DNA from: a virus
Virus record (IMG/VR): IMGVR_UViG_3300032322_000635
Span: 1-55,059 of that record
DNA length: 55,059 nt
Direction: 5' to 3' (one strand)
The notes beneath the pieces are model-generated. The model made no database searches. It was not told where the DNA came from and saw nothing but the letters and a program-made list of their open reading frames with translations. Within the stretch, counting starts at the first letter, position 1. Every line of letters starts with the position of its first letter. The translations under genes were made by a program, and so were the position numbers. This document shows, in pieces, positions 1 to 55,059 of the stretch.

Positions 1-123
1 ACCCAAAGCACAACAGCTTGGATATGCGTGGAGAACAAAGTGGTTAAGCCAGGCGCATGATCATCAGATATTGCCTCCAGGTGATTGGGCCATATGGTTA
101 TTGTTAGGCGGCCGCGGAGCTGG
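1..123. repeat. direct terminal repeat, left copy
   Basis: These 123 bases are identical to 54937-55059. The reading frame of the large terminase gene runs smoothly from the right end into position 124 when the copies are merged, so the repeat marks a circular assembly (circular or terminally redundant genome) rather than two separate loci. Its exact length is more likely set by the assembler than by packaging. Confidence 0.95.
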
Positions 124-1384
124 CAAGACACGAACCGCTGCAGAACAGATTGGTTGGTGGGCGTGGACGCAACCTAACACACGATGGTTAGTGTCAGCAC
201 CGACAGCAATGGATGTACGCGGTACATGTATAGAAGGTGAGTCAGGTCTGCTTAACGTGATACCCGCAGAGATGATAGCTGACTATAACAAGTCGCTGCT
301 AGAGTTGAAGCTAACGAACGGCAGCTTGATCAAAGGCATATCAGCGTCAGAGCCTGATCGATTCCGCGGAGGTCAATACCACGGAGCTTGGCTTGATGAG
401 TTAGCAGCATGGGATTACTTGCAAGACGCCTGGGACATGATCATGTTCTCAGTGCGATTAGGACAAGAGACAAAGATCATTGCCTCAACAACGCCAAGAC
501 CTAAAGACTTGATCGTTGAGTTAGTAGGCAGAGCTGAAGATGGATCAGGTGAAGTCATCATGACAACCGCATCAACGTACGCGAACATTGACAACTTAGC
601 ACCAAGCTTTCAACAGCAGATCTTGCAGTATGAGGGAACGAAGCTAGGACGCCAGGAGATCTATGCGGAACTCATAGACCCTGAAGAAGGCGGCATAGTT
701 AAGCGTGAGATGTTCAAGCTTTGGCCAGCAACAAAGCCGTTCCCCAAGTTTGAGTACATCATACAAAGTTATGACTGTGCATATACAGAGAAGACTATTA
801 ACGACCCGACAGCTTGCTTAGTGTTCGGTGTATTCAAACCACTCGATGGCCCGATGGCTGTCATGGTGATTGATGCATGGCAAGAGAGAATGCAGTACCC
901 TGACTTAAGGAAGAAGGTACGAGAAGAGTATGAAGTTAGTTACGGCGCCGACTCAGAGAATGACACAGGAGAGTTTGTCAAAGGTAAGCGAGTTGATCTC
1001 ATCCTTGTCGAAGATAAGGCTGCAGGTATCAGTCTTGTACAGGATATGCAACGGGCGCATTTACCAGTGCGTGCTTACAATCCAGGACGCGCAGACAAAG
1101 TGCAGAGACTATCGATTGTCGCAAACATTATCTCTCACGGACGCGTGTGGATTCCAGAGTCGACAGTTAGACGGGGATATGTACGTGATTGGGCTGAAGG
1201 ATTCGTCAGTCAGATCTGCAGCTTCCCTGAAGCAACGCATGATGACTATGTTGACGCATGCACTCAAGCGCTTCGGTATTTAAGAGACAGCGGATTCTTG
1301 ACGATAGATGTCGCGCCGTATGATGAGAGTGAAGACTACGTAGACGCGGGAAGAAAGCAACGTGTCAACCCGTACGCAGTATGA
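1..1384 (+). CDS. terL: large terminase subunit (main part; 5' end is at 54878)
   Basis: Motor ATPase and nuclease that cuts concatemeric phage DNA and pumps it into the prohead through the portal. Joined with 54878-54936 the protein is 480 aa. In full-length numbering, a Walker A motif GGRGAGKT lies at 56-63, Walker B with catalytic Glu (WLDE) ends at 153, and a coupling motif STTPRP is near 182. The RNase H-like nuclease acidic residues follow: D278 in YDCAY, ED at 357-358, and HDDYVDA at 433-439. This order is that of the Terminase_6 type. The first ATG is at 54878; translation from position 71 would lack the N-terminal 43 residues. The stop overlaps the next start (ATGA, 1381-1384). Sampled 60-base pieces are about 48-53 percent GC, richer than the capsid genes. 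Confidence 0.96.
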   Translation, partial: PKAQQLGYAWRTKWLSQAHDHQILPPGDWAIWLLLGGRGAGKTRTAAEQIGWWAWTQPNTRWLVSAPTAMDVRGTCIEGESGLLNVIPAEMIADYNKSLLELKLTNGSLIKGISASEPDRFRGGQYHGAWLDELAAWDYLQDAWDMIMFSVRLGQETKIIASTTPRPKDLIVELVGRAEDGSGEVIMTTASTYANIDNLAPSFQQQILQYEGTKLGRQEIYAELIDPEEGGIVKREMFKLWPATKPFPKFEYIIQSYDCAYTEKTINDPTACLVFGVFKPLDGPMAVMVIDAWQERMQYPDLRKKVREEYEVSYGADSENDTGEFVKGKRVDLILVEDKAAGISLVQDMQRAHLPVRAYNPGRADKVQRLSIVANIISHGRVWIPESTVRRGYVRDWAEGFVSQICSFPEATHDDYVDACTQALRYLRDSGFLTIDVAPYDESEDYVDAGRKQRVNPYAV

Positions 1385-1560
1385 TTGTTTATAGGTATAA
1401 GAATCAGAACGGCTATGTAATGTGGAACTGTCGCCCTGTAAAACAAAGAAGACTAGATCCTAAAGCAAGACGTAACGTAAGAAGATTTAGACGTATATGG
1501 TGGTGGGAAGAAATGAGATGGAATCAAAGACATGGCATCAAAGATAGCAACACCGTGTAA
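1381..1560 (+). CDS. small basic protein of unknown function
   Basis: A 59-aa frame starts in a 4-base ATGA overlap with the terminase stop, so it is probably translated by coupling. The product is very rich in Arg, Lys and Trp (RRFRRIWWWEEMRW near residues 35-47) with one Cys. It has no signal peptide and no recognised domain. The basic and aromatic composition suggests nucleic-acid or membrane contact, but that is only inference. It overlaps the next gene by 29 bases, a tight phage arrangement that supports it being real. Confidence 0.55.
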   Translation: MIVYRYKNQNGYVMWNCRPVKQRRLDPKARRNVRRFRRIWWWEEMRWNQRHGIKDSNTV

Positions 1561-1699
1561 ACAGATTTGTGAACTAGATACTAAACGCAACATATGCAAG
1601 ACATGCAAGCGAACAGAGGACGAGATAGCAAGTTGGTTAGATTACACACCAAGCGAACGCAAAGCTGTAATGAAACGCATCAAGGAAAGTAATGGCTGA
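1532..1699 (+). CDS. DUF1289-like cysteine protein
   Basis: A 55-aa protein with TPCKQICELD at 7-16 and CKTCKRTEDEIASW at 22-35, followed by a short helix with SER near 41-43. The spacing PC-x3-C-x8-C-x2-C-x-RT-x2-EI-x2-W is that of DUF1289, a family of small predicted metal-binding proteins found in proteobacteria and their phages. Their biochemical role is not known. The gene overlaps both neighbours (start inside the preceding frame, stop 8 bases into the next gene), so it belongs to the terminase-portal operon. Confidence 0.75.
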   Translation: MASKIATPCKQICELDTKRNICKTCKRTEDEIASWLDYTPSERKAVMKRIKESNG

Positions 1700-4600
1700 C
1701 GTAGGCAAGATTGTTAAAGGCGGACTTAAGGTTGCAAAAGAAATTGCAGAGGGTTCTGCTGCTCGCGCTATTGGTAAGAAGCCTAGAGAAGTTCCTCCAC
1801 CATTCGAACGCGCGCCAGCTAAGTCTAAAGCAGAGATAGATGAGATTGCTAGACGCATCGCTCCACAACTTACTGGTGAGTTTGTCCGCCTCAATCCTAA
1901 ACAAAGCGTCAACCCTGTAGGTAAATCTAAAAAACGATTTGACTATGAGAAGACACTAGAGCACGACATCCGTCCATACACAGAGATCATAGAGCCTGAG
2001 AACTTTGACTATGCTGCTAACCAGGGAAGAGTGCAGCTTGGTATCTTTGGCGACCCAACCCTATCTCAACATGACATCTATTCAGTAGCAGGCCGCAAGC
2101 TTTCAACACCGTCAAGACAATTTGGCGGACCACGTTATGCTATGGACAAGCCTGAAGAAGCCTGGGCATCAAACTTTGGTGCAGCATCAGGATTACAAGC
2201 GGCCGCTAAACAAGCATCACAACAATATGGTGGCGCAGATGTTGTTGGATTGTATTCAAAGATGAGCCAAGACTCTTATGACTTCGCTCAGCATGTAACA
2301 GACACGTTAATGAAAAACATCATGCTGTCATTACCTGACATGAGCAAGAAAGATATTGCTGGCTTTAACAAGATGGTGCGTAACAATCCCGCTGCTAAAG
2401 ACTTTGCTGGTATTGAAAACCCTGACATTGCTTTAGCACAGATGGAAAAGAATCCTGAGATGCGTAAACAATTCTACTGGCGCGCAACAACTCCAACATT
2501 AACAGACGCATTCAACATGCCTAACGGACTTGATGCCGTTCACGCAACCATCATCCCTGAACTTCGCAATCTTGAGACTGGTATCACTGGTCACACTATA
2601 GTTGAGTTAGATCCTGACATAAAATATCTTCATCCAACAACTCGAGAGACTTCTACTACATACGACACAAGCATTCCTCGTAAAGCAGACACTGAAGTTA
2701 AGAAGCTTGAGGCTCTTACTCCAATTGAGATGTCGTTCCCTGATCAATTACTAGAGATTAGTAAGAATCCTAGACAGGCTGGACCAAATGCTTTCGGAAC
2801 ATTAAAAGGTCAGGGCGCACGTCAGATCATTGACCCACAACACATTGACGAGATTGGTACATACAGAGACTTCATCAAGAAGTACACAGGTAAGAAGAAA
2901 GGCGGCGCAGTCAAGATGGCTGACGGCGGTAAAGTATTCAAGGCAGCGCTTAAGTTATTAAAAGAAACAGGAGAAGAAACAACTGAAGCTGCAGCTAAGT
3001 TACCTCCAGCAGAGAACTCAGCACGTACACAAATCGTTGGCACAATTCCTACATACCACAAAGCCCGTGACATACTTAAAGGCTATGGCATTGAAGGCGA
3101 AAGAATCATAGACCTTGGCGCAGGCAAAGGATTAGGCTCAACTATTATGAAGGCACATTCTATGGAGCCTTATGCACAAGGATGGGAGCCAACGTTCACA
3201 CGCGCTGCAGACATTCCGTCAGATACATACGAAGGCCTTACAAACTTAAACGTACTCAATGTAGTTAGCCCTGAAATCAGACGCGGCATTGTTGAAGACA
3301 TCGGTCGTGTACTTAAACCACAAGGCGGCGTGGGCCTCATTACTACACGCGGTAAAGACGTAATGAATACAGTTGGTGGTAAGCCAGGTCCTGAACCTAT
3401 GTCAATGATTACATCGCGCGATACATATCAAAAAGGTTTCACACAACAAGAGTTATATGACTACATCAAAGATATCCTTGGTGACAAGTTTGAATACGAG
3501 AAATTAGATCTAGGTCCAGCAGGCGTTAAAGTAATTAAGAAAGCTAAAGGTGGCGCAGTAGAAGACGATACTGACTACATTCAAGAAGATCCAGTTGCTT
3601 ACCTTATGAATAAGATCAAGCCAGTGAAGACAGCTATAGACAGTCCTGAAGAGTTTAGCCGCCGCATAGGCAAACCAATTCCTGGAGTTAATCCAGCTAT
3701 TGCAATGTTAAAAAAAGGTATTAACCCAGTTATTGAAGCATTAAGAGAAGATGTACAAAAGATTAAACCGAGTGCAGCAATAGACATTCCTGTTAACACA
3801 GTATCAGAAATACTTGGTGCGCCAGTAGACATTGCAAACGAACTAAGAGAGCCAGTAACTCCAATCAGATCAGACATCGTAAGCTCAATAAAAGACTATA
3901 AGCTTCCGCCTTCAGAAGCGTTGCCAGGATCATCTAAAGCATTTAAGAAAGCAACGACAGACATTGGCCTCACCTCAGGTGAAGACTACCCTGCACTACA
4001 GTTTGCAGCTGGCATGGTTGGGCTGCCTGAAGTAAAAGCAGTTGGTAAACTAGCTAAGACTGGTGCTAAAGCTTACGGTAACTTAATCAAAGAAGGTATT
4101 GAGCGCAACATAGGTATGTTTGAGCCACGCATGAACATCATCAAAGACCCAGGTGGTATGTTAGTCGGTGGCGAGAAAGCTTTAGATGATGAATTAGCTT
4201 CGATGAAGAAATGGGCACCAAACTCACCTGAACCTACAGTAGCATTAAACAATTGGGTTGACACAAAAGTTAGAAAGTATTTGCGTAACCAAGCAGGCAC
4301 AGAAAAAGATCCAATACTTAAAGCTATTGAGTCAGGTGTAGAACATAATTTCCAGCCAGCTATGGGAGATACTAAATACTATGTAAAAAACAAAAGAGCT
4401 TCAGTAGGCAAACCTGAAGAAGGTATTGCCAAAACAGAATTAGGTAAAGAATGGGAATACAAAATTGACTCAATGTTTAACCCTAAAAGATCTGAGGAAA
4501 TTAGAGATATTGTAAATAACCCAATGGAGTTTGCAGACCCCTCTACAGCAAAAAGAAGAAAAGCATCACTGCTTCGTGTTGAGCATGACTTGCCAATACA

Positions 4601-5756
4601 AAACGAAGCAGACCTTGATGCACTATCACTGATTAATCAAATACCTGATAAGCATGTATACACATTAAGTGGAACTAATATTACAAACAGATTAGGACTT
4701 AATCATGTTTCTGATGTTCTTTATGAAGACTTAGCAGCTGGCCGCTTAACACCTCAACAACTTGATCAGATGTCTATCGAAAAAGCTATACGCCGCACTG
4801 CAGAGTATGACACAGAAAAAGCTAAAGCAATGACAAAGGCGCACGCAACTTCAGTAGAAGGTATGCCAATCCCTAAAGAATACAACGATGGATATAAATG
4901 GGTAGAACTTAAACACGAAACAGATCCATCGAAAACTAAATCAGCTTTGAAGTCAGAAGGTGAAATGATGGGTCACTGCGTCGGTGGTTATTGTCCTGAA
5001 GTTGAAAGCGGAGAAATTAAAATATTCTCATTACGAAGCCCTGACGGTAAATCACATGTCACTATTGAAGCGCGACCACAAATTAGCATGACCTTGTGGA
5101 GAAACGAAAACATGGATCTTATTAGCAGAAATCCTGAGTTAATGAAATTAGATTTCAATATGAGGTCTTTAGATAATGACGACAAATATGGACGTCAAAT
5201 GACAGAGCGTGATTACATAAGAATAATGACTGAGGAGATGAAAAAGCGAAATATTAATCCTATTGAACCGCCAAGCTACATGGAGCTTCATCAAGTTAAG
5301 GGTAAACAAAACAAACGCCCTGACGAAAAATATCAAAGCTATATTTCAGACTTTATTAAAAACAATCCAACTAAACATGAGATTGCTGATGTGTATGAGT
5401 TAAACAATACAAACTTAATGAGTGTGCAAGATATAGTTGATACGGGATTAGTTAATAAAAAAATTCACTTTCATCCTGACGTTATTAAAGCGCTAGAAAG
5501 CACAGTGCCTAATTATCAAAAACAAACGCCGTTACTAAAAGATGAATATACATACGGATTGATTAAAGGCATCGCTAAAGACTTTGCAAGCAAAGGTCAA
5601 TATTACATTGATAACGAAGATATTATTAACGCAGCAAAAGCAATGATCCCTCCAGGTAAAAAAGCTGGCGGACCAATTACTAAAAAAGATTTGGAGAACC
5701 AAATGAAGTTAGACGATATTGTAGACACACCAAACTTAAGGAGACGTTATGGCTGA
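1692..5756 (+). CDS. giant polyvalent protein: N-terminal domain, methyltransferase-like domain, PcfJ-like domain
   Basis: A 1354-aa multidomain protein between terminase and portal. Visible parts: an N-terminal alpha/beta region (1-400) of unknown function; a basic Gly linker GKKKGGAVKMADGG near 401-414; a class I SAM methyltransferase-like domain with motif I DLGAGKGLG at 474-482, ending at a second linker KAKGGAVED near 620; a long helical middle; and a PcfJ-like region with MGHCVGGY at 1093-1100 followed by IFSLRSPDG and VTIEARP. A third GKKAGGP linker lies near 1326. PcfJ, methyltransferase and similar domains are known from 'polyvalent' proteins of phages and conjugative elements, thought to enter the recipient with the DNA. 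Delivery with the virion is my inference. Base composition drops from about 43-48 percent GC in the first two thirds to about 30-35 percent from about 4260 on, suggesting the PcfJ part was acquired separately. AAGGAA precedes the ATG. Confidence 0.75.
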   Translation: MADVGKIVKGGLKVAKEIAEGSAARAIGKKPREVPPPFERAPAKSKAEIDEIARRIAPQLTGEFVRLNPKQSVNPVGKSKKRFDYEKTLEHDIRPYTEIIEPENFDYAANQGRVQLGIFGDPTLSQHDIYSVAGRKLSTPSRQFGGPRYAMDKPEEAWASNFGAASGLQAAAKQASQQYGGADVVGLYSKMSQDSYDFAQHVTDTLMKNIMLSLPDMSKKDIAGFNKMVRNNPAAKDFAGIENPDIALAQMEKNPEMRKQFYWRATTPTLTDAFNMPNGLDAVHATIIPELRNLETGITGHTIVELDPDIKYLHPTTRETSTTYDTSIPRKADTEVKKLEALTPIEMSFPDQLLEISKNPRQAGPNAFGTLKGQGARQIIDPQHIDEIGTYRDFIKKYTGKKKGGAVKMADGGKVFKAALKLLKETGEETTEAAAKLPPAENSARTQIVGTIPTYHKARDILKGYGIEGERIIDLGAGKGLGSTIMKAHSMEPYAQGWEPTFTRAADIPSDTYEGLTNLNVLNVVSPEIRRGIVEDIGRVLKPQGGVGLITTRGKDVMNTVGGKPGPEPMSMITSRDTYQKGFTQQELYDYIKDILGDKFEYEKLDLGPAGVKVIKKAKGGAVEDDTDYIQEDPVAYLMNKIKPVKTAIDSPEEFSRRIGKPIPGVNPAIAMLKKGINPVIEALREDVQKIKPSAAIDIPVNTVSEILGAPVDIANELREPVTPIRSDIVSSIKDYKLPPSEALPGSSKAFKKATTDIGLTSGEDYPALQFAAGMVGLPEVKAVGKLAKTGAKAYGNLIKEGIERNIGMFEPRMNIIKDPGGMLVGGEKALDDELASMKKWAPNSPEPTVALNNWVDTKVRKYLRNQAGTEKDPILKAIESGVEHNFQPAMGDTKYYVKNKRASVGKPEEGIAKTELGKEWEYKIDSMFNPKRSEEIRDIVNNPMEFADPSTAKRRKASLLRVEHDLPIQNEADLDALSLINQIPDKHVYTLSGTNITNRLGLNHVSDVLYEDLAAGRLTPQQLDQMSIEKAIRRTAEYDTEKAKAMTKAHATSVEGMPIPKEYNDGYKWVELKHETDPSKTKSALKSEGEMMGHCVGGYCPEVESGEIKIFSLRSPDGKSHVTIEARPQISMTLWRNENMDLISRNPELMKLDFNMRSLDNDDKYGRQMTERDYIRIMTEEMKKRNINPIEPPSYMELHQVKGKQNKRPDEKYQSYISDFIKNNPTKHEIADVYELNNTNLMSVQDIVDTGLVNKKIHFHPDVIKALESTVPNYQKQTPLLKDEYTYGLIKGIAKDFASKGQYYIDNEDIINAAKAMIPPGKKAGGPITKKDLENQMKLDDIVDTPNLRRRYG

Positions 5757-8325
5757 GATGCCCATTGACCCAAATTTCGGTCGCAACATACCAGGGCTTC
5801 CTGATCCACAAGGTCAGCAGGCTCAACAACCTCAAGAACAGATGCCTCCTGGTGGCATGGAAATTGACTTGCTTCAATTTGAAGAACCTCAAGAAATAGA
5901 AGAGTTAGATGATGGCTCAGCTATTGTTCACATGGACAATTACAAAGGTCCTGATGAAGATGAAGAGTTCTATTCAAACTTAGCAGAGTCAGTAAACCTT
6001 TACGATATTAATCGCATTGCAATGCGCTACTTAGATTTAATTGAAAAAGATAAGGAAGCTAGAGAGAAACGTGATAAACAATATGAAGAAGGTATTAAGA
6101 GAACTGGGCTGGGTGATGATGCTCCTGGCGGCGCGAACTTTATGGGAGCTTCTAAGGTTGTACACCCTGTTATGGCAGAAGCTTGCGTTGACTTTGCAGC
6201 GTCTGCAATCAAAGAAATGTTTCCGCCCGATGGCCCAACACGAACAAAAATCCTCGGTGAAGTAACGGAAGAAAAGACAGAGATAGCAGAACGTAAACGT
6301 GACTACATGAACTGGCAGCTCACAGAACAGATTGAAGAGTTCCGTGATGAGACAGAACAATTACTTACACAGTTACCATTAGGTGGATCACAGTTCTTAA
6401 AACTCTACTACGACGACAAGAAGAAACGTCCATGCGCAGAGTTTGTACCTATCGACAATATCTACTTACCATTCGCGTCAGCAAACTTCTACACAGCACA
6501 ACGTGTAACAGAAGTACAAGATATTACTGACTGGGAATTTAGACAACGTATTGACCGCGGCCTCTATCGTGATACGGATTACATCCGCGCAACAGCAGAG
6601 CCTGAAGAGTCTAAATCAGAACAAGCTAACAACAAAGTAGAAGGCCGTCAGTATCAAGATGGCGTTGATGGTTTACGCCGCGTCTATCACATCTATACGT
6701 ACTTAGAGTTGGATGATGACAAGCGTACCAAAGGTGAGACAGCTCCTTACATTCTTATGATCGATGACATCGACAACAAGGTGTTAGGTCTATACAGAAA
6801 CTGGGAGGAAGGCGATGAAACGTTTACTAAACTGGACTGGCTGGTCGAATTTAAGTTCATACCTTGGAGAGGTGCTTATGCCATTGGCTTGCCTCATCTT
6901 ATTGGTGGGCTTAGTGCTGCTCTTACAGGTTCTTTACGTGCTTTACTGGATACCGCTCATATCAATAATAGCGCTACAATGCTTAAGCTTAAAGGTGCGA
7001 AAATTAGCGGGCAGTCTGATCAGATAGAGATCACACAGATTGTAGAAATTGAAGGTGCACCAGGTGTAGACGATGTTCGTAAGATTGCTATGCCGTTACC
7101 ATTCAATCCACCATCACCAGTATTGTTCCAATTACTTGGTTGGTTAGATAACGCAGCTAAAGGTGTGATATCAACATCCGAAGAGAAGATTGCAGACATC
7201 AATGCAAACGCTCCAGTAGGTACAACACAAGCGTTGATTGAACAAGGCGCTAAAGTATTCTCATCTATCCACGCAAGACTTCACGAGTCACAAGGTCGAG
7301 TATTAAAAGTACTAGGCCGTATCAATCGTTGGTATCTTGACGAGCAGAAGAAGGGCGACGTTGTTGTTGACCTTCCAATTGTTAAAGAAGATTTTAATAA
7401 AAACTCTGACGTTATTCCAGTTTCTGATCCGCATATTTTCTCAGAAACACAACGTATGGCTCAGAATCAAGCTGTATTAACTTTAATGCAAACATATCCA
7501 CAATCGTTTGATGTTAACGCTGTATTACAACGCGTACTCAAACAGATGAAGGTGCCTAACGTAAATGAGTTAATGCCAGCAACTGCTAAACCTAGAGAGA
7601 TGGATGCCGCACATGAAAATGCTGCGATGGCATTAGGAAAACCTGCGTTCGCATATCCACGTCAAGAACATCTTGCGCACTTACAGTCACATTTAAACTT
7701 TGCGCTTGACCCTAACCTAGGTGGAAGCAATTTAATCGCTCCTGCGTACATACCGCAAGCTTTAGAGCATATTAAACAGCACATGATGCTCTGGTATGTA
7801 AACCAAATGAATGAGTACGCAACTGACGGTACTGGTATTGATATCAAGAAATACGACAAGAGTAAATTGGTTGAGAAAATTGATCAAGCAATTGCACTGG
7901 CTAGTGAACACGTTAAGCAAGATACGCAAGAAGTATTTGCGGGCGTTACACCAGCTCTGCAACAACTTGGTGAAATTATGAAGAAATTCCAACAACAACC
8001 ACAGATTCCTCCAGCTGATCAAGCGATCCTACAAGCGTCACTTGCTGAAACGCAAAGACGTCAAGCTAAAGATCAACTTGATGCTCAGTATGATCAAGCA
8101 AAACTACAATCTGACAATCAGAACATTGATAAGAAGCTTGTGTTTGAAGCTCAAGAATCTCAGAAGAAACGCGATATTGATATTGCGATGAACGCTGAAA
8201 ACAACTTAACGCAAGAACGAATCAAGTCAGCAGAACTTACTATTGATGAGATTCGCTTACGTAAAGAGCAGGAGCAGACTGCTATAAAACTGCAAAATGA
8301 AGCTCAACGTAACTTAGGGAGATAG
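5749..8325 (+). CDS. portal protein
   Basis: 858 aa, the usual size of P22-like podovirus portals. The portal is the dodecameric ring at the capsid vertex through which DNA is packaged and ejected. An acidic N-terminus (about 45-70) leads into GGANFMGASKVVHPVMAEA (from 127), the typical 'shared head-to-tail' signature in which the portal core begins. The region around 370-420 (IPWRGAYAIGLPHLIGGL, then SLRALLDTAHI) is the expected stem and wing helices. The C-terminus (about 690-858) is a long Gln/Lys/Glu-rich coiled coil, as in portals with a barrel. The start overlaps the end of the preceding gene by 8 bases and has GGAG six bases upstream. Confidence 0.92.
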   Translation: MAEMPIDPNFGRNIPGLPDPQGQQAQQPQEQMPPGGMEIDLLQFEEPQEIEELDDGSAIVHMDNYKGPDEDEEFYSNLAESVNLYDINRIAMRYLDLIEKDKEAREKRDKQYEEGIKRTGLGDDAPGGANFMGASKVVHPVMAEACVDFAASAIKEMFPPDGPTRTKILGEVTEEKTEIAERKRDYMNWQLTEQIEEFRDETEQLLTQLPLGGSQFLKLYYDDKKKRPCAEFVPIDNIYLPFASANFYTAQRVTEVQDITDWEFRQRIDRGLYRDTDYIRATAEPEESKSEQANNKVEGRQYQDGVDGLRRVYHIYTYLELDDDKRTKGETAPYILMIDDIDNKVLGLYRNWEEGDETFTKLDWLVEFKFIPWRGAYAIGLPHLIGGLSAALTGSLRALLDTAHINNSATMLKLKGAKISGQSDQIEITQIVEIEGAPGVDDVRKIAMPLPFNPPSPVLFQLLGWLDNAAKGVISTSEEKIADINANAPVGTTQALIEQGAKVFSSIHARLHESQGRVLKVLGRINRWYLDEQKKGDVVVDLPIVKEDFNKNSDVIPVSDPHIFSETQRMAQNQAVLTLMQTYPQSFDVNAVLQRVLKQMKVPNVNELMPATAKPREMDAAHENAAMALGKPAFAYPRQEHLAHLQSHLNFALDPNLGGSNLIAPAYIPQALEHIKQHMMLWYVNQMNEYATDGTGIDIKKYDKSKLVEKIDQAIALASEHVKQDTQEVFAGVTPALQQLGEIMKKFQQQPQIPPADQAILQASLAETQRRQAKDQLDAQYDQAKLQSDNQNIDKKLVFEAQESQKKRDIDIAMNAENNLTQERIKSAELTIDEIRLRKEQEQTAIKLQNEAQRNLGR

Positions 8326-8327
8326 AT

Positions 8328-8504
8328 ATGGCAACAACTGACAAAGAACAATCTGGTGAATTAGTCAATATGCACAAGCGCATTAATCACGGTGCATGGT
8401 TAGATGGCGAAACACTACAAGAATCTGGAAGTGCAACAATGCCGAAAGCTAATAGCGATCACGGCAACTTCGAGTCAAGTGCTATCAAAAAAGATAACGC
8501 ATGA
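8328..8504 (+). CDS. small protein between portal and chaperonin genes
   Basis: 58 aa, hydrophilic, with INHGAWLDGETLQESGSATMPK in two pieces near residues 19-40. AGGGAG lies just upstream of the ATG at 8328, and the stop overlaps the next start (ATGA). No recognised domain. The location among head genes suggests a structural or assembly role, which is inference only. Confidence 0.7.
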   Translation: MATTDKEQSGELVNMHKRINHGAWLDGETLQESGSATMPKANSDHGNFESSAIKKDNA

Positions 8505-8689
8505 GGTACGTATCCGACATTATCAGTGCTGTAAAAGCGCGTCAGGCGGAGATTGAAAAGTCGTTAGCAAGTGGCAACGCTGCTAATTATGATTCTTATC
8601 AACGCTTGGTCGGAGAGTATGCAGGCTTATCAACTGCGATAGATATTATTAACAACCTTCTAAAAGAAGAGGAAGACAAAGAACTATGA
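8501..8689 (+). CDS. small helical protein of unknown function
   Basis: 62 aa, almost entirely helical by composition (SAVKARQAEIEKSLASG, then LSTAIDIINNLLKEEEDKEL) with heptad-like leucines and isoleucines. Likely a small coiled-coil protein. It overlaps both neighbours by 4 bases (ATGA), showing tight co-translation with the portal and GroES-like genes. Function unknown; small helical head-assembly proteins are common at this position in podoviruses. Confidence 0.75.
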   Translation: MRYVSDIISAVKARQAEIEKSLASGNAANYDSYQRLVGEYAGLSTAIDIINNLLKEEEDKEL

Positions 8690-9108
8690 GTAACAATCCA
8701 GTAGCTGGTAGTACGGCTGATTTACAGGATGCTTTTCCTGTTGTAGACCCTGGTGCAGTTCCTTTAGGCGCAAGAGTACTTGTACAAATGCGTTTACCAA
8801 AAAAAAGAATGACCTCATCGGGAATTATTCTCGCTGCAGAAACAGTGGATACAGAGAAAGCGCAAAATCCTGTCGGCAAAGTAGTAGCCATCGGACCATT
8901 AGCGTTTAAAAAACGCGACACAATGGAATCATGGCCAGAAGGTTCATGGGTAGAAGTGGGCGATTTCGTCCGCGTACCACGTTGGACTGGAGACAGATGG
9001 GAAATCCCAGTTAGCAAAGATGACGTAGTGCAGTTCATGCTTATGAACGACCATGAAATTATTGCTAAATTAACAAGCGATCCACTAGAAATGAGGGCAT
9101 TTGTATGA
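8686..9108 (+). CDS. GroES-like co-chaperonin
   Basis: 140 aa with a Cpn10-type barrel. VPLGARVLVQMRLPKKRMTS near 24-43 matches the first strand and turn, followed by SGIILAAETV where the mobile loop region of Cpn10 starts. GKVVAIGPLAF, WVEVGDFVRVPRW and DHEIIAKL complete the fold (Cpn10 ends with a 'DI-A' strand). Phage co-chaperonins such as T4 Gp31 cap host GroEL and help fold the capsid protein. Location just before the scaffold and capsid genes fits that role. It is longer than bacterial GroES (about 97 aa), with an N-terminal extension and a longer loop. The fold call is by motif; use as a capsid-folding partner is inference. Confidence 0.78.
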   Translation: MSNNPVAGSTADLQDAFPVVDPGAVPLGARVLVQMRLPKKRMTSSGIILAAETVDTEKAQNPVGKVVAIGPLAFKKRDTMESWPEGSWVEVGDFVRVPRWTGDRWEIPVSKDDVVQFMLMNDHEIIAKLTSDPLEMRAFV

Positions 9109-10082
9109 GTATTGATGACAAAGATGTAAAAGATACAGAAGTTATTGAAGTAGAAGAGGCTGGAGATGGTTCTGCTATTGCAGAATTACCTGAAAGCATC
9201 CCTTCACCACAAGGAGATGGAAGCGATGAAGCAGACGAACGTGCTGCCAAAGCTGAAATCATGGCTACAGGCTCTGTTGATCCTGATGCTGAAGCCCTTC
9301 GTGAAGCAAAGCGCGAAAAGAGACGCATGCGCAAAGAGTATCATAAGAAGGTTTCGGTTGAAAAAGACCATAAACTCTCTTATTTAGAGCGTCAAAACCA
9401 AGAATTGCTAGAAAGATTAGCGGTTGTTGAGAGAAAAACCCACGGATCAGAGATTGCCCGCTTAAATAAGGCAATTGAAGACCAAGAAACAAAGATTTTG
9501 TATGCTAAACAGCGTATTAAGGAAGCTACAGAGACTGGCAACGGTGATTTACTCACTTCTGCACAGGAAATGTGGTTTGAGGCACGTAGAGACTTTGAAG
9601 CTTTAGATAATTTGAAGCGTCAATCAGTCAATATACAGCCTAGACAGACAATTCAAGCGCCAGATCCAATGGTTCAGCGTTATGCAACGGATTGGATGTC
9701 AGAAAATCCTTGGTACGACCCTAATGGCCGTGATCCTGACTCAAAAGTAGCTCTTACTATTGACCAGGCAATGGCTGACGAGGGTTGGAGCCCACAAACT
9801 CAAGATTACTGGGAAGAACTCGATAATCGCTTGCAAAAGTATTTACCTCATCGTTATAATGGGGTGGTAGAAAGCGTAAGTCCATCTACAAGAAGACCTA
9901 GAAATGTTATTACAAGTTCTGGTCGGGAAAGCATGGCATCGAGTGGAGGTGGTAAAAACACATTCACATTAAGCCCAGACCAAGTCAGGGCAATGAAAGA
10001 TGCAGGCATGTGGGATGATCCCGATAAACGAGCAAAGATGATTAAACGCTATGCTCAAGACCAACGTAACAACAAACTATAG
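9105..10082 (+). CDS. probable capsid scaffolding protein
   Basis: 325 aa. The N-terminus (1-60) is strongly acidic, followed by a charged Arg/Lys/Glu-rich coiled coil (about 65-175, including REAKREKRRMRKEYHKK and LERQNQELLERLAVVERK) and a C-terminal region with a conserved-looking NPWYDPNGRDPDSKVALTID stretch near 203-222. It lies between portal and major capsid genes, where podoviruses encode the scaffold that guides prohead assembly and then leaves. Composition and position carry the call; no sequence signature is definitive. Confidence 0.7.
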   Translation: MSIDDKDVKDTEVIEVEEAGDGSAIAELPESIPSPQGDGSDEADERAAKAEIMATGSVDPDAEALREAKREKRRMRKEYHKKVSVEKDHKLSYLERQNQELLERLAVVERKTHGSEIARLNKAIEDQETKILYAKQRIKEATETGNGDLLTSAQEMWFEARRDFEALDNLKRQSVNIQPRQTIQAPDPMVQRYATDWMSENPWYDPNGRDPDSKVALTIDQAMADEGWSPQTQDYWEELDNRLQKYLPHRYNGVVESVSPSTRRPRNVITSSGRESMASSGGGKNTFTLSPDQVRAMKDAGMWDDPDKRAKMIKRYAQDQRNNKL

Positions 10083-10092
10083 GAGAATTAAA

Positions 10093-10632
10093 ATGGATTC
10101 ACGTTTAAAAAAATCATTATCTGCTGGTGGACGCGAAAATCGCGCGAGTCTTGATTCGGTTCGAGAGGCACCTGAGGATACGTTCGTATCGGCTGAAGAG
10201 CGTCGCAAGATGTGGAAAGACGAATGGACACAAAGCGCACTGCCAAACGTCCCTGAAATGAAGGGTTGGCACTTATGCTGGTTGTCATCAAACAATAGTT
10301 ATGACAGCATCGATAAACGTATCAGATTAGGATATACGCCTGTAAAGGTTGAAGAGATTCCAGGATTTGAAAATTATCGAGTCAAAGCAGGTCAATATGA
10401 TGGTTATATTGCTTGCAATGAAATGCTCTTATTCAAGATACCAGAAGATGTGTATCTCGATATTATGACGCATTTCCACCACGATGCACCGTTTGAAGAA
10501 GCGAATAAAATCAAAATTCAAGCAGAGCAACAACTTGGCGGACGAGACAGCAATGGTAAGTCACTCGGTCAGATAGAAGGCGACGGTATGGACAGTATAG
10601 ACAAACCAAATGTTGCGCCTAACTTTAGTTAG
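10093..10632 (+). CDS. conserved head-region protein
   Basis: 179 aa, starting at ATG 10093, eight bases after AGGAG; a longer frame from 10051 overlaps the scaffold gene and lacks a ribosome site. A Ser/Arg-rich N-terminus is followed by MKGWHLCWLSSNNSYDSIDKR (split here at about 55-75), GYTPVKVEEIPGFENY and FKIPEDVYLDIMTHFHHDAP. This pattern recurs in uncharacterised proteins coded between scaffold and capsid genes of aquatic podoviruses. Role probably structural or assembly, not established. Confidence 0.75.
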   Translation: MDSRLKKSLSAGGRENRASLDSVREAPEDTFVSAEERRKMWKDEWTQSALPNVPEMKGWHLCWLSSNNSYDSIDKRIRLGYTPVKVEEIPGFENYRVKAGQYDGYIACNEMLLFKIPEDVYLDIMTHFHHDAPFEEANKIKIQAEQQLGGRDSNGKSLGQIEGDGMDSIDKPNVAPNFS

Positions 10633-10666
10633 AGCAGCATATTAAAATTAATATTTAGGAGACTAT

Positions 10667-11266
10667 ATGTCAGCAACTTTAGCTCCGTTTGGTTTACGTC
10701 CTGCGTTCCATCCTTCTGGTTTGGACCGCGCACAGGCGTTAGCCAACGGTATCCCAAGTACATATGCTTCAGACATTCTTAAAGGCCAAGCCGTTAAGTA
10801 TGTAGCTGGTGCAGGTGTAATTGAGCCTGTTGATGCAGCTGGTGACGCTCTTTCTGGCGCTTTCGCTGGAGTAGAGTGGACAGACACAACAGGTAGACGC
10901 CGCGTATCAAACTATTGGCCTGCTAACACAGCATACCAAACAGGTTCATGCGTAGCTTATTTTTATAACGACCCAAGCATTGTTTACGAGATTCAAGCAG
11001 ACGGCGCTGTAGAGCAAACAGCTCTTGGCCACGATGCTAATCTTAACAACTTTGCAGCTGGTTCTAACGTAACAGGTTTATCACAAGCAACATTAAACAA
11101 CGTTACATTAGCAACAGGCGTACAAGGTCAAGTACAGATTCTTGATATTGCTCCATACCCAGGCAACAACTGGTCAAATGGTGGATCTCCAGAAGCTGAT
11201 CCGTATCCAATTCTCCGAGTACAAATTGCACGACGTCAAATCGCTGCTGTTGTACCTGGCATTTAA
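10667..11266 (+). CDS. putative capsid decoration or head structural protein
   Basis: 199 aa, beginning TLAPFGLRPAFHPSG and rich in small residues, Asn and aromatic strands (GRRRVSNYWPANTAYQTGSC, VAYFYNDPSIVYEIQADGAV). The 'APFGLRP' start followed by a beta-rich body is common in phage structural proteins coded next to the capsid gene and often treated as decoration or head proteins. A strong AGGAG lies just upstream and the capsid gene follows after 19 bases. Function is inferred from position and composition. Confidence 0.65.
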   Translation: MSATLAPFGLRPAFHPSGLDRAQALANGIPSTYASDILKGQAVKYVAGAGVIEPVDAAGDALSGAFAGVEWTDTTGRRRVSNYWPANTAYQTGSCVAYFYNDPSIVYEIQADGAVEQTALGHDANLNNFAAGSNVTGLSQATLNNVTLATGVQGQVQILDIAPYPGNNWSNGGSPEADPYPILRVQIARRQIAAVVPGI

Positions 11267-11285
11267 TTAAAGGAAGGAATAAACC

Positions 11286-12200
11286 ATGGCAGCTCCAATG
11301 CGTAGTACGGACTTCCGAAGTATCGTTGAACCTATCCTTAACGAATGCTTCGACGGAGTCTATGATCAACGTACCGACGAATGGTCACGTGTTTTCCGTG
11401 AACAAGAAGGTATACCAAGAAATTACCACGAAGAACCAGTTCTTTATGGTTTCGGTGCAGCACCACAACTACCTGACGGTACACCAGTAACGTACCAACA
11501 AGGTGGCGTGCTCTTCTTAAAACGCTATGTATACAAAGTATACGGTTTAGCGTTTGCTTTAACGAAAGTTTTAGTTGAAGACGGTGACCACATCAGAATC
11601 GGTCAAGTTTATGCTAGACATTTAGCACAATCATTGATTGAAACAAAAGAAACATTATCTGCAAACGTTCTTAACGTTGCATTCAATAACGCTTACCCAG
11701 GTGGTGACGGTGTTGCTTTAAACAGCGCATCACACCCAATCGTAAACGGTACTGCAAGCAACTTATTAGCAACTGCAGCTAACTTATCACAAACATCACT
11801 TGAACAAATGTTAATTCAAATCAGACAAGCTGTTGACAACAACGGCAAGAAGATTCGTTTAGTTCCAAGACAACTCGTAGTTGCTCCTGGTAACATTTTC
11901 CAAGCTGAAGTATTGCTTAAATCTGTTTTAAGATCAGGCACTGCTGACAACGATGTCAACCCAATTAAATCAATTGGCTTGCTCGATGAAGGTGCTGCAG
12001 TTCTTTCACGTTTAACATCTGCTACAGCATGGTGGGTTCAAACTGATGCTCCTGAAGGCATGAAGCTTCTCATGAGACGTAAGTTAGAAAAAACTATGGA
12101 AGGCGACTTCGAAACAGACTCAATGCGTTACAAAGCAACAGAGCGTTACGATGTGGGCTTCACCGACTGGCGTGCAATGTACGGCACACCTGGCGTGTAA
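11286..12200 (+). CDS. major capsid protein
   Basis: 304 aa. It has an N-terminal TDFRSIVEPILNECFDGVYD, a beta-rich middle, and RLVPRQLVVAPGNIFQAEVL and YKATERYDVGFTDWRAMYG near the end, the pattern of HK97-fold capsid proteins of the Mu gpT-like kind. It lies directly after scaffold and decoration genes, has a strong AAGGAAGG ribosome site, and is followed by a GC-rich hairpin that would stabilise or end its message, all typical of the most abundant virion protein. No obvious cleavable delta domain, consistent with the separate scaffold gene. Confidence 0.88.
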   Translation: MAAPMRSTDFRSIVEPILNECFDGVYDQRTDEWSRVFREQEGIPRNYHEEPVLYGFGAAPQLPDGTPVTYQQGGVLFLKRYVYKVYGLAFALTKVLVEDGDHIRIGQVYARHLAQSLIETKETLSANVLNVAFNNAYPGGDGVALNSASHPIVNGTASNLLATAANLSQTSLEQMLIQIRQAVDNNGKKIRLVPRQLVVAPGNIFQAEVLLKSVLRSGTADNDVNPIKSIGLLDEGAAVLSRLTSATAWWVQTDAPEGMKLLMRRKLEKTMEGDFETDSMRYKATERYDVGFTDWRAMYGTPGV

Positions 12201-12213
12201 TAAAACTTGGTGC

Positions 12214-12233
12214 GGGGGAGAGCAATCTCCCTC
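12214..12233 (+). terminator. hairpin after the capsid gene (partial terminator or mRNA stabiliser)
   Basis: A 7-bp stem (12214-12220 with 12227-12233, one G-U pair) closes a 6-base loop, 14 bases after the capsid stop. No strong T run follows, so it is more likely an attenuator or RNA-protecting hairpin than a full stop. Downstream late genes still need transcription and no clear new promoter was seen. Confidence 0.45.
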
Positions 12234-12246
12234 CATCATTTAGGTT

Positions 12247-12279
12247 CTAGGGAAATACTGCTTATCTCGACTGCCCTAG
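12247..12279. repeat. 6-bp inverted repeat
   Basis: CTAGGG at 12247-12252 and CCCTAG at 12274-12279, separated by 21 bases. Either a protein-binding site or a second weak hairpin in the capsid-to-next-gene spacer. Confidence 0.35.
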
Positions 12280-12284
12280 CAGAC

Positions 12285-12317
12285 GTTATAGAGACGATAT
12301 AAGCTATATGCTATAAC
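12285..12317. promoter_or_regulatory. nested inverted repeat before the 12335 gene
   Basis: GTTATAG (12285-12291) pairs with CTATAAC (12311-12317); inside, ATATA (12297-12301) pairs with TATAT (12305-12309) around AGC. Together they can form one imperfect stem-loop directly upstream of the ribosome site at 12322-12327. Could be an operator, an RNA processing site or a translation control element; none is proven. Confidence 0.4.
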
Positions 12318-12334
12318 ATGAAAAGGAATTAATA

Positions 12335-12919
12335 ATGGCACAAACAACCTTTAGCGGCCCAGTCAAATCTTTAAATGGATTTATTGGTGGCACAGCAACA
12401 AGTCCAATTGCAGTAACAACTGCACAAAACATTAACTCATCATACGGTACAACATCTGCAACAACAGGTGATACACGTTTGGTGTATGACAGATTAACAT
12501 TCACAAGCACAGGTTCAGGCGAAACATACAGAGCTTTCTCTGTAGTAACAGGCGCAGGCGGTGCTACAGGCGGTACAATTAACGGCGCTCACATCTCAAT
12601 GTCGGTGACAGGTAGTGGTACTATTTCAGGTGCAGGTAACGCATTACGCGCTACTTTAGGTTTAGGTGCATCAACAAACGCAGGCGGTACATTATCAGCA
12701 TTACAAGTTGATTCTGATATTTCAAGTACAGCAACTGTTCCTGCTACAGCTTCATTCATTCGCATCACTAACAGCAACACAGGTACAATTTCTAATTTAT
12801 TTAATTTACCTGATGCAATGGTTCAAGCTATTGGTGGTACAAGCACAACACCTACACAAAAAATCAGATTTGTAGATTCAGCAGGTACAGCTTATTTCTT
12901 ATACGCTGTTGAGGCTTAA
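12335..12919 (+). CDS. beta-rich virion protein, possibly head fibre or decoration
   Basis: 194 aa made almost wholly of Gly, Ser, Thr and Ala with alternating hydrophobics (GGTINGAHISMSVTGSGTIS, ATASFIRITNSNTGTISNLF), which predicts a stacked beta structure or trimeric fibre. It lacks Cys. AAAAGGAA lies seven bases before the ATG. Position right after the capsid gene suggests an exposed head protein, but it could equally be a small tail or fibre component. The stop overlaps the next start (TAATG). Confidence 0.65.
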   Translation: MAQTTFSGPVKSLNGFIGGTATSPIAVTTAQNINSSYGTTSATTGDTRLVYDRLTFTSTGSGETYRAFSVVTGAGGATGGTINGAHISMSVTGSGTISGAGNALRATLGLGASTNAGGTLSALQVDSDISSTATVPATASFIRITNSNTGTISNLFNLPDAMVQAIGGTSTTPTQKIRFVDSAGTAYFLYAVEA

Positions 12920-13092
12920 TGGAAATTACGAAAGAATTTCTACTTTCTGAAATTAAACGCCTTGAAGGCGAACGTAACCAAGCGTCAAGTTTTGTTACAG
13001 CGGCTCAAGGAGCAATTGATGCTTACACAGCATTAGTTGAGAGAATAGACACACAAACCGACCAACAAGGAGAAAATAATGGGTCAATTTAA
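12919..13092 (+). CDS. small helical protein of unknown function
   Basis: 57 aa, starting at the overlapping TAATG. The sequence MEITKEFLLSEIKRLEGERN followed by QASSFVTAAQGAIDAYTALV is a clear two-helix pattern; this kind of short 'KxFLxxEIxxLExERNQA' protein recurs in phage structural operons. Its last 14 bases overlap the next gene in another frame. Function unknown. Confidence 0.72.
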   Translation: MEITKEFLLSEIKRLEGERNQASSFVTAAQGAIDAYTALVERIDTQTDQQGENNGSI

Positions 13093-14239
13093 ACCGATGG
13101 TAAAAATGGAGACTACAGAACCTTCAGTAATTTTAAAACTGAAAAAAGGCGGTTCAGTAGCTCACAAGAAAATGAAAGATGGTGGTGGTTGTTCTGACCA
13201 TAAACCAATGAAAAAAATGATGGATGGTGGCGTTATGGAAGCTTTAGCAGCTCAACCAGCTTTAGTTGGCAAACCTGCTGGCCCAGTTGGCGCTGTATCA
13301 AGACCAAAAAAACCATCAATGGCAGCACGTCGTATGGCCATGATGAGAAAAGGTAAGCGCCCATTTAAAGAAGGTGGCGAGTCAAAAGCTGTACACACAG
13401 CTGAGATGAAGAAGATTAATAAAGTCGAAGGTGAATTAAAATCTCACGAAGGCAAACCAGCTTCTAAAGCTCATAAAGGTTATGCTAACGGCGGCATTAT
13501 TAAATCTACATCAGGCAAATCAACAATCAACACAGCAGAACACACTACTAAGACTAGTGGCAAAACTGGTGACGTTAAGTATGGCAATGGTGGCGGTTAT
13601 AAAACTGGCGGCGTTGTTTTAGGTAACGGCGGTGGTTACAAAACTGGTGGTGTTGCTCTTGGTAATGCAGGTGGTTACAAAAAAGGCGGCAGCTCAAAAA
13701 AAGCGTATGCTAACGGTGGTTCAGTGCAAAATGAAGGCAAAGCCGTTAGTATGCCACAAGGAAATAAAAAGCCTTCAAGCCCTGTAAGTATCAGTAAACT
13801 TTCAGGCACTTTTAAAAATGGTGGCAACGTATCGTCTAAAGCGTTACAAGCTATGTTTAAAAAGGAAAATGCTCCAGCTTTAAAATCTGCCAAAAAAGAC
13901 TCTAATGAAGTTTATAGCGTCTATGCTGGCAAAAAAAAAGATAAGCATTTTGTAGGTGGTGGTCATGCTGAAGGTGATGCTTCAGATAATGTAAGTGACT
14001 TAGCTTATGAAGCTGTTATGAAAGCCGAGAAATCTGGTAAAAAAACCATGATTGATCCTAAAAAAGGCTCAGTAACAGAATCAGAAAGAGAAGTTGTTCG
14101 CAAAACTACGCCAGCTGATAAAGAATATCCGTCAGGAATGACTGATAAACAGATAGATGACTTTTTAAGGCAAGATCTAATGAGAAGGCTTTATGAGCGT
14201 CATATCGATAAAAAAAATGGCGGTAAAGTAGGCAAGTAA
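13079..14239 (+). CDS. Gly/Lys-rich repeat protein with KKGG-type motifs
   Basis: 386 aa. The N-terminal two thirds is low-complexity and basic, with repeated short motifs: LKKGGSVAHKK near 21, MKDGGG, KPFKEGGESK near 99, YANGGII near 134, three copies of GGYKTGG or GGYKKGG near 171-203, YANGGSV near 211, and FKNGGNV near 246. It ends with NGGKVGK. The last third (about 255-380) is more ordinary and helical, with FVGGGHAEGDASDNVSDLAY and ESEREVVRKTTPADKEYPSG. The same KKGG/YADGG motifs recur in the polyvalent and ejection proteins of this genome. I do not recognise a function; a virion protein that binds DNA or membrane is a guess. AAGGAG precedes the start. Confidence 0.7.
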   Translation: MGQFKPMVKMETTEPSVILKLKKGGSVAHKKMKDGGGCSDHKPMKKMMDGGVMEALAAQPALVGKPAGPVGAVSRPKKPSMAARRMAMMRKGKRPFKEGGESKAVHTAEMKKINKVEGELKSHEGKPASKAHKGYANGGIIKSTSGKSTINTAEHTTKTSGKTGDVKYGNGGGYKTGGVVLGNGGGYKTGGVALGNAGGYKKGGSSKKAYANGGSVQNEGKAVSMPQGNKKPSSPVSISKLSGTFKNGGNVSSKALQAMFKKENAPALKSAKKDSNEVYSVYAGKKKDKHFVGGGHAEGDASDNVSDLAYEAVMKAEKSGKKTMIDPKKGSVTESEREVVRKTTPADKEYPSGMTDKQIDDFLRQDLMRRLYERHIDKKNGGKVGK

Positions 14240-14246
14240 CTAGGAT

Positions 14247-14275
14247 GGGGAGGTAACTCCCCTCCACTAATTTTT
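14247..14275 (+). terminator. probable intrinsic terminator or attenuator
   Basis: Perfect 6-bp GC stem GGGGAG (14247-14252) / CTCCCC (14257-14262) with a GNRA-type GTAA loop, then TTTTT at 14271-14275. The T run starts eight bases after the stem, so termination is probably partial, which suits an operon needing read-through. Confidence 0.5.
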
Positions 14276-14287
14276 AAAGGATTAATT

Positions 14288-15067
14288 ATGGCAACAACAA
14301 TTTCATCTATCACACGCCAAGGCACTTTTGAGCCATTTGGCTTGCAGGTTTCGCGCGGTCAAATTCAAGGTCACAGCACGGTCATCGTGTTTGGCTACAA
14401 CCCAGATGTGGACACATCTGAAGAAACTGTTTGGCCTGATGGCGGCACTATTCCGCATCCAACCGTTGCGTCCGTTCTGAAGATCAGTTCATCTAGTGCC
14501 AACGACACATCTGCTGGAACTGGTGCGCGTACTGTCTACATCGAAGGCGTGGACGGGAACTATGAAGTAGTCAGTGAGACGGTGACATTGAATGGTCAAA
14601 CAGAGGTCAACACTACAAACTCATATTTGTATGTGAACAGCTTCTATGTAGTCACCGCTGGCTCTGGTGGTTCAAACGCAGGCAACATAAATGCTGGCAC
14701 AGGCACAGTGACATCTGGCGTCCCAGCCGTGCTATACGACATTATTGCGGCTGGCTATAACAACCGCACCACAGGTCATTACTGCGTACCCGCAGGCTAC
14801 ACAGGCTATATGACTGAAGGCCTTTTGTCTGCTGGGCAAGCCTCTGGCTCAACTTCTGTTACTGGCTTTCTAAGGCAACATGGACCCGACAATATTTTGC
14901 GTGTTGGCGCAGTTACTACTGTGAACAACAGCTCCGCTGTGTTTATGTTTGAACAACCTTACATAATTCCAGAAAAGAATTGTGTTGGTGCAACTGCAAT
15001 AGGTGCTGCTGCTAATAATGCTGTAAGCTCATTTTTTAATATTATTTTAATTAAAACAGGTCCGTAA
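14288..15067 (+). CDS. beta-rich virion structural protein
   Basis: 259 aa. The pattern (GTGARTVYIEGVDGNYEVVS, ETVTLNGQTEVNTTNSYLYV, NSFYVVTAGSGGSNAGNINA) is typical of a widespread structural protein of marine podo- and myoviruses that lacks an assigned role; it may be a head or tail surface protein. Base composition is odd: sampled pieces at 14341 and 14461 are about 50 percent GC, while the last 60 bases are about 28 percent and the capsid gene about 40 percent. This suggests that most of the gene was swapped in by recombination while the 3' end stayed native. AAAGGA precedes the ATG. Confidence 0.75.
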   Translation: MATTISSITRQGTFEPFGLQVSRGQIQGHSTVIVFGYNPDVDTSEETVWPDGGTIPHPTVASVLKISSSSANDTSAGTGARTVYIEGVDGNYEVVSETVTLNGQTEVNTTNSYLYVNSFYVVTAGSGGSNAGNINAGTGTVTSGVPAVLYDIIAAGYNNRTTGHYCVPAGYTGYMTEGLLSAGQASGSTSVTGFLRQHGPDNILRVGAVTTVNNSSAVFMFEQPYIIPEKNCVGATAIGAAANNAVSSFFNIILIKTGP

Positions 15068-15069
15068 TC

Positions 15070-15222
15070 ATGCCGCTTATTAAAAGCAAATCACCGAAAG
15101 CATTTAAGGCAAATATTAAGGCCGAAATTAAAGCTGGCAAGCCACAAAAGCAAGCCGTAGCTATTGCTTACGCTGTAAAAAGATCTGCTAAAAAATCTAA
15201 TGGCGGATCATGCAAATGGTAA
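15070..15222 (+). CDS. small lysine-rich phage protein
   Basis: 50 aa, of which about a quarter is Lys. It contains KSKSPKAFKANIKAEIKAGK near 5-24 and KPQKQAVAIAYAVKRSAKK near 24-42. The 'AGKPxKQAxAIA' motif recurs in short basic proteins of many phages, usually coded among structural genes; function unknown. It starts two bases after the previous stop and its end overlaps the next start. Confidence 0.75.
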   Translation: MPLIKSKSPKAFKANIKAEIKAGKPQKQAVAIAYAVKRSAKKSNGGSCKW

Positions 15223-15614
15223 AGAGAGGATTATATGAAAATATTCATAGAAAACGTCAAAGAATTGCTGAAGGCAGCGGTGAAAAAATGCGCAAAGTTG
15301 GATCAGCAGGAGCTCCAACCGCAGCAGACTTTAGACAATCAGCAAAAACCGCAAGAAGAGCAGATGGCGGAGGAGTCAGCCTCTCCGTTGGAAGAGGAGA
15401 AAAACTCCCAACCGATAGAGGAGCAGGGCTCACCAATAAAGGAAGACTAAAATATAACAGAGAAACAGGAAGTAATTTAAAAGCACCACAACCTCAGGGA
15501 GGTTCACGTAAGAATAGTTTTTGTGCACGCATGTCAGGTGTTGTAGAACACGCTAAAGGCGATGCACCAAGAGCTAAAGCTTCTTTAAGACGTTGGAAAT
15601 GCTCAGGCTGGTAA
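15216..15614 (+). CDS. basic phage protein joining two small conserved families
   Basis: 132 aa from ATG 15216 (an ATG at 15210 would add two residues). The N-terminal part (RGLYENIHRKRQRIAEGSGE, then MRKVGSAGAPTAADFRQSAK) and the C-terminal part (LPTDRGAGLTNKGRLKYNRE, TGSNLKAPQPQGGSRKNSFC, ARMSG...RRWKCSGW) each look like a separate, widespread family of short phage proteins. Here they are one chain, joined by a Gly-rich linker near 50-60. Two Cys near the end could bind metal. Translation is probably coupled to the preceding gene, with which it overlaps. A 71-aa frame inside (15235-15450) has a better ribosome site but an uninformative, Gln/Glu-rich product and was rejected. Confidence 0.78.
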   Translation: MVKRGLYENIHRKRQRIAEGSGEKMRKVGSAGAPTAADFRQSAKTARRADGGGVSLSVGRGEKLPTDRGAGLTNKGRLKYNRETGSNLKAPQPQGGSRKNSFCARMSGVVEHAKGDAPRAKASLRRWKCSGW

Positions 15615-15623
15615 AGGGAAAAT

Positions 15624-16718
15624 ATGGCTTACTCAGGCACAATTGGTACAACCGTAATCAAGGTACAGGACTTTATTGATGAAGGCGCAAGACGTTGTGG
15701 TAAATTAGCTGAAGAATTAACTTCAGAACAACAAATCTCCGCAAGAAGATCATTAAACTTCTTACTTTCGCATTTAATTAATATTGGTATTCAATATTGG
15801 GCTATTGACAAGAAGGTTTTTGGCCTCAATGCCAATCAATATATCTATGAGCTACCTCTAGGTTCTAATGACGTTTTAAATGCGTTATATCGTACCATAA
15901 CACGCCCTACACCTAACGCTGATGGCGCTTACATTACATCAGTAGCTTTATCTACGGGAAACTTAGCAAATGTTTTTGACAGTGACATTGATACTTATGC
16001 CATACAAAGTGCAGCTAATGGATATTTTGCCCTCAATTATGGCCTTAATAATTATGTATATGCTGGATCAATAGGATTCATGCCATACATAGCGAATCAA
16101 GGCACTGCAACTTGGTCGTTTACATATGAATACTCTACTGACGGTACAACATGGCTAACTTTAAAAGATATGCCAGATACAGTTGTGACTGATAAACAAT
16201 GGATATGGACAGACATTGACCCTGGCCAAACAGTGCAATACTACCGCGTTAGAGGCTACAACGGCACTACTTTAGCGTTACGTGAGTGGTATGTAGGTGA
16301 CAATACAACTGAAGTCATGATGTCTCGTTTAAATCGTGATGACTACACTAACTTACCAAATAAAAACTTTACTGCTAATCAGCCGTTTCAATTTTGGTTT
16401 GATCGCACAATTCCTAAACCATCTATCTATTTATGGCCAACTCCAAGTGATCCGTTTGTTCAAATGACTGTATGGTACTCACGTCAAATCATGGATGTAG
16501 GTGCTTTAACTGATGAATTAGAAGTGCCACAACGTTGGTATGAAGCTGTCGTTATGATGTTAGCTCATAGAATGGCATTGTCATTACCACAAATTCCTAT
16601 GGATCGCATCATGTATTTAGAGAAAATGGCTGCACAATATCTCAATGACGCAGAACAAGAAGAAAGAGATAGATCGCCAGTTTATTTTGCGCCTAACATA
16701 AGTGTATATACTAGATAA
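15624..16718 (+). CDS. P22 gp4-like head-to-tail adaptor with an inserted discoidin-like domain
   Basis: 364 aa. The flanks match the gp4 tail-accessory family that binds under the portal: ISARRSLNFLLSHLINIGIQ at 38-57 and then, after a gap, TEVMMSRLNRDDYTNLPNKN at 229-248 and KPSIYLWPTPSD near 265-276, with a C-terminal YEAVVMMLAHRMALSLPQIP helix. Between residues about 95 and 222 is an extra beta domain (NVFDSDIDTYAIQSA, then TWSFTYEYSTDGTTWLTL, YYRVRGYNGTTLALREW) that resembles F5/8 type C (discoidin/galactose-binding) domains. Such a domain on the neck could bind surface sugar; that is inference. AAAGGGA precedes the start. Confidence 0.8.
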   Translation: MAYSGTIGTTVIKVQDFIDEGARRCGKLAEELTSEQQISARRSLNFLLSHLINIGIQYWAIDKKVFGLNANQYIYELPLGSNDVLNALYRTITRPTPNADGAYITSVALSTGNLANVFDSDIDTYAIQSAANGYFALNYGLNNYVYAGSIGFMPYIANQGTATWSFTYEYSTDGTTWLTLKDMPDTVVTDKQWIWTDIDPGQTVQYYRVRGYNGTTLALREWYVGDNTTEVMMSRLNRDDYTNLPNKNFTANQPFQFWFDRTIPKPSIYLWPTPSDPFVQMTVWYSRQIMDVGALTDELEVPQRWYEAVVMMLAHRMALSLPQIPMDRIMYLEKMAAQYLNDAEQEERDRSPVYFAPNISVYTR

Positions 16719-17080
16719 TGCCAAAATGGTTAGATACAACAGGCATGGCATCACTTGCGATTGCCGTATGCGACCGATGCAAAATGAAAAGGCCTTTCTC
16801 GGACCTTCAATCTGATTTTAATTTCCCTGGCCTACGAGTATGTAGCTATGGCTGTAAAGATCAGATGGACCCATATCGTCTTGCTGCCAGAAAAACAGAG
16901 CGTATTAATTTAAGATTTCCACGCCCAGATGTAAGTGTAGCAACTAACCCTAATGAGCTTATTACAGGCGAATACGGAGGTTACGTTATATCTACCGAAG
17001 GCAACAACAATGTTATTCAAAACGATGGAAACAATGATGGTTTAGTAGTAACTCCTCCATTATTACCAGAACAAGACTAG
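16718..17080 (+). CDS. small zinc-ribbon-like virion protein
   Basis: 120 aa. CDRCKMKRPFSDLQ at 18-31 and LRVCSYGCKDQMDP at 39-52 supply four Cys spaced as a zinc knuckle (C-x2-C ... C-x3-C), followed by a Asn-rich tail. This family is frequent right after the gp4-like adaptor in podoviruses and is thought to be structural, without a defined role. Start overlaps the previous stop by one base (TAATG). Confidence 0.8.
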   Translation: MPKWLDTTGMASLAIAVCDRCKMKRPFSDLQSDFNFPGLRVCSYGCKDQMDPYRLAARKTERINLRFPRPDVSVATNPNELITGEYGGYVISTEGNNNVIQNDGNNDGLVVTPPLLPEQD

Positions 17081-17087
17081 GACTAAA

Positions 17088-20000
17088 ATGGCAAACGTAC
17101 AGATAACCCAATTACCTAATGCCAACCCTCTTGTAGGTAACGAGCAAGTACCTATAGTACAAAGCGGCATTACTGTAAAGACTACTACTGGTGCTATTGC
17201 AGCGGCTTCAGGCCCGTTATTAAATGCTGAGTTTATACTAGTTAATTCCGATCCATTACTTCCAAATAGTAGATATTTAAGTACTGTCTTACCTATTGAT
17301 TCTGTAGATAATGGTGCTGGATCAAATATTGTTATTTCATTAAGAAACTCAAACGTCACGCCTGGTTCGTACACAAACGCCAACATTACAGTCAATTCAA
17401 AAGGTCTTATTACTGCAGCATCTAACGGAACTGGACCCACAGGAACTGTTAGTCAAATTAATACGGGTACTGGACTTACTGGTGGCCCAATTACAACAAC
17501 TGGCACAATATCAATTGATCCAACTGTAACAGCTACACTTACAGACATACAGACACTTACAAATAAAACAATTAGCGGCACAAACAATACGCTCACTAAT
17601 ATTGGTAACGCATCGCTTACAAATAATTCTGTTACATATAACGGCGTAACAGTAGCGTTAGGTAGCTCTGGCACTATATCAGCCGCAAGTCCTTTTTCAC
17701 TATCTACTGGAACAGGATTAACTGGTGGCCCGTACGACGGATCATCTGCAGTTACAATTACTATTGATTCTACTGTAGCAACGATTACAGGCGCTCAATC
17801 ATTTACAAATAAAACAATTAATGCATCACTCAACACATTAACAAGTATTCCAAATGCGTCATTAGATAACAGCACAATTACAATTAACAGCTCTCCAGTA
17901 AGTTTGGGCGGAACCATCACTGTAACTGCAACTGTAACAAATCCACTTACCATTGGCACAGGTTTATCTGGCACAAGTTTTGATGGATCAAGCCCTGTTA
18001 CTATTGCTATTGACTCTACAGTTGTTACGTTAACTGACAATCAAACTTTAACTAACAAATCTATTAGTGGCGCTACAAATACATTATCTGCTATACCTAA
18101 TGTTGCATTAGATAATAGTTCTATCACAATTAATGGCAGCCCTGTAAGCCTTGGTGGATCTATTACAGTTACAGCTTCAATTAGTACATTGACTATTGGA
18201 ACAGGCCTCACAGGCACAAGCTATAACGGAACTGCTCCAGTTACTATAGCTATTGACACTACTGTTGTTGCTACAACTAACAACTCATTAACACTGACTA
18301 ATAAGTCAATCAGCGGATCAACTAATACATTAAGTAACATTGCAAACAGTTCACTTACAAATAGCTCTGTTACATTTAATGGCTCAACTGTAAGTCTTGG
18401 TGGTTCTGCAACCATCACAGCTGCAAATCCTAATGCGTTAACTATAGGAACTGGATTAACTGGTTCTTCATATAATGGCTCATCTGCGGTCACAATTGCA
18501 ATTGATAATACTGTTGTTGCAACAACTAATAATTCATTGACATTTACTAACAAGTCAATCAGTGGAGCAACTAATACATTAAGCAACATTGGTAACAGCT
18601 CATTAACTAACAGCTCTGTAACAATTAACGGATCTTCAGTTAGCCTTGGTGGATCAACGACTGTTACAGCAACTGCAACTAACGCGTTAACGATTGGCAC
18701 AGGTTTATCTGGTACATCTTACAATGGTTCAAGCGCCGTAACTATTGCAATTAACTCTACGGTAGCAACGTTAACTGGTACTCAAACCCTAACAAATAAA
18801 ACACTTACTACACCTGTAATCTCTAGCATTACAAATACAGGGACCATTACATTACCTACTTCTACAACAACTTTAGTAGGTAGAGATACTACAGATACAC
18901 TTACCAATAAGTCTATTAGCGGCTCTACAAACACACTAACTAATATTGGTAATGGCTCATTAACAAATAGCTCAGTTACATTCAATGGAACTACAGTAAG
19001 TTTAGGTAGTTCTGGAACTATTACTGCAGCAAATCCTAACGCACTAACAATTGGAACTGGACTAACTGGAACGTCTTATACAGGAGCTTCATCAGTAACA
19101 ATAGCCATTGATAGCACAGTAGCTACTTTAACTGGCGCCCAGACTCTTACTAATAAATCGATTAGCGGATCAACCAATACATTATCAAATATTGGTAATG
19201 CATCACTGACAAATAGTTCTGTAACCATTGGATCTACAAGTGTTGCATTGGGCGCAACTACTTCTACATTGTCAGGATTAACAACCGTCACTGTAACTCA
19301 AGATCCAACAACAGCACTTCAATTAGCAACTAAACAATATGTAGACGGTTTGGTTGCTTCTGGAATTCACTTCCACGAGCCAGTGCGCGTTGAGTCGCCT
19401 ATCAATCTGAACGCAACCTACAACCAACCTGGTGGAGCTGGTAATGGTGTTGGCGCAACATTAACCAATGCGGGCACACAAGCTGCCTTGGTAATTGATG
19501 GAGTTACCCTTTCAGTCAATGACCGTGTTCTAATTTATTTACAAACAACGCAAACTCAAAATGGTGTTTACGTTGTAACAAGCGTAGGTTCTGCTTCAAC
19601 AAACTGGATTTTAACTCGTTCTGCCGATACTGATACATACGGGCTTACTAGTTCAACAACGCTAGGCGAAGGTTCAACTTTCTTTGTCCAGCAAGGCGCA
19701 ACTGGCGCTGGTACATCCTACACCTGTAATACAAGTGGCGTTATTACTTTTGGCACAACTAACATTACGTTTGCTGAAATTAGTTCTACGCAAATTTACA
19801 GCGCTGGTACAGGATTAACTTTAACAGGCACACAATTTAGTATCACAAACACAAGTGTAACGGCCGCTACATATGGTTCTGCATCATCAGTTCCAGTGAT
19901 TGCAGTTAATGCACAAGGCCAAATTACTTCTGCTACAAATACATCAATTGCTATTGCAGCAAACCAAATTACTTCTGGCACTATATCTGTATCACAAGGT

Positions 20001-21446
20001 GGTACTGGAGCAACTACATTAACTGGCTATGTTAAAGGAAGCGGAACATCAGCATTAACAGCTTCAGCAACAATACCTACTACAGACTTGTCAGGAACAG
20101 TTAGTAATGCCCAATTAACTAATAGCTCAATTACCATTAATGGTAGCTCTATAAGCTTGGGTGGATCAGCCACAGTTACTGCAGTAAACCCAAATGCATT
20201 AACTATTGGAACTGGGTTATCAGGCGCATCCTATAATGGATCAGCTGCTATTACAATTGCTATTGACAGCACAGTTGCAACACTTACTGGAATCCAAACT
20301 TTAACTAATAAATCAATAAGTGGGTCAACAAACACATTATCAAATATTGCAAATGCATCGCTTACCAATAGCTCTATTACTATTAACGGCAATTCTGTAA
20401 GCTTAGGTGGGTCTACTACAGTTACTGCAACTGCAACCAATGCATTAACTATTGGAACTGGATTAACGGGAACTTCTTACAACGGATCAAGTGCTGTTAC
20501 GATTGCTATTGATAGTACAGTTGCAACCCTTACTGGTATTCAGACGCTGACTAACAAATCAATTAGTGGGTCAACTAACACGTTAAGTAATATTGGAAAT
20601 TCATCACTTACAAATAGTGCAATAACCGTTAATGGTAATTCAGTTTCGCTAGGTGGATCAACTACAGTAACTGCAAATACTACAAACGCAGTTACATTTA
20701 ACAATGGTGGATCAGGCGATGCGTCAGGCACTACGTTTAATGGCTCAGCCGCTAGAACAATTTCCTACAATACTTTAGGCGCTCCAAAGGCCGATGGTAC
20801 TGGTGCTAGTGGAACTTGGGGGATTAGCATATCTGGCAGTGCAGCTACTGCAACATCAGCCACAACAGCCACTTCCGCTACAACTGCTACTAATTTAGCT
20901 GGCGGCGCCGCTAATTCAATACCATATCAAACAGGTTCTGGCACTACATCATTTATCGGAATTGGATCAAATAGCCAAGTTTTAACTGTAGTTGCAGGCG
21001 TTCCAACATGGGCTGCACCAGGAGCTGTTACAGCTGTAACTTCATTTAGCGCTGATGCAACTGGATTTACACCTAACACACCTACTACAGGAGCTATCAC
21101 TCTCGGAGGTACATTAAATGTAACTCATGGCGGTACTGGAACCACAAGTATTACTGGCATCATTTATGGTAACGGAACATCAGCATTTACAGCTGCAACC
21201 GCATCCGATGTAGTGACATTAATAGGTACTACAGCCGTTACAAACGCTACTAACGCTACTAACGCAACAAACACAACTAATACAGGTATCACTAACGATA
21301 CCTCAACAAACGCGACAGTTTACCCAACTTGGGTAACTGCTAATACTGGTAACTTACCGCAAAGAGTTACCTCAACAAAATTGACTTTTAACCCGTCCAC
21401 TGGTGTGTTAACATCAACTGGCGGTATCTCTGGAGGAAGTTTCTAA
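17088..21446 (+). CDS. very large repeat-built tail fibre protein
   Basis: 1452 aa, almost only Gly, Ser, Thr, Asn, Ala, Ile and Val. The core is a run of about nine units of about 82 residues, each reading roughly TIGTGLTGTSYNG, then VTIAIDSTVATLTGTQTLTN, KSISGSTNTLSNI, SLTNSSVTINGSSVSLGG. In the middle (about 745-905) lies a different domain starting DPTTALQLATKQYVDGLVAS and HFHEPVRVES, of the kind seen in other phage fibre proteins. The C-terminus (about 1360-1452) is Thr/Asn-rich and ends with STGVLTSTGGISGGSF. Predicted to be a trimeric beta-structured fibre for host binding. Unit number could change by recombination between repeats. Confidence 0.82.
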   Translation: MANVQITQLPNANPLVGNEQVPIVQSGITVKTTTGAIAAASGPLLNAEFILVNSDPLLPNSRYLSTVLPIDSVDNGAGSNIVISLRNSNVTPGSYTNANITVNSKGLITAASNGTGPTGTVSQINTGTGLTGGPITTTGTISIDPTVTATLTDIQTLTNKTISGTNNTLTNIGNASLTNNSVTYNGVTVALGSSGTISAASPFSLSTGTGLTGGPYDGSSAVTITIDSTVATITGAQSFTNKTINASLNTLTSIPNASLDNSTITINSSPVSLGGTITVTATVTNPLTIGTGLSGTSFDGSSPVTIAIDSTVVTLTDNQTLTNKSISGATNTLSAIPNVALDNSSITINGSPVSLGGSITVTASISTLTIGTGLTGTSYNGTAPVTIAIDTTVVATTNNSLTLTNKSISGSTNTLSNIANSSLTNSSVTFNGSTVSLGGSATITAANPNALTIGTGLTGSSYNGSSAVTIAIDNTVVATTNNSLTFTNKSISGATNTLSNIGNSSLTNSSVTINGSSVSLGGSTTVTATATNALTIGTGLSGTSYNGSSAVTIAINSTVATLTGTQTLTNKTLTTPVISSITNTGTITLPTSTTTLVGRDTTDTLTNKSISGSTNTLTNIGNGSLTNSSVTFNGTTVSLGSSGTITAANPNALTIGTGLTGTSYTGASSVTIAIDSTVATLTGAQTLTNKSISGSTNTLSNIGNASLTNSSVTIGSTSVALGATTSTLSGLTTVTVTQDPTTALQLATKQYVDGLVASGIHFHEPVRVESPINLNATYNQPGGAGNGVGATLTNAGTQAALVIDGVTLSVNDRVLIYLQTTQTQNGVYVVTSVGSASTNWILTRSADTDTYGLTSSTTLGEGSTFFVQQGATGAGTSYTCNTSGVITFGTTNITFAEISSTQIYSAGTGLTLTGTQFSITNTSVTAATYGSASSVPVIAVNAQGQITSATNTSIAIAANQITSGTISVSQGGTGATTLTGYVKGSGTSALTASATIPTTDLSGTVSNAQLTNSSITINGSSISLGGSATVTAVNPNALTIGTGLSGASYNGSAAITIAIDSTVATLTGIQTLTNKSISGSTNTLSNIANASLTNSSITINGNSVSLGGSTTVTATATNALTIGTGLTGTSYNGSSAVTIAIDSTVATLTGIQTLTNKSISGSTNTLSNIGNSSLTNSAITVNGNSVSLGGSTTVTANTTNAVTFNNGGSGDASGTTFNGSAARTISYNTLGAPKADGTGASGTWGISISGSAATATSATTATSATTATNLAGGAANSIPYQTGSGTTSFIGIGSNSQVLTVVAGVPTWAAPGAVTAVTSFSADATGFTPNTPTTGAITLGGTLNVTHGGTGTTSITGIIYGNGTSAFTAATASDVVTLIGTTAVTNATNATNATNTTNTGITNDTSTNATVYPTWVTANTGNLPQRVTSTKLTFNPSTGVLTSTGGISGGSF
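17700..20690 (+). repeat. in-frame tandem repeats of about 246 bp in the fibre gene
   Basis: The word 'ACTATTGGAACTGG' and close variants recur near 17949, 18192, 18441, 18690, 19049, 20202 and 20448, spaced 243-249 bases within each array. A longer 359-base step at 18690-19049 carries an extra 30-odd-residue segment, and the 19250-20100 gap holds the non-repeat domain. Third codon positions differ widely between copies while the protein is kept, so the array is old rather than a recent duplication. Confidence 0.85.
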
Positions 21447-21447
21447 A

Positions 21448-22350
21448 ATGGCACAAGCAGGCTTTACGCCCATACAATTATATTTCAGCACCACTTCTAC
21501 AAATACGCCTACTGCAGGTAATTTAGTAAATGGTGAATTAGCTATCAACATACCTGACGGTAAACTATTCTATAACGATGGTGGTACTGTTAAGCTTCTT
21601 GCCTCAAACGCAAGCTCAACAGGCACAGTTCAATCAGTCTCGGTTGTTTCAGCTAATGGATTTGCAGGCACAGTTGCTACCTCCACAACAACGCCAGCAA
21701 TTACATTAACAACAACAATTACAGGAATTTTAAAAGGCAACGGTACAGCTATTTCCGCTGCAGTTTCAGGTACCGACTATGCGCCAGCCACATCAGGCAC
21801 ATCAATTCTTTATGGTAACGGTTCTGGTGGCTTTAGTAATGTAACTGTAAGCACAGGCTTATCATTTACTACAGGCACACTTACTAACAGTTCACCAATG
21901 ACCTATCCATCTGGATCAGGTATTGCAGTCGTATCATCAGGAACTTCATGGGGAACTACACTAACCGCGCCTTCTGGTGCAATTGTAGGTACCACAGATA
22001 CTCAGACATTAACTAACAAACGTATCACCGCAAGATCACTTGCAGCAGCTTCAGCTACTGGCACATTGACACCCGACTCAGATTTATACGATCAAGTTAA
22101 CTATTTACTTACTGGCACAGTAGCGTTTGCAGTACCAAGTGGTACACCGACAAACGGACAAAAACTATCAATTCGTTTATATGCAGCATCAACACAAACC
22201 GTATCATGGACGACAACAGCTGGAGGTTATAGAGTTATCGGCACAACACTTCCATTATCAGTTGCATCAACAAAAACTGTGTATGTTGGCTGTGTATACA
22301 ATTCAACTGACTCATTCTGGGATGTTGTTGCAGTAGCAACAGAAGCATAA
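21448..22350 (+). CDS. tail fibre or fibre-tip protein
   Basis: 300 aa. It starts AQAGFTPIQLYFSTTSTNTP and GELAINIPDGKLFYNDGG, an opening used by many phage fibre proteins that follow a larger shaft gene. The repeat motif of the preceding gene appears once more (TQTLTNKRITARSL near 185-205) and the C-terminus is a compact beta domain with TPTNGQKLSIRLYAASTQTV and WDVVAVATEA. Directly linked to the big fibre gene (one base between stop and start), so probably part of the same fibre. Confidence 0.78.
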   Translation: MAQAGFTPIQLYFSTTSTNTPTAGNLVNGELAINIPDGKLFYNDGGTVKLLASNASSTGTVQSVSVVSANGFAGTVATSTTTPAITLTTTITGILKGNGTAISAAVSGTDYAPATSGTSILYGNGSGGFSNVTVSTGLSFTTGTLTNSSPMTYPSGSGIAVVSSGTSWGTTLTAPSGAIVGTTDTQTLTNKRITARSLAAASATGTLTPDSDLYDQVNYLLTGTVAFAVPSGTPTNGQKLSIRLYAASTQTVSWTTTAGGYRVIGTTLPLSVASTKTVYVGCVYNSTDSFWDVVAVATEA

Positions 22351-22353
22351 TAA

Positions 22354-25300
22354 ATGGCAATAGCATTCGTAGCCGCTAGTGCAGCCGCAACTGGATCAAA
22401 CCCATTAATAACAATACCTGCTGGGTTTGCTGAAGGTAACTTATTAGTTCTTGTATCAACAGGCACTGCCACATCTCCTACACCTACTGGATGGACACTA
22501 AGATACGCTCAAGGTGCTGGGCGATTTATTACTATTTTTACTAGATACGCAGGGTCTCAAGACACAACAGTAACTCTTAGTGGGCTAGGAACCTCAGGAA
22601 AATCAGCCGTGCTTTGTTATAGTGGCGCTGGTAGTTATGATGTTGTAGGTACAGTTGCAACTGGATCGTCTACATCAGCCGCTACAACTTCACAAACCAC
22701 AACTTACAATAATGATTTTGTTATAAGTATTTTTGCAAGGGCTTCTGGCGCTAATTCTACGTTCACTGTGCCAGCAAGTACCACATCAAGAGTTAACTCT
22801 GGCTCAAACCCTCTTATTAACGGGCTTTTATTAGTTGACGAATTACAAGCCACAGCTGGAGCAACCGCTGTAAGAACAAGCACATTAAGTGCGTCTGGTA
22901 ATTGGGCAGCTATTAACATATCGTTTGTACCAACTCGTACACTTTATTGGGTAGGTGGTACAGGTACTTGGAATACAACAACAACAGGTAATTGGGCAAA
23001 CACGTCAGGTGGCACTCCTGGAACTATTAAACCTCCAGTACAAAATGAAATTGTTAACATTGATACATCGTCTGGTACAGGCACTATCACGTGTACAGGA
23101 GGTGTTTGTGGAGACTTATCTGTTACTGCGTCTCAAGCTATTGTATTAGGTGCTGCAGCATCTACATTATCTGTATTTGGTAATTTAACGTTTCCATCTG
23201 GCGGATCATTTAGTGCGTCAACTAATGCATGGACCATCACTATGGCTGCAACATCAGCCAAGACTATTACAACCAATGGAAAATCTTTCGTAGGATTAAC
23301 ATTTGATGGCGTGACTGGAAACTGGACATTACCTAGTGCTATTACAGCAAGTGGGGTTGTAGCCTTAACTAACGGAACTATAACACTTAGCACTAATACT
23401 ACAACATTCACATGTCTTACGTTCAATTCTGCTAATTCTAATACCCGTGCCATAGCTTTTGGTACAGGCCAAATAATTTTAACTGGAAACAATGCTACAG
23501 TTTGGAATAATGCAACATCCACAAATTTCACTACTACTGGTACCTTTAAAATAGTTTCAACACCAACTACTTATTCAGGCACAAGAACATTTGCATTAAG
23601 CACATCATCGGCATTACACACCATTGGTCCAGGATCTGGAAATCAAATATCTTTTGGTAATACTGGAGGAGATTCTGTAGCTATTAGTGGTGTGGTAACA
23701 GCTCTTGACTTTACAGGATATTTAGGAACATGGGCTCAAGGTACTAATACATTATCTATCACTACAGGTAACTTAACACTATCCGCTGGTATGACGTGTA
23801 CAGCAAGTACAGGAGTTATATCATTTACTGCAACCTCTGGCACACAAATAGTTACATCAGCTGGAAAAAGTATAAACTCAGTAACTAAAGTTGGAGTTGG
23901 AGGCACTCTTAGATTAGCTGATAACCTGACGATTCCCAGTGGACCATTTACACTAACATCGGGTGCATTAGATTTAGGTACCAACAATAGAACACTATCA
24001 TGTCAATCATTCGCTTCTGCTAATTCTAATACACGCTCCATAGCTTTTGGTACAAGCGGAAATATCACAACTACACTTTCAGGTGGTGGAACAGTTTGGT
24101 CTACAGCAACTACAACTGGCCTTACTAACTCTGGAACTCCTACTGTTAACATATCTTGTAACTCTTCTTCTACCATAGAAGTAAGCGCTCCATTAGCAAC
24201 CGTAACTGGTGGAAACTTTAACTTTAATTTCACCACAGGTACTTATACATTAACAATACCTACCTCTACTTTTCTTGGAAGTTTAAATTTTACAGGCTTT
24301 GCAGGTACTTGGGCGCCTGGTGCTAATACATATAGCATTAGTGGATCTGTATTTACTTTATCTAGTGGAATGACGTTTACTACAAATACAGGTTTGTTTA
24401 CATTTAACCGTGGTGCCACAGTAACCATTAATTTAGGCGGCAAAACAATTGGCCCAACATCATTTAGTGGTGGTACAAATATTACACTTGCAGGCAACTT
24501 TACTTCAAACAGCACAATGTTTATTGATTCTAATTGTGCAATTAACCTTGCTGGGTTTACAACATCTGGCATTACTGCTATTACTACTAGCAGTGCAAGC
24601 GGAAGTCCAGGAATTTCTATTTCTAATGGTGTTTTAAACTGTGCTTCTTACAATCAATCATTTAATGCAGATCTAACTATCAACGCAAATTCAGCTATCG
24701 TTACAACTGGCAATTTTACATATAATGGTGCAACAACATCAATTTTGTCTATTGCAGCCACTGGAGCATACATTACATGTGGCGGACTGTTCACTTTGAC
24801 AAGAGGTACATTAAATTTAGGCAACAATACATTAACAACTAGTACGTTTGCATCTAGCAATGGCAATACAAGATCTATAACATTTGGCTCTGGAAGCATT
24901 ACTACCACATCTACTGGAGGTGGTACTGTGTTTAATATGGCAAATTCTAATGCATTTACTTATACTAACCCGCCAATAATTAATATCTCTGGTGGTGGAA
25001 CCGTTAATTTGGGATCATCTAATGCATTTACAGAATCTAATGCGCTTTCATTTAATATCTCTGGTGGAACAGCTTTTAATGTCATTACACCTAGCCAAGT
25101 TAAATCATTAGTTTTTACAGGCTTTACAAGCAATTGGAGTCCTGGTATTGATGCTTTAACATTTTATGGTAATTTAACTCTTGAATCTGGGATGGTATTT
25201 AATACTGGGTCTACTGCGTGGAATTTTTCTGCTACATCTGGCACACAGATAATAACATCAGCTGGGAAGTCTTTATTTTCAATTACTCAAAACGGTGTAG

Positions 25301-25977
25301 GTGGAACTGTGTCTTTAGGTGATGCACTTACATTAACCAGTACCTACACATTGACTAACGGGACATTTAATGCAAACAATCAAAATGTTACTGTAGGAAC
25401 CTTTTCTAGCAATAATAGTAATACCAGAACAATTACTATGGGTTCTGGTACCTGGACACTTACTATTGCAGGAACTATTTGGAACTTAGCCACTACAACA
25501 GGACTTACATTCAATAAAGATACAGCTAACATTGTGACATCCAGCGTCTCAACAAATGCTAGAACATTTGCAGGTGGCGGCCTTACTTACAATAATTTAA
25601 CTATAGGTGGAGCTACAGGAACATCTACATTCACGTTTACAGGTGCTAATACCTTTGCCACATTAGCAAGCACAAAAACAGTTGCTCACACTATTGTATT
25701 TCCTAATGTTACAACAACAGTAAGTGATTGGACTATTACAGGAACGGCAGGCAATGTTGTTACGCTTACCAGAACAGGAGCTTCTGGCACATTTACTCTT
25801 GCTAAAACAGGCGGCGGTATAATATCAGGAATAAATTATTTAAGTATTAGCAATTCTACTGCTTCTCCTGCAGATACTTGGTATGCAGGCGCAAACTCTA
25901 CTAATGGTGGAGGCAATACTGGATGGATATTTGCAAATTTTGGTGTGACTACTGGTAACTACTTTTTATTATTTTAG
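22354..25977 (+). CDS. giant beta-solenoid adhesin-like protein
   Basis: 1207 aa. Residues 1-200 resemble a concanavalin-like or fibre-base domain. From YWVGGTGTWNTTTTGNW (about 201) onward it consists of degenerate 20-60-residue beta repeats such as SFASANSNTRSIAFGTSGNI, GGGTVW and TSGTQIVTSAGKSINSV, ending GNTGWIF and a hydrophobic tail. The 'YWVGGTGxWxxxxxxNW' motif introduces beta-helix stalks in bacterial adhesins and some phage proteins. Probably a long spike or fibre touching the cell surface. Starts 4 bases after the previous stop without a strong ribosome site (coupled translation likely). Confidence 0.72.
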   Translation: MAIAFVAASAAATGSNPLITIPAGFAEGNLLVLVSTGTATSPTPTGWTLRYAQGAGRFITIFTRYAGSQDTTVTLSGLGTSGKSAVLCYSGAGSYDVVGTVATGSSTSAATTSQTTTYNNDFVISIFARASGANSTFTVPASTTSRVNSGSNPLINGLLLVDELQATAGATAVRTSTLSASGNWAAINISFVPTRTLYWVGGTGTWNTTTTGNWANTSGGTPGTIKPPVQNEIVNIDTSSGTGTITCTGGVCGDLSVTASQAIVLGAAASTLSVFGNLTFPSGGSFSASTNAWTITMAATSAKTITTNGKSFVGLTFDGVTGNWTLPSAITASGVVALTNGTITLSTNTTTFTCLTFNSANSNTRAIAFGTGQIILTGNNATVWNNATSTNFTTTGTFKIVSTPTTYSGTRTFALSTSSALHTIGPGSGNQISFGNTGGDSVAISGVVTALDFTGYLGTWAQGTNTLSITTGNLTLSAGMTCTASTGVISFTATSGTQIVTSAGKSINSVTKVGVGGTLRLADNLTIPSGPFTLTSGALDLGTNNRTLSCQSFASANSNTRSIAFGTSGNITTTLSGGGTVWSTATTTGLTNSGTPTVNISCNSSSTIEVSAPLATVTGGNFNFNFTTGTYTLTIPTSTFLGSLNFTGFAGTWAPGANTYSISGSVFTLSSGMTFTTNTGLFTFNRGATVTINLGGKTIGPTSFSGGTNITLAGNFTSNSTMFIDSNCAINLAGFTTSGITAITTSSASGSPGISISNGVLNCASYNQSFNADLTINANSAIVTTGNFTYNGATTSILSIAATGAYITCGGLFTLTRGTLNLGNNTLTTSTFASSNGNTRSITFGSGSITTTSTGGGTVFNMANSNAFTYTNPPIINISGGGTVNLGSSNAFTESNALSFNISGGTAFNVITPSQVKSLVFTGFTSNWSPGIDALTFYGNLTLESGMVFNTGSTAWNFSATSGTQIITSAGKSLFSITQNGVGGTVSLGDALTLTSTYTLTNGTFNANNQNVTVGTFSSNNSNTRTITMGSGTWTLTIAGTIWNLATTTGLTFNKDTANIVTSSVSTNARTFAGGGLTYNNLTIGGATGTSTFTFTGANTFATLASTKTVAHTIVFPNVTTTVSDWTITGTAGNVVTLTRTGASGTFTLAKTGGGIISGINYLSISNSTASPADTWYAGANSTNGGGNTGWIFANFGVTTGNYFLLF

Positions 25978-25984
25978 GAATAGA

Positions 25985-26047
25985 ATGAAGTTATTTTTTA
26001 CTAAAGTAATTCAAAAAGTTAAGTTATACTTGGATTACTTTTTTTAA
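25985..26047 (+). CDS. possible 20-aa peptide
   Basis: An ATG frame of 20 codons (Lys- and Phe-rich) overlaps the hairpin described at 26003-26045. No upstream Shine-Dalgarno sequence is clear (GGAATAGA is weak). It may be no gene at all. Confidence 0.15.
   Translation: MKLFFTKVIQKVKLYLDYFF
26003..26045 (+). terminator. AT-rich hairpin with T run after the adhesin gene
   Basis: AAAGTAAT (26003-26010) pairs perfectly with ATTACTTT (26034-26041), and the stem runs straight into TTTTT (26041-26045). Eight A/T-rich pairs with a 23-base loop make a weak intrinsic terminator; it could also separate fibre from lysis transcripts. No clear promoter follows before the next gene. Confidence 0.4.
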
Positions 26048-26063
26048 TAAACAGGAGCCTTTT

Positions 26064-26228
26064 ATGGACAAAAAACTTGAATTATCACTTGACTTAGCAA
26101 ACAAAATTACAGGGTATTTAGGTACCAGACCTTACCAAGAAGTTTTTTATTTAATTACAGCTCTACAAGAGGCAGCTAAAGAACAAGGTTTAGTAGCTCC
26201 AGAGGAAGAGCATAAATCGGAAGAATAA
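26064..26228 (+). CDS. small protein of the lysis region
   Basis: 54 aa with strong AGGAG seven bases before the ATG. Sequence LDLANKITGYLGTRPYQEVF is followed by LITALQEAAKEQGLVAPEEE and a charged end. The pattern of a short amphipathic helix pair without a membrane segment does not match a holin. It is placed directly before two membrane proteins and an endolysin. Function unknown. Confidence 0.75.
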   Translation: MDKKLELSLDLANKITGYLGTRPYQEVFYLITALQEAAKEQGLVAPEEEHKSEE

Positions 26229-26231
26229 AGC

Positions 26232-26399
26232 ATGGTTACACCAAAAGTAGATGACATAGATCATCGTTTAAGTACACATGAAGAAGTTTGTGCATTACGT
26301 TACGAGGCAATTAATGCCCGCCTTAAAAGATTAGAAGGTATTTTAATGGCAAGTGCTGGTGCAATTATCATTTTATTATTAAGCATTGTGTTGAAATAA
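26232..26399 (+). CDS. small membrane protein, XhlA/holin-associated type
   Basis: 55 aa. A charged N-terminal helix (VDDIDHRLSTHEEVCALRYE and AINARLKRLEG) ends in a single C-terminal membrane segment (AGAIIILLLSIVL, about 42-54). This order is that of XhlA-type lysis proteins, which sit on the cytoplasmic membrane and act with a holin. The next gene is the holin and the one after an endolysin, which supports it. No cysteine pair or lipobox to suggest a spanin. Confidence 0.68.
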   Translation: MVTPKVDDIDHRLSTHEEVCALRYEAINARLKRLEGILMASAGAIIILLLSIVLK

Positions 26400-26400
26400 T

Positions 26401-26766
26401 ATGGATCCAGTAACGATATTAGCTGCTTTAGGACCTTTAGCTGTTGACTTGGGTAAGTCATTAATTAATAGGTTTGTAGCGCCTGATCAATTCAAGCCAG
26501 CTACGATAGAGCAATATGCTCAAATGAAACAGATTGACTTAGAGTTTTTCAAAGTCATGAATGAAGCTGGTGGCGGTAATCCATCTTATCCGTGGGTAGA
26601 AGCTATTGTAAGGCTTATGCGACCAGCTATAGGCTTATTAGTTTTATCTACATGGGTCATTATGCACTTACAAGGTATTGCAACACCTGAGGTAGATAAC
26701 TTTGCAAGCGCTGTAGGATTCTATTTATTTGGTGAACGTAGTTTATTTTATGTTAAGAAAAAATGA
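26401..26766 (+). CDS. holin (3TM family-like)
   Basis: 121 aa. Predicted hydrophobic stretches are near 3-20 (VTILAALGPLAVDLG), 75-92 (RPAIGLLVLSTWVIMHL) and 98-112 (VDNFASAVGFYLFG). The 'MRPAIGLLVLSTW' segment and trailing GERSLFYVKKK resemble holins of the GTA/3TM group. It would open the inner membrane for the M15 endolysin coded next, with which it overlaps by 4 bases. Position in a compact lysis cassette strengthens the call. Confidence 0.75.
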   Translation: MDPVTILAALGPLAVDLGKSLINRFVAPDQFKPATIEQYAQMKQIDLEFFKVMNEAGGGNPSYPWVEAIVRLMRPAIGLLVLSTWVIMHLQGIATPEVDNFASAVGFYLFGERSLFYVKKK

Positions 26767-27197
26767 AATTAAGCCCAAACTTTACTTTAGAGGAGTTAAT
26801 ACATAGTGAAATTGCAGAACGCAAAGGATTGGATAACACACCAAACGAAGAAGTTAAAGCAAACCTTGTTAGGTTGGCTCGCTTCCTTGAAGAAGTAAGA
26901 AAATTATTAGGAAGACCTATTTTAGTTAATTCTGCATATAGGTCTTTAAAAGTTAATGAAGCTGTAGGCGGTAAACCTACATCACAACATGTATTAGGAT
27001 GCGCCGCAGATATTAGAGTGCCTGGCATGACACCTAATGATGTAGTAAAAGAAATTTTAAAAAGCAATATTGAGTATGATCAAGTAATCAGAGAATTTGA
27101 TTCTTGGACACATATTTCAATACCAAAGAATTTTGCAGATAAGCCAAGAAAAATGGCTTTAATTATCGATAAATCTGGAACGAGGAATTTTGTATGA
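26763..27197 (+). CDS. endolysin, peptidase M15A (D-Ala-D-Ala carboxypeptidase-like)
   Basis: 144 aa, the typical single-domain length. Fold signature: VNSAYRSLKVNEAVGG at 55-70, SQHVLGCAADI at 74-84 and WTHISIPK at 115-122. By family knowledge His76, Asp83 and His117 are the zinc ligands and an acidic residue near 111-113 is catalytic; it cuts peptide cross-bridges in peptidoglycan. No signal peptide, so it needs the upstream holin to reach the wall. Overlaps holin and next gene by 4 bases each (ATGA). Confidence 0.9.
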   Translation: MKLSPNFTLEELIHSEIAERKGLDNTPNEEVKANLVRLARFLEEVRKLLGRPILVNSAYRSLKVNEAVGGKPTSQHVLGCAADIRVPGMTPNDVVKEILKSNIEYDQVIREFDSWTHISIPKNFADKPRKMALIIDKSGTRNFV

Positions 27198-27829
27198 CAG
27201 TCGCAGCAGTAATGACATATGACAGTTTAGTTGAAAATATTCAGTCATACTTGGAACGTACAGACACAGCTACATTAGATAAGATACCTCTTTTCATTAT
27301 GTTGGCTGAGCAAGTGATTGCTTCAGAGATTAAGTTCTTAGGCAACTTAACAGTTGTTGAAGCAAACATGACTGCTAGTAACCCTATCATTAATAAGCCA
27401 GTTCGTTGGCATAAAACGGTATCTATGAACGTTACTGTAGACGGCGTAAAACAACCAGTGCTACTTCGTAAATATGAATACTTAAGAGAGTATTGGCCTG
27501 ATCAATCACAAACAGACGTACCTAAATTCTACTGTGATTACGATTATGAAAACTGGTTAGTAGCTCCTACACCAACAAGTAATTATGATTTTGAAGTATT
27601 GTATTACGAACGTGTACAGCCATTAGACTCATCTAATCAAACTAATTGGTTTACTCAATACGCTCCACAAGCGTTGCTTTATGGTTGCTTATTACAAGCA
27701 ATGCCATTCCTTAAAAACGATGAGCGTACACCTATTTGGCAAGCACAGTATCAAGCCATTATGCAAACACTGAAAGCCGAAGATGTTCAACGTATCGGTG
27801 ATCGTCAAGCTACTGTATTGGATAGTTAA
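27194..27829 (+). CDS. tail adaptor-like virion protein
   Basis: 211 aa. It starts TYDSLVENIQSYLERTDTAT and LDKIPLFIMLAEQVIASEIK, a helical opening shared by short-tail adaptor proteins of the SU10 type, then has a beta middle (KPVRWHKTVSMNVTVDGVKQ, PVLLRKYEYLREYWPD) and a helical C-terminus (YAPQALLYGCLLQAMPFL). It probably forms a ring between neck and tail hub. Start overlaps the endolysin stop; stop overlaps the next start by one base, so the tail genes resume immediately after lysis. Confidence 0.7.
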   Translation: MTVAAVMTYDSLVENIQSYLERTDTATLDKIPLFIMLAEQVIASEIKFLGNLTVVEANMTASNPIINKPVRWHKTVSMNVTVDGVKQPVLLRKYEYLREYWPDQSQTDVPKFYCDYDYENWLVAPTPTSNYDFEVLYYERVQPLDSSNQTNWFTQYAPQALLYGCLLQAMPFLKNDERTPIWQAQYQAIMQTLKAEDVQRIGDRQATVLDS

Positions 27830-29061
27830 TGACTTCATACATCTCACCATTTACTGGAGACGTAATACAGGCCACTGACGTAAGCTACGCGTCTTATACG
27901 CTTACAGTTAATCTTCAGCTTGACTGGCCTTCAAATACTATACCCCCAGAGAGTCCAGCGGCACGTATTATGGACATTACACCAGGAGCTGGCTATTTGG
28001 CTATGCCTCCTGCAAACCAAGTATCCGTAGGTCAAGATGCTTTAATTCGTAACTTAGGTGGAACATCATTTACCGTTAGAAACTTTACTGGCGGAACTAT
28101 TGCTTCTGTTCCTGCAGGAAAATCAGTTTATATTTATGTTACCGACAATAGCACTACAACTGGAACTTGGGGAGTTATTGATTTTGGTGCTGGCACATCA
28201 GGTGGAACTGCATCAGAACTTGCAGGCTTAGGTTTACTTGCAATATCTCAAACGCTTAACCAAGCACATCCAGTGGAAACATTTCTTACTGGATACACAT
28301 TTGTAGCCGCAGATCGCGCGCAAAATAAACTATGGGAAGGTGGAGCTGGCACAGTCAACTTACCTCTTGCATCTACATTAGGTGATAACTGGTTTACTAT
28401 TTTAAAAAATAACGGTACTGGTACATTAACAATAGCCGTAGCATCGCCAGACACAATTGACTTGCAAGTTACTAAAACAGTTAACCCTGACGAGTCAGCA
28501 TTTATTATGTGCGATGGCACACAGTACTTTACTGTAGGTTACGGACAGAGTCCTAATTTCTTATTTACAGCGCTTGTTAAATCAGTATCAACTGGCACTG
28601 TTACATTAACAACTCAAGAAGCTACATCTACTATTCAAGAATATGTCGGCAATCTTACAGGCAACGTTACCGTTGTGTATCCTCCCGTAGTGGCGTTTTA
28701 TGTTATTAGTAATCAAACTACAGACAACGGGTTTGCTTTAACTGTTACGACAGCCACTCCTGGGGGAGCTACAGTACTTATCCCAGTAGGGCAGCAAGCA
28801 TCAGTTATTACTGATGGCGTTAATTTTTATAACGCTAACACAGTGCAAGCTGGCGGATCAACATCTCAACTTTTAAACGGAAGTGTTGGTGCTCCATCTT
28901 TAAATTTTGTTAGCGAGCCATCAACTGGTATGTATAGGCCAGGCGCAACTAACATTGGATTTACAGTTGTTGGAACTCAAAGATTAAATATTAATGCAAG
29001 CGGTGTTCAAGTGACTGGGTCAGGTAACTTTACTGGTGGTATTGCAGGCGGTACTTACTAA
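27829..29061 (+). CDS. tail structural protein with fibre-type C-terminus
   Basis: 410 aa, beta-rich. It starts SPFTGDVIQATDVSYASYTL and ends with SLNFVSEPSTGMYRPGATNI, GFTVVGTQRLNINASG; the 'STGMYRPG' box is a common fibre-tip or tailspike attachment element in phages. The middle has several TLTTQEATSTIQEYVG-like strands. Likely part of the tail hub or a short fibre. It is joined to the next gene by a one-base overlap. Confidence 0.7.
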   Translation: MTSYISPFTGDVIQATDVSYASYTLTVNLQLDWPSNTIPPESPAARIMDITPGAGYLAMPPANQVSVGQDALIRNLGGTSFTVRNFTGGTIASVPAGKSVYIYVTDNSTTTGTWGVIDFGAGTSGGTASELAGLGLLAISQTLNQAHPVETFLTGYTFVAADRAQNKLWEGGAGTVNLPLASTLGDNWFTILKNNGTGTLTIAVASPDTIDLQVTKTVNPDESAFIMCDGTQYFTVGYGQSPNFLFTALVKSVSTGTVTLTTQEATSTIQEYVGNLTGNVTVVYPPVVAFYVISNQTTDNGFALTVTTATPGGATVLIPVGQQASVITDGVNFYNANTVQAGGSTSQLLNGSVGAPSLNFVSEPSTGMYRPGATNIGFTVVGTQRLNINASGVQVTGSGNFTGGIAGGTY

Positions 29062-31079
29062 TGACAAAAAAAGTTTTTGCACTTGATACCCAACCTGGCA
29101 TTCAAAGAGACGGTACATTAACCGATAAAATCTATTATGAAGATGGTCGTTGGGTAAGATTTCAACGTGGCCGTCCAAGAAAAATTTTAGGCTTCCGTGA
29201 AATTACTGCTATTTTAGCAGGGCCTAGCCGCGGCATATTTCTTGATCCTAATGATGGATTTAATAATATTTTTAGTGGCTATAACGATGGCCTTCAAGTT
29301 GTAGGTATTAACGAACTTGGTATTGGTTCTGGAATATTAGATTTTACCTTAACTGGATTCACTCCAAACAATAATAATCTTTGGCAGATGGATTCAGAGT
29401 TTGATTCAGGCGGAACAAATCAGCAAACATTACTGGCTCATCCTGGACAAAACTTAACAAAGATTGATAACACAGTAGACACGCCTGTATTAGGTGGTGA
29501 TATCAACGGAACATCTTTATCTCCTATTGGAGTTTTTACAGCAACTGGATCAACTAATTCAACTACTACAATCACTTTAGGTGCTATTAACCCTCTTGTA
29601 GGGCCTGGACAGTTAGTGACTGACGCTGCGGGAGATATTCCAGCAGGAACTACAGTCGTGTCAGTATCGACCACATCGGTAGTTTTATCTGCTGCAGCCA
29701 CAGGAACAACAGTAAGTAATACATTTACTTTTGATAATCAAATATCGGTGTCAGGTGGTGTAGTGGTTTTACATCCATATACATTTGTATACGGTAATAA
29801 TGGCCTTATAAAAAATTGTTCAGCAGGAAATATTAATGATTGGGTTTCGGCTGATTCGAACGAAACAAACGTATCAGCTACAAAAGTAGTCAAGGGACTT
29901 CCTGTTAGAGGTGGTTCTAATGCTCCATCGGGTCTCTTCTGGTCTCTTGACTCTCTTATCCGAGTATCTTATACACCTACAACAATCACAGCTGGCGGCA
30001 CTGCTTCCACATTCTTTTGGCGTTATGACATCATATCATCTCAATCATCTATTCTTTCTTCGTCATCTGTTATTGAATACGATGGTATTTATTACTGGTG
30101 TGGCGTTGACCGATTCATGCTTTATAACGGTGTTGTAAAAGAAATTCCAAATACATTTAATCAAAACTATTTCTTTGACAATCTTAATTACGCACAGCGT
30201 CAAAAAGTTTACGCAACTAAAGTATCTCGTTACGGTGAAATTTGGTGGTTCTATCCACGCGGTGATTCTACAGAATGCAATGACGTTATTATTTACAACG
30301 TTCGTGAAAATGTTTGGTATGACGCTGGTCAAGCAATAGGAGCAAGACGCTCAGCTGGTTACTTCTCACAAGTTTTCCCATATCCAATTAATGCTGGATG
30401 GGAAATTAATGCAACTGGTGGTGTTAATGCATTTAATATTGTAGACGCTGGCACTGGCTATACAGACGGAGTTTACCCATACGAAGTATTAGAAAATGGT
30501 ACTGGAAACGATAGTGCAATTGCTACAATTACAGTAGTTGGTGGAGTTGTGACTGAAGTAGTTATTACTTCACACGGTCAAGACTATGCAGTGGGTAATA
30601 TATTAACCGCTCCTACACTTCCTGGCGGAGCTGACTTTGAAATTATAGTAACATCGCTCATGAGTTATGTATCTCTATTCCAACATGAGATTGGTACAGA
30701 TGCTATTTACACAGGCCCATCAGGCATTATTCAAACAGCTGTTCAAAGTTATTTTGAAACATCTAATTTAGGATGGGTATCAGGTGGCCCGTCACAACAA
30801 ACTCCAGTGGGAGATAATTACTGGCTAAGACTAGAACGCCTTGAGCCTGATTTTATCATGACTGGAAACATGACCTTAACCGTAACAGGTAGACCATTCG
30901 CCCAATCAGACGACCAAGCATCAAGCCCATATACGTTTAATCAAGACACATCAAAAATCGATATGCGCGAACAACGAAGAGAGCTAAGATTAAAGTTTGA
31001 AAGCAATGTACTTGGTGGTAACTATCAAACTGGTTACATCATGTTGAACGCAGACGTTGGTGACGTAAGGCCTTATTAA
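29061..31079 (+). CDS. tail hub / packaged-DNA stabilisation protein (P22 gp10-like)
   Basis: 672 aa. The N-terminus has the family box: ALDTQPGIQRDGTLTDKIYY and EDGRWVRFQRGRPRKILGFR, then repeated beta blades (YNDGLQVVGINELGIG; YDGIYYWCGVDRFMLYNG; YGEIWWFYPRGDSTECND). The C-terminus carries EQRRELRLKFESNVLGGNYQ and GYIMLNADVGDVRPY, typical of podovirus tail hub proteins. It would plug the tail tube after packaging. An inserted low-similarity region lies near 455-535. Confidence 0.82.
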   Translation: MTKKVFALDTQPGIQRDGTLTDKIYYEDGRWVRFQRGRPRKILGFREITAILAGPSRGIFLDPNDGFNNIFSGYNDGLQVVGINELGIGSGILDFTLTGFTPNNNNLWQMDSEFDSGGTNQQTLLAHPGQNLTKIDNTVDTPVLGGDINGTSLSPIGVFTATGSTNSTTTITLGAINPLVGPGQLVTDAAGDIPAGTTVVSVSTTSVVLSAAATGTTVSNTFTFDNQISVSGGVVVLHPYTFVYGNNGLIKNCSAGNINDWVSADSNETNVSATKVVKGLPVRGGSNAPSGLFWSLDSLIRVSYTPTTITAGGTASTFFWRYDIISSQSSILSSSSVIEYDGIYYWCGVDRFMLYNGVVKEIPNTFNQNYFFDNLNYAQRQKVYATKVSRYGEIWWFYPRGDSTECNDVIIYNVRENVWYDAGQAIGARRSAGYFSQVFPYPINAGWEINATGGVNAFNIVDAGTGYTDGVYPYEVLENGTGNDSAIATITVVGGVVTEVVITSHGQDYAVGNILTAPTLPGGADFEIIVTSLMSYVSLFQHEIGTDAIYTGPSGIIQTAVQSYFETSNLGWVSGGPSQQTPVGDNYWLRLERLEPDFIMTGNMTLTVTGRPFAQSDDQASSPYTFNQDTSKIDMREQRRELRLKFESNVLGGNYQTGYIMLNADVGDVRPY

Positions 31080-31080
31080 T

Positions 31081-31329
31081 ATGGCACTAGCAGTCGTATA
31101 TGATCCAAGATTTCACACCTTCAACTCATGGGCATCTCTTATGGTTGAAGCGTATGGCGGACAACAATTAGCAATACCAGGCAGTGAAGATGAATGGAAA
31201 ACTTGGGCGTCAGGATTAAAAGCAATTGATATTTTTACTAACGAGGGTATACCAGGCCCTTACATTTACGATAACTGGCAAGACTGGGCTGAAGCTTTAG
31301 TTAATGCCGTAAACCAAAGGGTAGAGTAA
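31081..31329 (+). CDS. small tail-region protein
   Basis: 82 aa, aromatic-rich and acidic (FNSWASLMVEAYGGQQLAIP; EDEWKTWASGLKAIDIFTNE; YIYDNWQDWAEALVNAVNQ). Trp-containing helices recall short proteins found after gp10-like hubs in many podoviruses. Function not known; likely structural. Confidence 0.78.
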   Translation: MALAVVYDPRFHTFNSWASLMVEAYGGQQLAIPGSEDEWKTWASGLKAIDIFTNEGIPGPYIYDNWQDWAEALVNAVNQRVE

Positions 31330-31745
31330 TGGAAGAAAATCAAAAAGATTTCAATGTTGACTATGATCAAATGTCTACACAAGACATTGTGCAACAAAGC
31401 ATGGCAAGAACTAATCCAGGAGAAGATTGGGAAAAGACGTACGCTTACATGTACCATGGATTGCAATCGCCTCATTTTAGACTTATACGTAGACGCAATT
31501 CTTTATTATTTTTTCAAGTTACGCCTCCAGTTGCAAGTCATGCTCATTTATTTACTGCGGATGATCAAGAAGAAGTAAAAATTTCATTACAAGAATTTGT
31601 AAAAGCATTAAAAATTGCTGGATATAAAAAAATTACTTCAAAAGTTAAAAATCCATCAATTATAAGATTAATTAGAATGGCTAAGCTTCCAGTTAAAGAA
31701 ACAAAAATTCCTGGTGGATATAGCATTGAAGTGGAGATTAAATAA
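31329..31745 (+). CDS. small virion-region protein, possibly GNAT-like
   Basis: 138 aa. After a charged N-terminus it has RLIRRRNSLLFFQVTPPVAS near 51-70, SLQEFVKALKIAGYKKITSK near 84-103 and NPSIIRLIRMAKLPVK. A beta strand, a helix and 'NPSIIRLIRMA' resemble the end of an acetyltransferase (GNAT) fold, and small GNAT-like proteins precede ejection proteins in some marine podoviruses. No acetyl-CoA loop is evident, so the call is weak. Overlaps the neighbours by one base each. Confidence 0.6.
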   Translation: MEENQKDFNVDYDQMSTQDIVQQSMARTNPGEDWEKTYAYMYHGLQSPHFRLIRRRNSLLFFQVTPPVASHAHLFTADDQEEVKISLQEFVKALKIAGYKKITSKVKNPSIIRLIRMAKLPVKETKIPGGYSIEVEIK

Positions 31746-34057
31746 TGGGATTCGTTGGTGATATTTTTGAAAGTGTAGTGGACTTTGTAGGTGACGTAGT
31801 AGGTGGCATAGTTGACACCGTTAAAGCCATTATAAAAAACCCTCTTCCAGCAATTGCATCATTTGCACTTAGTTACTTTGCTCCAGGATGGGGAACTGCC
31901 TTAGGTAGAACATTAGGTATAGGTGCTGATTTAGCCACTACAGCCATTAGATCTGTTGGTAGCGCTGCAATTACTGCCCTTAACGGCGGAGATATGAGAA
32001 ACATTTTAACTGCTGGATTAATGCCAGTTGTTATGTCTCCAACTATTCAAAAATCTGTATTCGGTGCAATTGGAATAAAAGACTTTACCGTTACTGGCAA
32101 AGACGGACTTCTTACAAAAATTACAAACCCTATAACAAGCGCTATTGGTAACGTACTAGGAGATAATTCATTTTCTAGAATGATTCAAGACGCTGCTGGC
32201 TCTGCAACTATTAGCGGAGCTATGGCATTAGTCACAGGCGAAGACATTAAAAAAGCTGCATTAGGTGCTGGAGTTAGTGCAATATCATCTGATTTGGTAG
32301 GTAAGCTATTTAATACCGTTCAAGAAACTGTAACAAAATCAGAGAAGATTGCAATTGATTATTCAAATGCTCAAACACAAGCTCAGGAATTGTTATCTAA
32401 AGATCCAAACTTACAAAGAATTGCTGCAGCACAAAAACTTCAATATACCCAAGCTCAAGAAATCAATGTAGATATTGAGGAATATGAAAAGGTAAAAAAA
32501 CGAATTGAAGACAGCATTGCCGCAACCAATACTTACTCTCAAGCAGACGCAGATGCTGCTAATGCTTTGGCTACTAAAATTAACGATGTATCTTATCCAA
32601 AATATGAAAAAACTACTAGCTTAGTAGATGAGCTAATTGCCGCAAACAAGCCAGCATACGATCAACTTAGTGCTGTTACCTCAAATATGTCAGGCATGGC
32701 TAATTCTTATGAAGAACTTATTGCCGACATTCAAGATCAATATGCAGAGTATGTTGCTACAACTGACGTTCCTAAATATCAAGAGCTATATAAAGAACAG
32801 CAAGATGCTCTACAATCTGGTGACATGGCAAAAGCAACTTCACTACAGATGCAGATGAATGATTTAAAAGATGATATTAAGGCCTCAACTTACGAGGGAG
32901 TATTGCCAGGAAGCAATACATCCAGAAGGATTAGTGAGCGTGACCCAACTTTTAAGTTGCAAAAAGAACTTGATATTCTTACAGGTGAAACAGCTCCTAA
33001 CCGATTGACAAGTAGATTTTTCGGCCCTACAGACGCTGCAAACGTTACATTCCAAAAACTTAGTCAAGAGATTAATACTTTACAAGTGCAATTAGACAAG
33101 GCTTTAGTCGACGGAAATATGGCAAAAGCGGCTCAGTTGCAAGACCAAATTAAATTTAAAGGTGAGCTTTTAACAGCAGCCATTCCTGATGCACAAGCTG
33201 CTAATACAGCAAGAGCCGAAGCTATACGAACTCAGATAGCTAACATTGAAAATCAAAATCTAATTAATAAGGTTCCTAAAACAGGAGTTTCTAATCCAAG
33301 CTTTATTGAATCATTTTTAAGTACTGTACCTAAAGACATATTAACTACAGCCCTTACAGCAACTATTACTAATGCATTATTAGGTAATGATTTAAACAAA
33401 GCAAAAAAAATTGTTGATCAAGCTAAAAACCCACCTAGACAGCCTGGAGGACCTAATAGGCCAACTACGCCGACTACACCAACTACGCCGACAACGCCTA
33501 CTACACCTACTACACCAACAACTCCGCCTGCTAAAGTTGATGTAACAAAATTAACTCCAATTAACTTTGATCCAAAAACTGGAACTATTAAACCTGTTAC
33601 ACCAACTACACCTACAACGCCAATAACTACGCCTACAACGCCGACTACGCCAATAACTACTCCTACTACACCAACAACACCAACAACGCCTCCTGGAGGC
33701 TTGCCAACCACTGGAGGCACCACTACTGGAGCAACAACTGGTACTACAACTGGTACTACAACTGGCACTACTACAGGTGGTTTAAATTCAACAACAGCGC
33801 CTACAAAGGTTGATATTAGTAGCTTGACACCTTACACGGGTTCCGTTAACTTGGGAGCATCGGGTAATAATGTGCCTAGAGATAATAGATTTGGAAATAA
33901 CAGGTTTGGTAATAATAGACAAGCTGGACTAGGTTCTGTTTCTACGCCAACAACAGCTCCAACAAACACAAACAGCACTGCTCCGCAGCGTGCTGATATT
34001 AACACATTAACCCCAGTAACAGACCCAAGTTTGTTACCGACTAGCTTAAGAACTTAG
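31745..34057 (+). CDS. internal virion (ejection) protein with TTP-repeat linker
   Basis: 770 aa. The N-terminus (1-180) is Gly/Ala-rich and hydrophobic with amphipathic helices (FVGDVVGGIVDTVKAIIK; PAIASFALSYFAPGWG), suited to membrane insertion. Residues about 190-520 form coiled coils (QAQELLSKDPNLQRIAAAQK). From about 565 a linker of repeated Thr-Thr-Pro runs twice, interrupted by VDVTKLTPINFDPKTG, and then by TGTTTG repeats; a related VDISSLTPYTGSV and ADINTLTPVTDPS follow. The layout suggests a protein that is ejected with the DNA and helps cross the envelope; inferred from position before the transglycosylase and from composition. Confidence 0.68.
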   Translation: MGFVGDIFESVVDFVGDVVGGIVDTVKAIIKNPLPAIASFALSYFAPGWGTALGRTLGIGADLATTAIRSVGSAAITALNGGDMRNILTAGLMPVVMSPTIQKSVFGAIGIKDFTVTGKDGLLTKITNPITSAIGNVLGDNSFSRMIQDAAGSATISGAMALVTGEDIKKAALGAGVSAISSDLVGKLFNTVQETVTKSEKIAIDYSNAQTQAQELLSKDPNLQRIAAAQKLQYTQAQEINVDIEEYEKVKKRIEDSIAATNTYSQADADAANALATKINDVSYPKYEKTTSLVDELIAANKPAYDQLSAVTSNMSGMANSYEELIADIQDQYAEYVATTDVPKYQELYKEQQDALQSGDMAKATSLQMQMNDLKDDIKASTYEGVLPGSNTSRRISERDPTFKLQKELDILTGETAPNRLTSRFFGPTDAANVTFQKLSQEINTLQVQLDKALVDGNMAKAAQLQDQIKFKGELLTAAIPDAQAANTARAEAIRTQIANIENQNLINKVPKTGVSNPSFIESFLSTVPKDILTTALTATITNALLGNDLNKAKKIVDQAKNPPRQPGGPNRPTTPTTPTTPTTPTTPTTPTTPPAKVDVTKLTPINFDPKTGTIKPVTPTTPTTPITTPTTPTTPITTPTTPTTPTTPPGGLPTTGGTTTGATTGTTTGTTTGTTTGGLNSTTAPTKVDISSLTPYTGSVNLGASGNNVPRDNRFGNNRFGNNRQAGLGSVSTPTTAPTNTNSTAPQRADINTLTPVTDPSLLPTSLRT
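33448..33780 (+). repeat. Thr-Thr-Pro and Thr-Gly coding repeats
   Basis: The codon triplet for Thr-Thr-Pro (ACN ACN CCN) is repeated many times at about 33460-33525 and 33600-33690, then Thr/Gly codons to 33780. Third positions vary, so the repeat is maintained at protein level. It forms an extended flexible linker in the ejection protein. Confidence 0.85.
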
Positions 34058-34064
34058 GACAAAT

Positions 34065-36698
34065 ATGGCAACTAATCTAACTACTCCATTAATGAGCCAA
34101 CCCACTGGCGTTCCAATCACATCTCCTGGAAGTGGAACTGGCGCAATTCCAGGCGTAAATTATCAAAATCAAACAACCGATAATACCGCTGCTGGCGCTT
34201 TATTAGGTGGTTTAACTGGACTGGCTTTAAGCAAAGCATTTAAAGCTCCTGCCACACAAAATAAACCACAAGCTCCTAAATCTGTAGACGCTCCTAGCAT
34301 TTCTAATTTACCCTCTAAAAAGACAAAATCACCTGGCGCGGCTAGTATAGGTTCAGCTGCAGGAACTCCTGTCGGTGGAGGCTCCACTGGAGCTGTAGGT
34401 GGTTTAGCTTTCCCTAAAGGCACAACACAAGAACAAGTTGATGCTTATCATGGTAAATCAAACGGTCAATCTAATTACGTTATTGCAGGTGTTAACCCAT
34501 CTAATGGTGACATTATTGCTCAACCAAGTACAAGCATTGGTGGCGGAAACTTAACTGGCACTGGCTCAGGACCAACAGAGACAGCAACTCCTCCTGCTGA
34601 CCAAGACCCTGGAACATACTTTCAAGATCCGTACGGAAATGTATATGATGGAGACGGAAATCTTTATGCGGTAAAGAGTGGAGACACTTACTATGTGAAA
34701 GATCCTTCATCTTCTGATTCTTGGATCAATGCAAACAATCCACAGGAAGTCATTACAACGGATGAGCTATATAGCTCTACTGGTGGTGGTTATGAAACTC
34801 CATCTACAGACATATCACTTCCAGATATTGATGTTGGCGGTAGCGATTGGGATTATTCAAATAATGATCTTTATTACCCAACAGACCCATACGAATATTA
34901 CACACCTCCTGATGAGAATAGTTATTACACACCTCCAACAGACACTGGAAATTATTATCCTGATTATGGTTATGAAACTCCTTCATATGATACTAGCATC
35001 TACTCACCAATTGACACTACTGGCGGTATGTTTAGTAGTTTCTTTAAAAAAGGCGGTTTAGCAACTCCATTATTTAAAAGAGGCGGCTCTGTTAGAGGTT
35101 ATGCAGACGGTTCTCTTGTGGAAGCAGCTGAAGACATGGCTCCAAGCTCAACATTAAATCAAGAGCCAGTTGCTATGGAAACTACAAGCGAAACTAATCC
35201 ATTAGTGCGTACGCTTACTGATCTTCTTACTAACCCAACTGTTATAGGCGCTGGCGCTGGTGCGGCATTAGGTAACTTATCAGGCGGAAGTACTAATCAA
35301 GTTAATCAAGGTATTGACATGTCGCAGCTTGGCTTAAAACCAAGAACAACGACGTTTGGCATGGGCCCTGCAAATTTCGTGCCTTACGAAGATTACAGTC
35401 AACCATATGCTTTAACTACATCTCAAAATACAGGTGGCCTAGGTGCTGCAACATATCAACCTACAATACCTAATATGAGCGCACCTGGTGGAGGCACAAC
35501 AACAACGCCAACCACGCCAACAACGCCAACAACAACTGGCGGCATGACTACTGAACAGTTAACAGCTCTTATCAATTCTATTTTAAGTAATCAAAATACT
35601 GGCGGTGGAACCACTACAGGCGGCGGTACAACTACAGGTGGAGGTACAACCACGGGCGGAGGTACAACAACTGGTGGAGGTGCTACTACAGGTGGCGGAA
35701 CTACAACACCACAATACTACACAGATGGCAAAGGTAATATATACGACGCTAATGGTAATCTAGTCAAAGCCGCAAACACAGGTGGTAGAGATGACGATGA
35801 CGATGATGATGATGACAGAGATAGAGATAGATATAGAGATAGAGATAGAAGACCTTCTACAACAGCTCCACAATACTTCACGGATGGCAAAGGAAACATC
35901 TATGATGCTAACGGCAATTTAGTTAAAGCTGCTGGATCTACAACGGGAACGACAACTGGAACTGGGACAACAACTAGTGGCGGTGGATTGCCTACAACCA
36001 CAGGAACTACAACACCTGCTCCAATTAACCCTGGTTATGCAAATTTAGTAAACACTTACAATACTCAATTAAAGACTCTTCAAGACAAACTTGCTTTAGC
36101 TCCAGCAGCTGAAAAAGGAAGCATAAACTCTCAAATATTCCAGGTACAAAAGCTTTTAAGCAATTTAAATACAAAATTTAATCCAGCAACTGGAAAAGAA
36201 TATACTAGAAGAGAACTAAGTGAGATAGAACACGCCGCAAAGGAAGCTAAAAAAAATGCAGCAAGATCTACCTCCTCTTCAAGCCAACCTGCTAGACAAG
36301 CATCGTATAATTACGGCACTCGAGTAAGCCCATCTTCTGTATTAAATCGCTTTCTGGGAAGAGGAATGGCTGAAGGTGGATTAGCGTATGATATGCATCC
36401 TGACAATATGGTTGATCACGTGCCTATTATGGATGGTCGACATGATTACAGAGCTGGTGCTCGTGTAGAAGGCGCTGGCGATGGCCAGTCTGATGACATT
36501 CCAGCAATGCTTGCGGACGGTGAATACGTAATTGATGCTGAAACTGTGGCGCAATTAGGTAACGGATCTAATAAAGCTGGCGCTAAAGTGCTTGATCAAT
36601 TTAGAGAAAACATTCGCGAACATAAACGCAGCGCACCATTACATAAAATACCGCCAAAGAGTAAATCTCCATTGGCTTATCTCAAAGGAGCTAAATAA
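34065..36698 (+). CDS. large low-complexity virion protein with KKGG motif and conserved C-terminal box
   Basis: 877 aa. Parts: Gly/Ser/Thr-rich N-terminus; a Tyr/Asp/Pro-rich tract (about 220-320); FKKGGLATPLFKRGGSV and GYADGSLVEAAEDM near 327-360; more TTP and GGGTTT repeats (about 470-545); two near-identical boxes of the form TDGKGNIYDANGNLVKAA separated by an Asp/Arg/Tyr-rich tract; a helical part; and at about 790-860 GRHDYRAGARVEGAGDG, SDDIPAMLADGEYVIDAETV, AQLGNGSNKAGAKVLDQFRE. That last box is common in phage tape-measure and ejection proteins. Role probably internal virion or tail; the disordered middle makes a precise call impossible. Confidence 0.65.
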   Translation: MATNLTTPLMSQPTGVPITSPGSGTGAIPGVNYQNQTTDNTAAGALLGGLTGLALSKAFKAPATQNKPQAPKSVDAPSISNLPSKKTKSPGAASIGSAAGTPVGGGSTGAVGGLAFPKGTTQEQVDAYHGKSNGQSNYVIAGVNPSNGDIIAQPSTSIGGGNLTGTGSGPTETATPPADQDPGTYFQDPYGNVYDGDGNLYAVKSGDTYYVKDPSSSDSWINANNPQEVITTDELYSSTGGGYETPSTDISLPDIDVGGSDWDYSNNDLYYPTDPYEYYTPPDENSYYTPPTDTGNYYPDYGYETPSYDTSIYSPIDTTGGMFSSFFKKGGLATPLFKRGGSVRGYADGSLVEAAEDMAPSSTLNQEPVAMETTSETNPLVRTLTDLLTNPTVIGAGAGAALGNLSGGSTNQVNQGIDMSQLGLKPRTTTFGMGPANFVPYEDYSQPYALTTSQNTGGLGAATYQPTIPNMSAPGGGTTTTPTTPTTPTTTGGMTTEQLTALINSILSNQNTGGGTTTGGGTTTGGGTTTGGGTTTGGGATTGGGTTTPQYYTDGKGNIYDANGNLVKAANTGGRDDDDDDDDDRDRDRYRDRDRRPSTTAPQYFTDGKGNIYDANGNLVKAAGSTTGTTTGTGTTTSGGGLPTTTGTTTPAPINPGYANLVNTYNTQLKTLQDKLALAPAAEKGSINSQIFQVQKLLSNLNTKFNPATGKEYTRRELSEIEHAAKEAKKNAARSTSSSSQPARQASYNYGTRVSPSSVLNRFLGRGMAEGGLAYDMHPDNMVDHVPIMDGRHDYRAGARVEGAGDGQSDDIPAMLADGEYVIDAETVAQLGNGSNKAGAKVLDQFRENIREHKRSAPLHKIPPKSKSPLAYLKGAK

Positions 36699-38119
36699 TG
36701 GCTGATCTATTTCAAGGTTCGCTACTACCCTCAACAACCACGACCACGTCGACGCAACAAACTGCGCCTGAGTTTTATACTAATTACTTACAAGACGTTG
36801 CAAATCTTGGACAAAATGCAGTTCAACAAGGTGGTGTAGCAGGTTTTAGCCCATTACAAACTCAAGCATTTAACATGGCTCCATCAACTGCGTTCTCAGG
36901 ACAGGGTGCAGCAACACAAGCCCAAGCTTTAACAAACGCAGCTGGCACAACATCAGCTCCAAGCATCATTAATGACTACATGAATCCATACACTGGCAAA
37001 GTGGTGGATGAAATGGCGCGTCTACAGCAACAAAACTTGCAACGTAATGTATTGCCAACAATTGCAGGCGGCGGCGTAGGCACAGGATCATTCGGATCAC
37101 GCAGACAACAACAAGCTTTAGGCCAATCTTTATCTGATATGCAAGCTAACCTTACTGGCCAACAATATGGTGCTTTAAATACTGGCTATCAAAACGCTAT
37201 GCAATCTGCACAAGCTGACTTAAACCGTCAATTACAAGCTGGCCAAGGTATGAGTAACGTTGCACAACAACAATATCAAATTGGCAGCGGCGGATTAAAT
37301 ACATTGTCTTCACTTGGTTCTTTACAGCAAGCTCAAGGCCAAAGACAACTTGATTATCCAATGGTGCAAGCACAAAACTATGCAAACTTATTGCAAGGCC
37401 TAAACATTCCTACTGGCCAAGTACAACAAACCGTAGCACCAGGACAGCAAGGTCAATACACTAACAGTCCATTATCACAAATTGCTGGTATAGGCTCATT
37501 ACTTGCTGCTATCTCTGGCACTGGCACAACCAATAGCACAAGTATTGTTAATGATCTCATAAACGCAATCAGAGGCACTTCATCAACTCCTGCAGCAACT
37601 CCTCCAGCAACTGGTAAAGAAGGCGGCAGTGTTGTTGGTTATGCAGACGGTGGAACGGTTGAGCCAATAGACATGCAAGGGATGACAAAGCCATACGACT
37701 TGAGTCAAGGTGGAACAGAGATGTTTGAAAATAACCCAGTAGACCCAATCGTGTATACAGGCGGCACTCCAAACTTTGATGAAACAACTGGTGAATATAT
37801 TAACCCAGAAGTCAAGCCTTTAAATCCTGAAGTCACAGATATGCCAGTAGCTATGCCAACAGAAGCTCCAACCGACATGCCTGTGCGCAATACAAATACA
37901 CCATTGCCATACGAAAGAACTAATACACCAACACAGCAAGGTAAAACAAACCCAAGATTTCCATTTAAAATAAGAGACTTTAGTAATATGAATTTAGCTC
38001 CTAGAAATCTTATTAAAAACCTTGATAGAGTTCGTAACAGACCACAACGTGTTGAGCGGCCACAAATGCCTAGACGACCTTTAGCTGGCCTTAATTTTAT
38101 GAATAGAGGAAAAAGATAA
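36698..38119 (+). CDS. internal virion / DNA ejection protein
   Basis: 473 aa. The N-terminal two thirds is Gln/Ala-rich and helical: GFSPLQTQAFNMAPSTAFSG, MNPYTGKVVDEMARLQQQNL, GTGSFGSRRQQQALGQSLSD, QNAMQSAQADLNRQLQAGQG. The 'SPLQ..A', 'NPYT..VVD' and 'GSFGSRRQ' boxes are typical of podovirus ejection proteins that travel into the cell ahead of the DNA. A KEGGSVVGYADGGTVEP motif near 306-322 is the same as in other virion proteins here, followed by an acidic Pro-rich part and a basic end. One-base overlap with both neighbours. Confidence 0.75.
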   Translation: MADLFQGSLLPSTTTTTSTQQTAPEFYTNYLQDVANLGQNAVQQGGVAGFSPLQTQAFNMAPSTAFSGQGAATQAQALTNAAGTTSAPSIINDYMNPYTGKVVDEMARLQQQNLQRNVLPTIAGGGVGTGSFGSRRQQQALGQSLSDMQANLTGQQYGALNTGYQNAMQSAQADLNRQLQAGQGMSNVAQQQYQIGSGGLNTLSSLGSLQQAQGQRQLDYPMVQAQNYANLLQGLNIPTGQVQQTVAPGQQGQYTNSPLSQIAGIGSLLAAISGTGTTNSTSIVNDLINAIRGTSSTPAATPPATGKEGGSVVGYADGGTVEPIDMQGMTKPYDLSQGGTEMFENNPVDPIVYTGGTPNFDETTGEYINPEVKPLNPEVTDMPVAMPTEAPTDMPVRNTNTPLPYERTNTPTQQGKTNPRFPFKIRDFSNMNLAPRNLIKNLDRVRNRPQRVERPQMPRRPLAGLNFMNRGKR

Positions 38120-39786
38120 TGGCTGAAGAATTTTTAGACGAACAACCTATGGGTGGATTAGGTTCAGTTCAGCCTGAAACCACAAAAAAAGAAGAGTTTG
38201 TTGAATCTCCAAAAGCTTCAGAATCAGAGAAGAAAATCTCTGCTGCTCAAAAACTTCGCGATCAAAATTTAAAATTAAATGCTCAGATTGAAAAGCTAAT
38301 GAGTAGTTTAGATAGTAGGAATACGTCTCCTATTAATGAAAAATTACTAGCACTGTCTGAGGGCTTTTTAGCTCCTACAAAAACTGGTGGATTTGGTGAG
38401 TCAGCTGGTGCAGCTGCTGGCAAATATAGAGAAGTTGCTGGCGAAGAGAGAAAACGTTTAACGGAAGCAGAAAAAACTAAACTTGACTTCATGATCCAAC
38501 AATATGGTTTAAGCCAAAAAGATTACGAGCTTCAAAAGAAAATTGAAGGTCAAGAATTCATGCGTGATTACTTTAATAAAGGCCAACCTGGCGGTAAAAT
38601 TAATACTGCTGCTACTGAAGCTACCGCTGCAAGTGGCGAACCTAGCTTACAAGACATGATAGGCAGAGGTCAGCCAACTGGTGGAATCAGAACTATCACT
38701 TTATCTGACATCGCTAACGCTCCTGAAGAAGCTAGACCAACACTTGAGAAGCTTTATGATAATCAACAAAATGCACTTAAAATTGGCCAAGGTGAATTTG
38801 GCGCAACTAAAACATTCTTACCAGTGCTTAACGAATCTACAGATACATTAACTGTTCAACAAGCACGTGAATTAAATGCGTTGAAAAATGCCACAAGAGG
38901 CATGCCTATAGATCAAAAAGAAAAATACTTTATGGAGTGGTACGCTGAGAACGGTCTCGTCAAAGGCCCTGCTAAGGGAGCTGCTCATCCATACGCTACA
39001 GAAGAAATTGAAACGCCAAAACAAAAAGAGAAGCGCTTGAAAATTTCAGAAGCTATAGACACGGAGCGCGGTAAAGAAACTGTCAAACGTCAAGCTGCAG
39101 ACATTACTGCATATAACGATGAAGCTAAGCTTGGTTCAAACATTGCTATTAGCGCTAAGCAAATGTATGACTATGCAAGCGATCCAAACTTAGAAGGCAT
39201 GTTTGGTTTACTAGCCAAGAAAGGCATGACAAACGCATTCTTTACAGCTATGAAAGAGCCAGTAAAAATTGGTAGCGTATCTATTGGCGTAGGTAACATT
39301 GAAGACGTTATTAGAACTGCTGGCGGTACAGACGAACAAATCGCGGCCGCAGCTGCATTCAAGAAACCAGCGTCAGAATCTGAATTAGCTTTCACACGTA
39401 TCTATCTTGCTAAACAAGGTGCTATTACAGAAGGCGAACGTGCAATTGTTAGAAACATCATGCCTAGCCTATCAGACCCAGCTAAGATTGTAAGACTTAA
39501 ATCTGAGTTAATGATTGCTAGAGCTCAATTTGATCAACAAAAAGCAGATTTGTTTAATTCTTATGTTAGACAGAATCCGTCTGCTACAGCGTTTGATTTT
39601 GAGCACGATGCAAGCTCACCATATAAATCATTACTTAAAAATTACGCTGAGCATACGGCTGAGATATCTAATGAATATATGCCAGGCGCTGTTAAAGATC
39701 CGCTCAAAGGTGTATCGTCAACAAAAGACAAGGCAAGAAAAGGCTCAAGCCTTTGGAATAAAGTACAAGAACAATACAAGGACTAA
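38119..39786 (+). CDS. internal virion protein (helical)
   Basis: 555 aa. A coiled-coil N-terminus (ASESEKKISAAQKLRDQNLK; NAQIEKLMSSLDSRNTSPIN) precedes a Glu/Lys/Ala-rich helical region and a more globular C-terminus (GNIEDVIRTAGGTDEQIAAA; FTRIYLAKQGAITEGERAIV; RAQFDQQKADLFNSYVRQNP). It sits between an ejection protein and the virion transglycosylase, the usual place of a third internal protein. No catalytic motif seen. Confidence 0.68.
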   Translation: MAEEFLDEQPMGGLGSVQPETTKKEEFVESPKASESEKKISAAQKLRDQNLKLNAQIEKLMSSLDSRNTSPINEKLLALSEGFLAPTKTGGFGESAGAAAGKYREVAGEERKRLTEAEKTKLDFMIQQYGLSQKDYELQKKIEGQEFMRDYFNKGQPGGKINTAATEATAASGEPSLQDMIGRGQPTGGIRTITLSDIANAPEEARPTLEKLYDNQQNALKIGQGEFGATKTFLPVLNESTDTLTVQQARELNALKNATRGMPIDQKEKYFMEWYAENGLVKGPAKGAAHPYATEEIETPKQKEKRLKISEAIDTERGKETVKRQAADITAYNDEAKLGSNIAISAKQMYDYASDPNLEGMFGLLAKKGMTNAFFTAMKEPVKIGSVSIGVGNIEDVIRTAGGTDEQIAAAAAFKKPASESELAFTRIYLAKQGAITEGERAIVRNIMPSLSDPAKIVRLKSELMIARAQFDQQKADLFNSYVRQNPSATAFDFEHDASSPYKSLLKNYAEHTAEISNEYMPGAVKDPLKGVSSTKDKARKGSSLWNKVQEQYKD

Positions 39787-39789
39787 GCC

Positions 39790-41064
39790 ATGGAAATGGA
39801 TTTCACCAAAGCAGATCTTACTGAAGATCAAATTGCTAATATTAAAAAGATTGGAGCCAAGGCCGAGGAATATGGCATTGACCCTGATTTAGCATTGGCT
39901 GTCGCTTGGAGAGAAAACCGTTTTACTATGGGTGCAGACTCACCTAAAGGTGCTATTGGCATTATGCAAGTTATGCCTGGCAACGCTAAAGGCCTTGGAG
40001 TTAAGGTTGAAGACTTACGCAATCCTGATATCAACATTGACGCTGGCATGAAAATATTGAGAGAAAATCTTGATATGTTTGATGGCAATGAAAGAGCTGC
40101 GCTTGTAGCGTATAACGCCAGCCCTAACACAGCAAAGCGTTACATGAAGAACAAAGAAAATCCCGATACAATTCCTGAAGAGACAAGAATATATTTAGAA
40201 GATATCCACTCTGTACGTCCATTGATTGCTGACGCAGAAGAAGAAGAGATGGAAGGCCCATCTTTTGAAAGGCCAACTGCATCAGCTGTAGAAAAACCAT
40301 CTTTTTCATCAGCGGAAGAAGAGGCTGCTTGGATAGCAGAACATCCTGGACTTGCTGGCGCAGGTGCTGGAGCTGCTTCAGGTATTGGAGAGAAGCTATA
40401 TAAGTACGGACAAGAATCTGTATCAAAAGCAAGGCCTGATATCATTTCTGACGAAGCTATGAAAGAAGCTATGAAAAGCACTAGTTCAGGTGATAAGTGG
40501 GCTAAAGCTATTGGTGGCCCAGGTGGACAAGATGTAACAACCGCCGCAAAAAACTTACAGCTAAGCAAGGGCCTAGAGGGCGGTGAGACCCTAACTAAAT
40601 CAGGCATCATATTACCTGCTGGAGAACAAGAAAAATTAGATGCTGAGCTTGCTAAAAAACAAGCTGAGCTTGAAGAAAGACTTACAACAAAAAGAGCCAA
40701 AGCAAGTAAATATTTAAAAGAAAAAGTGCCATTCTATGAAAAAGGCGTTGCAGCTGGTAAGGTTATGAGCAAGGGCGCAGCTAAGATTTTATCTAAACTA
40801 GCGCCAGTGTCTACAACCGCTACAGGCTTGATTGGTGGATCCCAGTTAGGTGAGTCAGCAGAAAGATTTAAACGTGGAGACATTAAAGGCGGATTGTTAT
40901 CAGGCGTGACAGGCGCAACTAATCTTATAGCTACACAACCATTCTTTCCAGTGGCCCGCGGAGCTGCAGGACTTGCATCTATACCACTAGATATTGCTGA
41001 TTATATGTACGACCCTGAACAATACAGCGTAGTCAAAGAATCCATCAAAAAGAAAAAAGATTAA
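39790..41064 (+). CDS. virion-associated lytic transglycosylase
   Basis: 424 aa. The N-terminal domain (about 12-140) is an SLT (lysozyme-like) fold: ALAVAWRENRF with catalytic Glu42, GAIGIMQVMPGNAKGLGV at 55-72, and AALVAYNASPNTAKRYM near 108-125. It cleaves the glycan strand of peptidoglycan so that DNA can pass during ejection. The C-terminal 280 aa are helical with an Ala/Gly-rich part (PGLAGAGAGAASGIGEKLYK) and a hydrophobic section near 350-395, possibly membrane-contacting. It is the last gene of the late block and its stop overlaps the convergent SprT-like gene by 4 bases. Confidence 0.85.
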   Translation: MEMDFTKADLTEDQIANIKKIGAKAEEYGIDPDLALAVAWRENRFTMGADSPKGAIGIMQVMPGNAKGLGVKVEDLRNPDINIDAGMKILRENLDMFDGNERAALVAYNASPNTAKRYMKNKENPDTIPEETRIYLEDIHSVRPLIADAEEEEMEGPSFERPTASAVEKPSFSSAEEEAAWIAEHPGLAGAGAGAASGIGEKLYKYGQESVSKARPDIISDEAMKEAMKSTSSGDKWAKAIGGPGGQDVTTAAKNLQLSKGLEGGETLTKSGIILPAGEQEKLDAELAKKQAELEERLTTKRAKASKYLKEKVPFYEKGVAAGKVMSKGAAKILSKLAPVSTTATGLIGGSQLGESAERFKRGDIKGGLLSGVTGATNLIATQPFFPVARGAAGLASIPLDIADYMYDPEQYSVVKESIKKKKD

Positions 41065-41405
41065 AGCTCTTTCGGATCATAGCCATAGATCGTGGCAATC
41101 TTATGAGTCCATTTCTTAAAAGTTTTATCATGCTTCTCATAATTGGCTTTGCCTTGGAGATAAAGCAGCATATGGACCATCTCATGGAGGATTGTCTTAC
41201 AGATATTGTCGAAGTGAGTTTGTCTTGCTAATGATATTGTAATGACGTGCGGGGAAGGTTGATACATACCCAGTATCTCAGGATCGTTCACTATAATCCA
41301 CTCTATCTGGGATGGGAGTGGCATCTGAATCTTATCAAACGGCGGCAGCTTACAGAACAATGCATACATTGCTTTTACATGCTCTATTGTGCCTAAGTTT
41401 GTCAT
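41061..41405 (-). CDS. SprT-like zinc metalloprotease
   Basis: 114 aa. The HEMVH box at 74-78 (H-E-x-x-H zinc motif), a third possible ligand His92 in KHDKTFKKW, and length near 110 aa fit the minimal SprT-like family. Related enzymes remove DNA-protein crosslinks or act in stress responses; a role on phage DNA is inference. It is the last gene of the leftward early block and converges on the late block with a 4-base overlap and no terminator between. Confidence 0.75.
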   Translation of the reverse strand: MTNLGTIEHVKAMYALFCKLPPFDKIQMPLPSQIEWIIVNDPEILGMYQPSPHVITISLARQTHFDNICKTILHEMVHMLLYLQGKANYEKHDKTFKKWTHKIATIYGYDPKEL

Positions 41406-41608
41406 GACTTAAATAATCTCCAATCGCTATTTGCACCAGGTTTAATTTTCTTGGGAAGCTTGATAAGCCCAAGGCTTTCTAATTCGTTAAGTCTAGCATT
41501 GTTTATACCACATGCGATAACAATTTTTTTGCGGTTGGTATTAGGGTATTTTTCCATATACTCTGTAATTTCTTGAATCAGTTCATCTTTTGATCTTTTT
41601 CTTGGCAT
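41402..41608 (-). CDS. small HTH-like DNA-binding protein
   Basis: 68 aa, basic. SKDELIQEITEYMEKYPNTN is followed by RKKIVIACGINNARLNELES and LGLIKLPKKIKPGANSDWRL; the middle part has the length and pattern of a helix-turn-helix (K-x-x-I-A-x-x-x-G-I-x-x-x-x-L). Likely a regulator or replication accessory. Its stop overlaps the start of the SprT-like gene by four bases. Confidence 0.6.
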   Translation of the reverse strand: MPRKRSKDELIQEITEYMEKYPNTNRKKIVIACGINNARLNELESLGLIKLPKKIKPGANSDWRLFKS

Positions 41609-41610
41609 AA

Positions 41611-41976
41611 TTAGTAGAAAATGTGGTTTTGGATAACTACTTTGGCTGGCTTGCTTTTAGCCCAAATAGGTTTAGGTTTGAGATTGACTTCATGAAAGTA
41701 GTAGGCTCCCTTAGAGGTGTCTTTGACTTTAAAATTTAGCACTTGATGCGCTATGTTTAAGAACGGTCGCAATTCCGCAGCGCTTCGTTCAGGTGGCTTA
41801 ATTTTACCATACCAAGAAAATTGATAAGGCCTACGCAGCTCCTTACAAATATTCTCAGGTTTAAACTCAGCCCTTCGATACAACACCATCATCACGGCCT
41901 GCTGGCCAATCAGTGGCTCACCTCTTGCTTCCATGTACCCGACCTGGGCCAGGCACACTAATGCTGCTTCTAACAT
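41611..41976 (-). CDS. SleB-type cell wall hydrolase (Hydrolase_2)
   Basis: 121 aa. YMEARGEPLIGQQAVMMVLY at 14-33 and RRPYQFSWY at 48-56 match the Hydrolase_2 family of lytic transglycosylases; the C-terminus (GAYYFHEVNLKPKPIW; VVIQNHIFY) completes the signature. The likely catalytic Glu is Glu16. No cleavable signal peptide is evident. A very strong ribosome site (TAAGGAGG) precedes it on the minus strand. It is a second soluble wall hydrolase, apart from the late endolysin, coded in the leftward early block. Confidence 0.82.
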   Translation of the reverse strand: MLEAALVCLAQVGYMEARGEPLIGQQAVMMVLYRRAEFKPENICKELRRPYQFSWYGKIKPPERSAAELRPFLNIAHQVLNFKVKDTSKGAYYFHEVNLKPKPIWAKSKPAKVVIQNHIFY

Positions 41977-42011
41977 ACTACCTCCTTACTAAAGTCTCTT
42001 TGCGTGAGAGA

Positions 42012-42236
42012 TTACTTGCGATCCTCCAAGAGCCTTGCGACGTCTCTATTAACCGACTTCACAATTTCCACGCAGCGAGCATGCTCTTCCAATCGAATGC
42101 GATCAGCTATGACCGCTTCAATCTTGTTAGCAAATTCCAGTACATCTAGTGACTCATCCGTTGGGTCTGTATACAAACCTTTAGGATCATTGTTCTTACA
42201 ATAGAAAAATATTTGTTTTACTAACTCTTCATTCAT
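42012..42236 (-). CDS. hypothetical protein
   Basis: 74 aa, acidic N-terminus and a helical C-terminus (VLEFANKIEAVIADRIRLEE; CVEIVKSVNRDVARLLEDRK). The end resembles short phage proteins with 'HARCVEIVKSV', often coded near recombination genes. Its start overlaps the stop of the preceding gene by 4 bases (ATGA on the minus strand). Function unknown. Confidence 0.78.
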   Translation of the reverse strand: MNEELVKQIFFYCKNNDPKGLYTDPTDESLDVLEFANKIEAVIADRIRLEEHARCVEIVKSVNRDVARLLEDRK

Positions 42237-42448
42237 TCTTGCTCTCTTTTCATTCTAAACAACTCCCAATTGATAACCACGTTACGGGCCAAGCCCTTTT
42301 GTGCCATCGTTTGGTAAGGGTTAAAATCGCTATGTAGAAACTCTTCAAACACATCGTGCTTAGCTAACTGCATTTCATGAAGGTCAGCTTCAGTTTGAGT
42401 TTCAAAAATCTTGCCATCTTTAGTTTTAAATGCGCTGATAATGTCCAT
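42233..42448 (-). CDS. hypothetical protein
   Basis: 71 aa when begun at the ATG at 42448, which leaves one base after the nuclease stop. A longer frame to 42538 would overlap the nuclease gene and looks false. Sequence MDIISAFKTKDGKIFETQTE and LHEMQLAKHDVFEEFLHSDF recalls a short phage family whose role is unknown ('KTKDGKxFETQxEA'). Confidence 0.72.
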   Translation of the reverse strand: MDIISAFKTKDGKIFETQTEADLHEMQLAKHDVFEEFLHSDFNPYQTMAQKGLARNVVINWELFRMKREQE

Positions 42449-42449
42449 A

Positions 42450-43277
42450 TTATTTATGTTTATTCTTAAGTTGCCAAAAATACAGAAGATGCGTAAACAT
42501 CTCCCACCCACGTTGCAAGTCTTCTTCAGACCATTCAATTATTTTACAAGGAACTGTTTTTTTGCCGTCAACTTCTAGCTCTTGCCTGGCTACAAAAATA
42601 TTGGCACAACGCGCATTAGGAATACCTAGCCCTACTCGGTATGCCGCTAACTGCATGAGATGATCTTCGTATGCTACCACATCTTTAGGGTCAGTAAAAT
42701 CTTTAGTTTTGACGTCAACCACAATCCCACCTTCTATGACTTCATTTGGTGCATGTAAGTCACATTTTCCAGCAAAACCTAATTCATGACCGAAAGATCG
42801 CTCAGCAACCCATCCAATTCTTCCATAATGAGCTTCTAACGCATTAACTGTACATTGGACATGGATAGGGTACCCAGGATGAGAAATGCCCTCAAAAAAC
42901 GATTCTATGGCTGCATGGATAGCCGTACCTTTATCAGCCGCATCTCGACCTTGTTGTTTAGAGTCAGAGATAATTCGGTCAATATAGACTTGCTCATCTT
43001 CGCCATGGCGTCTTGTTGAGGTTAAGGCTGCCATAAGTACCTGAGTTTGCATCCAGGCCACTAAAGCTGGCTTAGCCGCAACTCCAAGTATAGTAGTCAC
43101 AGACGGAACTAAGTCCATTGTGCGAGCGTCTCTTAAAGTTGTATTACGTTCTTTACCGTTCTTGCCAGTAATAGTGTACTGCGGTATGCCGTCTCGAGTG
43201 TACCAATGATTAGATTCTGAAGCTCTAACCTTTGGAGATTCAGATAAATACATAAAGCTCTTCTTTTCTTCAGTCAT
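42450..43277 (-). CDS. PD-(D/E)XK exonuclease (RecB/Cas4-like)
   Basis: 275 aa. The active site reads in order: GTAIHAAIESF (His121), FAGKCDLHAP (Asp173), GIVVDVKTKDF (Asp188-x-Lys190) and HLMQLAAYRVG (Gln209, Tyr213). No Cys cluster for a Cas4-type iron-sulphur centre is seen, so lambda-exonuclease-like or RecB-like phage recombination nuclease fits better. It lies beside the SSB and HNH genes in the leftward block, suggesting recombination or DNA end processing. No recombinase (annealing) partner was found. Confidence 0.82.
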   Translation of the reverse strand: MTEEKKSFMYLSESPKVRASESNHWYTRDGIPQYTITGKNGKERNTTLRDARTMDLVPSVTTILGVAAKPALVAWMQTQVLMAALTSTRRHGEDEQVYIDRIISDSKQQGRDAADKGTAIHAAIESFFEGISHPGYPIHVQCTVNALEAHYGRIGWVAERSFGHELGFAGKCDLHAPNEVIEGGIVVDVKTKDFTDPKDVVAYEDHLMQLAAYRVGLGIPNARCANIFVARQELEVDGKKTVPCKIIEWSEEDLQRGWEMFTHLLYFWQLKNKHK

Positions 43278-43533
43278 CTTTAAACTCCATATCTAGTTGA
43301 TCACTATCAGTGATGACATCATCAAACTCTGTATCTGTTGTGCCTCTACATATATGATGCATTGCATTCATTTGCACTTGGCCTTCATGCACATCTAATG
43401 CGCCGTCAAATATAAATCCACACCCTTTTAAAAAGAGTTCCATGTTCGCAATCACATCACTTAAGTCATCAGATTCAAACTCTAATTTATTTTTATAGCC
43501 GTCGTCTTTCATTTCTAATTTATACTTAACCAT
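43270..43533 (-). CDS. hypothetical acidic protein
   Basis: 87 aa, strongly acidic (ends DTEFDDVITDSDQLDMEFKDD in two pieces). LEFESDDLSDVIANMELFLK and GCGFIFDGALDVHE suggest a small alpha/beta fold. Overlaps the nuclease gene start by 8 bases, so probably co-translated with it. Function unknown. Confidence 0.75.
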   Translation of the reverse strand: MVKYKLEMKDDGYKNKLEFESDDLSDVIANMELFLKGCGFIFDGALDVHEGQVQMNAMHHICRGTTDTEFDDVITDSDQLDMEFKDD

Positions 43534-43542
43534 GATTATCCT

Positions 43543-44046
43543 TTATTTAAAGCGAGCGAATGAGCCGTGAAGATCAACTCTAGTTTTTTGTAAAAATTTA
43601 ATAGCAGATAGTTTGTCTTTAAATAATTTAACAATTGGAACATTGTCACGATAAATAGAAGCTCTGTAATAAATATAAACTTTGTTGTTTAACTTAACTT
43701 TTTGTATGCTCATGCCTTTGACGCCAGTTTTGTTATCTTTGTTTATACGCCTATTATGTTGATTTTGGCTTGGATTTGCTATGCGCAAATTTTTGATGTC
43801 ATTGTTTAATTTATTTCCATCAATGTGGTCAATCATTTTAGGAAGGTAGCCATGGTGGTACATCCAAATTACTCGATGGGCCATCGTTGTTCTGCCATTA
43901 ATAGACACTGCCAAATAACCAGCGCTATGCGGATGCTCAGCTTTGGCTCCCTTTTTCTTTCCATACTTTCCATCTTCTCTGTAAAACAAACTTCCATTTT
44001 GGTAATAAAACATCTCTTGCATTTTTTCTTGTGTTAATTGACTCAT
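43543..44046 (-). CDS. HNH homing-type endonuclease with AP2-like DNA-binding domain
   Basis: 167 aa. The HNH domain has MAHRVIWMYHHG at 55-66, DHIDGNKLNNDIKNLRIANP at 73-92 and QNQHNRR, all typical of free-standing phage HNH enzymes. Residues about 107-160 (TGVKGMSIQK, YYRASIYRDNVPIVKLFKDK) resemble the AP2 DNA-binding domain often attached. A mobile selfish gene that cuts DNA of related phages is the standard explanation. AT-rich (about 35 percent GC in my reading) compared with neighbours. Confidence 0.85.
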   Translation of the reverse strand: MSQLTQEKMQEMFYYQNGSLFYREDGKYGKKKGAKAEHPHSAGYLAVSINGRTTMAHRVIWMYHHGYLPKMIDHIDGNKLNNDIKNLRIANPSQNQHNRRINKDNKTGVKGMSIQKVKLNNKVYIYYRASIYRDNVPIVKLFKDKLSAIKFLQKTRVDLHGSFARFK

Positions 44047-44055
44047 ATGTATCTC

Positions 44056-44724
44056 CTATCCCTCTCTTAAAAATCGATGTAATTCTTTTGAATAAAATTC
44101 AATCTTTGCAGCTTCTTGAACTGAGTCATCTTTAAGGCCAATACGTGTATTATATTTTTCAATATTGCCACGTAAGAATCCTATGTATTGCTCAGGTGGA
44201 AACTTAGCTCTAATGTAATCAAGCATCTCAATCCCGCCCTGAGTGTAGTGAGGTGGGTGATTGATCATGTCAGGTTTAGGTTTTTCTTCTCTATCCAATT
44301 CGGCATGCCTTTCTCTATGATGATATTTACAAAGCCATACAACTTCTAAAGGTTTGTTATAGTCTTCATGATGTCCAACTACATGTTCGGTAGTGCCACA
44401 CTTCTCACAAGGCTGCCTAACTAACTCACCTTTTTGGATTGCATAAGCAACCTTTTGATGGGCCGTCTTCTTTAATTTATTTTCTGCGAGCCAAAACTTT
44501 TTATGTGGAGCTACTTGTTTGAAGGAAAGTAATTTCTTACCTTCCCTCCGTTCTTTGTAGTACGTTGACTTGCATGATATACAATAACTTTCCACACCAT
44601 CCCTAGTAAGAACATTTTTATAGAACTCATCTACTGACTTCTCTATTTTGCATCTAGTGCAAAACTTTGTAGACGCTAGTTTAAATGGCAATGGATCTTT
44701 TGCGTTATCTGCAATATTTTCCAT
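44056..44724 (-). CDS. HNH/zinc-ribbon domain fused to DUF3310
   Basis: 222 aa. Part 1 (20-55): zinc ribbon CTRCKIEKSVDEFY with a second pair CISCK (Cys22, 25, 48, 51). Part 2 (100-140): CEKCGTTEHVVGHHEDYNKP and WLCKYHHRERHAEL, an HNH-like metal centre with Cys106, 109, 132 and His118, 119, 135, 136. Part 3 (152-222): DMINHPPHYTQGGIEMLDYI and GNIEKYNTR, clearly DUF3310, usually a free-standing phage protein near nucleotide-metabolism genes. The fusion is unusual. Either the HNH element inserted in front of a resident DUF3310 gene, or it is a true two-domain enzyme. Confidence 0.8.
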   Translation of the reverse strand: MENIADNAKDPLPFKLASTKFCTRCKIEKSVDEFYKNVLTRDGVESYCISCKSTYYKERREGKKLLSFKQVAPHKKFWLAENKLKKTAHQKVAYAIQKGELVRQPCEKCGTTEHVVGHHEDYNKPLEVVWLCKYHHRERHAELDREEKPKPDMINHPPHYTQGGIEMLDYIRAKFPPEQYIGFLRGNIEKYNTRIGLKDDSVQEAAKIEFYSKELHRFLREG

Positions 44725-44726
44725 AG

Positions 44727-45386
44727 TTAGAAAGGTAAATCACTTTCCATGTCATCAAAAGAAGCTCCTCCAACGGCAACCTCAGTAAAGCCATTATCAT
44801 AACTAGCCTTACCATGAATCTTTTCCCACTCAGGTGACAATCTAATTTTATCTTTAAGACCATCAGAAAATGATTCAAACAACTCCATATCAGCTTCATC
44901 AATTTCAAAGATTTTTAATTCATTATATCCATCAGGTAATCCTGCTTTTTTAATGTTAGCTGGGACTGGATTGATATTAAGAATGTTGGTGTATGTCTTA
45001 CCATTATTTTCAGATTGTCCGACAGTGATCATTGCCCATTGACCTAAAATGTTTTTTAATTCAAAACCATTCTTTTCAGACTCAGTAAAAGGTCTACCGC
45101 GCCAAGCTTCAAGGTCTTTACGCAACGCTGCCTTCTCAACCAAAAACGCAGAATAGTTTTTAGACATGGTCATTGGTTTGCCATCTGCGGTAGTAAGCGG
45201 ATTGCCCTCTGAATCTTCTGAATGCACCTCAAATTGAATCATGACTTTCTTAACGTGTTTAACGTTACCCATGTATTCTGATTTTTGAGTGCCTAGTTCA
45301 ATGATTCTATAACATCTAGCAAGATGCATGCCAGGTGGCACTGGTATAAAACTTGATGTACTGCTGTCTTTAACTACTAAACTCAT
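44727..45386 (-). CDS. ssb: phage single-stranded DNA-binding protein
   Basis: 219 aa. It has an OB-like beta-rich N-terminus (IPVPPGMHLARCYRIIELGT; VKHVKKVMIQFEVHSED; FELKNILGQWAMITV) and ends in an acidic tail DDMESDLPF, the classic SSB C-terminal tip that recruits replication and repair partners. It is longer than host-type SSB and fits the phage DUF669-like group. Protects ssDNA at phage forks and during recombination with the adjacent nuclease. The start overlaps the end of the preceding (upstream) gene. Confidence 0.82.
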   Translation of the reverse strand: MSLVVKDSSTSSFIPVPPGMHLARCYRIIELGTQKSEYMGNVKHVKKVMIQFEVHSEDSEGNPLTTADGKPMTMSKNYSAFLVEKAALRKDLEAWRGRPFTESEKNGFELKNILGQWAMITVGQSENNGKTYTNILNINPVPANIKKAGLPDGYNELKIFEIDEADMELFESFSDGLKDKIRLSPEWEKIHGKASYDNGFTEVAVGGASFDDMESDLPF

Positions 45387-45588
45387 TCTGTTCTCCTAGG
45401 TTTGTATTAAAAGTTACTTCTCTAAATTTACCGTCAGACAGCCCACACTCAAATCGAATGTGATTCCAATCGTCAGGCGTTGCTACTCCATTTATGGCCC
45501 GACCCATAGCCTGTATCAGCTTTTCTTGTCGTTCCAACATGTCCTGGTGTTGCGCAGCTTGTTGCCAATCATCTTCATAGGAGACCAT
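45370..45588 (-). CDS. hypothetical helical protein
   Basis: 72 aa from the ATG at 45588, which has an excellent GGAGGT ribosome site; the next upstream ATG (45606) lacks one. DDWQQAAQHQDMLERQEKLI suggests a coiled coil; IRFECGLSDGKFREVTF looks like a strand pair. It overlaps both the membrane protein gene and the SSB gene. Function unknown. Confidence 0.7.
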   Translation of the reverse strand: MVSYEDDWQQAAQHQDMLERQEKLIQAMGRAINGVATPDDWNHIRFECGLSDGKFREVTFNTNLGEQNEFSS

Positions 45589-45817
45589 ATATACCTCCAA
45601 AGACAATTGCTATTAACCCTAAAACCGAGATAGCCACAATTAAAAAATCAACTGTTATTGGCTTGCTTGGTTTATACAATCTTTTCTCTAGCAACACTTG
45701 TTGCAATGCGTCCGCATCTTTACTAGCTCTAGTTTCAAAAGGCTCTTGATATAACAAACCTATTTGAACGCCTGCCTTTGTCATGTACGGCGGTGTTTTT
45801 CTGTAATGCTGTTTCAT
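45575..45817 (-). CDS. small membrane protein, first gene of the leftward operon
   Basis: 80 aa. A basic and aromatic N-terminus is followed by one C-terminal membrane helix (VDFLIVAISVLGLIAIVFGG, about 56-75). AGAGGAG lies 6-8 bases upstream of the ATG. First transcribed gene after the divergent control region. No family recognised; a membrane-associated early protein is the safest description. Confidence 0.68.
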   Translation of the reverse strand: MKQHYRKTPPYMTKAGVQIGLLYQEPFETRASKDADALQQVLLEKRLYKPSKPITVDFLIVAISVLGLIAIVFGGIYGLL

Positions 45818-45855
45818 TTGTATCTCCTCTTTTAAGTGAATTGCCCAAACACATT

Positions 45856-45863
45856 AACATGTT
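45856..45863. promoter_or_regulatory. candidate operator (8-bp palindrome)
   Basis: AACATGTT is a perfect palindrome that overlaps the putative minus-strand -10 box, a position where a repressor of the leftward block would act. The YdaS/Cro-like product of 46167-46391 is the natural candidate ligand; this is inference. Confidence 0.3.
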
Positions 45864-45890
45864 TAAATAAAAAATACAATACCATTGCAA
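45862..45890 (-). promoter_or_regulatory. candidate leftward early promoter
   Basis: On the minus strand TTGCAA (45890-45885) and TTTAAA (45867-45862) are separated by exactly 17 bases; each matches 4 of 6 sigma-70 consensus bases. Transcription would begin near 45855, 38 bases before the first ATG. TTGCAA is itself palindromic, so it could also serve a rightward promoter. Confidence 0.4.
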
Positions 45891-45902
45891 TTAATTAAGA
45901 TT

Positions 45903-45917
45903 CGTGTAATAGTCACG
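45903..45917 (+). promoter_or_regulatory. candidate rightward -10 with flanking inverted repeat
   Basis: TGTAAT (45905-45910) differs by one base from TATAAT. It is embedded in CGTG (45903-45906) and CACG (45914-45917), a short inverted repeat that could bind a regulator. No good -35 sits at 16-18 bases; TTGCAA is 14 bases away. A regulated rightward promoter is plausible but weakly supported. Confidence 0.3.
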
Positions 45918-45940
45918 TAAACATTCTTAAGGAGGATGGT

Positions 45941-46165
45941 ATGATTTTATTAACGCAAACAGAACGGCAATATTTAAAAATGGCTTCAAGCAATATGACG
46001 CCTGAAAATTTTACTAGCTTGTCAGACGAAGCTAGAGATGATCACACGCGAAATCTTGACAAGGTTATTTATGGGCTTATGGAAGAAAACCCAAACGCTT
46101 TTACGGAAGAAGCATTGGCTGACCATAAGAAGAAAAACAGATTAGTTTATAAACTAGGATCATAA
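45941..46165 (+). CDS. first rightward early protein, unknown function
   Basis: 74 aa. Strong AAGGAGG site five bases upstream. Sequence TERQYLKMASSNMTPENFTS and LDKVIYGLMEENPNAFTEEA is helical and acidic, with a basic tail (HKKKNRLVYKLGS). It precedes the YdaS/Cro-like gene by one base, a place where small regulators or host-takeover proteins are often coded. No family recognised. Confidence 0.75.
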   Translation: MILLTQTERQYLKMASSNMTPENFTSLSDEARDDHTRNLDKVIYGLMEENPNAFTEEALADHKKKNRLVYKLGS

Positions 46166-46166
46166 C

Positions 46167-46391
46167 ATGAATTTATACGAGTACTTTCAAGACAAACCTC
46201 GAGGATTTAAAACACAGTTTGCAAAGAAGGTAGGCATTACTAAGACCTGGCTGTCACAAATTATTAGTGGCAGACAAATTCCTAGTTCACCTTTATGCAA
46301 TGCGATAGAAAGATTTACGGACGGCCATGTAAAGAGAGAGGAACTTAGGCCTGACATTTTTCTTAGGCCTGACATTTTTGGAGATACATAA
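46167..46391 (+). CDS. YdaS/Cro-like helix-turn-helix regulator
   Basis: 74 aa. FAKKVGITKTWLSQIISGRQ (about 18-37) is a clear helix-turn-helix, followed by IPSSPLCNAIERFTDGHVKR and EELRPDIF, the ending used by YdaS-type Cro analogues of cryptic prophages such as Rac. Two copies of LRPDIF result from an 18-bp duplication at the gene end. In Rac the order is ydaS-ydaT-ydaU-ydaV; here the DUF1376 (YdaU) gene follows directly. Likely represses one or both divergent early promoters. Confidence 0.8.
   Translation: MNLYEYFQDKPRGFKTQFAKKVGITKTWLSQIISGRQIPSSPLCNAIERFTDGHVKREELRPDIFLRPDIFGDT
46344..46379 (+). repeat. perfect 18-bp tandem duplication in the regulator gene
   Basis: The 18 bases at 46344-46361 are repeated exactly at 46362-46379 and code for the hexapeptide LRPDIF twice. 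Identity in all third positions means it is recent. It adds six residues after the normal C-terminal box and keeps the frame. Confidence 0.95.
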
Positions 46392-46392
46392 T

Positions 46393-47070
46393 ATGCATTG
46401 GTACAAATTTAATATAGCTGATTACAAAAAAGATACAGACCACCTAACTATGTTGGAGCATGGCGCTTATCTTAAATTACTTAACAAATATTATTTAAAC
46501 GAAGAACCACTTCCATTAGAAGAAACACAACTTTTTAGACTTATAGGAGTAAGAGGCGATGATGAAGCGACTGCGATTAGAAGTGTACTACAAGATTTTT
46601 TCACTAAGAGTGAGATGGGTTTTATTCACAAACGATGTGATGTTGTTATTGAAGAGTATAAAGAGAAGTCTTACAAAGCTAGTCAATCTGCTAAAGCAAA
46701 GTGGGATAAGATAAATAATGCGAATGCTATGCGAACGCAGTGCGATGGCAATGCTAACTCAGTAACTCAAGAACTAAAGAACTCATCTATAGGCGCGTCT
46801 TTAAGATTCGAAGAATTTTGGTCTGTATGGCCTCGAGGTGAAAGAAAGATGGCTAAGGCAGCTCTCAAGAAAAAATGGGAGAAGGAAGGCCTGGATGAAA
46901 TTGCCGATAAGATCATATCGCATGTTGAGAAGATGAAATTAACTGATCAGTGGACCCGAGGCTTTGAGCCCATGCCAGCAACCTACATTAATCAAAAGCG
47001 TTATTTGGACGCTGATGATGTTGACACACAAGCTGGAGTTCCTCTGAACATGTTAAGGAAAGCAATATGA
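46393..47070 (+). CDS. DUF1376 (YdaU-like) replication protein
   Basis: 225 aa from ATG 46393 (GGAG nine bases upstream; a TTG five codons earlier is less likely). The N-terminus MHWYKFNIADYKKDTDHLTM and LEHGAYLKLLNKYY is the DUF1376 signature; the C-terminal half has FEEFWSVWPRGERKMAKAAL and PMPATYINQKRYLDAD, found at the end of phage replication initiators. It probably recognises the phage origin and recruits the helicase coded two genes on. The origin itself is not identified. Confidence 0.85.
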   Translation: MHWYKFNIADYKKDTDHLTMLEHGAYLKLLNKYYLNEEPLPLEETQLFRLIGVRGDDEATAIRSVLQDFFTKSEMGFIHKRCDVVIEEYKEKSYKASQSAKAKWDKINNANAMRTQCDGNANSVTQELKNSSIGASLRFEEFWSVWPRGERKMAKAALKKKWEKEGLDEIADKIISHVEKMKLTDQWTRGFEPMPATYINQKRYLDADDVDTQAGVPLNMLRKAI

Positions 47071-47426
47071 TTGGATTAGATAAGTTACTAGACGTTAGGA
47101 AGGATGGCGTGACGCCCGAGGTAGTTAACATATGGGTAGGCAATGATAAAGATCCACATTACGAGGGCGTATGGCACAAGTACTCAGACACTCAAAAGTA
47201 CCCATGCATTCTTATCGAGCCTGAAGACAATTTAGATGCGCTTGATTTTAGATCAATGTTTGGCATGACAATATTTATCAGAGGTGACATGCCTGACAAG
47301 ATGTTAAAGGTTTATGAAAAGATTGAGAAGTGCAAGCCAGGACGAGTATTTATATTTAACCACGGACAAGTTGACATTGAAATTTTAGATAGCGAGGGAT
47401 TATTAAGTGGAATTATTGCAGCCTAA
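47067..47426 (+). CDS. hypothetical protein between replication genes
   Basis: 119 aa, alpha/beta by composition (GVTPEVVNIWVGNDKDPHYE; YPCILIEPEDNLDALDFRSM; MTIFIRGDMPDKMLKVYEKI; CKPGRVFIFNHGQVDIEILD). Its start overlaps the DUF1376 gene by 4 bases and its end the helicase by 20. No family recognised; a helicase loader or nucleotide-binding accessory would fit the position, but there is no Walker motif. Confidence 0.75.
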   Translation: MIGLDKLLDVRKDGVTPEVVNIWVGNDKDPHYEGVWHKYSDTQKYPCILIEPEDNLDALDFRSMFGMTIFIRGDMPDKMLKVYEKIEKCKPGRVFIFNHGQVDIEILDSEGLLSGIIAA

Positions 47427-48357
47427 TGATATAGATTTTGAGAAGTACTTACATGAGACAGAACAGTATCAGAAGGTTCGTCCAGTAAGTGTATTCATTG
47501 ATGAGCTTGAAGAGAATATTAAAAACCCTAAGCCTGATCTTAAATGTTTTATGCCTTGGGCCAATGCTGAACACTCATTTCATTTTAGGCCAGGAGAGGT
47601 AACAGTTTATGCGGGCAGTAACGGTGGAGGTAAGTCGCTTATTACAGGCCAGGTTGCATTGAGCTTAATTAAGCAGAATCAACGCGTATGTATAGCATCG
47701 TTCGAGATGAAACCAATGAAGACTATCCAGCGCATGATGCGTCAGTTTTCTGGAGAAGATTTAGAGAACCCTCTTATCAAAGATAGAGCTAATCATTTTA
47801 AATCAGTGATTGAAAGATTTAAGAAATTTACAAGTGAAAAGCTTTGGCTATACGATCAGCAAGGAACGATGACGCCCGAACAGATTATTGCGGTGACTAG
47901 ATACTGTGCTATTGAATTAAAAATGCAGCATATGTTTATCGACTCACTTATGAAATGTATGAAGGCAGAAGATGATTACAATTCACAGAAGTCTTTTGTC
48001 GATGAACTTACAGCAATCGCACGCGACCACAATATGCATATACATTTAGTTCATCATATTCGTAAGTTAGGACATCAAGATTTGATGCCATCTAAAACAG
48101 ATTTGAAAGGTAGCGGAGCTATTGCAGATCAAGTGGATAACGTCTTACTTATGCACCGTAACAAAAAGAAAGAGCATGACATAAGCCAAGGAAAAGAAGT
48201 ATCTGATGATGTACCTGACGCTTATCTTATGTGCGAGAAGCAACGTAACGGTGAGCATGAAGATTGGTTCAAGCTTTGGTATCACAATGAGAGTCAACAA
48301 TTTTTAGATAGTGCAGGCGCATTTGTTATGGCGTTTGAGGATGGCGGTAAGTTTTAG
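47407..48357 (+). CDS. DnaB-like replicative helicase (RecA-fold)
   Basis: 316 aa, GTG start at 47407 overlapping the preceding gene. Walker A GSNGGGKS at 70-77, a hydrophobic strand ending in Asp (QHMFIDSLM near 173-181, Walker B) and IHLVHHIRKLG near 211-221 with LKGSGAIADQVDNVLLMHRN match the C-terminal motor of DnaB/T7 gp4 family helicases. No N-terminal primase domain is present and no separate primase was found, so the host primase is probably used. No phage DNA polymerase is coded either. Confidence 0.85.
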   Translation: MELLQPNDIDFEKYLHETEQYQKVRPVSVFIDELEENIKNPKPDLKCFMPWANAEHSFHFRPGEVTVYAGSNGGGKSLITGQVALSLIKQNQRVCIASFEMKPMKTIQRMMRQFSGEDLENPLIKDRANHFKSVIERFKKFTSEKLWLYDQQGTMTPEQIIAVTRYCAIELKMQHMFIDSLMKCMKAEDDYNSQKSFVDELTAIARDHNMHIHLVHHIRKLGHQDLMPSKTDLKGSGAIADQVDNVLLMHRNKKKEHDISQGKEVSDDVPDAYLMCEKQRNGEHEDWFKLWYHNESQQFLDSAGAFVMAFEDGGKF

Positions 48358-48563
48358 TGGTAGATAAAGGCAATTGCAGCAAAGAGTTTTTGTATCAATG
48401 CTTAGTGCGCGATGTAATTCAAAAGCGCCTTAAGGATAGATCAGTAGCTCATAACTTTTTAAACGGATGGGAAGATAAGCATCCAAAATCAACATTAAGG
48501 GAGGATGTTATGAATCAATGGCAAAAAGGCAATAGAGGAAGGAAGGGTGAATGGTATGAGTGA
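48357..48563 (+). CDS. hypothetical small protein
   Basis: 68 aa, GTG start in a TAGTG overlap with the helicase. Helical with basic end (FLYQCLVRDVIQKRLKDRSV; MNQWQKGNRGRKGEWYE). The 'WxKGNRGxxGxW' ending recurs in phage proteins near replication genes. Function unknown. Confidence 0.72.
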   Translation: MVDKGNCSKEFLYQCLVRDVIQKRLKDRSVAHNFLNGWEDKHPKSTLREDVMNQWQKGNRGRKGEWYE

Positions 48564-48834
48564 TCCAAATAAAAAACTAGTGGAAGCGTTGGAAGCAATG
48601 TGTGAAATCTATGAGCCTGACGACGAGAGTCATGAGAATGATGCAGTAGCTGGTTATGCTATGAACATTCTTGAGACAGTCAAGAAGGAAGTAGAGCTAT
48701 ACAAAGCTAAACCATTGCCTGAAGACGATGTATGGCTATTAGCGCAGGAAATTAATTTGCATGATCCAATGTATCCAATAAATTTTGCAAGAGCTGTAGA
48801 ACGTAAACATGGCATAGGAGATAACAATGGCTGA
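48556..48834 (+). CDS. hypothetical acidic protein
   Basis: 92 aa from ATG 48556, eight bases after GGAAGGG; an earlier GTG (48547) is less likely. Acidic and helical: VEALEAMCEIYEPDDESHEN and LPEDDVWLLAQEINLHDPMY. No recognised family. Confidence 0.75.
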   Translation: MSDPNKKLVEALEAMCEIYEPDDESHENDAVAGYAMNILETVKKEVELYKAKPLPEDDVWLLAQEINLHDPMYPINFARAVERKHGIGDNNG

Positions 48835-49087
48835 AGAAAAGAAAAGTAATTTTGCAGACGTATTCTTAGGAAAGACAATTCCACATAACCCTGACTTCAT
48901 TTCAGTTGAAGAGCATAACAGGGAAATGTCTCAATCGTTTGAAGACTTCTTGGCAGTTGTTGATGAAGCTATTGCTAAGGAACGTGAAGCATGCGGAAAG
49001 ATTTGCACTGATAACCCTGAGATGAATGGAAAAGATTTAGCTGACATCATTCTTAGACGCAAGCCAAAGATTGAAGTCCATGATTGA
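48827..49087 (+). CDS. hypothetical helical protein
   Basis: 86 aa, overlaps the preceding gene by 8 bases with GGAG at the junction. SVEEHNREMSQSFEDFLAVV and AIAKEREACGKICTDNPEMN, ending RRKPKIEVHD. The 'AIAKEREACAKIC' pattern is frequent in small phage proteins of the replication-recombination region, with no assigned role. Confidence 0.75.
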   Translation: MAEEKKSNFADVFLGKTIPHNPDFISVEEHNREMSQSFEDFLAVVDEAIAKEREACGKICTDNPEMNGKDLADIILRRKPKIEVHD

Positions 49088-49433
49088 GCTTGAGCTGCCG
49101 TTCCCTCCCTCAGTGAATACTTATTGGCGCAACTTCCAAGGGCGCATGTTGATTAGTAAAAAGGGTCGCGAGTATCGCAAGACAGTGGCCGATATAGTTT
49201 TACTTAATAGAGCTGCAAAACATTATCAGGGCAAAATTAAGATGACTATTGAGGCCTGGCGTCCCGATGAAAGGAAAAGAGACTTAGATAATTTATTGAA
49301 GGCACCACTTGACGCATTGACCCATGCTGGCGTATATTTAGATGATCATTTAATAGTACATTTAACAATATACTGGGCAGATGATAAAGGCGGTAAATTA
49401 AACGTTAAAATAGAGGAGATACAAAATGTATAA
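49080..49433 (+). CDS. rusA: RusA-type Holliday junction resolvase
   Basis: 117 aa, typical length. The ATG at 49080 gives the usual start IELELPFPPSVNTYWR; a TTG at 49071 is less likely. Catalytic acidic set: Asp68 and Asp70 in KRDLDNLLKAPLDAL, Asp78, and the DD pair at 88-89 in GVYLDDH. Cuts four-way junctions made during phage recombination and packaging-concatemer resolution. Such genes sit in the 'nin' part of lambdoid rightward operons, as here. Confidence 0.92.
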   Translation: MIELELPFPPSVNTYWRNFQGRMLISKKGREYRKTVADIVLLNRAAKHYQGKIKMTIEAWRPDERKRDLDNLLKAPLDALTHAGVYLDDHLIVHLTIYWADDKGGKLNVKIEEIQNV

Positions 49434-49758
49434 AGGAAGAGACCCACACAAAGCAGTAGACTGGATGATAGAGAATGCTGAAAACATTTCTAAAGCCAAA
49501 GGAACATTAACGCAGCTCGAAGAGTATACAAAATCTTTAAGAGCTATTCTTATGAAGCAAAGCATGGAGACGTCATTAGGCGCCCAGGAACGTGAAGCTT
49601 TAGCACATCCACAATATATAGACCATCTCAAGTCAGTTGCAATAGCTGTAGAAGAATACGAAAAGCTTCGTCACTTCTATTCAGTTGCACAAACTGTTAT
49701 TGATGTATGGCGTACAGAACAATCAAATTTAAGAGCTGAGGGAAGGGTAACAATATGA
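49426..49758 (+). CDS. conserved phage hypothetical protein next to rusA
   Basis: 110 aa, mainly helical: MIENAENISKAKGTLTQLEE, HPQYIDHLKSVAIAVEEYEK, and AQTVIDVWRTEQSNLRAEGR. The final 'IDVWRTxQxNxR' box identifies a family often coded beside RusA in proteobacterial phages. Role unknown; overlap of 8 bases with rusA suggests joint expression. Confidence 0.8.
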   Translation: MYKGRDPHKAVDWMIENAENISKAKGTLTQLEEYTKSLRAILMKQSMETSLGAQEREALAHPQYIDHLKSVAIAVEEYEKLRHFYSVAQTVIDVWRTEQSNLRAEGRVTI

Positions 49759-50018
49759 TAAAAAAATCATTTAAAGTAAAAGAAAAAGTAGATATAGATT
49801 TTACAGACGTCTTGTTATTTATATTGGTTATTCCAGTATACGTAGGATTGGTAGACGCTTTTGTTTATGCAGTTTCAGGACGCACACTTTCAGATATGGA
49901 ATGGACCTGGCAGCGCGTATTGCTTGTAATCTTCTTTTTAGTTTTTCGTATTATGGCAGTTAAAGGACGCGAACAAGCTAGGGCTAAAAAAGAAGGAGAG
50001 ATTAAAGATGTCAACTAA
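49755..50018 (+). CDS. small membrane protein, two predicted helices
   Basis: 87 aa. Predicted membrane segments near 20-40 (VLLFILVIPVYVGLVDAFVY) and 52-68 (VLLVIFFLVFRIMAV), basic cytoplasmic tail. ATGA overlap with the preceding gene. Unknown role; one of five tiny membrane proteins in this operon. Confidence 0.72.
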   Translation: MIKKSFKVKEKVDIDFTDVLLFILVIPVYVGLVDAFVYAVSGRTLSDMEWTWQRVLLVIFFLVFRIMAVKGREQARAKKEGEIKDVN

Positions 50019-50235
50019 TCAAGAACCAATGAATAATGTTGAGTTGCGTGAATACTACACAACACACGCTCTTAAAAATAAAATTAACATTGATTACGAT
50101 AAGTTTGTAATGTTGGTTAGAAGTATTGAAGAGCATCATGACATTTATCAAGACTTAGCAGCACAAGATGCATTGGAAAACATTGAGCATCAAATTATAG
50201 CCAGAGCATGTCGCAATGGCGTTTGTGAGGATTAA
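50008..50235 (+). CDS. hypothetical protein
   Basis: 75 aa with AAGGAG eight bases upstream of the ATG. Acidic helical sequence (DYDKFVMLVRSIEEHHDIYQ; DALENIEHQIIARACRNGV). No membrane segment. Function unknown. Confidence 0.72.
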   Translation: MSTNQEPMNNVELREYYTTHALKNKINIDYDKFVMLVRSIEEHHDIYQDLAAQDALENIEHQIIARACRNGVCED

Positions 50236-50238
50236 ATC

Positions 50239-50421
50239 ATGGCAGAATTTGTAGCAGTATTCTTGTTGTACACATTTAAAGCAGCATGGTATTGGTGGTT
50301 TGCATTTGCAGCCTTAATTAGCTTGGAAGCTTGGGCCGAGTATCGTAAAATTATGAGAACTTGGAAGCTGAGAGAAAAAGCGCAGCCTAAAAAAACTTGG
50401 AAAGAAACTAAACATGATTAA
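50239..50421 (+). CDS. small membrane protein
   Basis: 60 aa. One long aromatic membrane segment (AVFLLYTFKAAWYWWFAFAA, about 5-24) then a basic tail (KLREKAQPKKTWKETKHD). Starts 3 bases after the previous stop. Unknown role. Confidence 0.65.
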   Translation: MAEFVAVFLLYTFKAAWYWWFAFAALISLEAWAEYRKIMRTWKLREKAQPKKTWKETKHD

Positions 50422-50623
50422 GTTAACTAACATGTCACAGGGCCACAGACATAACACGCTTCTTCTAAACCCAAGGCACATACTATCTGTGTTTGAGATA
50501 GAACTTGATGAAGAGAAGCAAACTTCTGTGTATACAGTAACACAGCAATCATGGAATGTTAAAGAGTCGCTTGATGAAATTTATACGATGATAAATAAAG
50601 GAAACTATGATGACGCTTCTTAA
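50414..50623 (+). CDS. hypothetical protein
   Basis: 69 aa, an all-beta then helix pattern: TLLLNPRHILSVFEIELDEE, TSVYTVTQQSWNVKESLDEI. Short phage proteins with 'VxQxxWxVKESLDEI' are known without function. Overlaps the previous gene by 8 bases. Confidence 0.72.
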   Translation: MIKLTNMSQGHRHNTLLLNPRHILSVFEIELDEEKQTSVYTVTQQSWNVKESLDEIYTMINKGNYDDAS

Positions 50624-50684
50624 AATTATTTTATTCGCATTGGTTGTTTTAATTTTTTGCGCTGTAGTAAATTCTATAAACTAA
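50607..50684 (+). CDS. 25-aa single-span membrane peptide
   Basis: Begins ATGATG after AAAGGAAACT, giving MMTLLKIILFALVVLIFCAV and VNSIN. Almost the whole chain is one hydrophobic helix. It overlaps the preceding gene by 17 bases in another frame. A good ribosome site and a clean membrane pattern make translation plausible; function unknown. Confidence 0.55.
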   Translation: MMTLLKIILFALVVLIFCAVVNSIN

Positions 50685-50699
50685 AGTCTTTAACTAGTT

Positions 50700-50990
50700 T
50701 TGACTAAAGACGAAAAGAAACATCTATCAAATCTTGCAGATTTAGGCTGCATACTTTGTGCAGTCCAGGGCAACCCAGGAACCCCAGCAGAGATTCATCA
50801 TCCGCGCAAGGGAACTGGGATGTCTATGAAGGCAAGTCACTTTGACGCAATCCCATTATGTGTATATCATCATAGAAGCTCAGAAGGTTTACATGGCCTA
50901 GGCACCAAAGGATTTAAGCGCGTGTACAGTCTTGATGAAGCAGAGTTGTTAATATTAACTAAGAAAGCATTGGAGCTAAATCATGGATGA
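50700..50990 (+). CDS. Ref-like / DUF968-type HNH nuclease
   Basis: 96 aa, apparently with a TTG start (the only in-frame start after the stop at 50691). Metal-binding and catalytic pattern: C17-x2-C20, IHHPRKGTG (His33, His34), FDAIPLCVYHHRSSEGLHG (Asp49, Cys54, His57, His58, His65). This matches the small HNH fold of phage recombination enhancement nucleases (Ref) and DUF968 proteins coded near rusA in lambdoid phages. Probably works with RecA or the recombination genes. No clear ribosome site, so its level may be low. Confidence 0.75.
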   Translation: MTKDEKKHLSNLADLGCILCAVQGNPGTPAEIHHPRKGTGMSMKASHFDAIPLCVYHHRSSEGLHGLGTKGFKRVYSLDEAELLILTKKALELNHG

Positions 50991-51180
50991 AGAAGTTAAA
51001 AAAGCAGATTTATTTTTGGATAGTAATGGCGATATGATCTTCGTTGATGAAGATGGTAAAGAATATTTACTGACACCAATACGTGAAGAACAAGAGCTAG
51101 CAGAGCTAGAAGAAAGTCTCCGCAAAAAAGAAGCCTTTAGCAGTTACATTGATATTATCTCTTCAAGAACTCTTCACTAG
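50983..51180 (+). CDS. hypothetical acidic protein
   Basis: 65 aa, 8-base overlap with the Ref-like gene. Acidic and helical: LFLDSNGDMIFVDEDGKEYL and REEQELAELEESLRKKEAFS. No recognised domain. Confidence 0.72.
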   Translation: MDEEVKKADLFLDSNGDMIFVDEDGKEYLLTPIREEQELAELEESLRKKEAFSSYIDIISSRTLH

Positions 51181-51293
51181 TGACAACGTTTGACATTTTT
51201 TTGTTAGTCATCTTCTTGACGTTTTTTTTAATAGGCTTCGTATCGGGCTACGTTATTCATAAGGAGTTTGGCGATGGCGAGAGTACTGATTAA
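51180..51293 (+). CDS. 37-aa single-span membrane peptide
   Basis: GTG start in a TAGTG overlap with the previous stop. TTFDIFLLVIFLTFFLIGFV is one long membrane helix, followed by SGYVIHKEFGDGESTD. It ends inside the next gene. Placement, overlap pattern and clear membrane profile support it despite its size. Unknown role. Confidence 0.55.
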   Translation: MTTFDIFLLVIFLTFFLIGFVSGYVIHKEFGDGESTD

Positions 51294-51516
51294 TCATTAT
51301 CGCAACGTAGCTATCGAATGCAGCCGCAAAGATAAGTGGTCAGTCCTAGTCGTAGGATGGGCGCCAGTAAGAAGAGTTAAGGTGCTTAACAGCGAAGTCG
51401 ACAAAGAGTGGAAGACGTTTGACTACGATTTAAATAGCGCGATTGATCGTATGGTTAACAGTGCGATAGAAGATACGGCCGCCGCAGAGCTCAAAAAGAT
51501 TAGGCAGCATTCATGA
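51274..51516 (+). CDS. hypothetical protein
   Basis: 80 aa from ATG 51274, seven bases after AAGGAG. Basic strand-rich start (ARVLINHYRNVAIECSRKDK; WSVLVVGWAPVRRVKVL) and helical end (DLNSAIDRMVNSAIEDTAAA). Last gene before the hairpin upstream of pqqA. No family recognised. Confidence 0.72.
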   Translation: MARVLINHYRNVAIECSRKDKWSVLVVGWAPVRRVKVLNSEVDKEWKTFDYDLNSAIDRMVNSAIEDTAAAELKKIRQHS

Positions 51517-51530
51517 TTTTACTGATGGTT

Positions 51531-51560
51531 TTGTCTGTATAAACAGATAATCTTATTTTT
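51531..51560 (+). terminator. hairpin upstream of pqqA (probable weak terminator)
   Basis: TTGTCTGT (51531-51538) pairs with ACAGATAA (51543-51550), one G-U, around an ATAA loop; TCTTATTTTT follows. It ends the preceding operon at least in part and lies 46 bases before the pqqA start, so pqqA needs read-through or a promoter I cannot see. Confidence 0.45.
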
Positions 51561-51566
51561 ACAGGC
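51558..51566 (+). repeat. direct repeat flanking pqqA, left copy
   Basis: TTTACAGGC here is repeated at 51674-51682, on the other side of pqqA. Flanking bases also partly agree. Could be the footprint of an insertion event or of illegitimate recombination; chance cannot be excluded at 9 bases. Confidence 0.5.
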
Positions 51567-51595
51567 AAATTGCTTGGATAACAAAGGATAATATT

Positions 51596-51667
51596 ATGTG
51601 GACAACTCCAGCTGCAACAGAAATGAGATTTGGCTTCGAAGTAACTATGTACGTAATGAACAAGTAA
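51596..51667 (+). CDS. pqqA: PqqA-like precursor peptide of the cofactor PQQ (auxiliary metabolic gene)
   Basis: 23 aa. It begins WTTPAATEMRFGFE and continues VTMYVMNK after it. PqqA peptides are 22-39 aa, start with Trp within the first residues and share the box E-V-T-x-Y. Here Glu15 and Tyr19 stand in that box (FGFEVTMY). In the known pathway the radical-SAM enzyme PqqE, with PqqD as peptide chaperone, links this Glu to this Tyr; later enzymes free and oxidise them into PQQ, the cofactor of methanol and other dehydrogenases. AAAGGA lies eight bases upstream of the ATG. No pqqB-E genes are in the window, so the peptide would use the host enzymes. The gene lies between two hairpins, flanked by 9-bp direct repeats. 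Alternatives: a decoy that ties up PqqD, or a non-translated relic. Chance occurrence of the full box with correct length, start and ribosome site is very unlikely. Confidence 0.85.
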   Translation: MWTTPAATEMRFGFEVTMYVMNK

Positions 51668-51673
51668 TTGATA

Positions 51674-51682
51674 TTTACAGGC
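51674..51682 (+). repeat. direct repeat flanking pqqA, right copy
   Basis: Second TTTACAGGC, 7 bases after the pqqA stop. The repeat-to-repeat distance is 116 bases. Confidence 0.5.
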
Positions 51683-51708
51683 TCATAGCTAGTCTATGTG
51701 ACTGTGTT

Positions 51709-51733
51709 TAAGGGGAGCTTCGGCTCCCTTTTT
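51709..51733 (+). terminator. strong intrinsic terminator after pqqA
   Basis: GGGAGC (51713-51718) pairs with GCTCCC (51723-51728) across a TTCG tetraloop, extended by A-T pairs and followed by TTTTT (51729-51733). This is the best terminator in the window. It ends the pqqA message about 40 bases after its stop codon. Confidence 0.88.
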
Positions 51734-51908
51734 ATTGCCTATTTTTTAAGCAATTATCCCTACACCCTATTTTCCCAAAAAGCAACATATTTATATAATA
51801 TTTTATTAAATTATTTACCTCCAGGGTATTGTAATCCTTACTTGTTTAACCTAATATTACACATAGCAACACATTATTAACTTAAATACAAAGAAAGAGA
51901 AGATACAT
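51734..51908 (+). promoter_or_regulatory. AT-rich gap with two candidate promoters
   Basis: No gene was seen here. A perfect TATAAT stands at 51794-51799, within a 34-base stretch that is nearly all A/T, though its -35 is poor. A better balanced pair is TTGTAA (51829-51834) and TAATAT (51852-51857), 17 bases apart, 4 of 6 matches each. Either could drive the operon starting at 51909 after the strong terminator. The A/T stretch could also be a DNA-unwinding element of an origin, unproven. Confidence 0.4.
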
Positions 51909-52193
51909 ATGAATACATTAGTAAACTATAAAGTACCAGCAGTAGATACTTTAGGTGACCTCCTAGCTCGTATATCTGAATTACAAGCTGAAGCTGACCT
52001 TATCAAAGACGCTTTAAAAGCTGAAGGCCCAGGCGCTTACGAAGGCTCACAATTCAAAGCCAACGTAATCGTTTCAAACCGTTCAAACATCGACTTCAAA
52101 CAAGTATTTGCAGAATGCTCAGTACCAGCTGAGGTTATTGCCCGCAATACTAAGGTTCAAGAAGTTGTTTCAGTCAAACTAACATCAAGATAA
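51909..52193 (+). CDS. hypothetical phage protein
   Basis: 94 aa. LGDLLARISELQAEADLIKD is a coiled helix; YEGSQFKANVIVSNRSNIDF and VQEVVSVKLTSR form strands. This 'LLAxIxxLQAExDxIKDxLK...GxxFxATVS' layout is a common phage family coded in early operons, without a proven role. First gene of the last early transcription unit. Confidence 0.8.
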   Translation: MNTLVNYKVPAVDTLGDLLARISELQAEADLIKDALKAEGPGAYEGSQFKANVIVSNRSNIDFKQVFAECSVPAEVIARNTKVQEVVSVKLTSR

Positions 52194-52203
52194 GGGGAAG
52201 ATC

Positions 52204-52386
52204 ATGACAGCAAAAAGATACACAGTAACATTGTTTGGATTAGGTGGTGCGCTTGCTACAGTTGACTCAGAACATCCTTGGCATCCAACTAACTGGTCCA
52301 CAGAGCGTGGTGACCTTGTGCAAGTGTACGATCGTTTAGAAGGCGATTTTCTTCCTGACTATTACATTCAAAAGGACGGTGAATAA
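52204..52386 (+). CDS. hypothetical protein
   Basis: 60 aa. AAGGGGA lies six bases upstream. YTVTLFGLGGALATVDSEHP and VYDRLEGDFLPDYYIQKDGE suggest a small beta fold. Unknown function; one-base overlap with the next gene. Confidence 0.7.
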   Translation: MTAKRYTVTLFGLGGALATVDSEHPWHPTNWSTERGDLVQVYDRLEGDFLPDYYIQKDGE

Positions 52387-52679
52387 TGACTACATTAAAA
52401 CTACAACTTATGCAAATCTTAAACAAACTACCATCACGCAAACACGCGATGGTTTTTGTTGACGCTTTAAAAGAAGCTGAGCACAACATCAAAAAAGAAG
52501 GCATCGTAGATCCAACGCTCAATGAAGTAATGTCAGAAGTTGTTGGCGTGCTTGATGGCTGGATAGAATCAATTAATTACAGATACGCTGACCCAACTGA
52601 CAGCCACAAAAAAGGTAAGTTTGACGACGCAATCGGCGAAACTTTTAACATTTTTCAAAGCCTTGGCTTTAACTATTAA
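52386..52679 (+). CDS. hypothetical helical protein
   Basis: 97 aa. KLQLMQILNKLPSRKHAMVF and LNEVMSEVVGVLDGWIESIN, ending ETFNIFQSLGFNY. All helical by composition. Unknown function. Confidence 0.72.
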   Translation: MTTLKLQLMQILNKLPSRKHAMVFVDALKEAEHNIKKEGIVDPTLNEVMSEVVGVLDGWIESINYRYADPTDSHKKGKFDDAIGETFNIFQSLGFNY

Positions 52680-52689
52680 GGAGCTGCAC

Positions 52690-52959
52690 ATGAAAACATT
52701 TTCAAGATCACAATTAATGAAGGCCATGGGTAAAAAGTACCCTGGCGTATGGACTAAAGAAAGCGAGCTCTTCAACGGATCTAAGGGCGCTATATGGACT
52801 GGCGAAGGTGCAGAAATGCCTGACGATGACGAGGCCTTTAATCATTATCGCCGCGACTTTGAGATGGGTGTCCATCCTGAGTTGTACGAATACCTCAACG
52901 CACGTGGATGGCACTGCGAGTGGCACGACGGCGGCACAATCTTAATCTATAAAAACTAA
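52690..52959 (+). CDS. hypothetical protein
   Basis: 89 aa from ATG 52690, seven bases after AAGGAG; a longer frame from 52621 overlaps the previous gene. FSRSQLMKAMGKKYPGVWTK, then WTGEGAEMPDDDEAFNHYRR and HPELYEYLNARGWHCEWHDG. The 'LxxRGWxCEWxDxGTxLIY' ending is found in small phage proteins; role unknown. Confidence 0.75.
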   Translation: MKTFSRSQLMKAMGKKYPGVWTKESELFNGSKGAIWTGEGAEMPDDDEAFNHYRRDFEMGVHPELYEYLNARGWHCEWHDGGTILIYKN

Positions 52960-52969
52960 GGAGATCAAC

Positions 52970-53164
52970 ATGCAATATTATTATGCGATTACAGACAGCG
53001 ACATAATTGACCTAGGCATGCACAGTTCGCCAAGCAAGGCTGATTACTTAGCCGTTGATACATACAACATACATTGCGCTCGTTTTGGTTATGTTGTTGT
53101 TAGTCACAAACAATTAGAAGCAATTAAAAATAAACTTGAAACCCGTGGCGTTGGAATTTACTAA
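52970..53164 (+). CDS. hypothetical protein
   Basis: 64 aa with AAGGAG before the ATG. YYYAITDSDIIDLGMHSSPS and ARFGYVVVSHKQLEAIKNKL; an alpha/beta small fold. No recognised family. Confidence 0.7.
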   Translation: MQYYYAITDSDIIDLGMHSSPSKADYLAVDTYNIHCARFGYVVVSHKQLEAIKNKLETRGVGIY

Positions 53165-53174
53165 GGAGATTAAT

Positions 53175-53345
53175 ATGAATCAACAAAAATATAATTGGAT
53201 TGCAATAACGATTGAGACGGCGGTTGAGAAGGGTATCATGTTAGATGCTAAAGCAATATCAAATGTGTTTAACGTGACGCTCAAAGAAGCTAACGATATT
53301 ATCTGTGACTATTTTGAATACAAATTAAGCGAGGGTACAAAATGA
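53175..53345 (+). CDS. small HTH-like protein
   Basis: 56 aa from ATG 53175 after AAGGAGA; a frame beginning at 53136 overlaps the previous gene. NQQKYNWIAITIETAVEKGI, then AKAISNVFNVTLKEANDIIC has the length of a helix-turn-helix (S-x-x-F-x-V-T-x-x-x-A). Possible regulator; weak evidence. Confidence 0.65.
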   Translation: MNQQKYNWIAITIETAVEKGIMLDAKAISNVFNVTLKEANDIICDYFEYKLSEGTK

Positions 53346-53590
53346 TTTCAACTAACGATATTAAAAAAGGCATGCCAATCAAACTTAAAAGCGGTTGGTG
53401 TGCAGTGATGATGGATAACAAACGCGGCAACGTGCGCATGGCTGAAGTAGACGGCATATTCAAAGAGATCGGCAGCATCTATGCATCCGAGATCATAGAA
53501 GCGTTTGTGGATGGTCAATGGCAATATGTAACGCACTCAATGCGCAAGGGCCACGCTCAAATACCTAACTTTTTATACGGAGGATTTTAA
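53342..53590 (+). CDS. conserved phage hypothetical protein
   Basis: 82 aa. IKKGMPIKLKSGWCAVMMDN and KRGNVRMAEVDGIFKEIGSI, YASEIIEAFVDGQWQYV. This 'LKSGWxAxMxDNxRGNxRxAxVxGxxxExGSxYAxEI' set defines a well-populated small phage family with a predicted SH3-like barrel but no assigned function. Four-base overlap with the preceding gene. Confidence 0.8.
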   Translation: MISTNDIKKGMPIKLKSGWCAVMMDNKRGNVRMAEVDGIFKEIGSIYASEIIEAFVDGQWQYVTHSMRKGHAQIPNFLYGGF

Positions 53591-53591
53591 A

Positions 53592-53816
53592 ATGAATCAA
53601 GACGACTTAGATGTACTAAAGCAATACATAGACGCACGTGCTAGGAACGGTTACTCAGACGAAGAGTTGTTTGAGATGCAAGCATCGTTCGGGCCCGACG
53701 AAGAAGTGGTTGACATCTTCACTGGCCAAACTATTGACCTGCATCGAAAGAATATGGTTGATGCATTGGTTGACATGGGTAAATTTGAAATGATCTTTAT
53801 TAAAGACAAGTCATAG
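53592..53816 (+). CDS. hypothetical acidic protein
   Basis: 74 aa. DLDVLKQYIDARARNGYSDE and FTGQTIDLHRKNMVDALVDM. Acidic, helical. Function unknown. Confidence 0.72.
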   Translation: MNQDDLDVLKQYIDARARNGYSDEELFEMQASFGPDEEVVDIFTGQTIDLHRKNMVDALVDMGKFEMIFIKDKS

Positions 53817-53953
53817 TGGATTCACTTGCTTTTTGGGGTAGTTGCGTTATATTTATATTCTTCGGTGGCGCTTTAATTCTAATGATCATCATTTCAATAA
53901 TACAAGTTGAACTCACAGAATGGCGCCGTCGAAAACTTAAAAAAAGAAAATGA
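53816..53953 (+). CDS. 45-aa membrane peptide
   Basis: GTG start in a TAGTG overlap with the previous stop. One long membrane helix (FIFFGGALILMIIISIIQVE, about 13-32) and a strongly basic tail (WRRRKLKKRK). The stop overlaps the next start by four bases (ATGA). Unknown role; similar in design to the peptide at 51180-51293. Confidence 0.6.
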   Translation: MDSLAFWGSCVIFIFFGGALILMIIISIIQVELTEWRRRKLKKRK

Positions 53954-54132
53954 TTCCATTCAAATACATTGTGTACATAGATGGCATGGCAATAAGAAAG
54001 TTTCGCGATAAAAACGCAGCTCAATATTTCTGCGATGGCAATGCGAACGCATCCCTCGAAAGAATCCCGCAAGAAAAAATTCCCCCGAAAGAAAAACTCA
54101 ATACAAACGATTATCCTGAATGCTTATTCTAA
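53950..54132 (+). CDS. hypothetical protein, last gene of the early block
   Basis: 60 aa with ATGA overlap to the preceding gene. FKYIVYIDGMAIRKFRDKNA and AQYFCDGNANASLERI then a basic Pro-rich end. Unknown function. A 64-base gap to the terminase genes follows. Confidence 0.7.
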   Translation: MIPFKYIVYIDGMAIRKFRDKNAAQYFCDGNANASLERIPQEKIPPKEKLNTNDYPECLF

Positions 54133-54196
54133 TAAATCACTAGACATAACTCATTAGTTGCTTTAGCTTTACTGAATTCTATTAAGGACTGAAAAT

Positions 54197-54745
54197 ATGT
54201 CTGAATCAAGTAAAGAACAAGTAAGTGCATCCTCTACAGTAGAGAGTAACAACTCATCTCCTACCCAATCCAAACATGCAGGTGGTAGACCTACCAAATA
54301 CAATCTTAAGATTGCTCTCGAGATCTGCGATAGGCTATCAGACGGTGAGTCTCTTGCAACTATTTGCAAGGACGAGCGTATGCCGAAGAAGACGGCTGTG
54401 TATGAGTGGCTGCTGCGCCACCAAGAGTTTACGGACATGTACGCGCGCGCGAGGGAAGACCAAGCTGACTCCATGGCTGATTCGATTGTGGCCATAGCTG
54501 ACGAGAAGCCAACGCTGCTGTACGACGATAAAGGTAACGGCAAGGTGGATAACGCATTCGTGGCCTGGCAGAAGAACCGCATAGACGCACGCAAGTGGAC
54601 GGCTGCTAAGTTGAAGCCGCGCAAATACTCTGATCGCATTGCTCACGAAGGTGTGGCCGATGGTGATCCAATTAAGTTAGACGTATCTATCTTTGACGCA
54701 CTCGTACAGAACTTAGAGTTGAAGCGTCAGAACAAAGACGAATGA
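54197..54745 (+). CDS. terS: small terminase subunit
   Basis: 182 aa. After a Ser-rich N-terminus comes AGGRPTKYNLKIALEICDRL, then GESLATICKDERMPKKTAVY and WLLRHQEFTDMYARAREDQA, a helix-turn-helix core that binds the packaging start, followed by AWQKNRIDARKWTAAKLKP, the usual oligomerisation part. Its C-terminus is acidic. AAGGA lies eight bases upstream. A 60-base sample (54361-54420) is about 55 percent GC, higher than most of the genome, as in the large subunit. A 50-aa frame lies between it and the large subunit. Confidence 0.9.
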   Translation: MSESSKEQVSASSTVESNNSSPTQSKHAGGRPTKYNLKIALEICDRLSDGESLATICKDERMPKKTAVYEWLLRHQEFTDMYARAREDQADSMADSIVAIADEKPTLLYDDKGNGKVDNAFVAWQKNRIDARKWTAAKLKPRKYSDRIAHEGVADGDPIKLDVSIFDALVQNLELKRQNKDE

Positions 54746-54894
54746 TCCCCGAGAAAGAAGAGATCGAGTCATACGAGCTAGATGATGGACAGCTTGATGA
54801 GAAGCAGCACGCAAAGATAAAGAAGCTTGTAAGCTACGAGCTAGATAAGTCGACAGGCGAGGTCGTAAGGTTGTTTGATGACGAGCGTAGCTGA
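54742..54894 (+). CDS. small acidic protein between terminase genes
   Basis: 50 aa, ATGA overlap with the small terminase stop and 17-base overlap with the large terminase start. Charged, with a repeated SYELD motif (residues 10-14 and 31-35: ESYELDDGQLDEK and SYELDKSTGEVV). Role unknown; could be a terminase accessory. Overlaps on both sides make it credible. Confidence 0.6.
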   Translation: MIPEKEEIESYELDDGQLDEKQHAKIKKLVSYELDKSTGEVVRLFDDERS

Positions 54895-55059
54895 GTTACT
54901 TAAAGACGATGATGTAAAGCGTAAGTTCTTAGCGTTACCCAAAGCACAACAGCTTGGATATGCGTGGAGAACAAAGTGGTTAAGCCAGGCGCATGATCAT
55001 CAGATATTGCCTCCAGGTGATTGGGCCATATGGTTATTGTTAGGCGGCCGCGGAGCTGG
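54878..55059 (+). CDS. terL: large terminase subunit, 5' end
   Basis: ATG at 54878 opens the frame that continues at position 124 of the window. Translation gives TSVAELLKDDDVKRKFLALP then KAQQLGYAWRTKWLSQAHDH before the Walker A motif, the usual N-terminal linker of large terminases. The reading stays open through the whole terminal repeat. Confidence 0.93.
   Translation, partial: MTSVAELLKDDDVKRKFLALPKAQQLGYAWRTKWLSQAHDHQILPPGDWAIWLLLGGRGA
54937..55059. repeat. direct terminal repeat, right copy
   Basis: Exact copy of 1-123. It ends inside the Walker A coding region of the terminase gene. Confidence 0.95.

What the first reader, a model, noticed from the sequence alone, without database searches (positions are those of the whole stretch)
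51596..51667. A phage-encoded PqqA: precursor peptide of the redox cofactor PQQ
Seen: a 23-codon gene with ribosome site whose product carries Trp2, the FGFEVTMY box and Glu15/Tyr19 at the i, i+4 spacing used for PQQ. Known: PqqE (radical SAM, with PqqD) joins exactly such a Glu and Tyr, and PQQ is the cofactor of methanol dehydrogenases central to methylotrophs. Inferred: during infection the phage raises substrate supply for host PqqB-E, keeping methanol oxidation and energy flow high; or it binds PqqD and rewires the pathway. I know of no described phage-encoded PqqA function, so this is the best candidate for an undescribed system in the window.
Basis: partly seen in the sequence, partly recalled or inferred. 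Interest (0 to 1): 0.93.

Follow-up and report, generated by a model that had tools for sequence, protein, structure and literature searches.

The report
Phage-borne PqqA, a cofactor precursor peptide
This virus, probably of methanol-eating bacteria, carries a 23-amino-acid gene for the raw material from which its host makes the methanol-burning cofactor PQQ; the same tiny gene, mostly unannotated, sits in several unrelated groups of methylotroph phages, probably to keep the host's energy supply running during infection.

Summary
Window 51596-51667(+) encodes MWTTPAATEMRFGFEVTMYVMNK, a full PqqA (PF08042 40.3 bits, cut-off 21.1; TIGR02107 38.8, cut-off 20), with a ribosome site and a strong terminator. 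The window is an apparently complete podovirus-like genome (123-bp terminal repeat) with no PqqE, methanol dehydrogenase or tyrosine integrase.

The peptide is letter-for-letter the operon PqqA of a Methylophilaceae bacterium; that family carries 1-12 pqqA copies (median 4). Relatives found through a neighbouring gene keep pqqA in place wherever enough DNA is held, under purifying selection (pN/pS about 0.08). It is also in every Methylophilales phage isolate the search reached (P19250A, MEP301, Venkman, MEP401/402, Melnitz x4), unannotated or under a wrong-strand ORF where viewed, and in at least 150 IMG/VR contigs. Forty-six whole viral records each hold one pqqA and no PqqE over cut-off; one also holds a methanol dehydrogenase and a formate dehydrogenase.

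Best reading: a substrate-only auxiliary metabolic gene feeding host PqqB-E. Phage PqqA is not new: Coutinho et al. 2020 reported one in a Lake Baikal T4-like phage. New here are its breadth, its solitary state, and its being overlooked in cultured phages. Function is inferred, not tested.

The parts
51596..51667 (+). pqqA: 23-aa PQQ precursor peptide, Glu15 and Tyr19 being the residues that become PQQ
   Evidence: identical to the pqqABCDE-operon PqqA of Methylophilaceae bacterium 11 (L278)
51584..51589 (+). ribosome binding site AAAGGA, 6 nt before the ATG
   Evidence: sequence read directly
51710..51737 (+). intrinsic terminator: GGGAGC-TTCG-GCTCCC stem followed by a T tract
   Evidence: fold z-score -3.1; same layout after 105 of 117 host and 69 of 148 viral pqqA against 0-4 in shuffles
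51909..52193 (+). 94-aa gene of unknown function directly downstream; syntenic marker used to fetch relatives
   Evidence: no Pfam hit
51268..51516 (+). 82-aa gene of unknown function directly upstream
   Evidence: ORF list; no Pfam hit

Best explanation
The gene is a genuine pqqA acting as a substrate-only auxiliary metabolic gene. During infection the phage makes extra PqqA; host PqqE with PqqD cross-links Glu15 to Tyr19, host PqqB and PqqC finish the cofactor, and PQQ loads the host's methanol dehydrogenases (XoxF or MxaF), so methanol oxidation and electron supply keep running while host transcription falls. Shown here: identity of the peptide, its phage setting, its conservation, absence of PqqE from the phage, presence of PqqE and of many pqqA copies in the host family. 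Inferred: that the host is a Methylophilaceae bacterium, expression during infection, processing by host enzymes, higher PQQ or methanol oxidation, and benefit to the phage.
For: Full-length PqqA profile hits. The peptide is identical to the operon PqqA of Methylophilaceae bacterium 11, followed by confirmed pqqB, C, D, E, and to 62 of 143 bacterial copies read. Conserved in place in relatives that were found through neighbour genes, pS 0.41 against pN 0.033, so selection acts on the peptide. One copy, and no PqqE over cut-off, in 46 of 46 whole viral records; no PqqB-E near pqqA in 184 viral loci. Present in cultured Methylophilales phages of different kinds, from Zobellviridae to a T4-like Kyanoviridae, but not found in the structural sister MW202545 or in the Caulobacter, Roseobacter and Pelagibacter phages with related portals: the trait appears to follow the host, not the virion lineage. 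Host family keeps a median of 4 pqqA copies, PqqE usually one over cut-off (PMC4109929), as expected if precursor dose matters. One viral record couples pqqA with a PQQ methanol dehydrogenase and a formate dehydrogenase.
Against: No expression, processing or fitness data. The host of this phage is inferred from the peptide and from related phages, not shown. No clear promoter was found before the window's copy, so it may depend on read-through. If PqqB-E or the dehydrogenase limits PQQ use, extra PqqA would do little.
Confidence: 0.8

Rival explanations
1. Decoy or regulator: the phage peptide occupies PqqD/PqqE or feeds back on PQQ synthesis so as to slow or re-route host metabolism.
For: PqqA binds PqqD (established knowledge), and the phage brings only the peptide.
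Against: The peptide is identical to the normal host substrate and keeps Glu15 and Tyr19 in every syntenic relative; a decoy would be free to lose them. Hosts themselves keep several copies. A viral contig adds pqqA beside a PQQ methanol dehydrogenase.
Confidence: 0.07
2. Passenger gene: picked up from the host and kept by chance, without function.
For: It is tiny and has a ready-made terminator, so it is cheap to carry; one copy per phage.
Against: pN/pS about 0.08 in syntenic copies, about 0.4 synonymous differences per site without loss of the frame, and presence at different places in unrelated phages.
Confidence: 0.06
3. Integration-site copy: a temperate phage that inserts into host pqqA and carries a piece that restores the gene.
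For: Hosts have many pqqA copies; a Cro/YdaS-like regulator sits at a divergent switch-like point of the window.
Against: No tyrosine integrase in the window; its portal is in none of 187 Methylophilaceae genomes searched, though that search had no positive control; the best match to any host copy read is only 92% over 66 bases and falls within the gene; a restoring copy is usually next to an integrase.
Confidence: 0.02
4. The window, or the gene in it, is bacterial DNA mistaken for viral.
For: This does happen: two 'Acinetobacter phage' hits lie on contigs with a pqqABCDE operon.
Against: Terminases, portal, capsid, tail and replication genes, a terminal repeat, and no PqqE; cultured isolates carry the same gene.
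Confidence: 0.01

Closest known systems
Host PqqA of Methylophilaceae (TIGR02107 / PF08042)
   Same: Identical 23-residue peptide, same Trp2, GFEVTMY box, Glu15/Tyr19, ribosome-site and terminator layout.
   Different: In a phage genome, alone, at best 92% identical in DNA over 66 bases to any host copy read, with no pqqB-E beside it.
PqqA of Lake Baikal viral population VP_266 (Coutinho et al. 2020, PMC7678222)
   Same: Phage-encoded PqqA in a predicted Methylophilaceae virus; same proposed purpose.
   Different: That one is a T4-like fragment with its own methanol dehydrogenase; here an apparently complete podovirus-like genome with pqqA and no dehydrogenase, and the trait is shown across many lineages.
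psbA and similar photosynthesis genes of cyanophages (from general knowledge)
   Same: Phage replaces a short-lived component of host energy metabolism that must be renewed during infection.
   Different: PqqA is not an enzyme or a complex subunit but a peptide consumed as the substrate for a small-molecule cofactor.

Membership tests
PqqA (TIGR02107 / PF08042) | profile score over the curated cut-off, full length | tested here: met
   40.3 bits against 21.1 and 38.8 bits against 20
PqqA (TIGR02107 / PF08042) | Glu and Tyr at i, i+4 inside a GxExTxY box | tested here: met
   Glu15 and Tyr19; kept in all syntenic relatives
PqqA (TIGR02107 / PF08042) | PqqB-E available to process it | tested here: inconclusive
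   PqqE absent from the phage but over cut-off in 112 of 120 genomes of the presumed host family; the actual host is not known
PqqA (TIGR02107 / PF08042) | is cross-linked by PqqE/PqqD and yields PQQ | not testable with these tools
   needs biochemistry; identity with an operon-encoded host PqqA makes it likely
Phage auxiliary metabolic gene | host-type metabolic gene inside a true phage genome | tested here: met
   phage genes on both sides and a terminal repeat
Phage auxiliary metabolic gene | kept by selection in related phages | tested here: met
   synteny and pN/pS about 0.08
Phage auxiliary metabolic gene | expressed in infection and changes host metabolism | not testable with these tools
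   no transcript or metabolite data

The most novel reading that the evidence does not exclude
A general rule for methylotroph phages: unrelated lineages have each taken up one copy of the same 24-codon gene, which supplies not an enzyme but the consumable peptide substrate of a cofactor pathway. That would be a substrate-only auxiliary metabolic gene, among the smallest known, missed by gene callers in most cultured methylophages.
Probability: 0.7. Interest if true: 0.68.

Novelty: new member of a known kind. Interest (0 to 1): 0.55.

Why it matters
If true, PQQ supply is a common point at which viruses act on methanol oxidation in freshwater and the sea. It can be tested directly, because cultured phage-host pairs (Venkman and Melnitz on H5P1, MEP301, MEP401/402, P19250A) already carry the gene without its being annotated. 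It also warns that viral surveys miss metabolic genes shorter than the usual gene-length cut-off, and suggests a simple marker (pqqA without pqqB-E in a viral contig) for assigning phages to methylotroph hosts.

Tried and rejected
A pattern for the GLEVTxY type of PqqA (Klebsiella-like, Leu13/14 box as CTN only) found no viral contig, so the trait looks tied to GFE-type hosts, though the pattern is not exhaustive. Two Acinetobacter 'phage' hits: the one viewed lies in a pqqABCDE operon and both were set aside as bacterial contigs. Integration-site repair was rejected. A sigma-70 promoter before pqqA was sought: only a slight excess in viral copies (37% against 28% shuffled) and none in hosts, so no promoter is claimed. 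MEP431-434 and Venkman EXVC038S exist by name but no record of them was reached, so 'every isolate' means every one the search reached. No gene tree of pqqA was made: 66-72 bp is too short. Clustering of viral loci by shared genes depends on fragments and was not used to count lineages. One Pfam call failed on a coordinate slip.

Full report
What is there. Window 51596-51667(+) encodes MWTTPAATEMRFGFEVTMYVMNK, with AAAGGA six bases before the ATG and a GGGAGC-TTCG-GCTCCC hairpin followed by a T tract about 43-63 nt after the stop. Pfam and NCBIfam both name it PqqA well over their cut-offs.

The setting is a phage. The 55,059-base record is an IMG/VR virus with terminase large subunit at the left end, portal, head protease/capsid, tail, transglycosylase and replication genes, RusA and a Ref-like nuclease, and terminase small subunit at the right end. 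Its first and last 123 bases are identical, so it is apparently a complete genome of about 54.9 kb, which gives weight to absences. No PqqE, no PQQ-dependent dehydrogenase and no tyrosine integrase were found. Portal relatives are phages of Caulobacter, Roseobacter and Pelagibacter.

It is conserved. Relatives were fetched through the neighbouring 94-aa gene and the small terminase, not through pqqA. All 11 relatives of the 94-aa gene whose contigs reach far enough upstream have pqqA just before it; the four without it have contigs that begin only 115-345 bp before the marker gene. Twelve syntenic copies give pS 0.41 and pN 0.033. The more distant small-terminase relatives (37-51% identity) do not show it in the DNA held, nor does the structural sister MW202545, whose capsid protein is 89% identical: the gene is accessory, not part of the virion lineage.

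It is widespread. tblastn of the phage collection found it, 73-100% identical, in P19250A, MEP301, Venkman, MEP401, MEP402, four Melnitz phages and a Manatee Spring podovirus. In the regions viewed it is unannotated or covered by an ORF on the other strand. The pattern fixes GFExTMY, so invariance of those residues there is by construction; Pro5 was not fixed and is invariant in 150 distinct sequences. In 46 whole viral records from about 20 to 356 kb there is exactly one pqqA each, no PqqE over cut-off, and a PQQ dehydrogenase in one only; those records were chosen because they hold pqqA, so this says nothing about how many viruses lack it.

The host side. All 120 Methylophilaceae genomes sampled have pqqA, 113 of them two or more copies (median 4, maximum 12), while PqqE over cut-off is found in 112. 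That Methylophilaceae carry many pqqA but one pqqBCDE set is published (PMC4109929), and in a methylotroph the copies are expressed differently (PMC9851590). The window's peptide equals the one at the head of the pqqBCDE operon in Methylophilaceae bacterium 11, whose four enzymes were confirmed by profile. Host pqqA genes are followed by a terminator in 105 of 117 cases and viral ones in 69 of 148, against 0-4 in shuffled sequence: often a compact, self-ended cassette in both.

How it most likely works. PqqA is consumed stoichiometrically (established knowledge: PqqE with PqqD joins Glu and Tyr, then the peptide is trimmed and converted to PQQ). Catalysts made before infection persist; the consumable need not once host transcription declines. 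A phage therefore needs only this one gene to keep PQQ flowing to methanol dehydrogenase. The hosts' own amplification of pqqA, and not of pqqB-E, points the same way. Steps not shown: the identity of the host, expression, processing, change of PQQ or methanol flux, and fitness gain.

A telling exception. Record G199 (IMGVR_UViG_3300025120_009955, 72 kb) holds pqqA within 9 kb of a 624-aa PQQ methanol dehydrogenase with a DEWDYDG motif (typical of lanthanide XoxF, from general knowledge), a 946-aa formate dehydrogenase alpha subunit and a quinoprotein-dehydrogenase-associated SoxYZ-like carrier, beside phage-type ribonucleotide reductase and PHROG families of very high score. It fits the methanol-oxidation reading and resembles the Lake Baikal viruses of Coutinho et al. 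2020; no structural phage gene was identified among the proteins tested, so its viral nature rests on IMG/VR and those families.

Novelty. The idea is not new: Coutinho et al. 2020 (PMC7678222) reported PqqA in viral population VP_266 and proposed the function, and a 2026 survey lists viral pqqA (PMC13188868). The papers on MEP301, MEP401/402 and Melnitz do not report it in their main text (the single PQQ mention in the Melnitz paper is a medium component); the P19250A paper is not in the library. New here are its breadth, its solitary state, the selection on it, and its hidden presence in cultured phages. Verdict: a real gene with a well-supported presumed role, a new member of a known kind, and a readily testable general pattern.

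Noticed in passing
L333 990-2864, 2944-5784, 9071-9790 (IMGVR_UViG_3300025120_009955, about 33990-42790 of 72356): Viral record with a XoxF-like PQQ methanol dehydrogenase, a formate dehydrogenase alpha subunit, pqqA and a SoxYZ-like carrier within 9 kb: an apparent phage methanol-to-CO2 oxidation cluster.
   Followed up: partly
window 1-123 and 54937-55059: 123-bp identical terminal direct repeat: the record is apparently a complete genome of about 54.9 kb.
   Followed up: partly
window 46167-46391 (+): YdaS/Cro-like HTH protein at the divergent point between the leftward block (41061-45817) and the rightward early genes, like a lambdoid switch, yet no tyrosine integrase was found.
   Followed up: partly
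L005, L013, L015, L021, L028, L032, L040, L048, L055: Viral contigs with a different PqqA type (such as [23 protein letters not shown]), suggesting phages of PQQ-making hosts outside Methylophilaceae.
   Followed up: no
L326 (CAKLQF020000010.1, filed as Acinetobacter phage MD-2021a): Record in the phage collection holds pqqBCD, a radical SAM gene and ppk; it looks like bacterial DNA misfiled as phage.
   Followed up: partly
L296 2067-2195 (-) and L295 2961-3056 (-): Annotated hypothetical ORFs in ctXG6705 and Melnitz lie antisense over pqqA and are probably spurious.
   Followed up: partly
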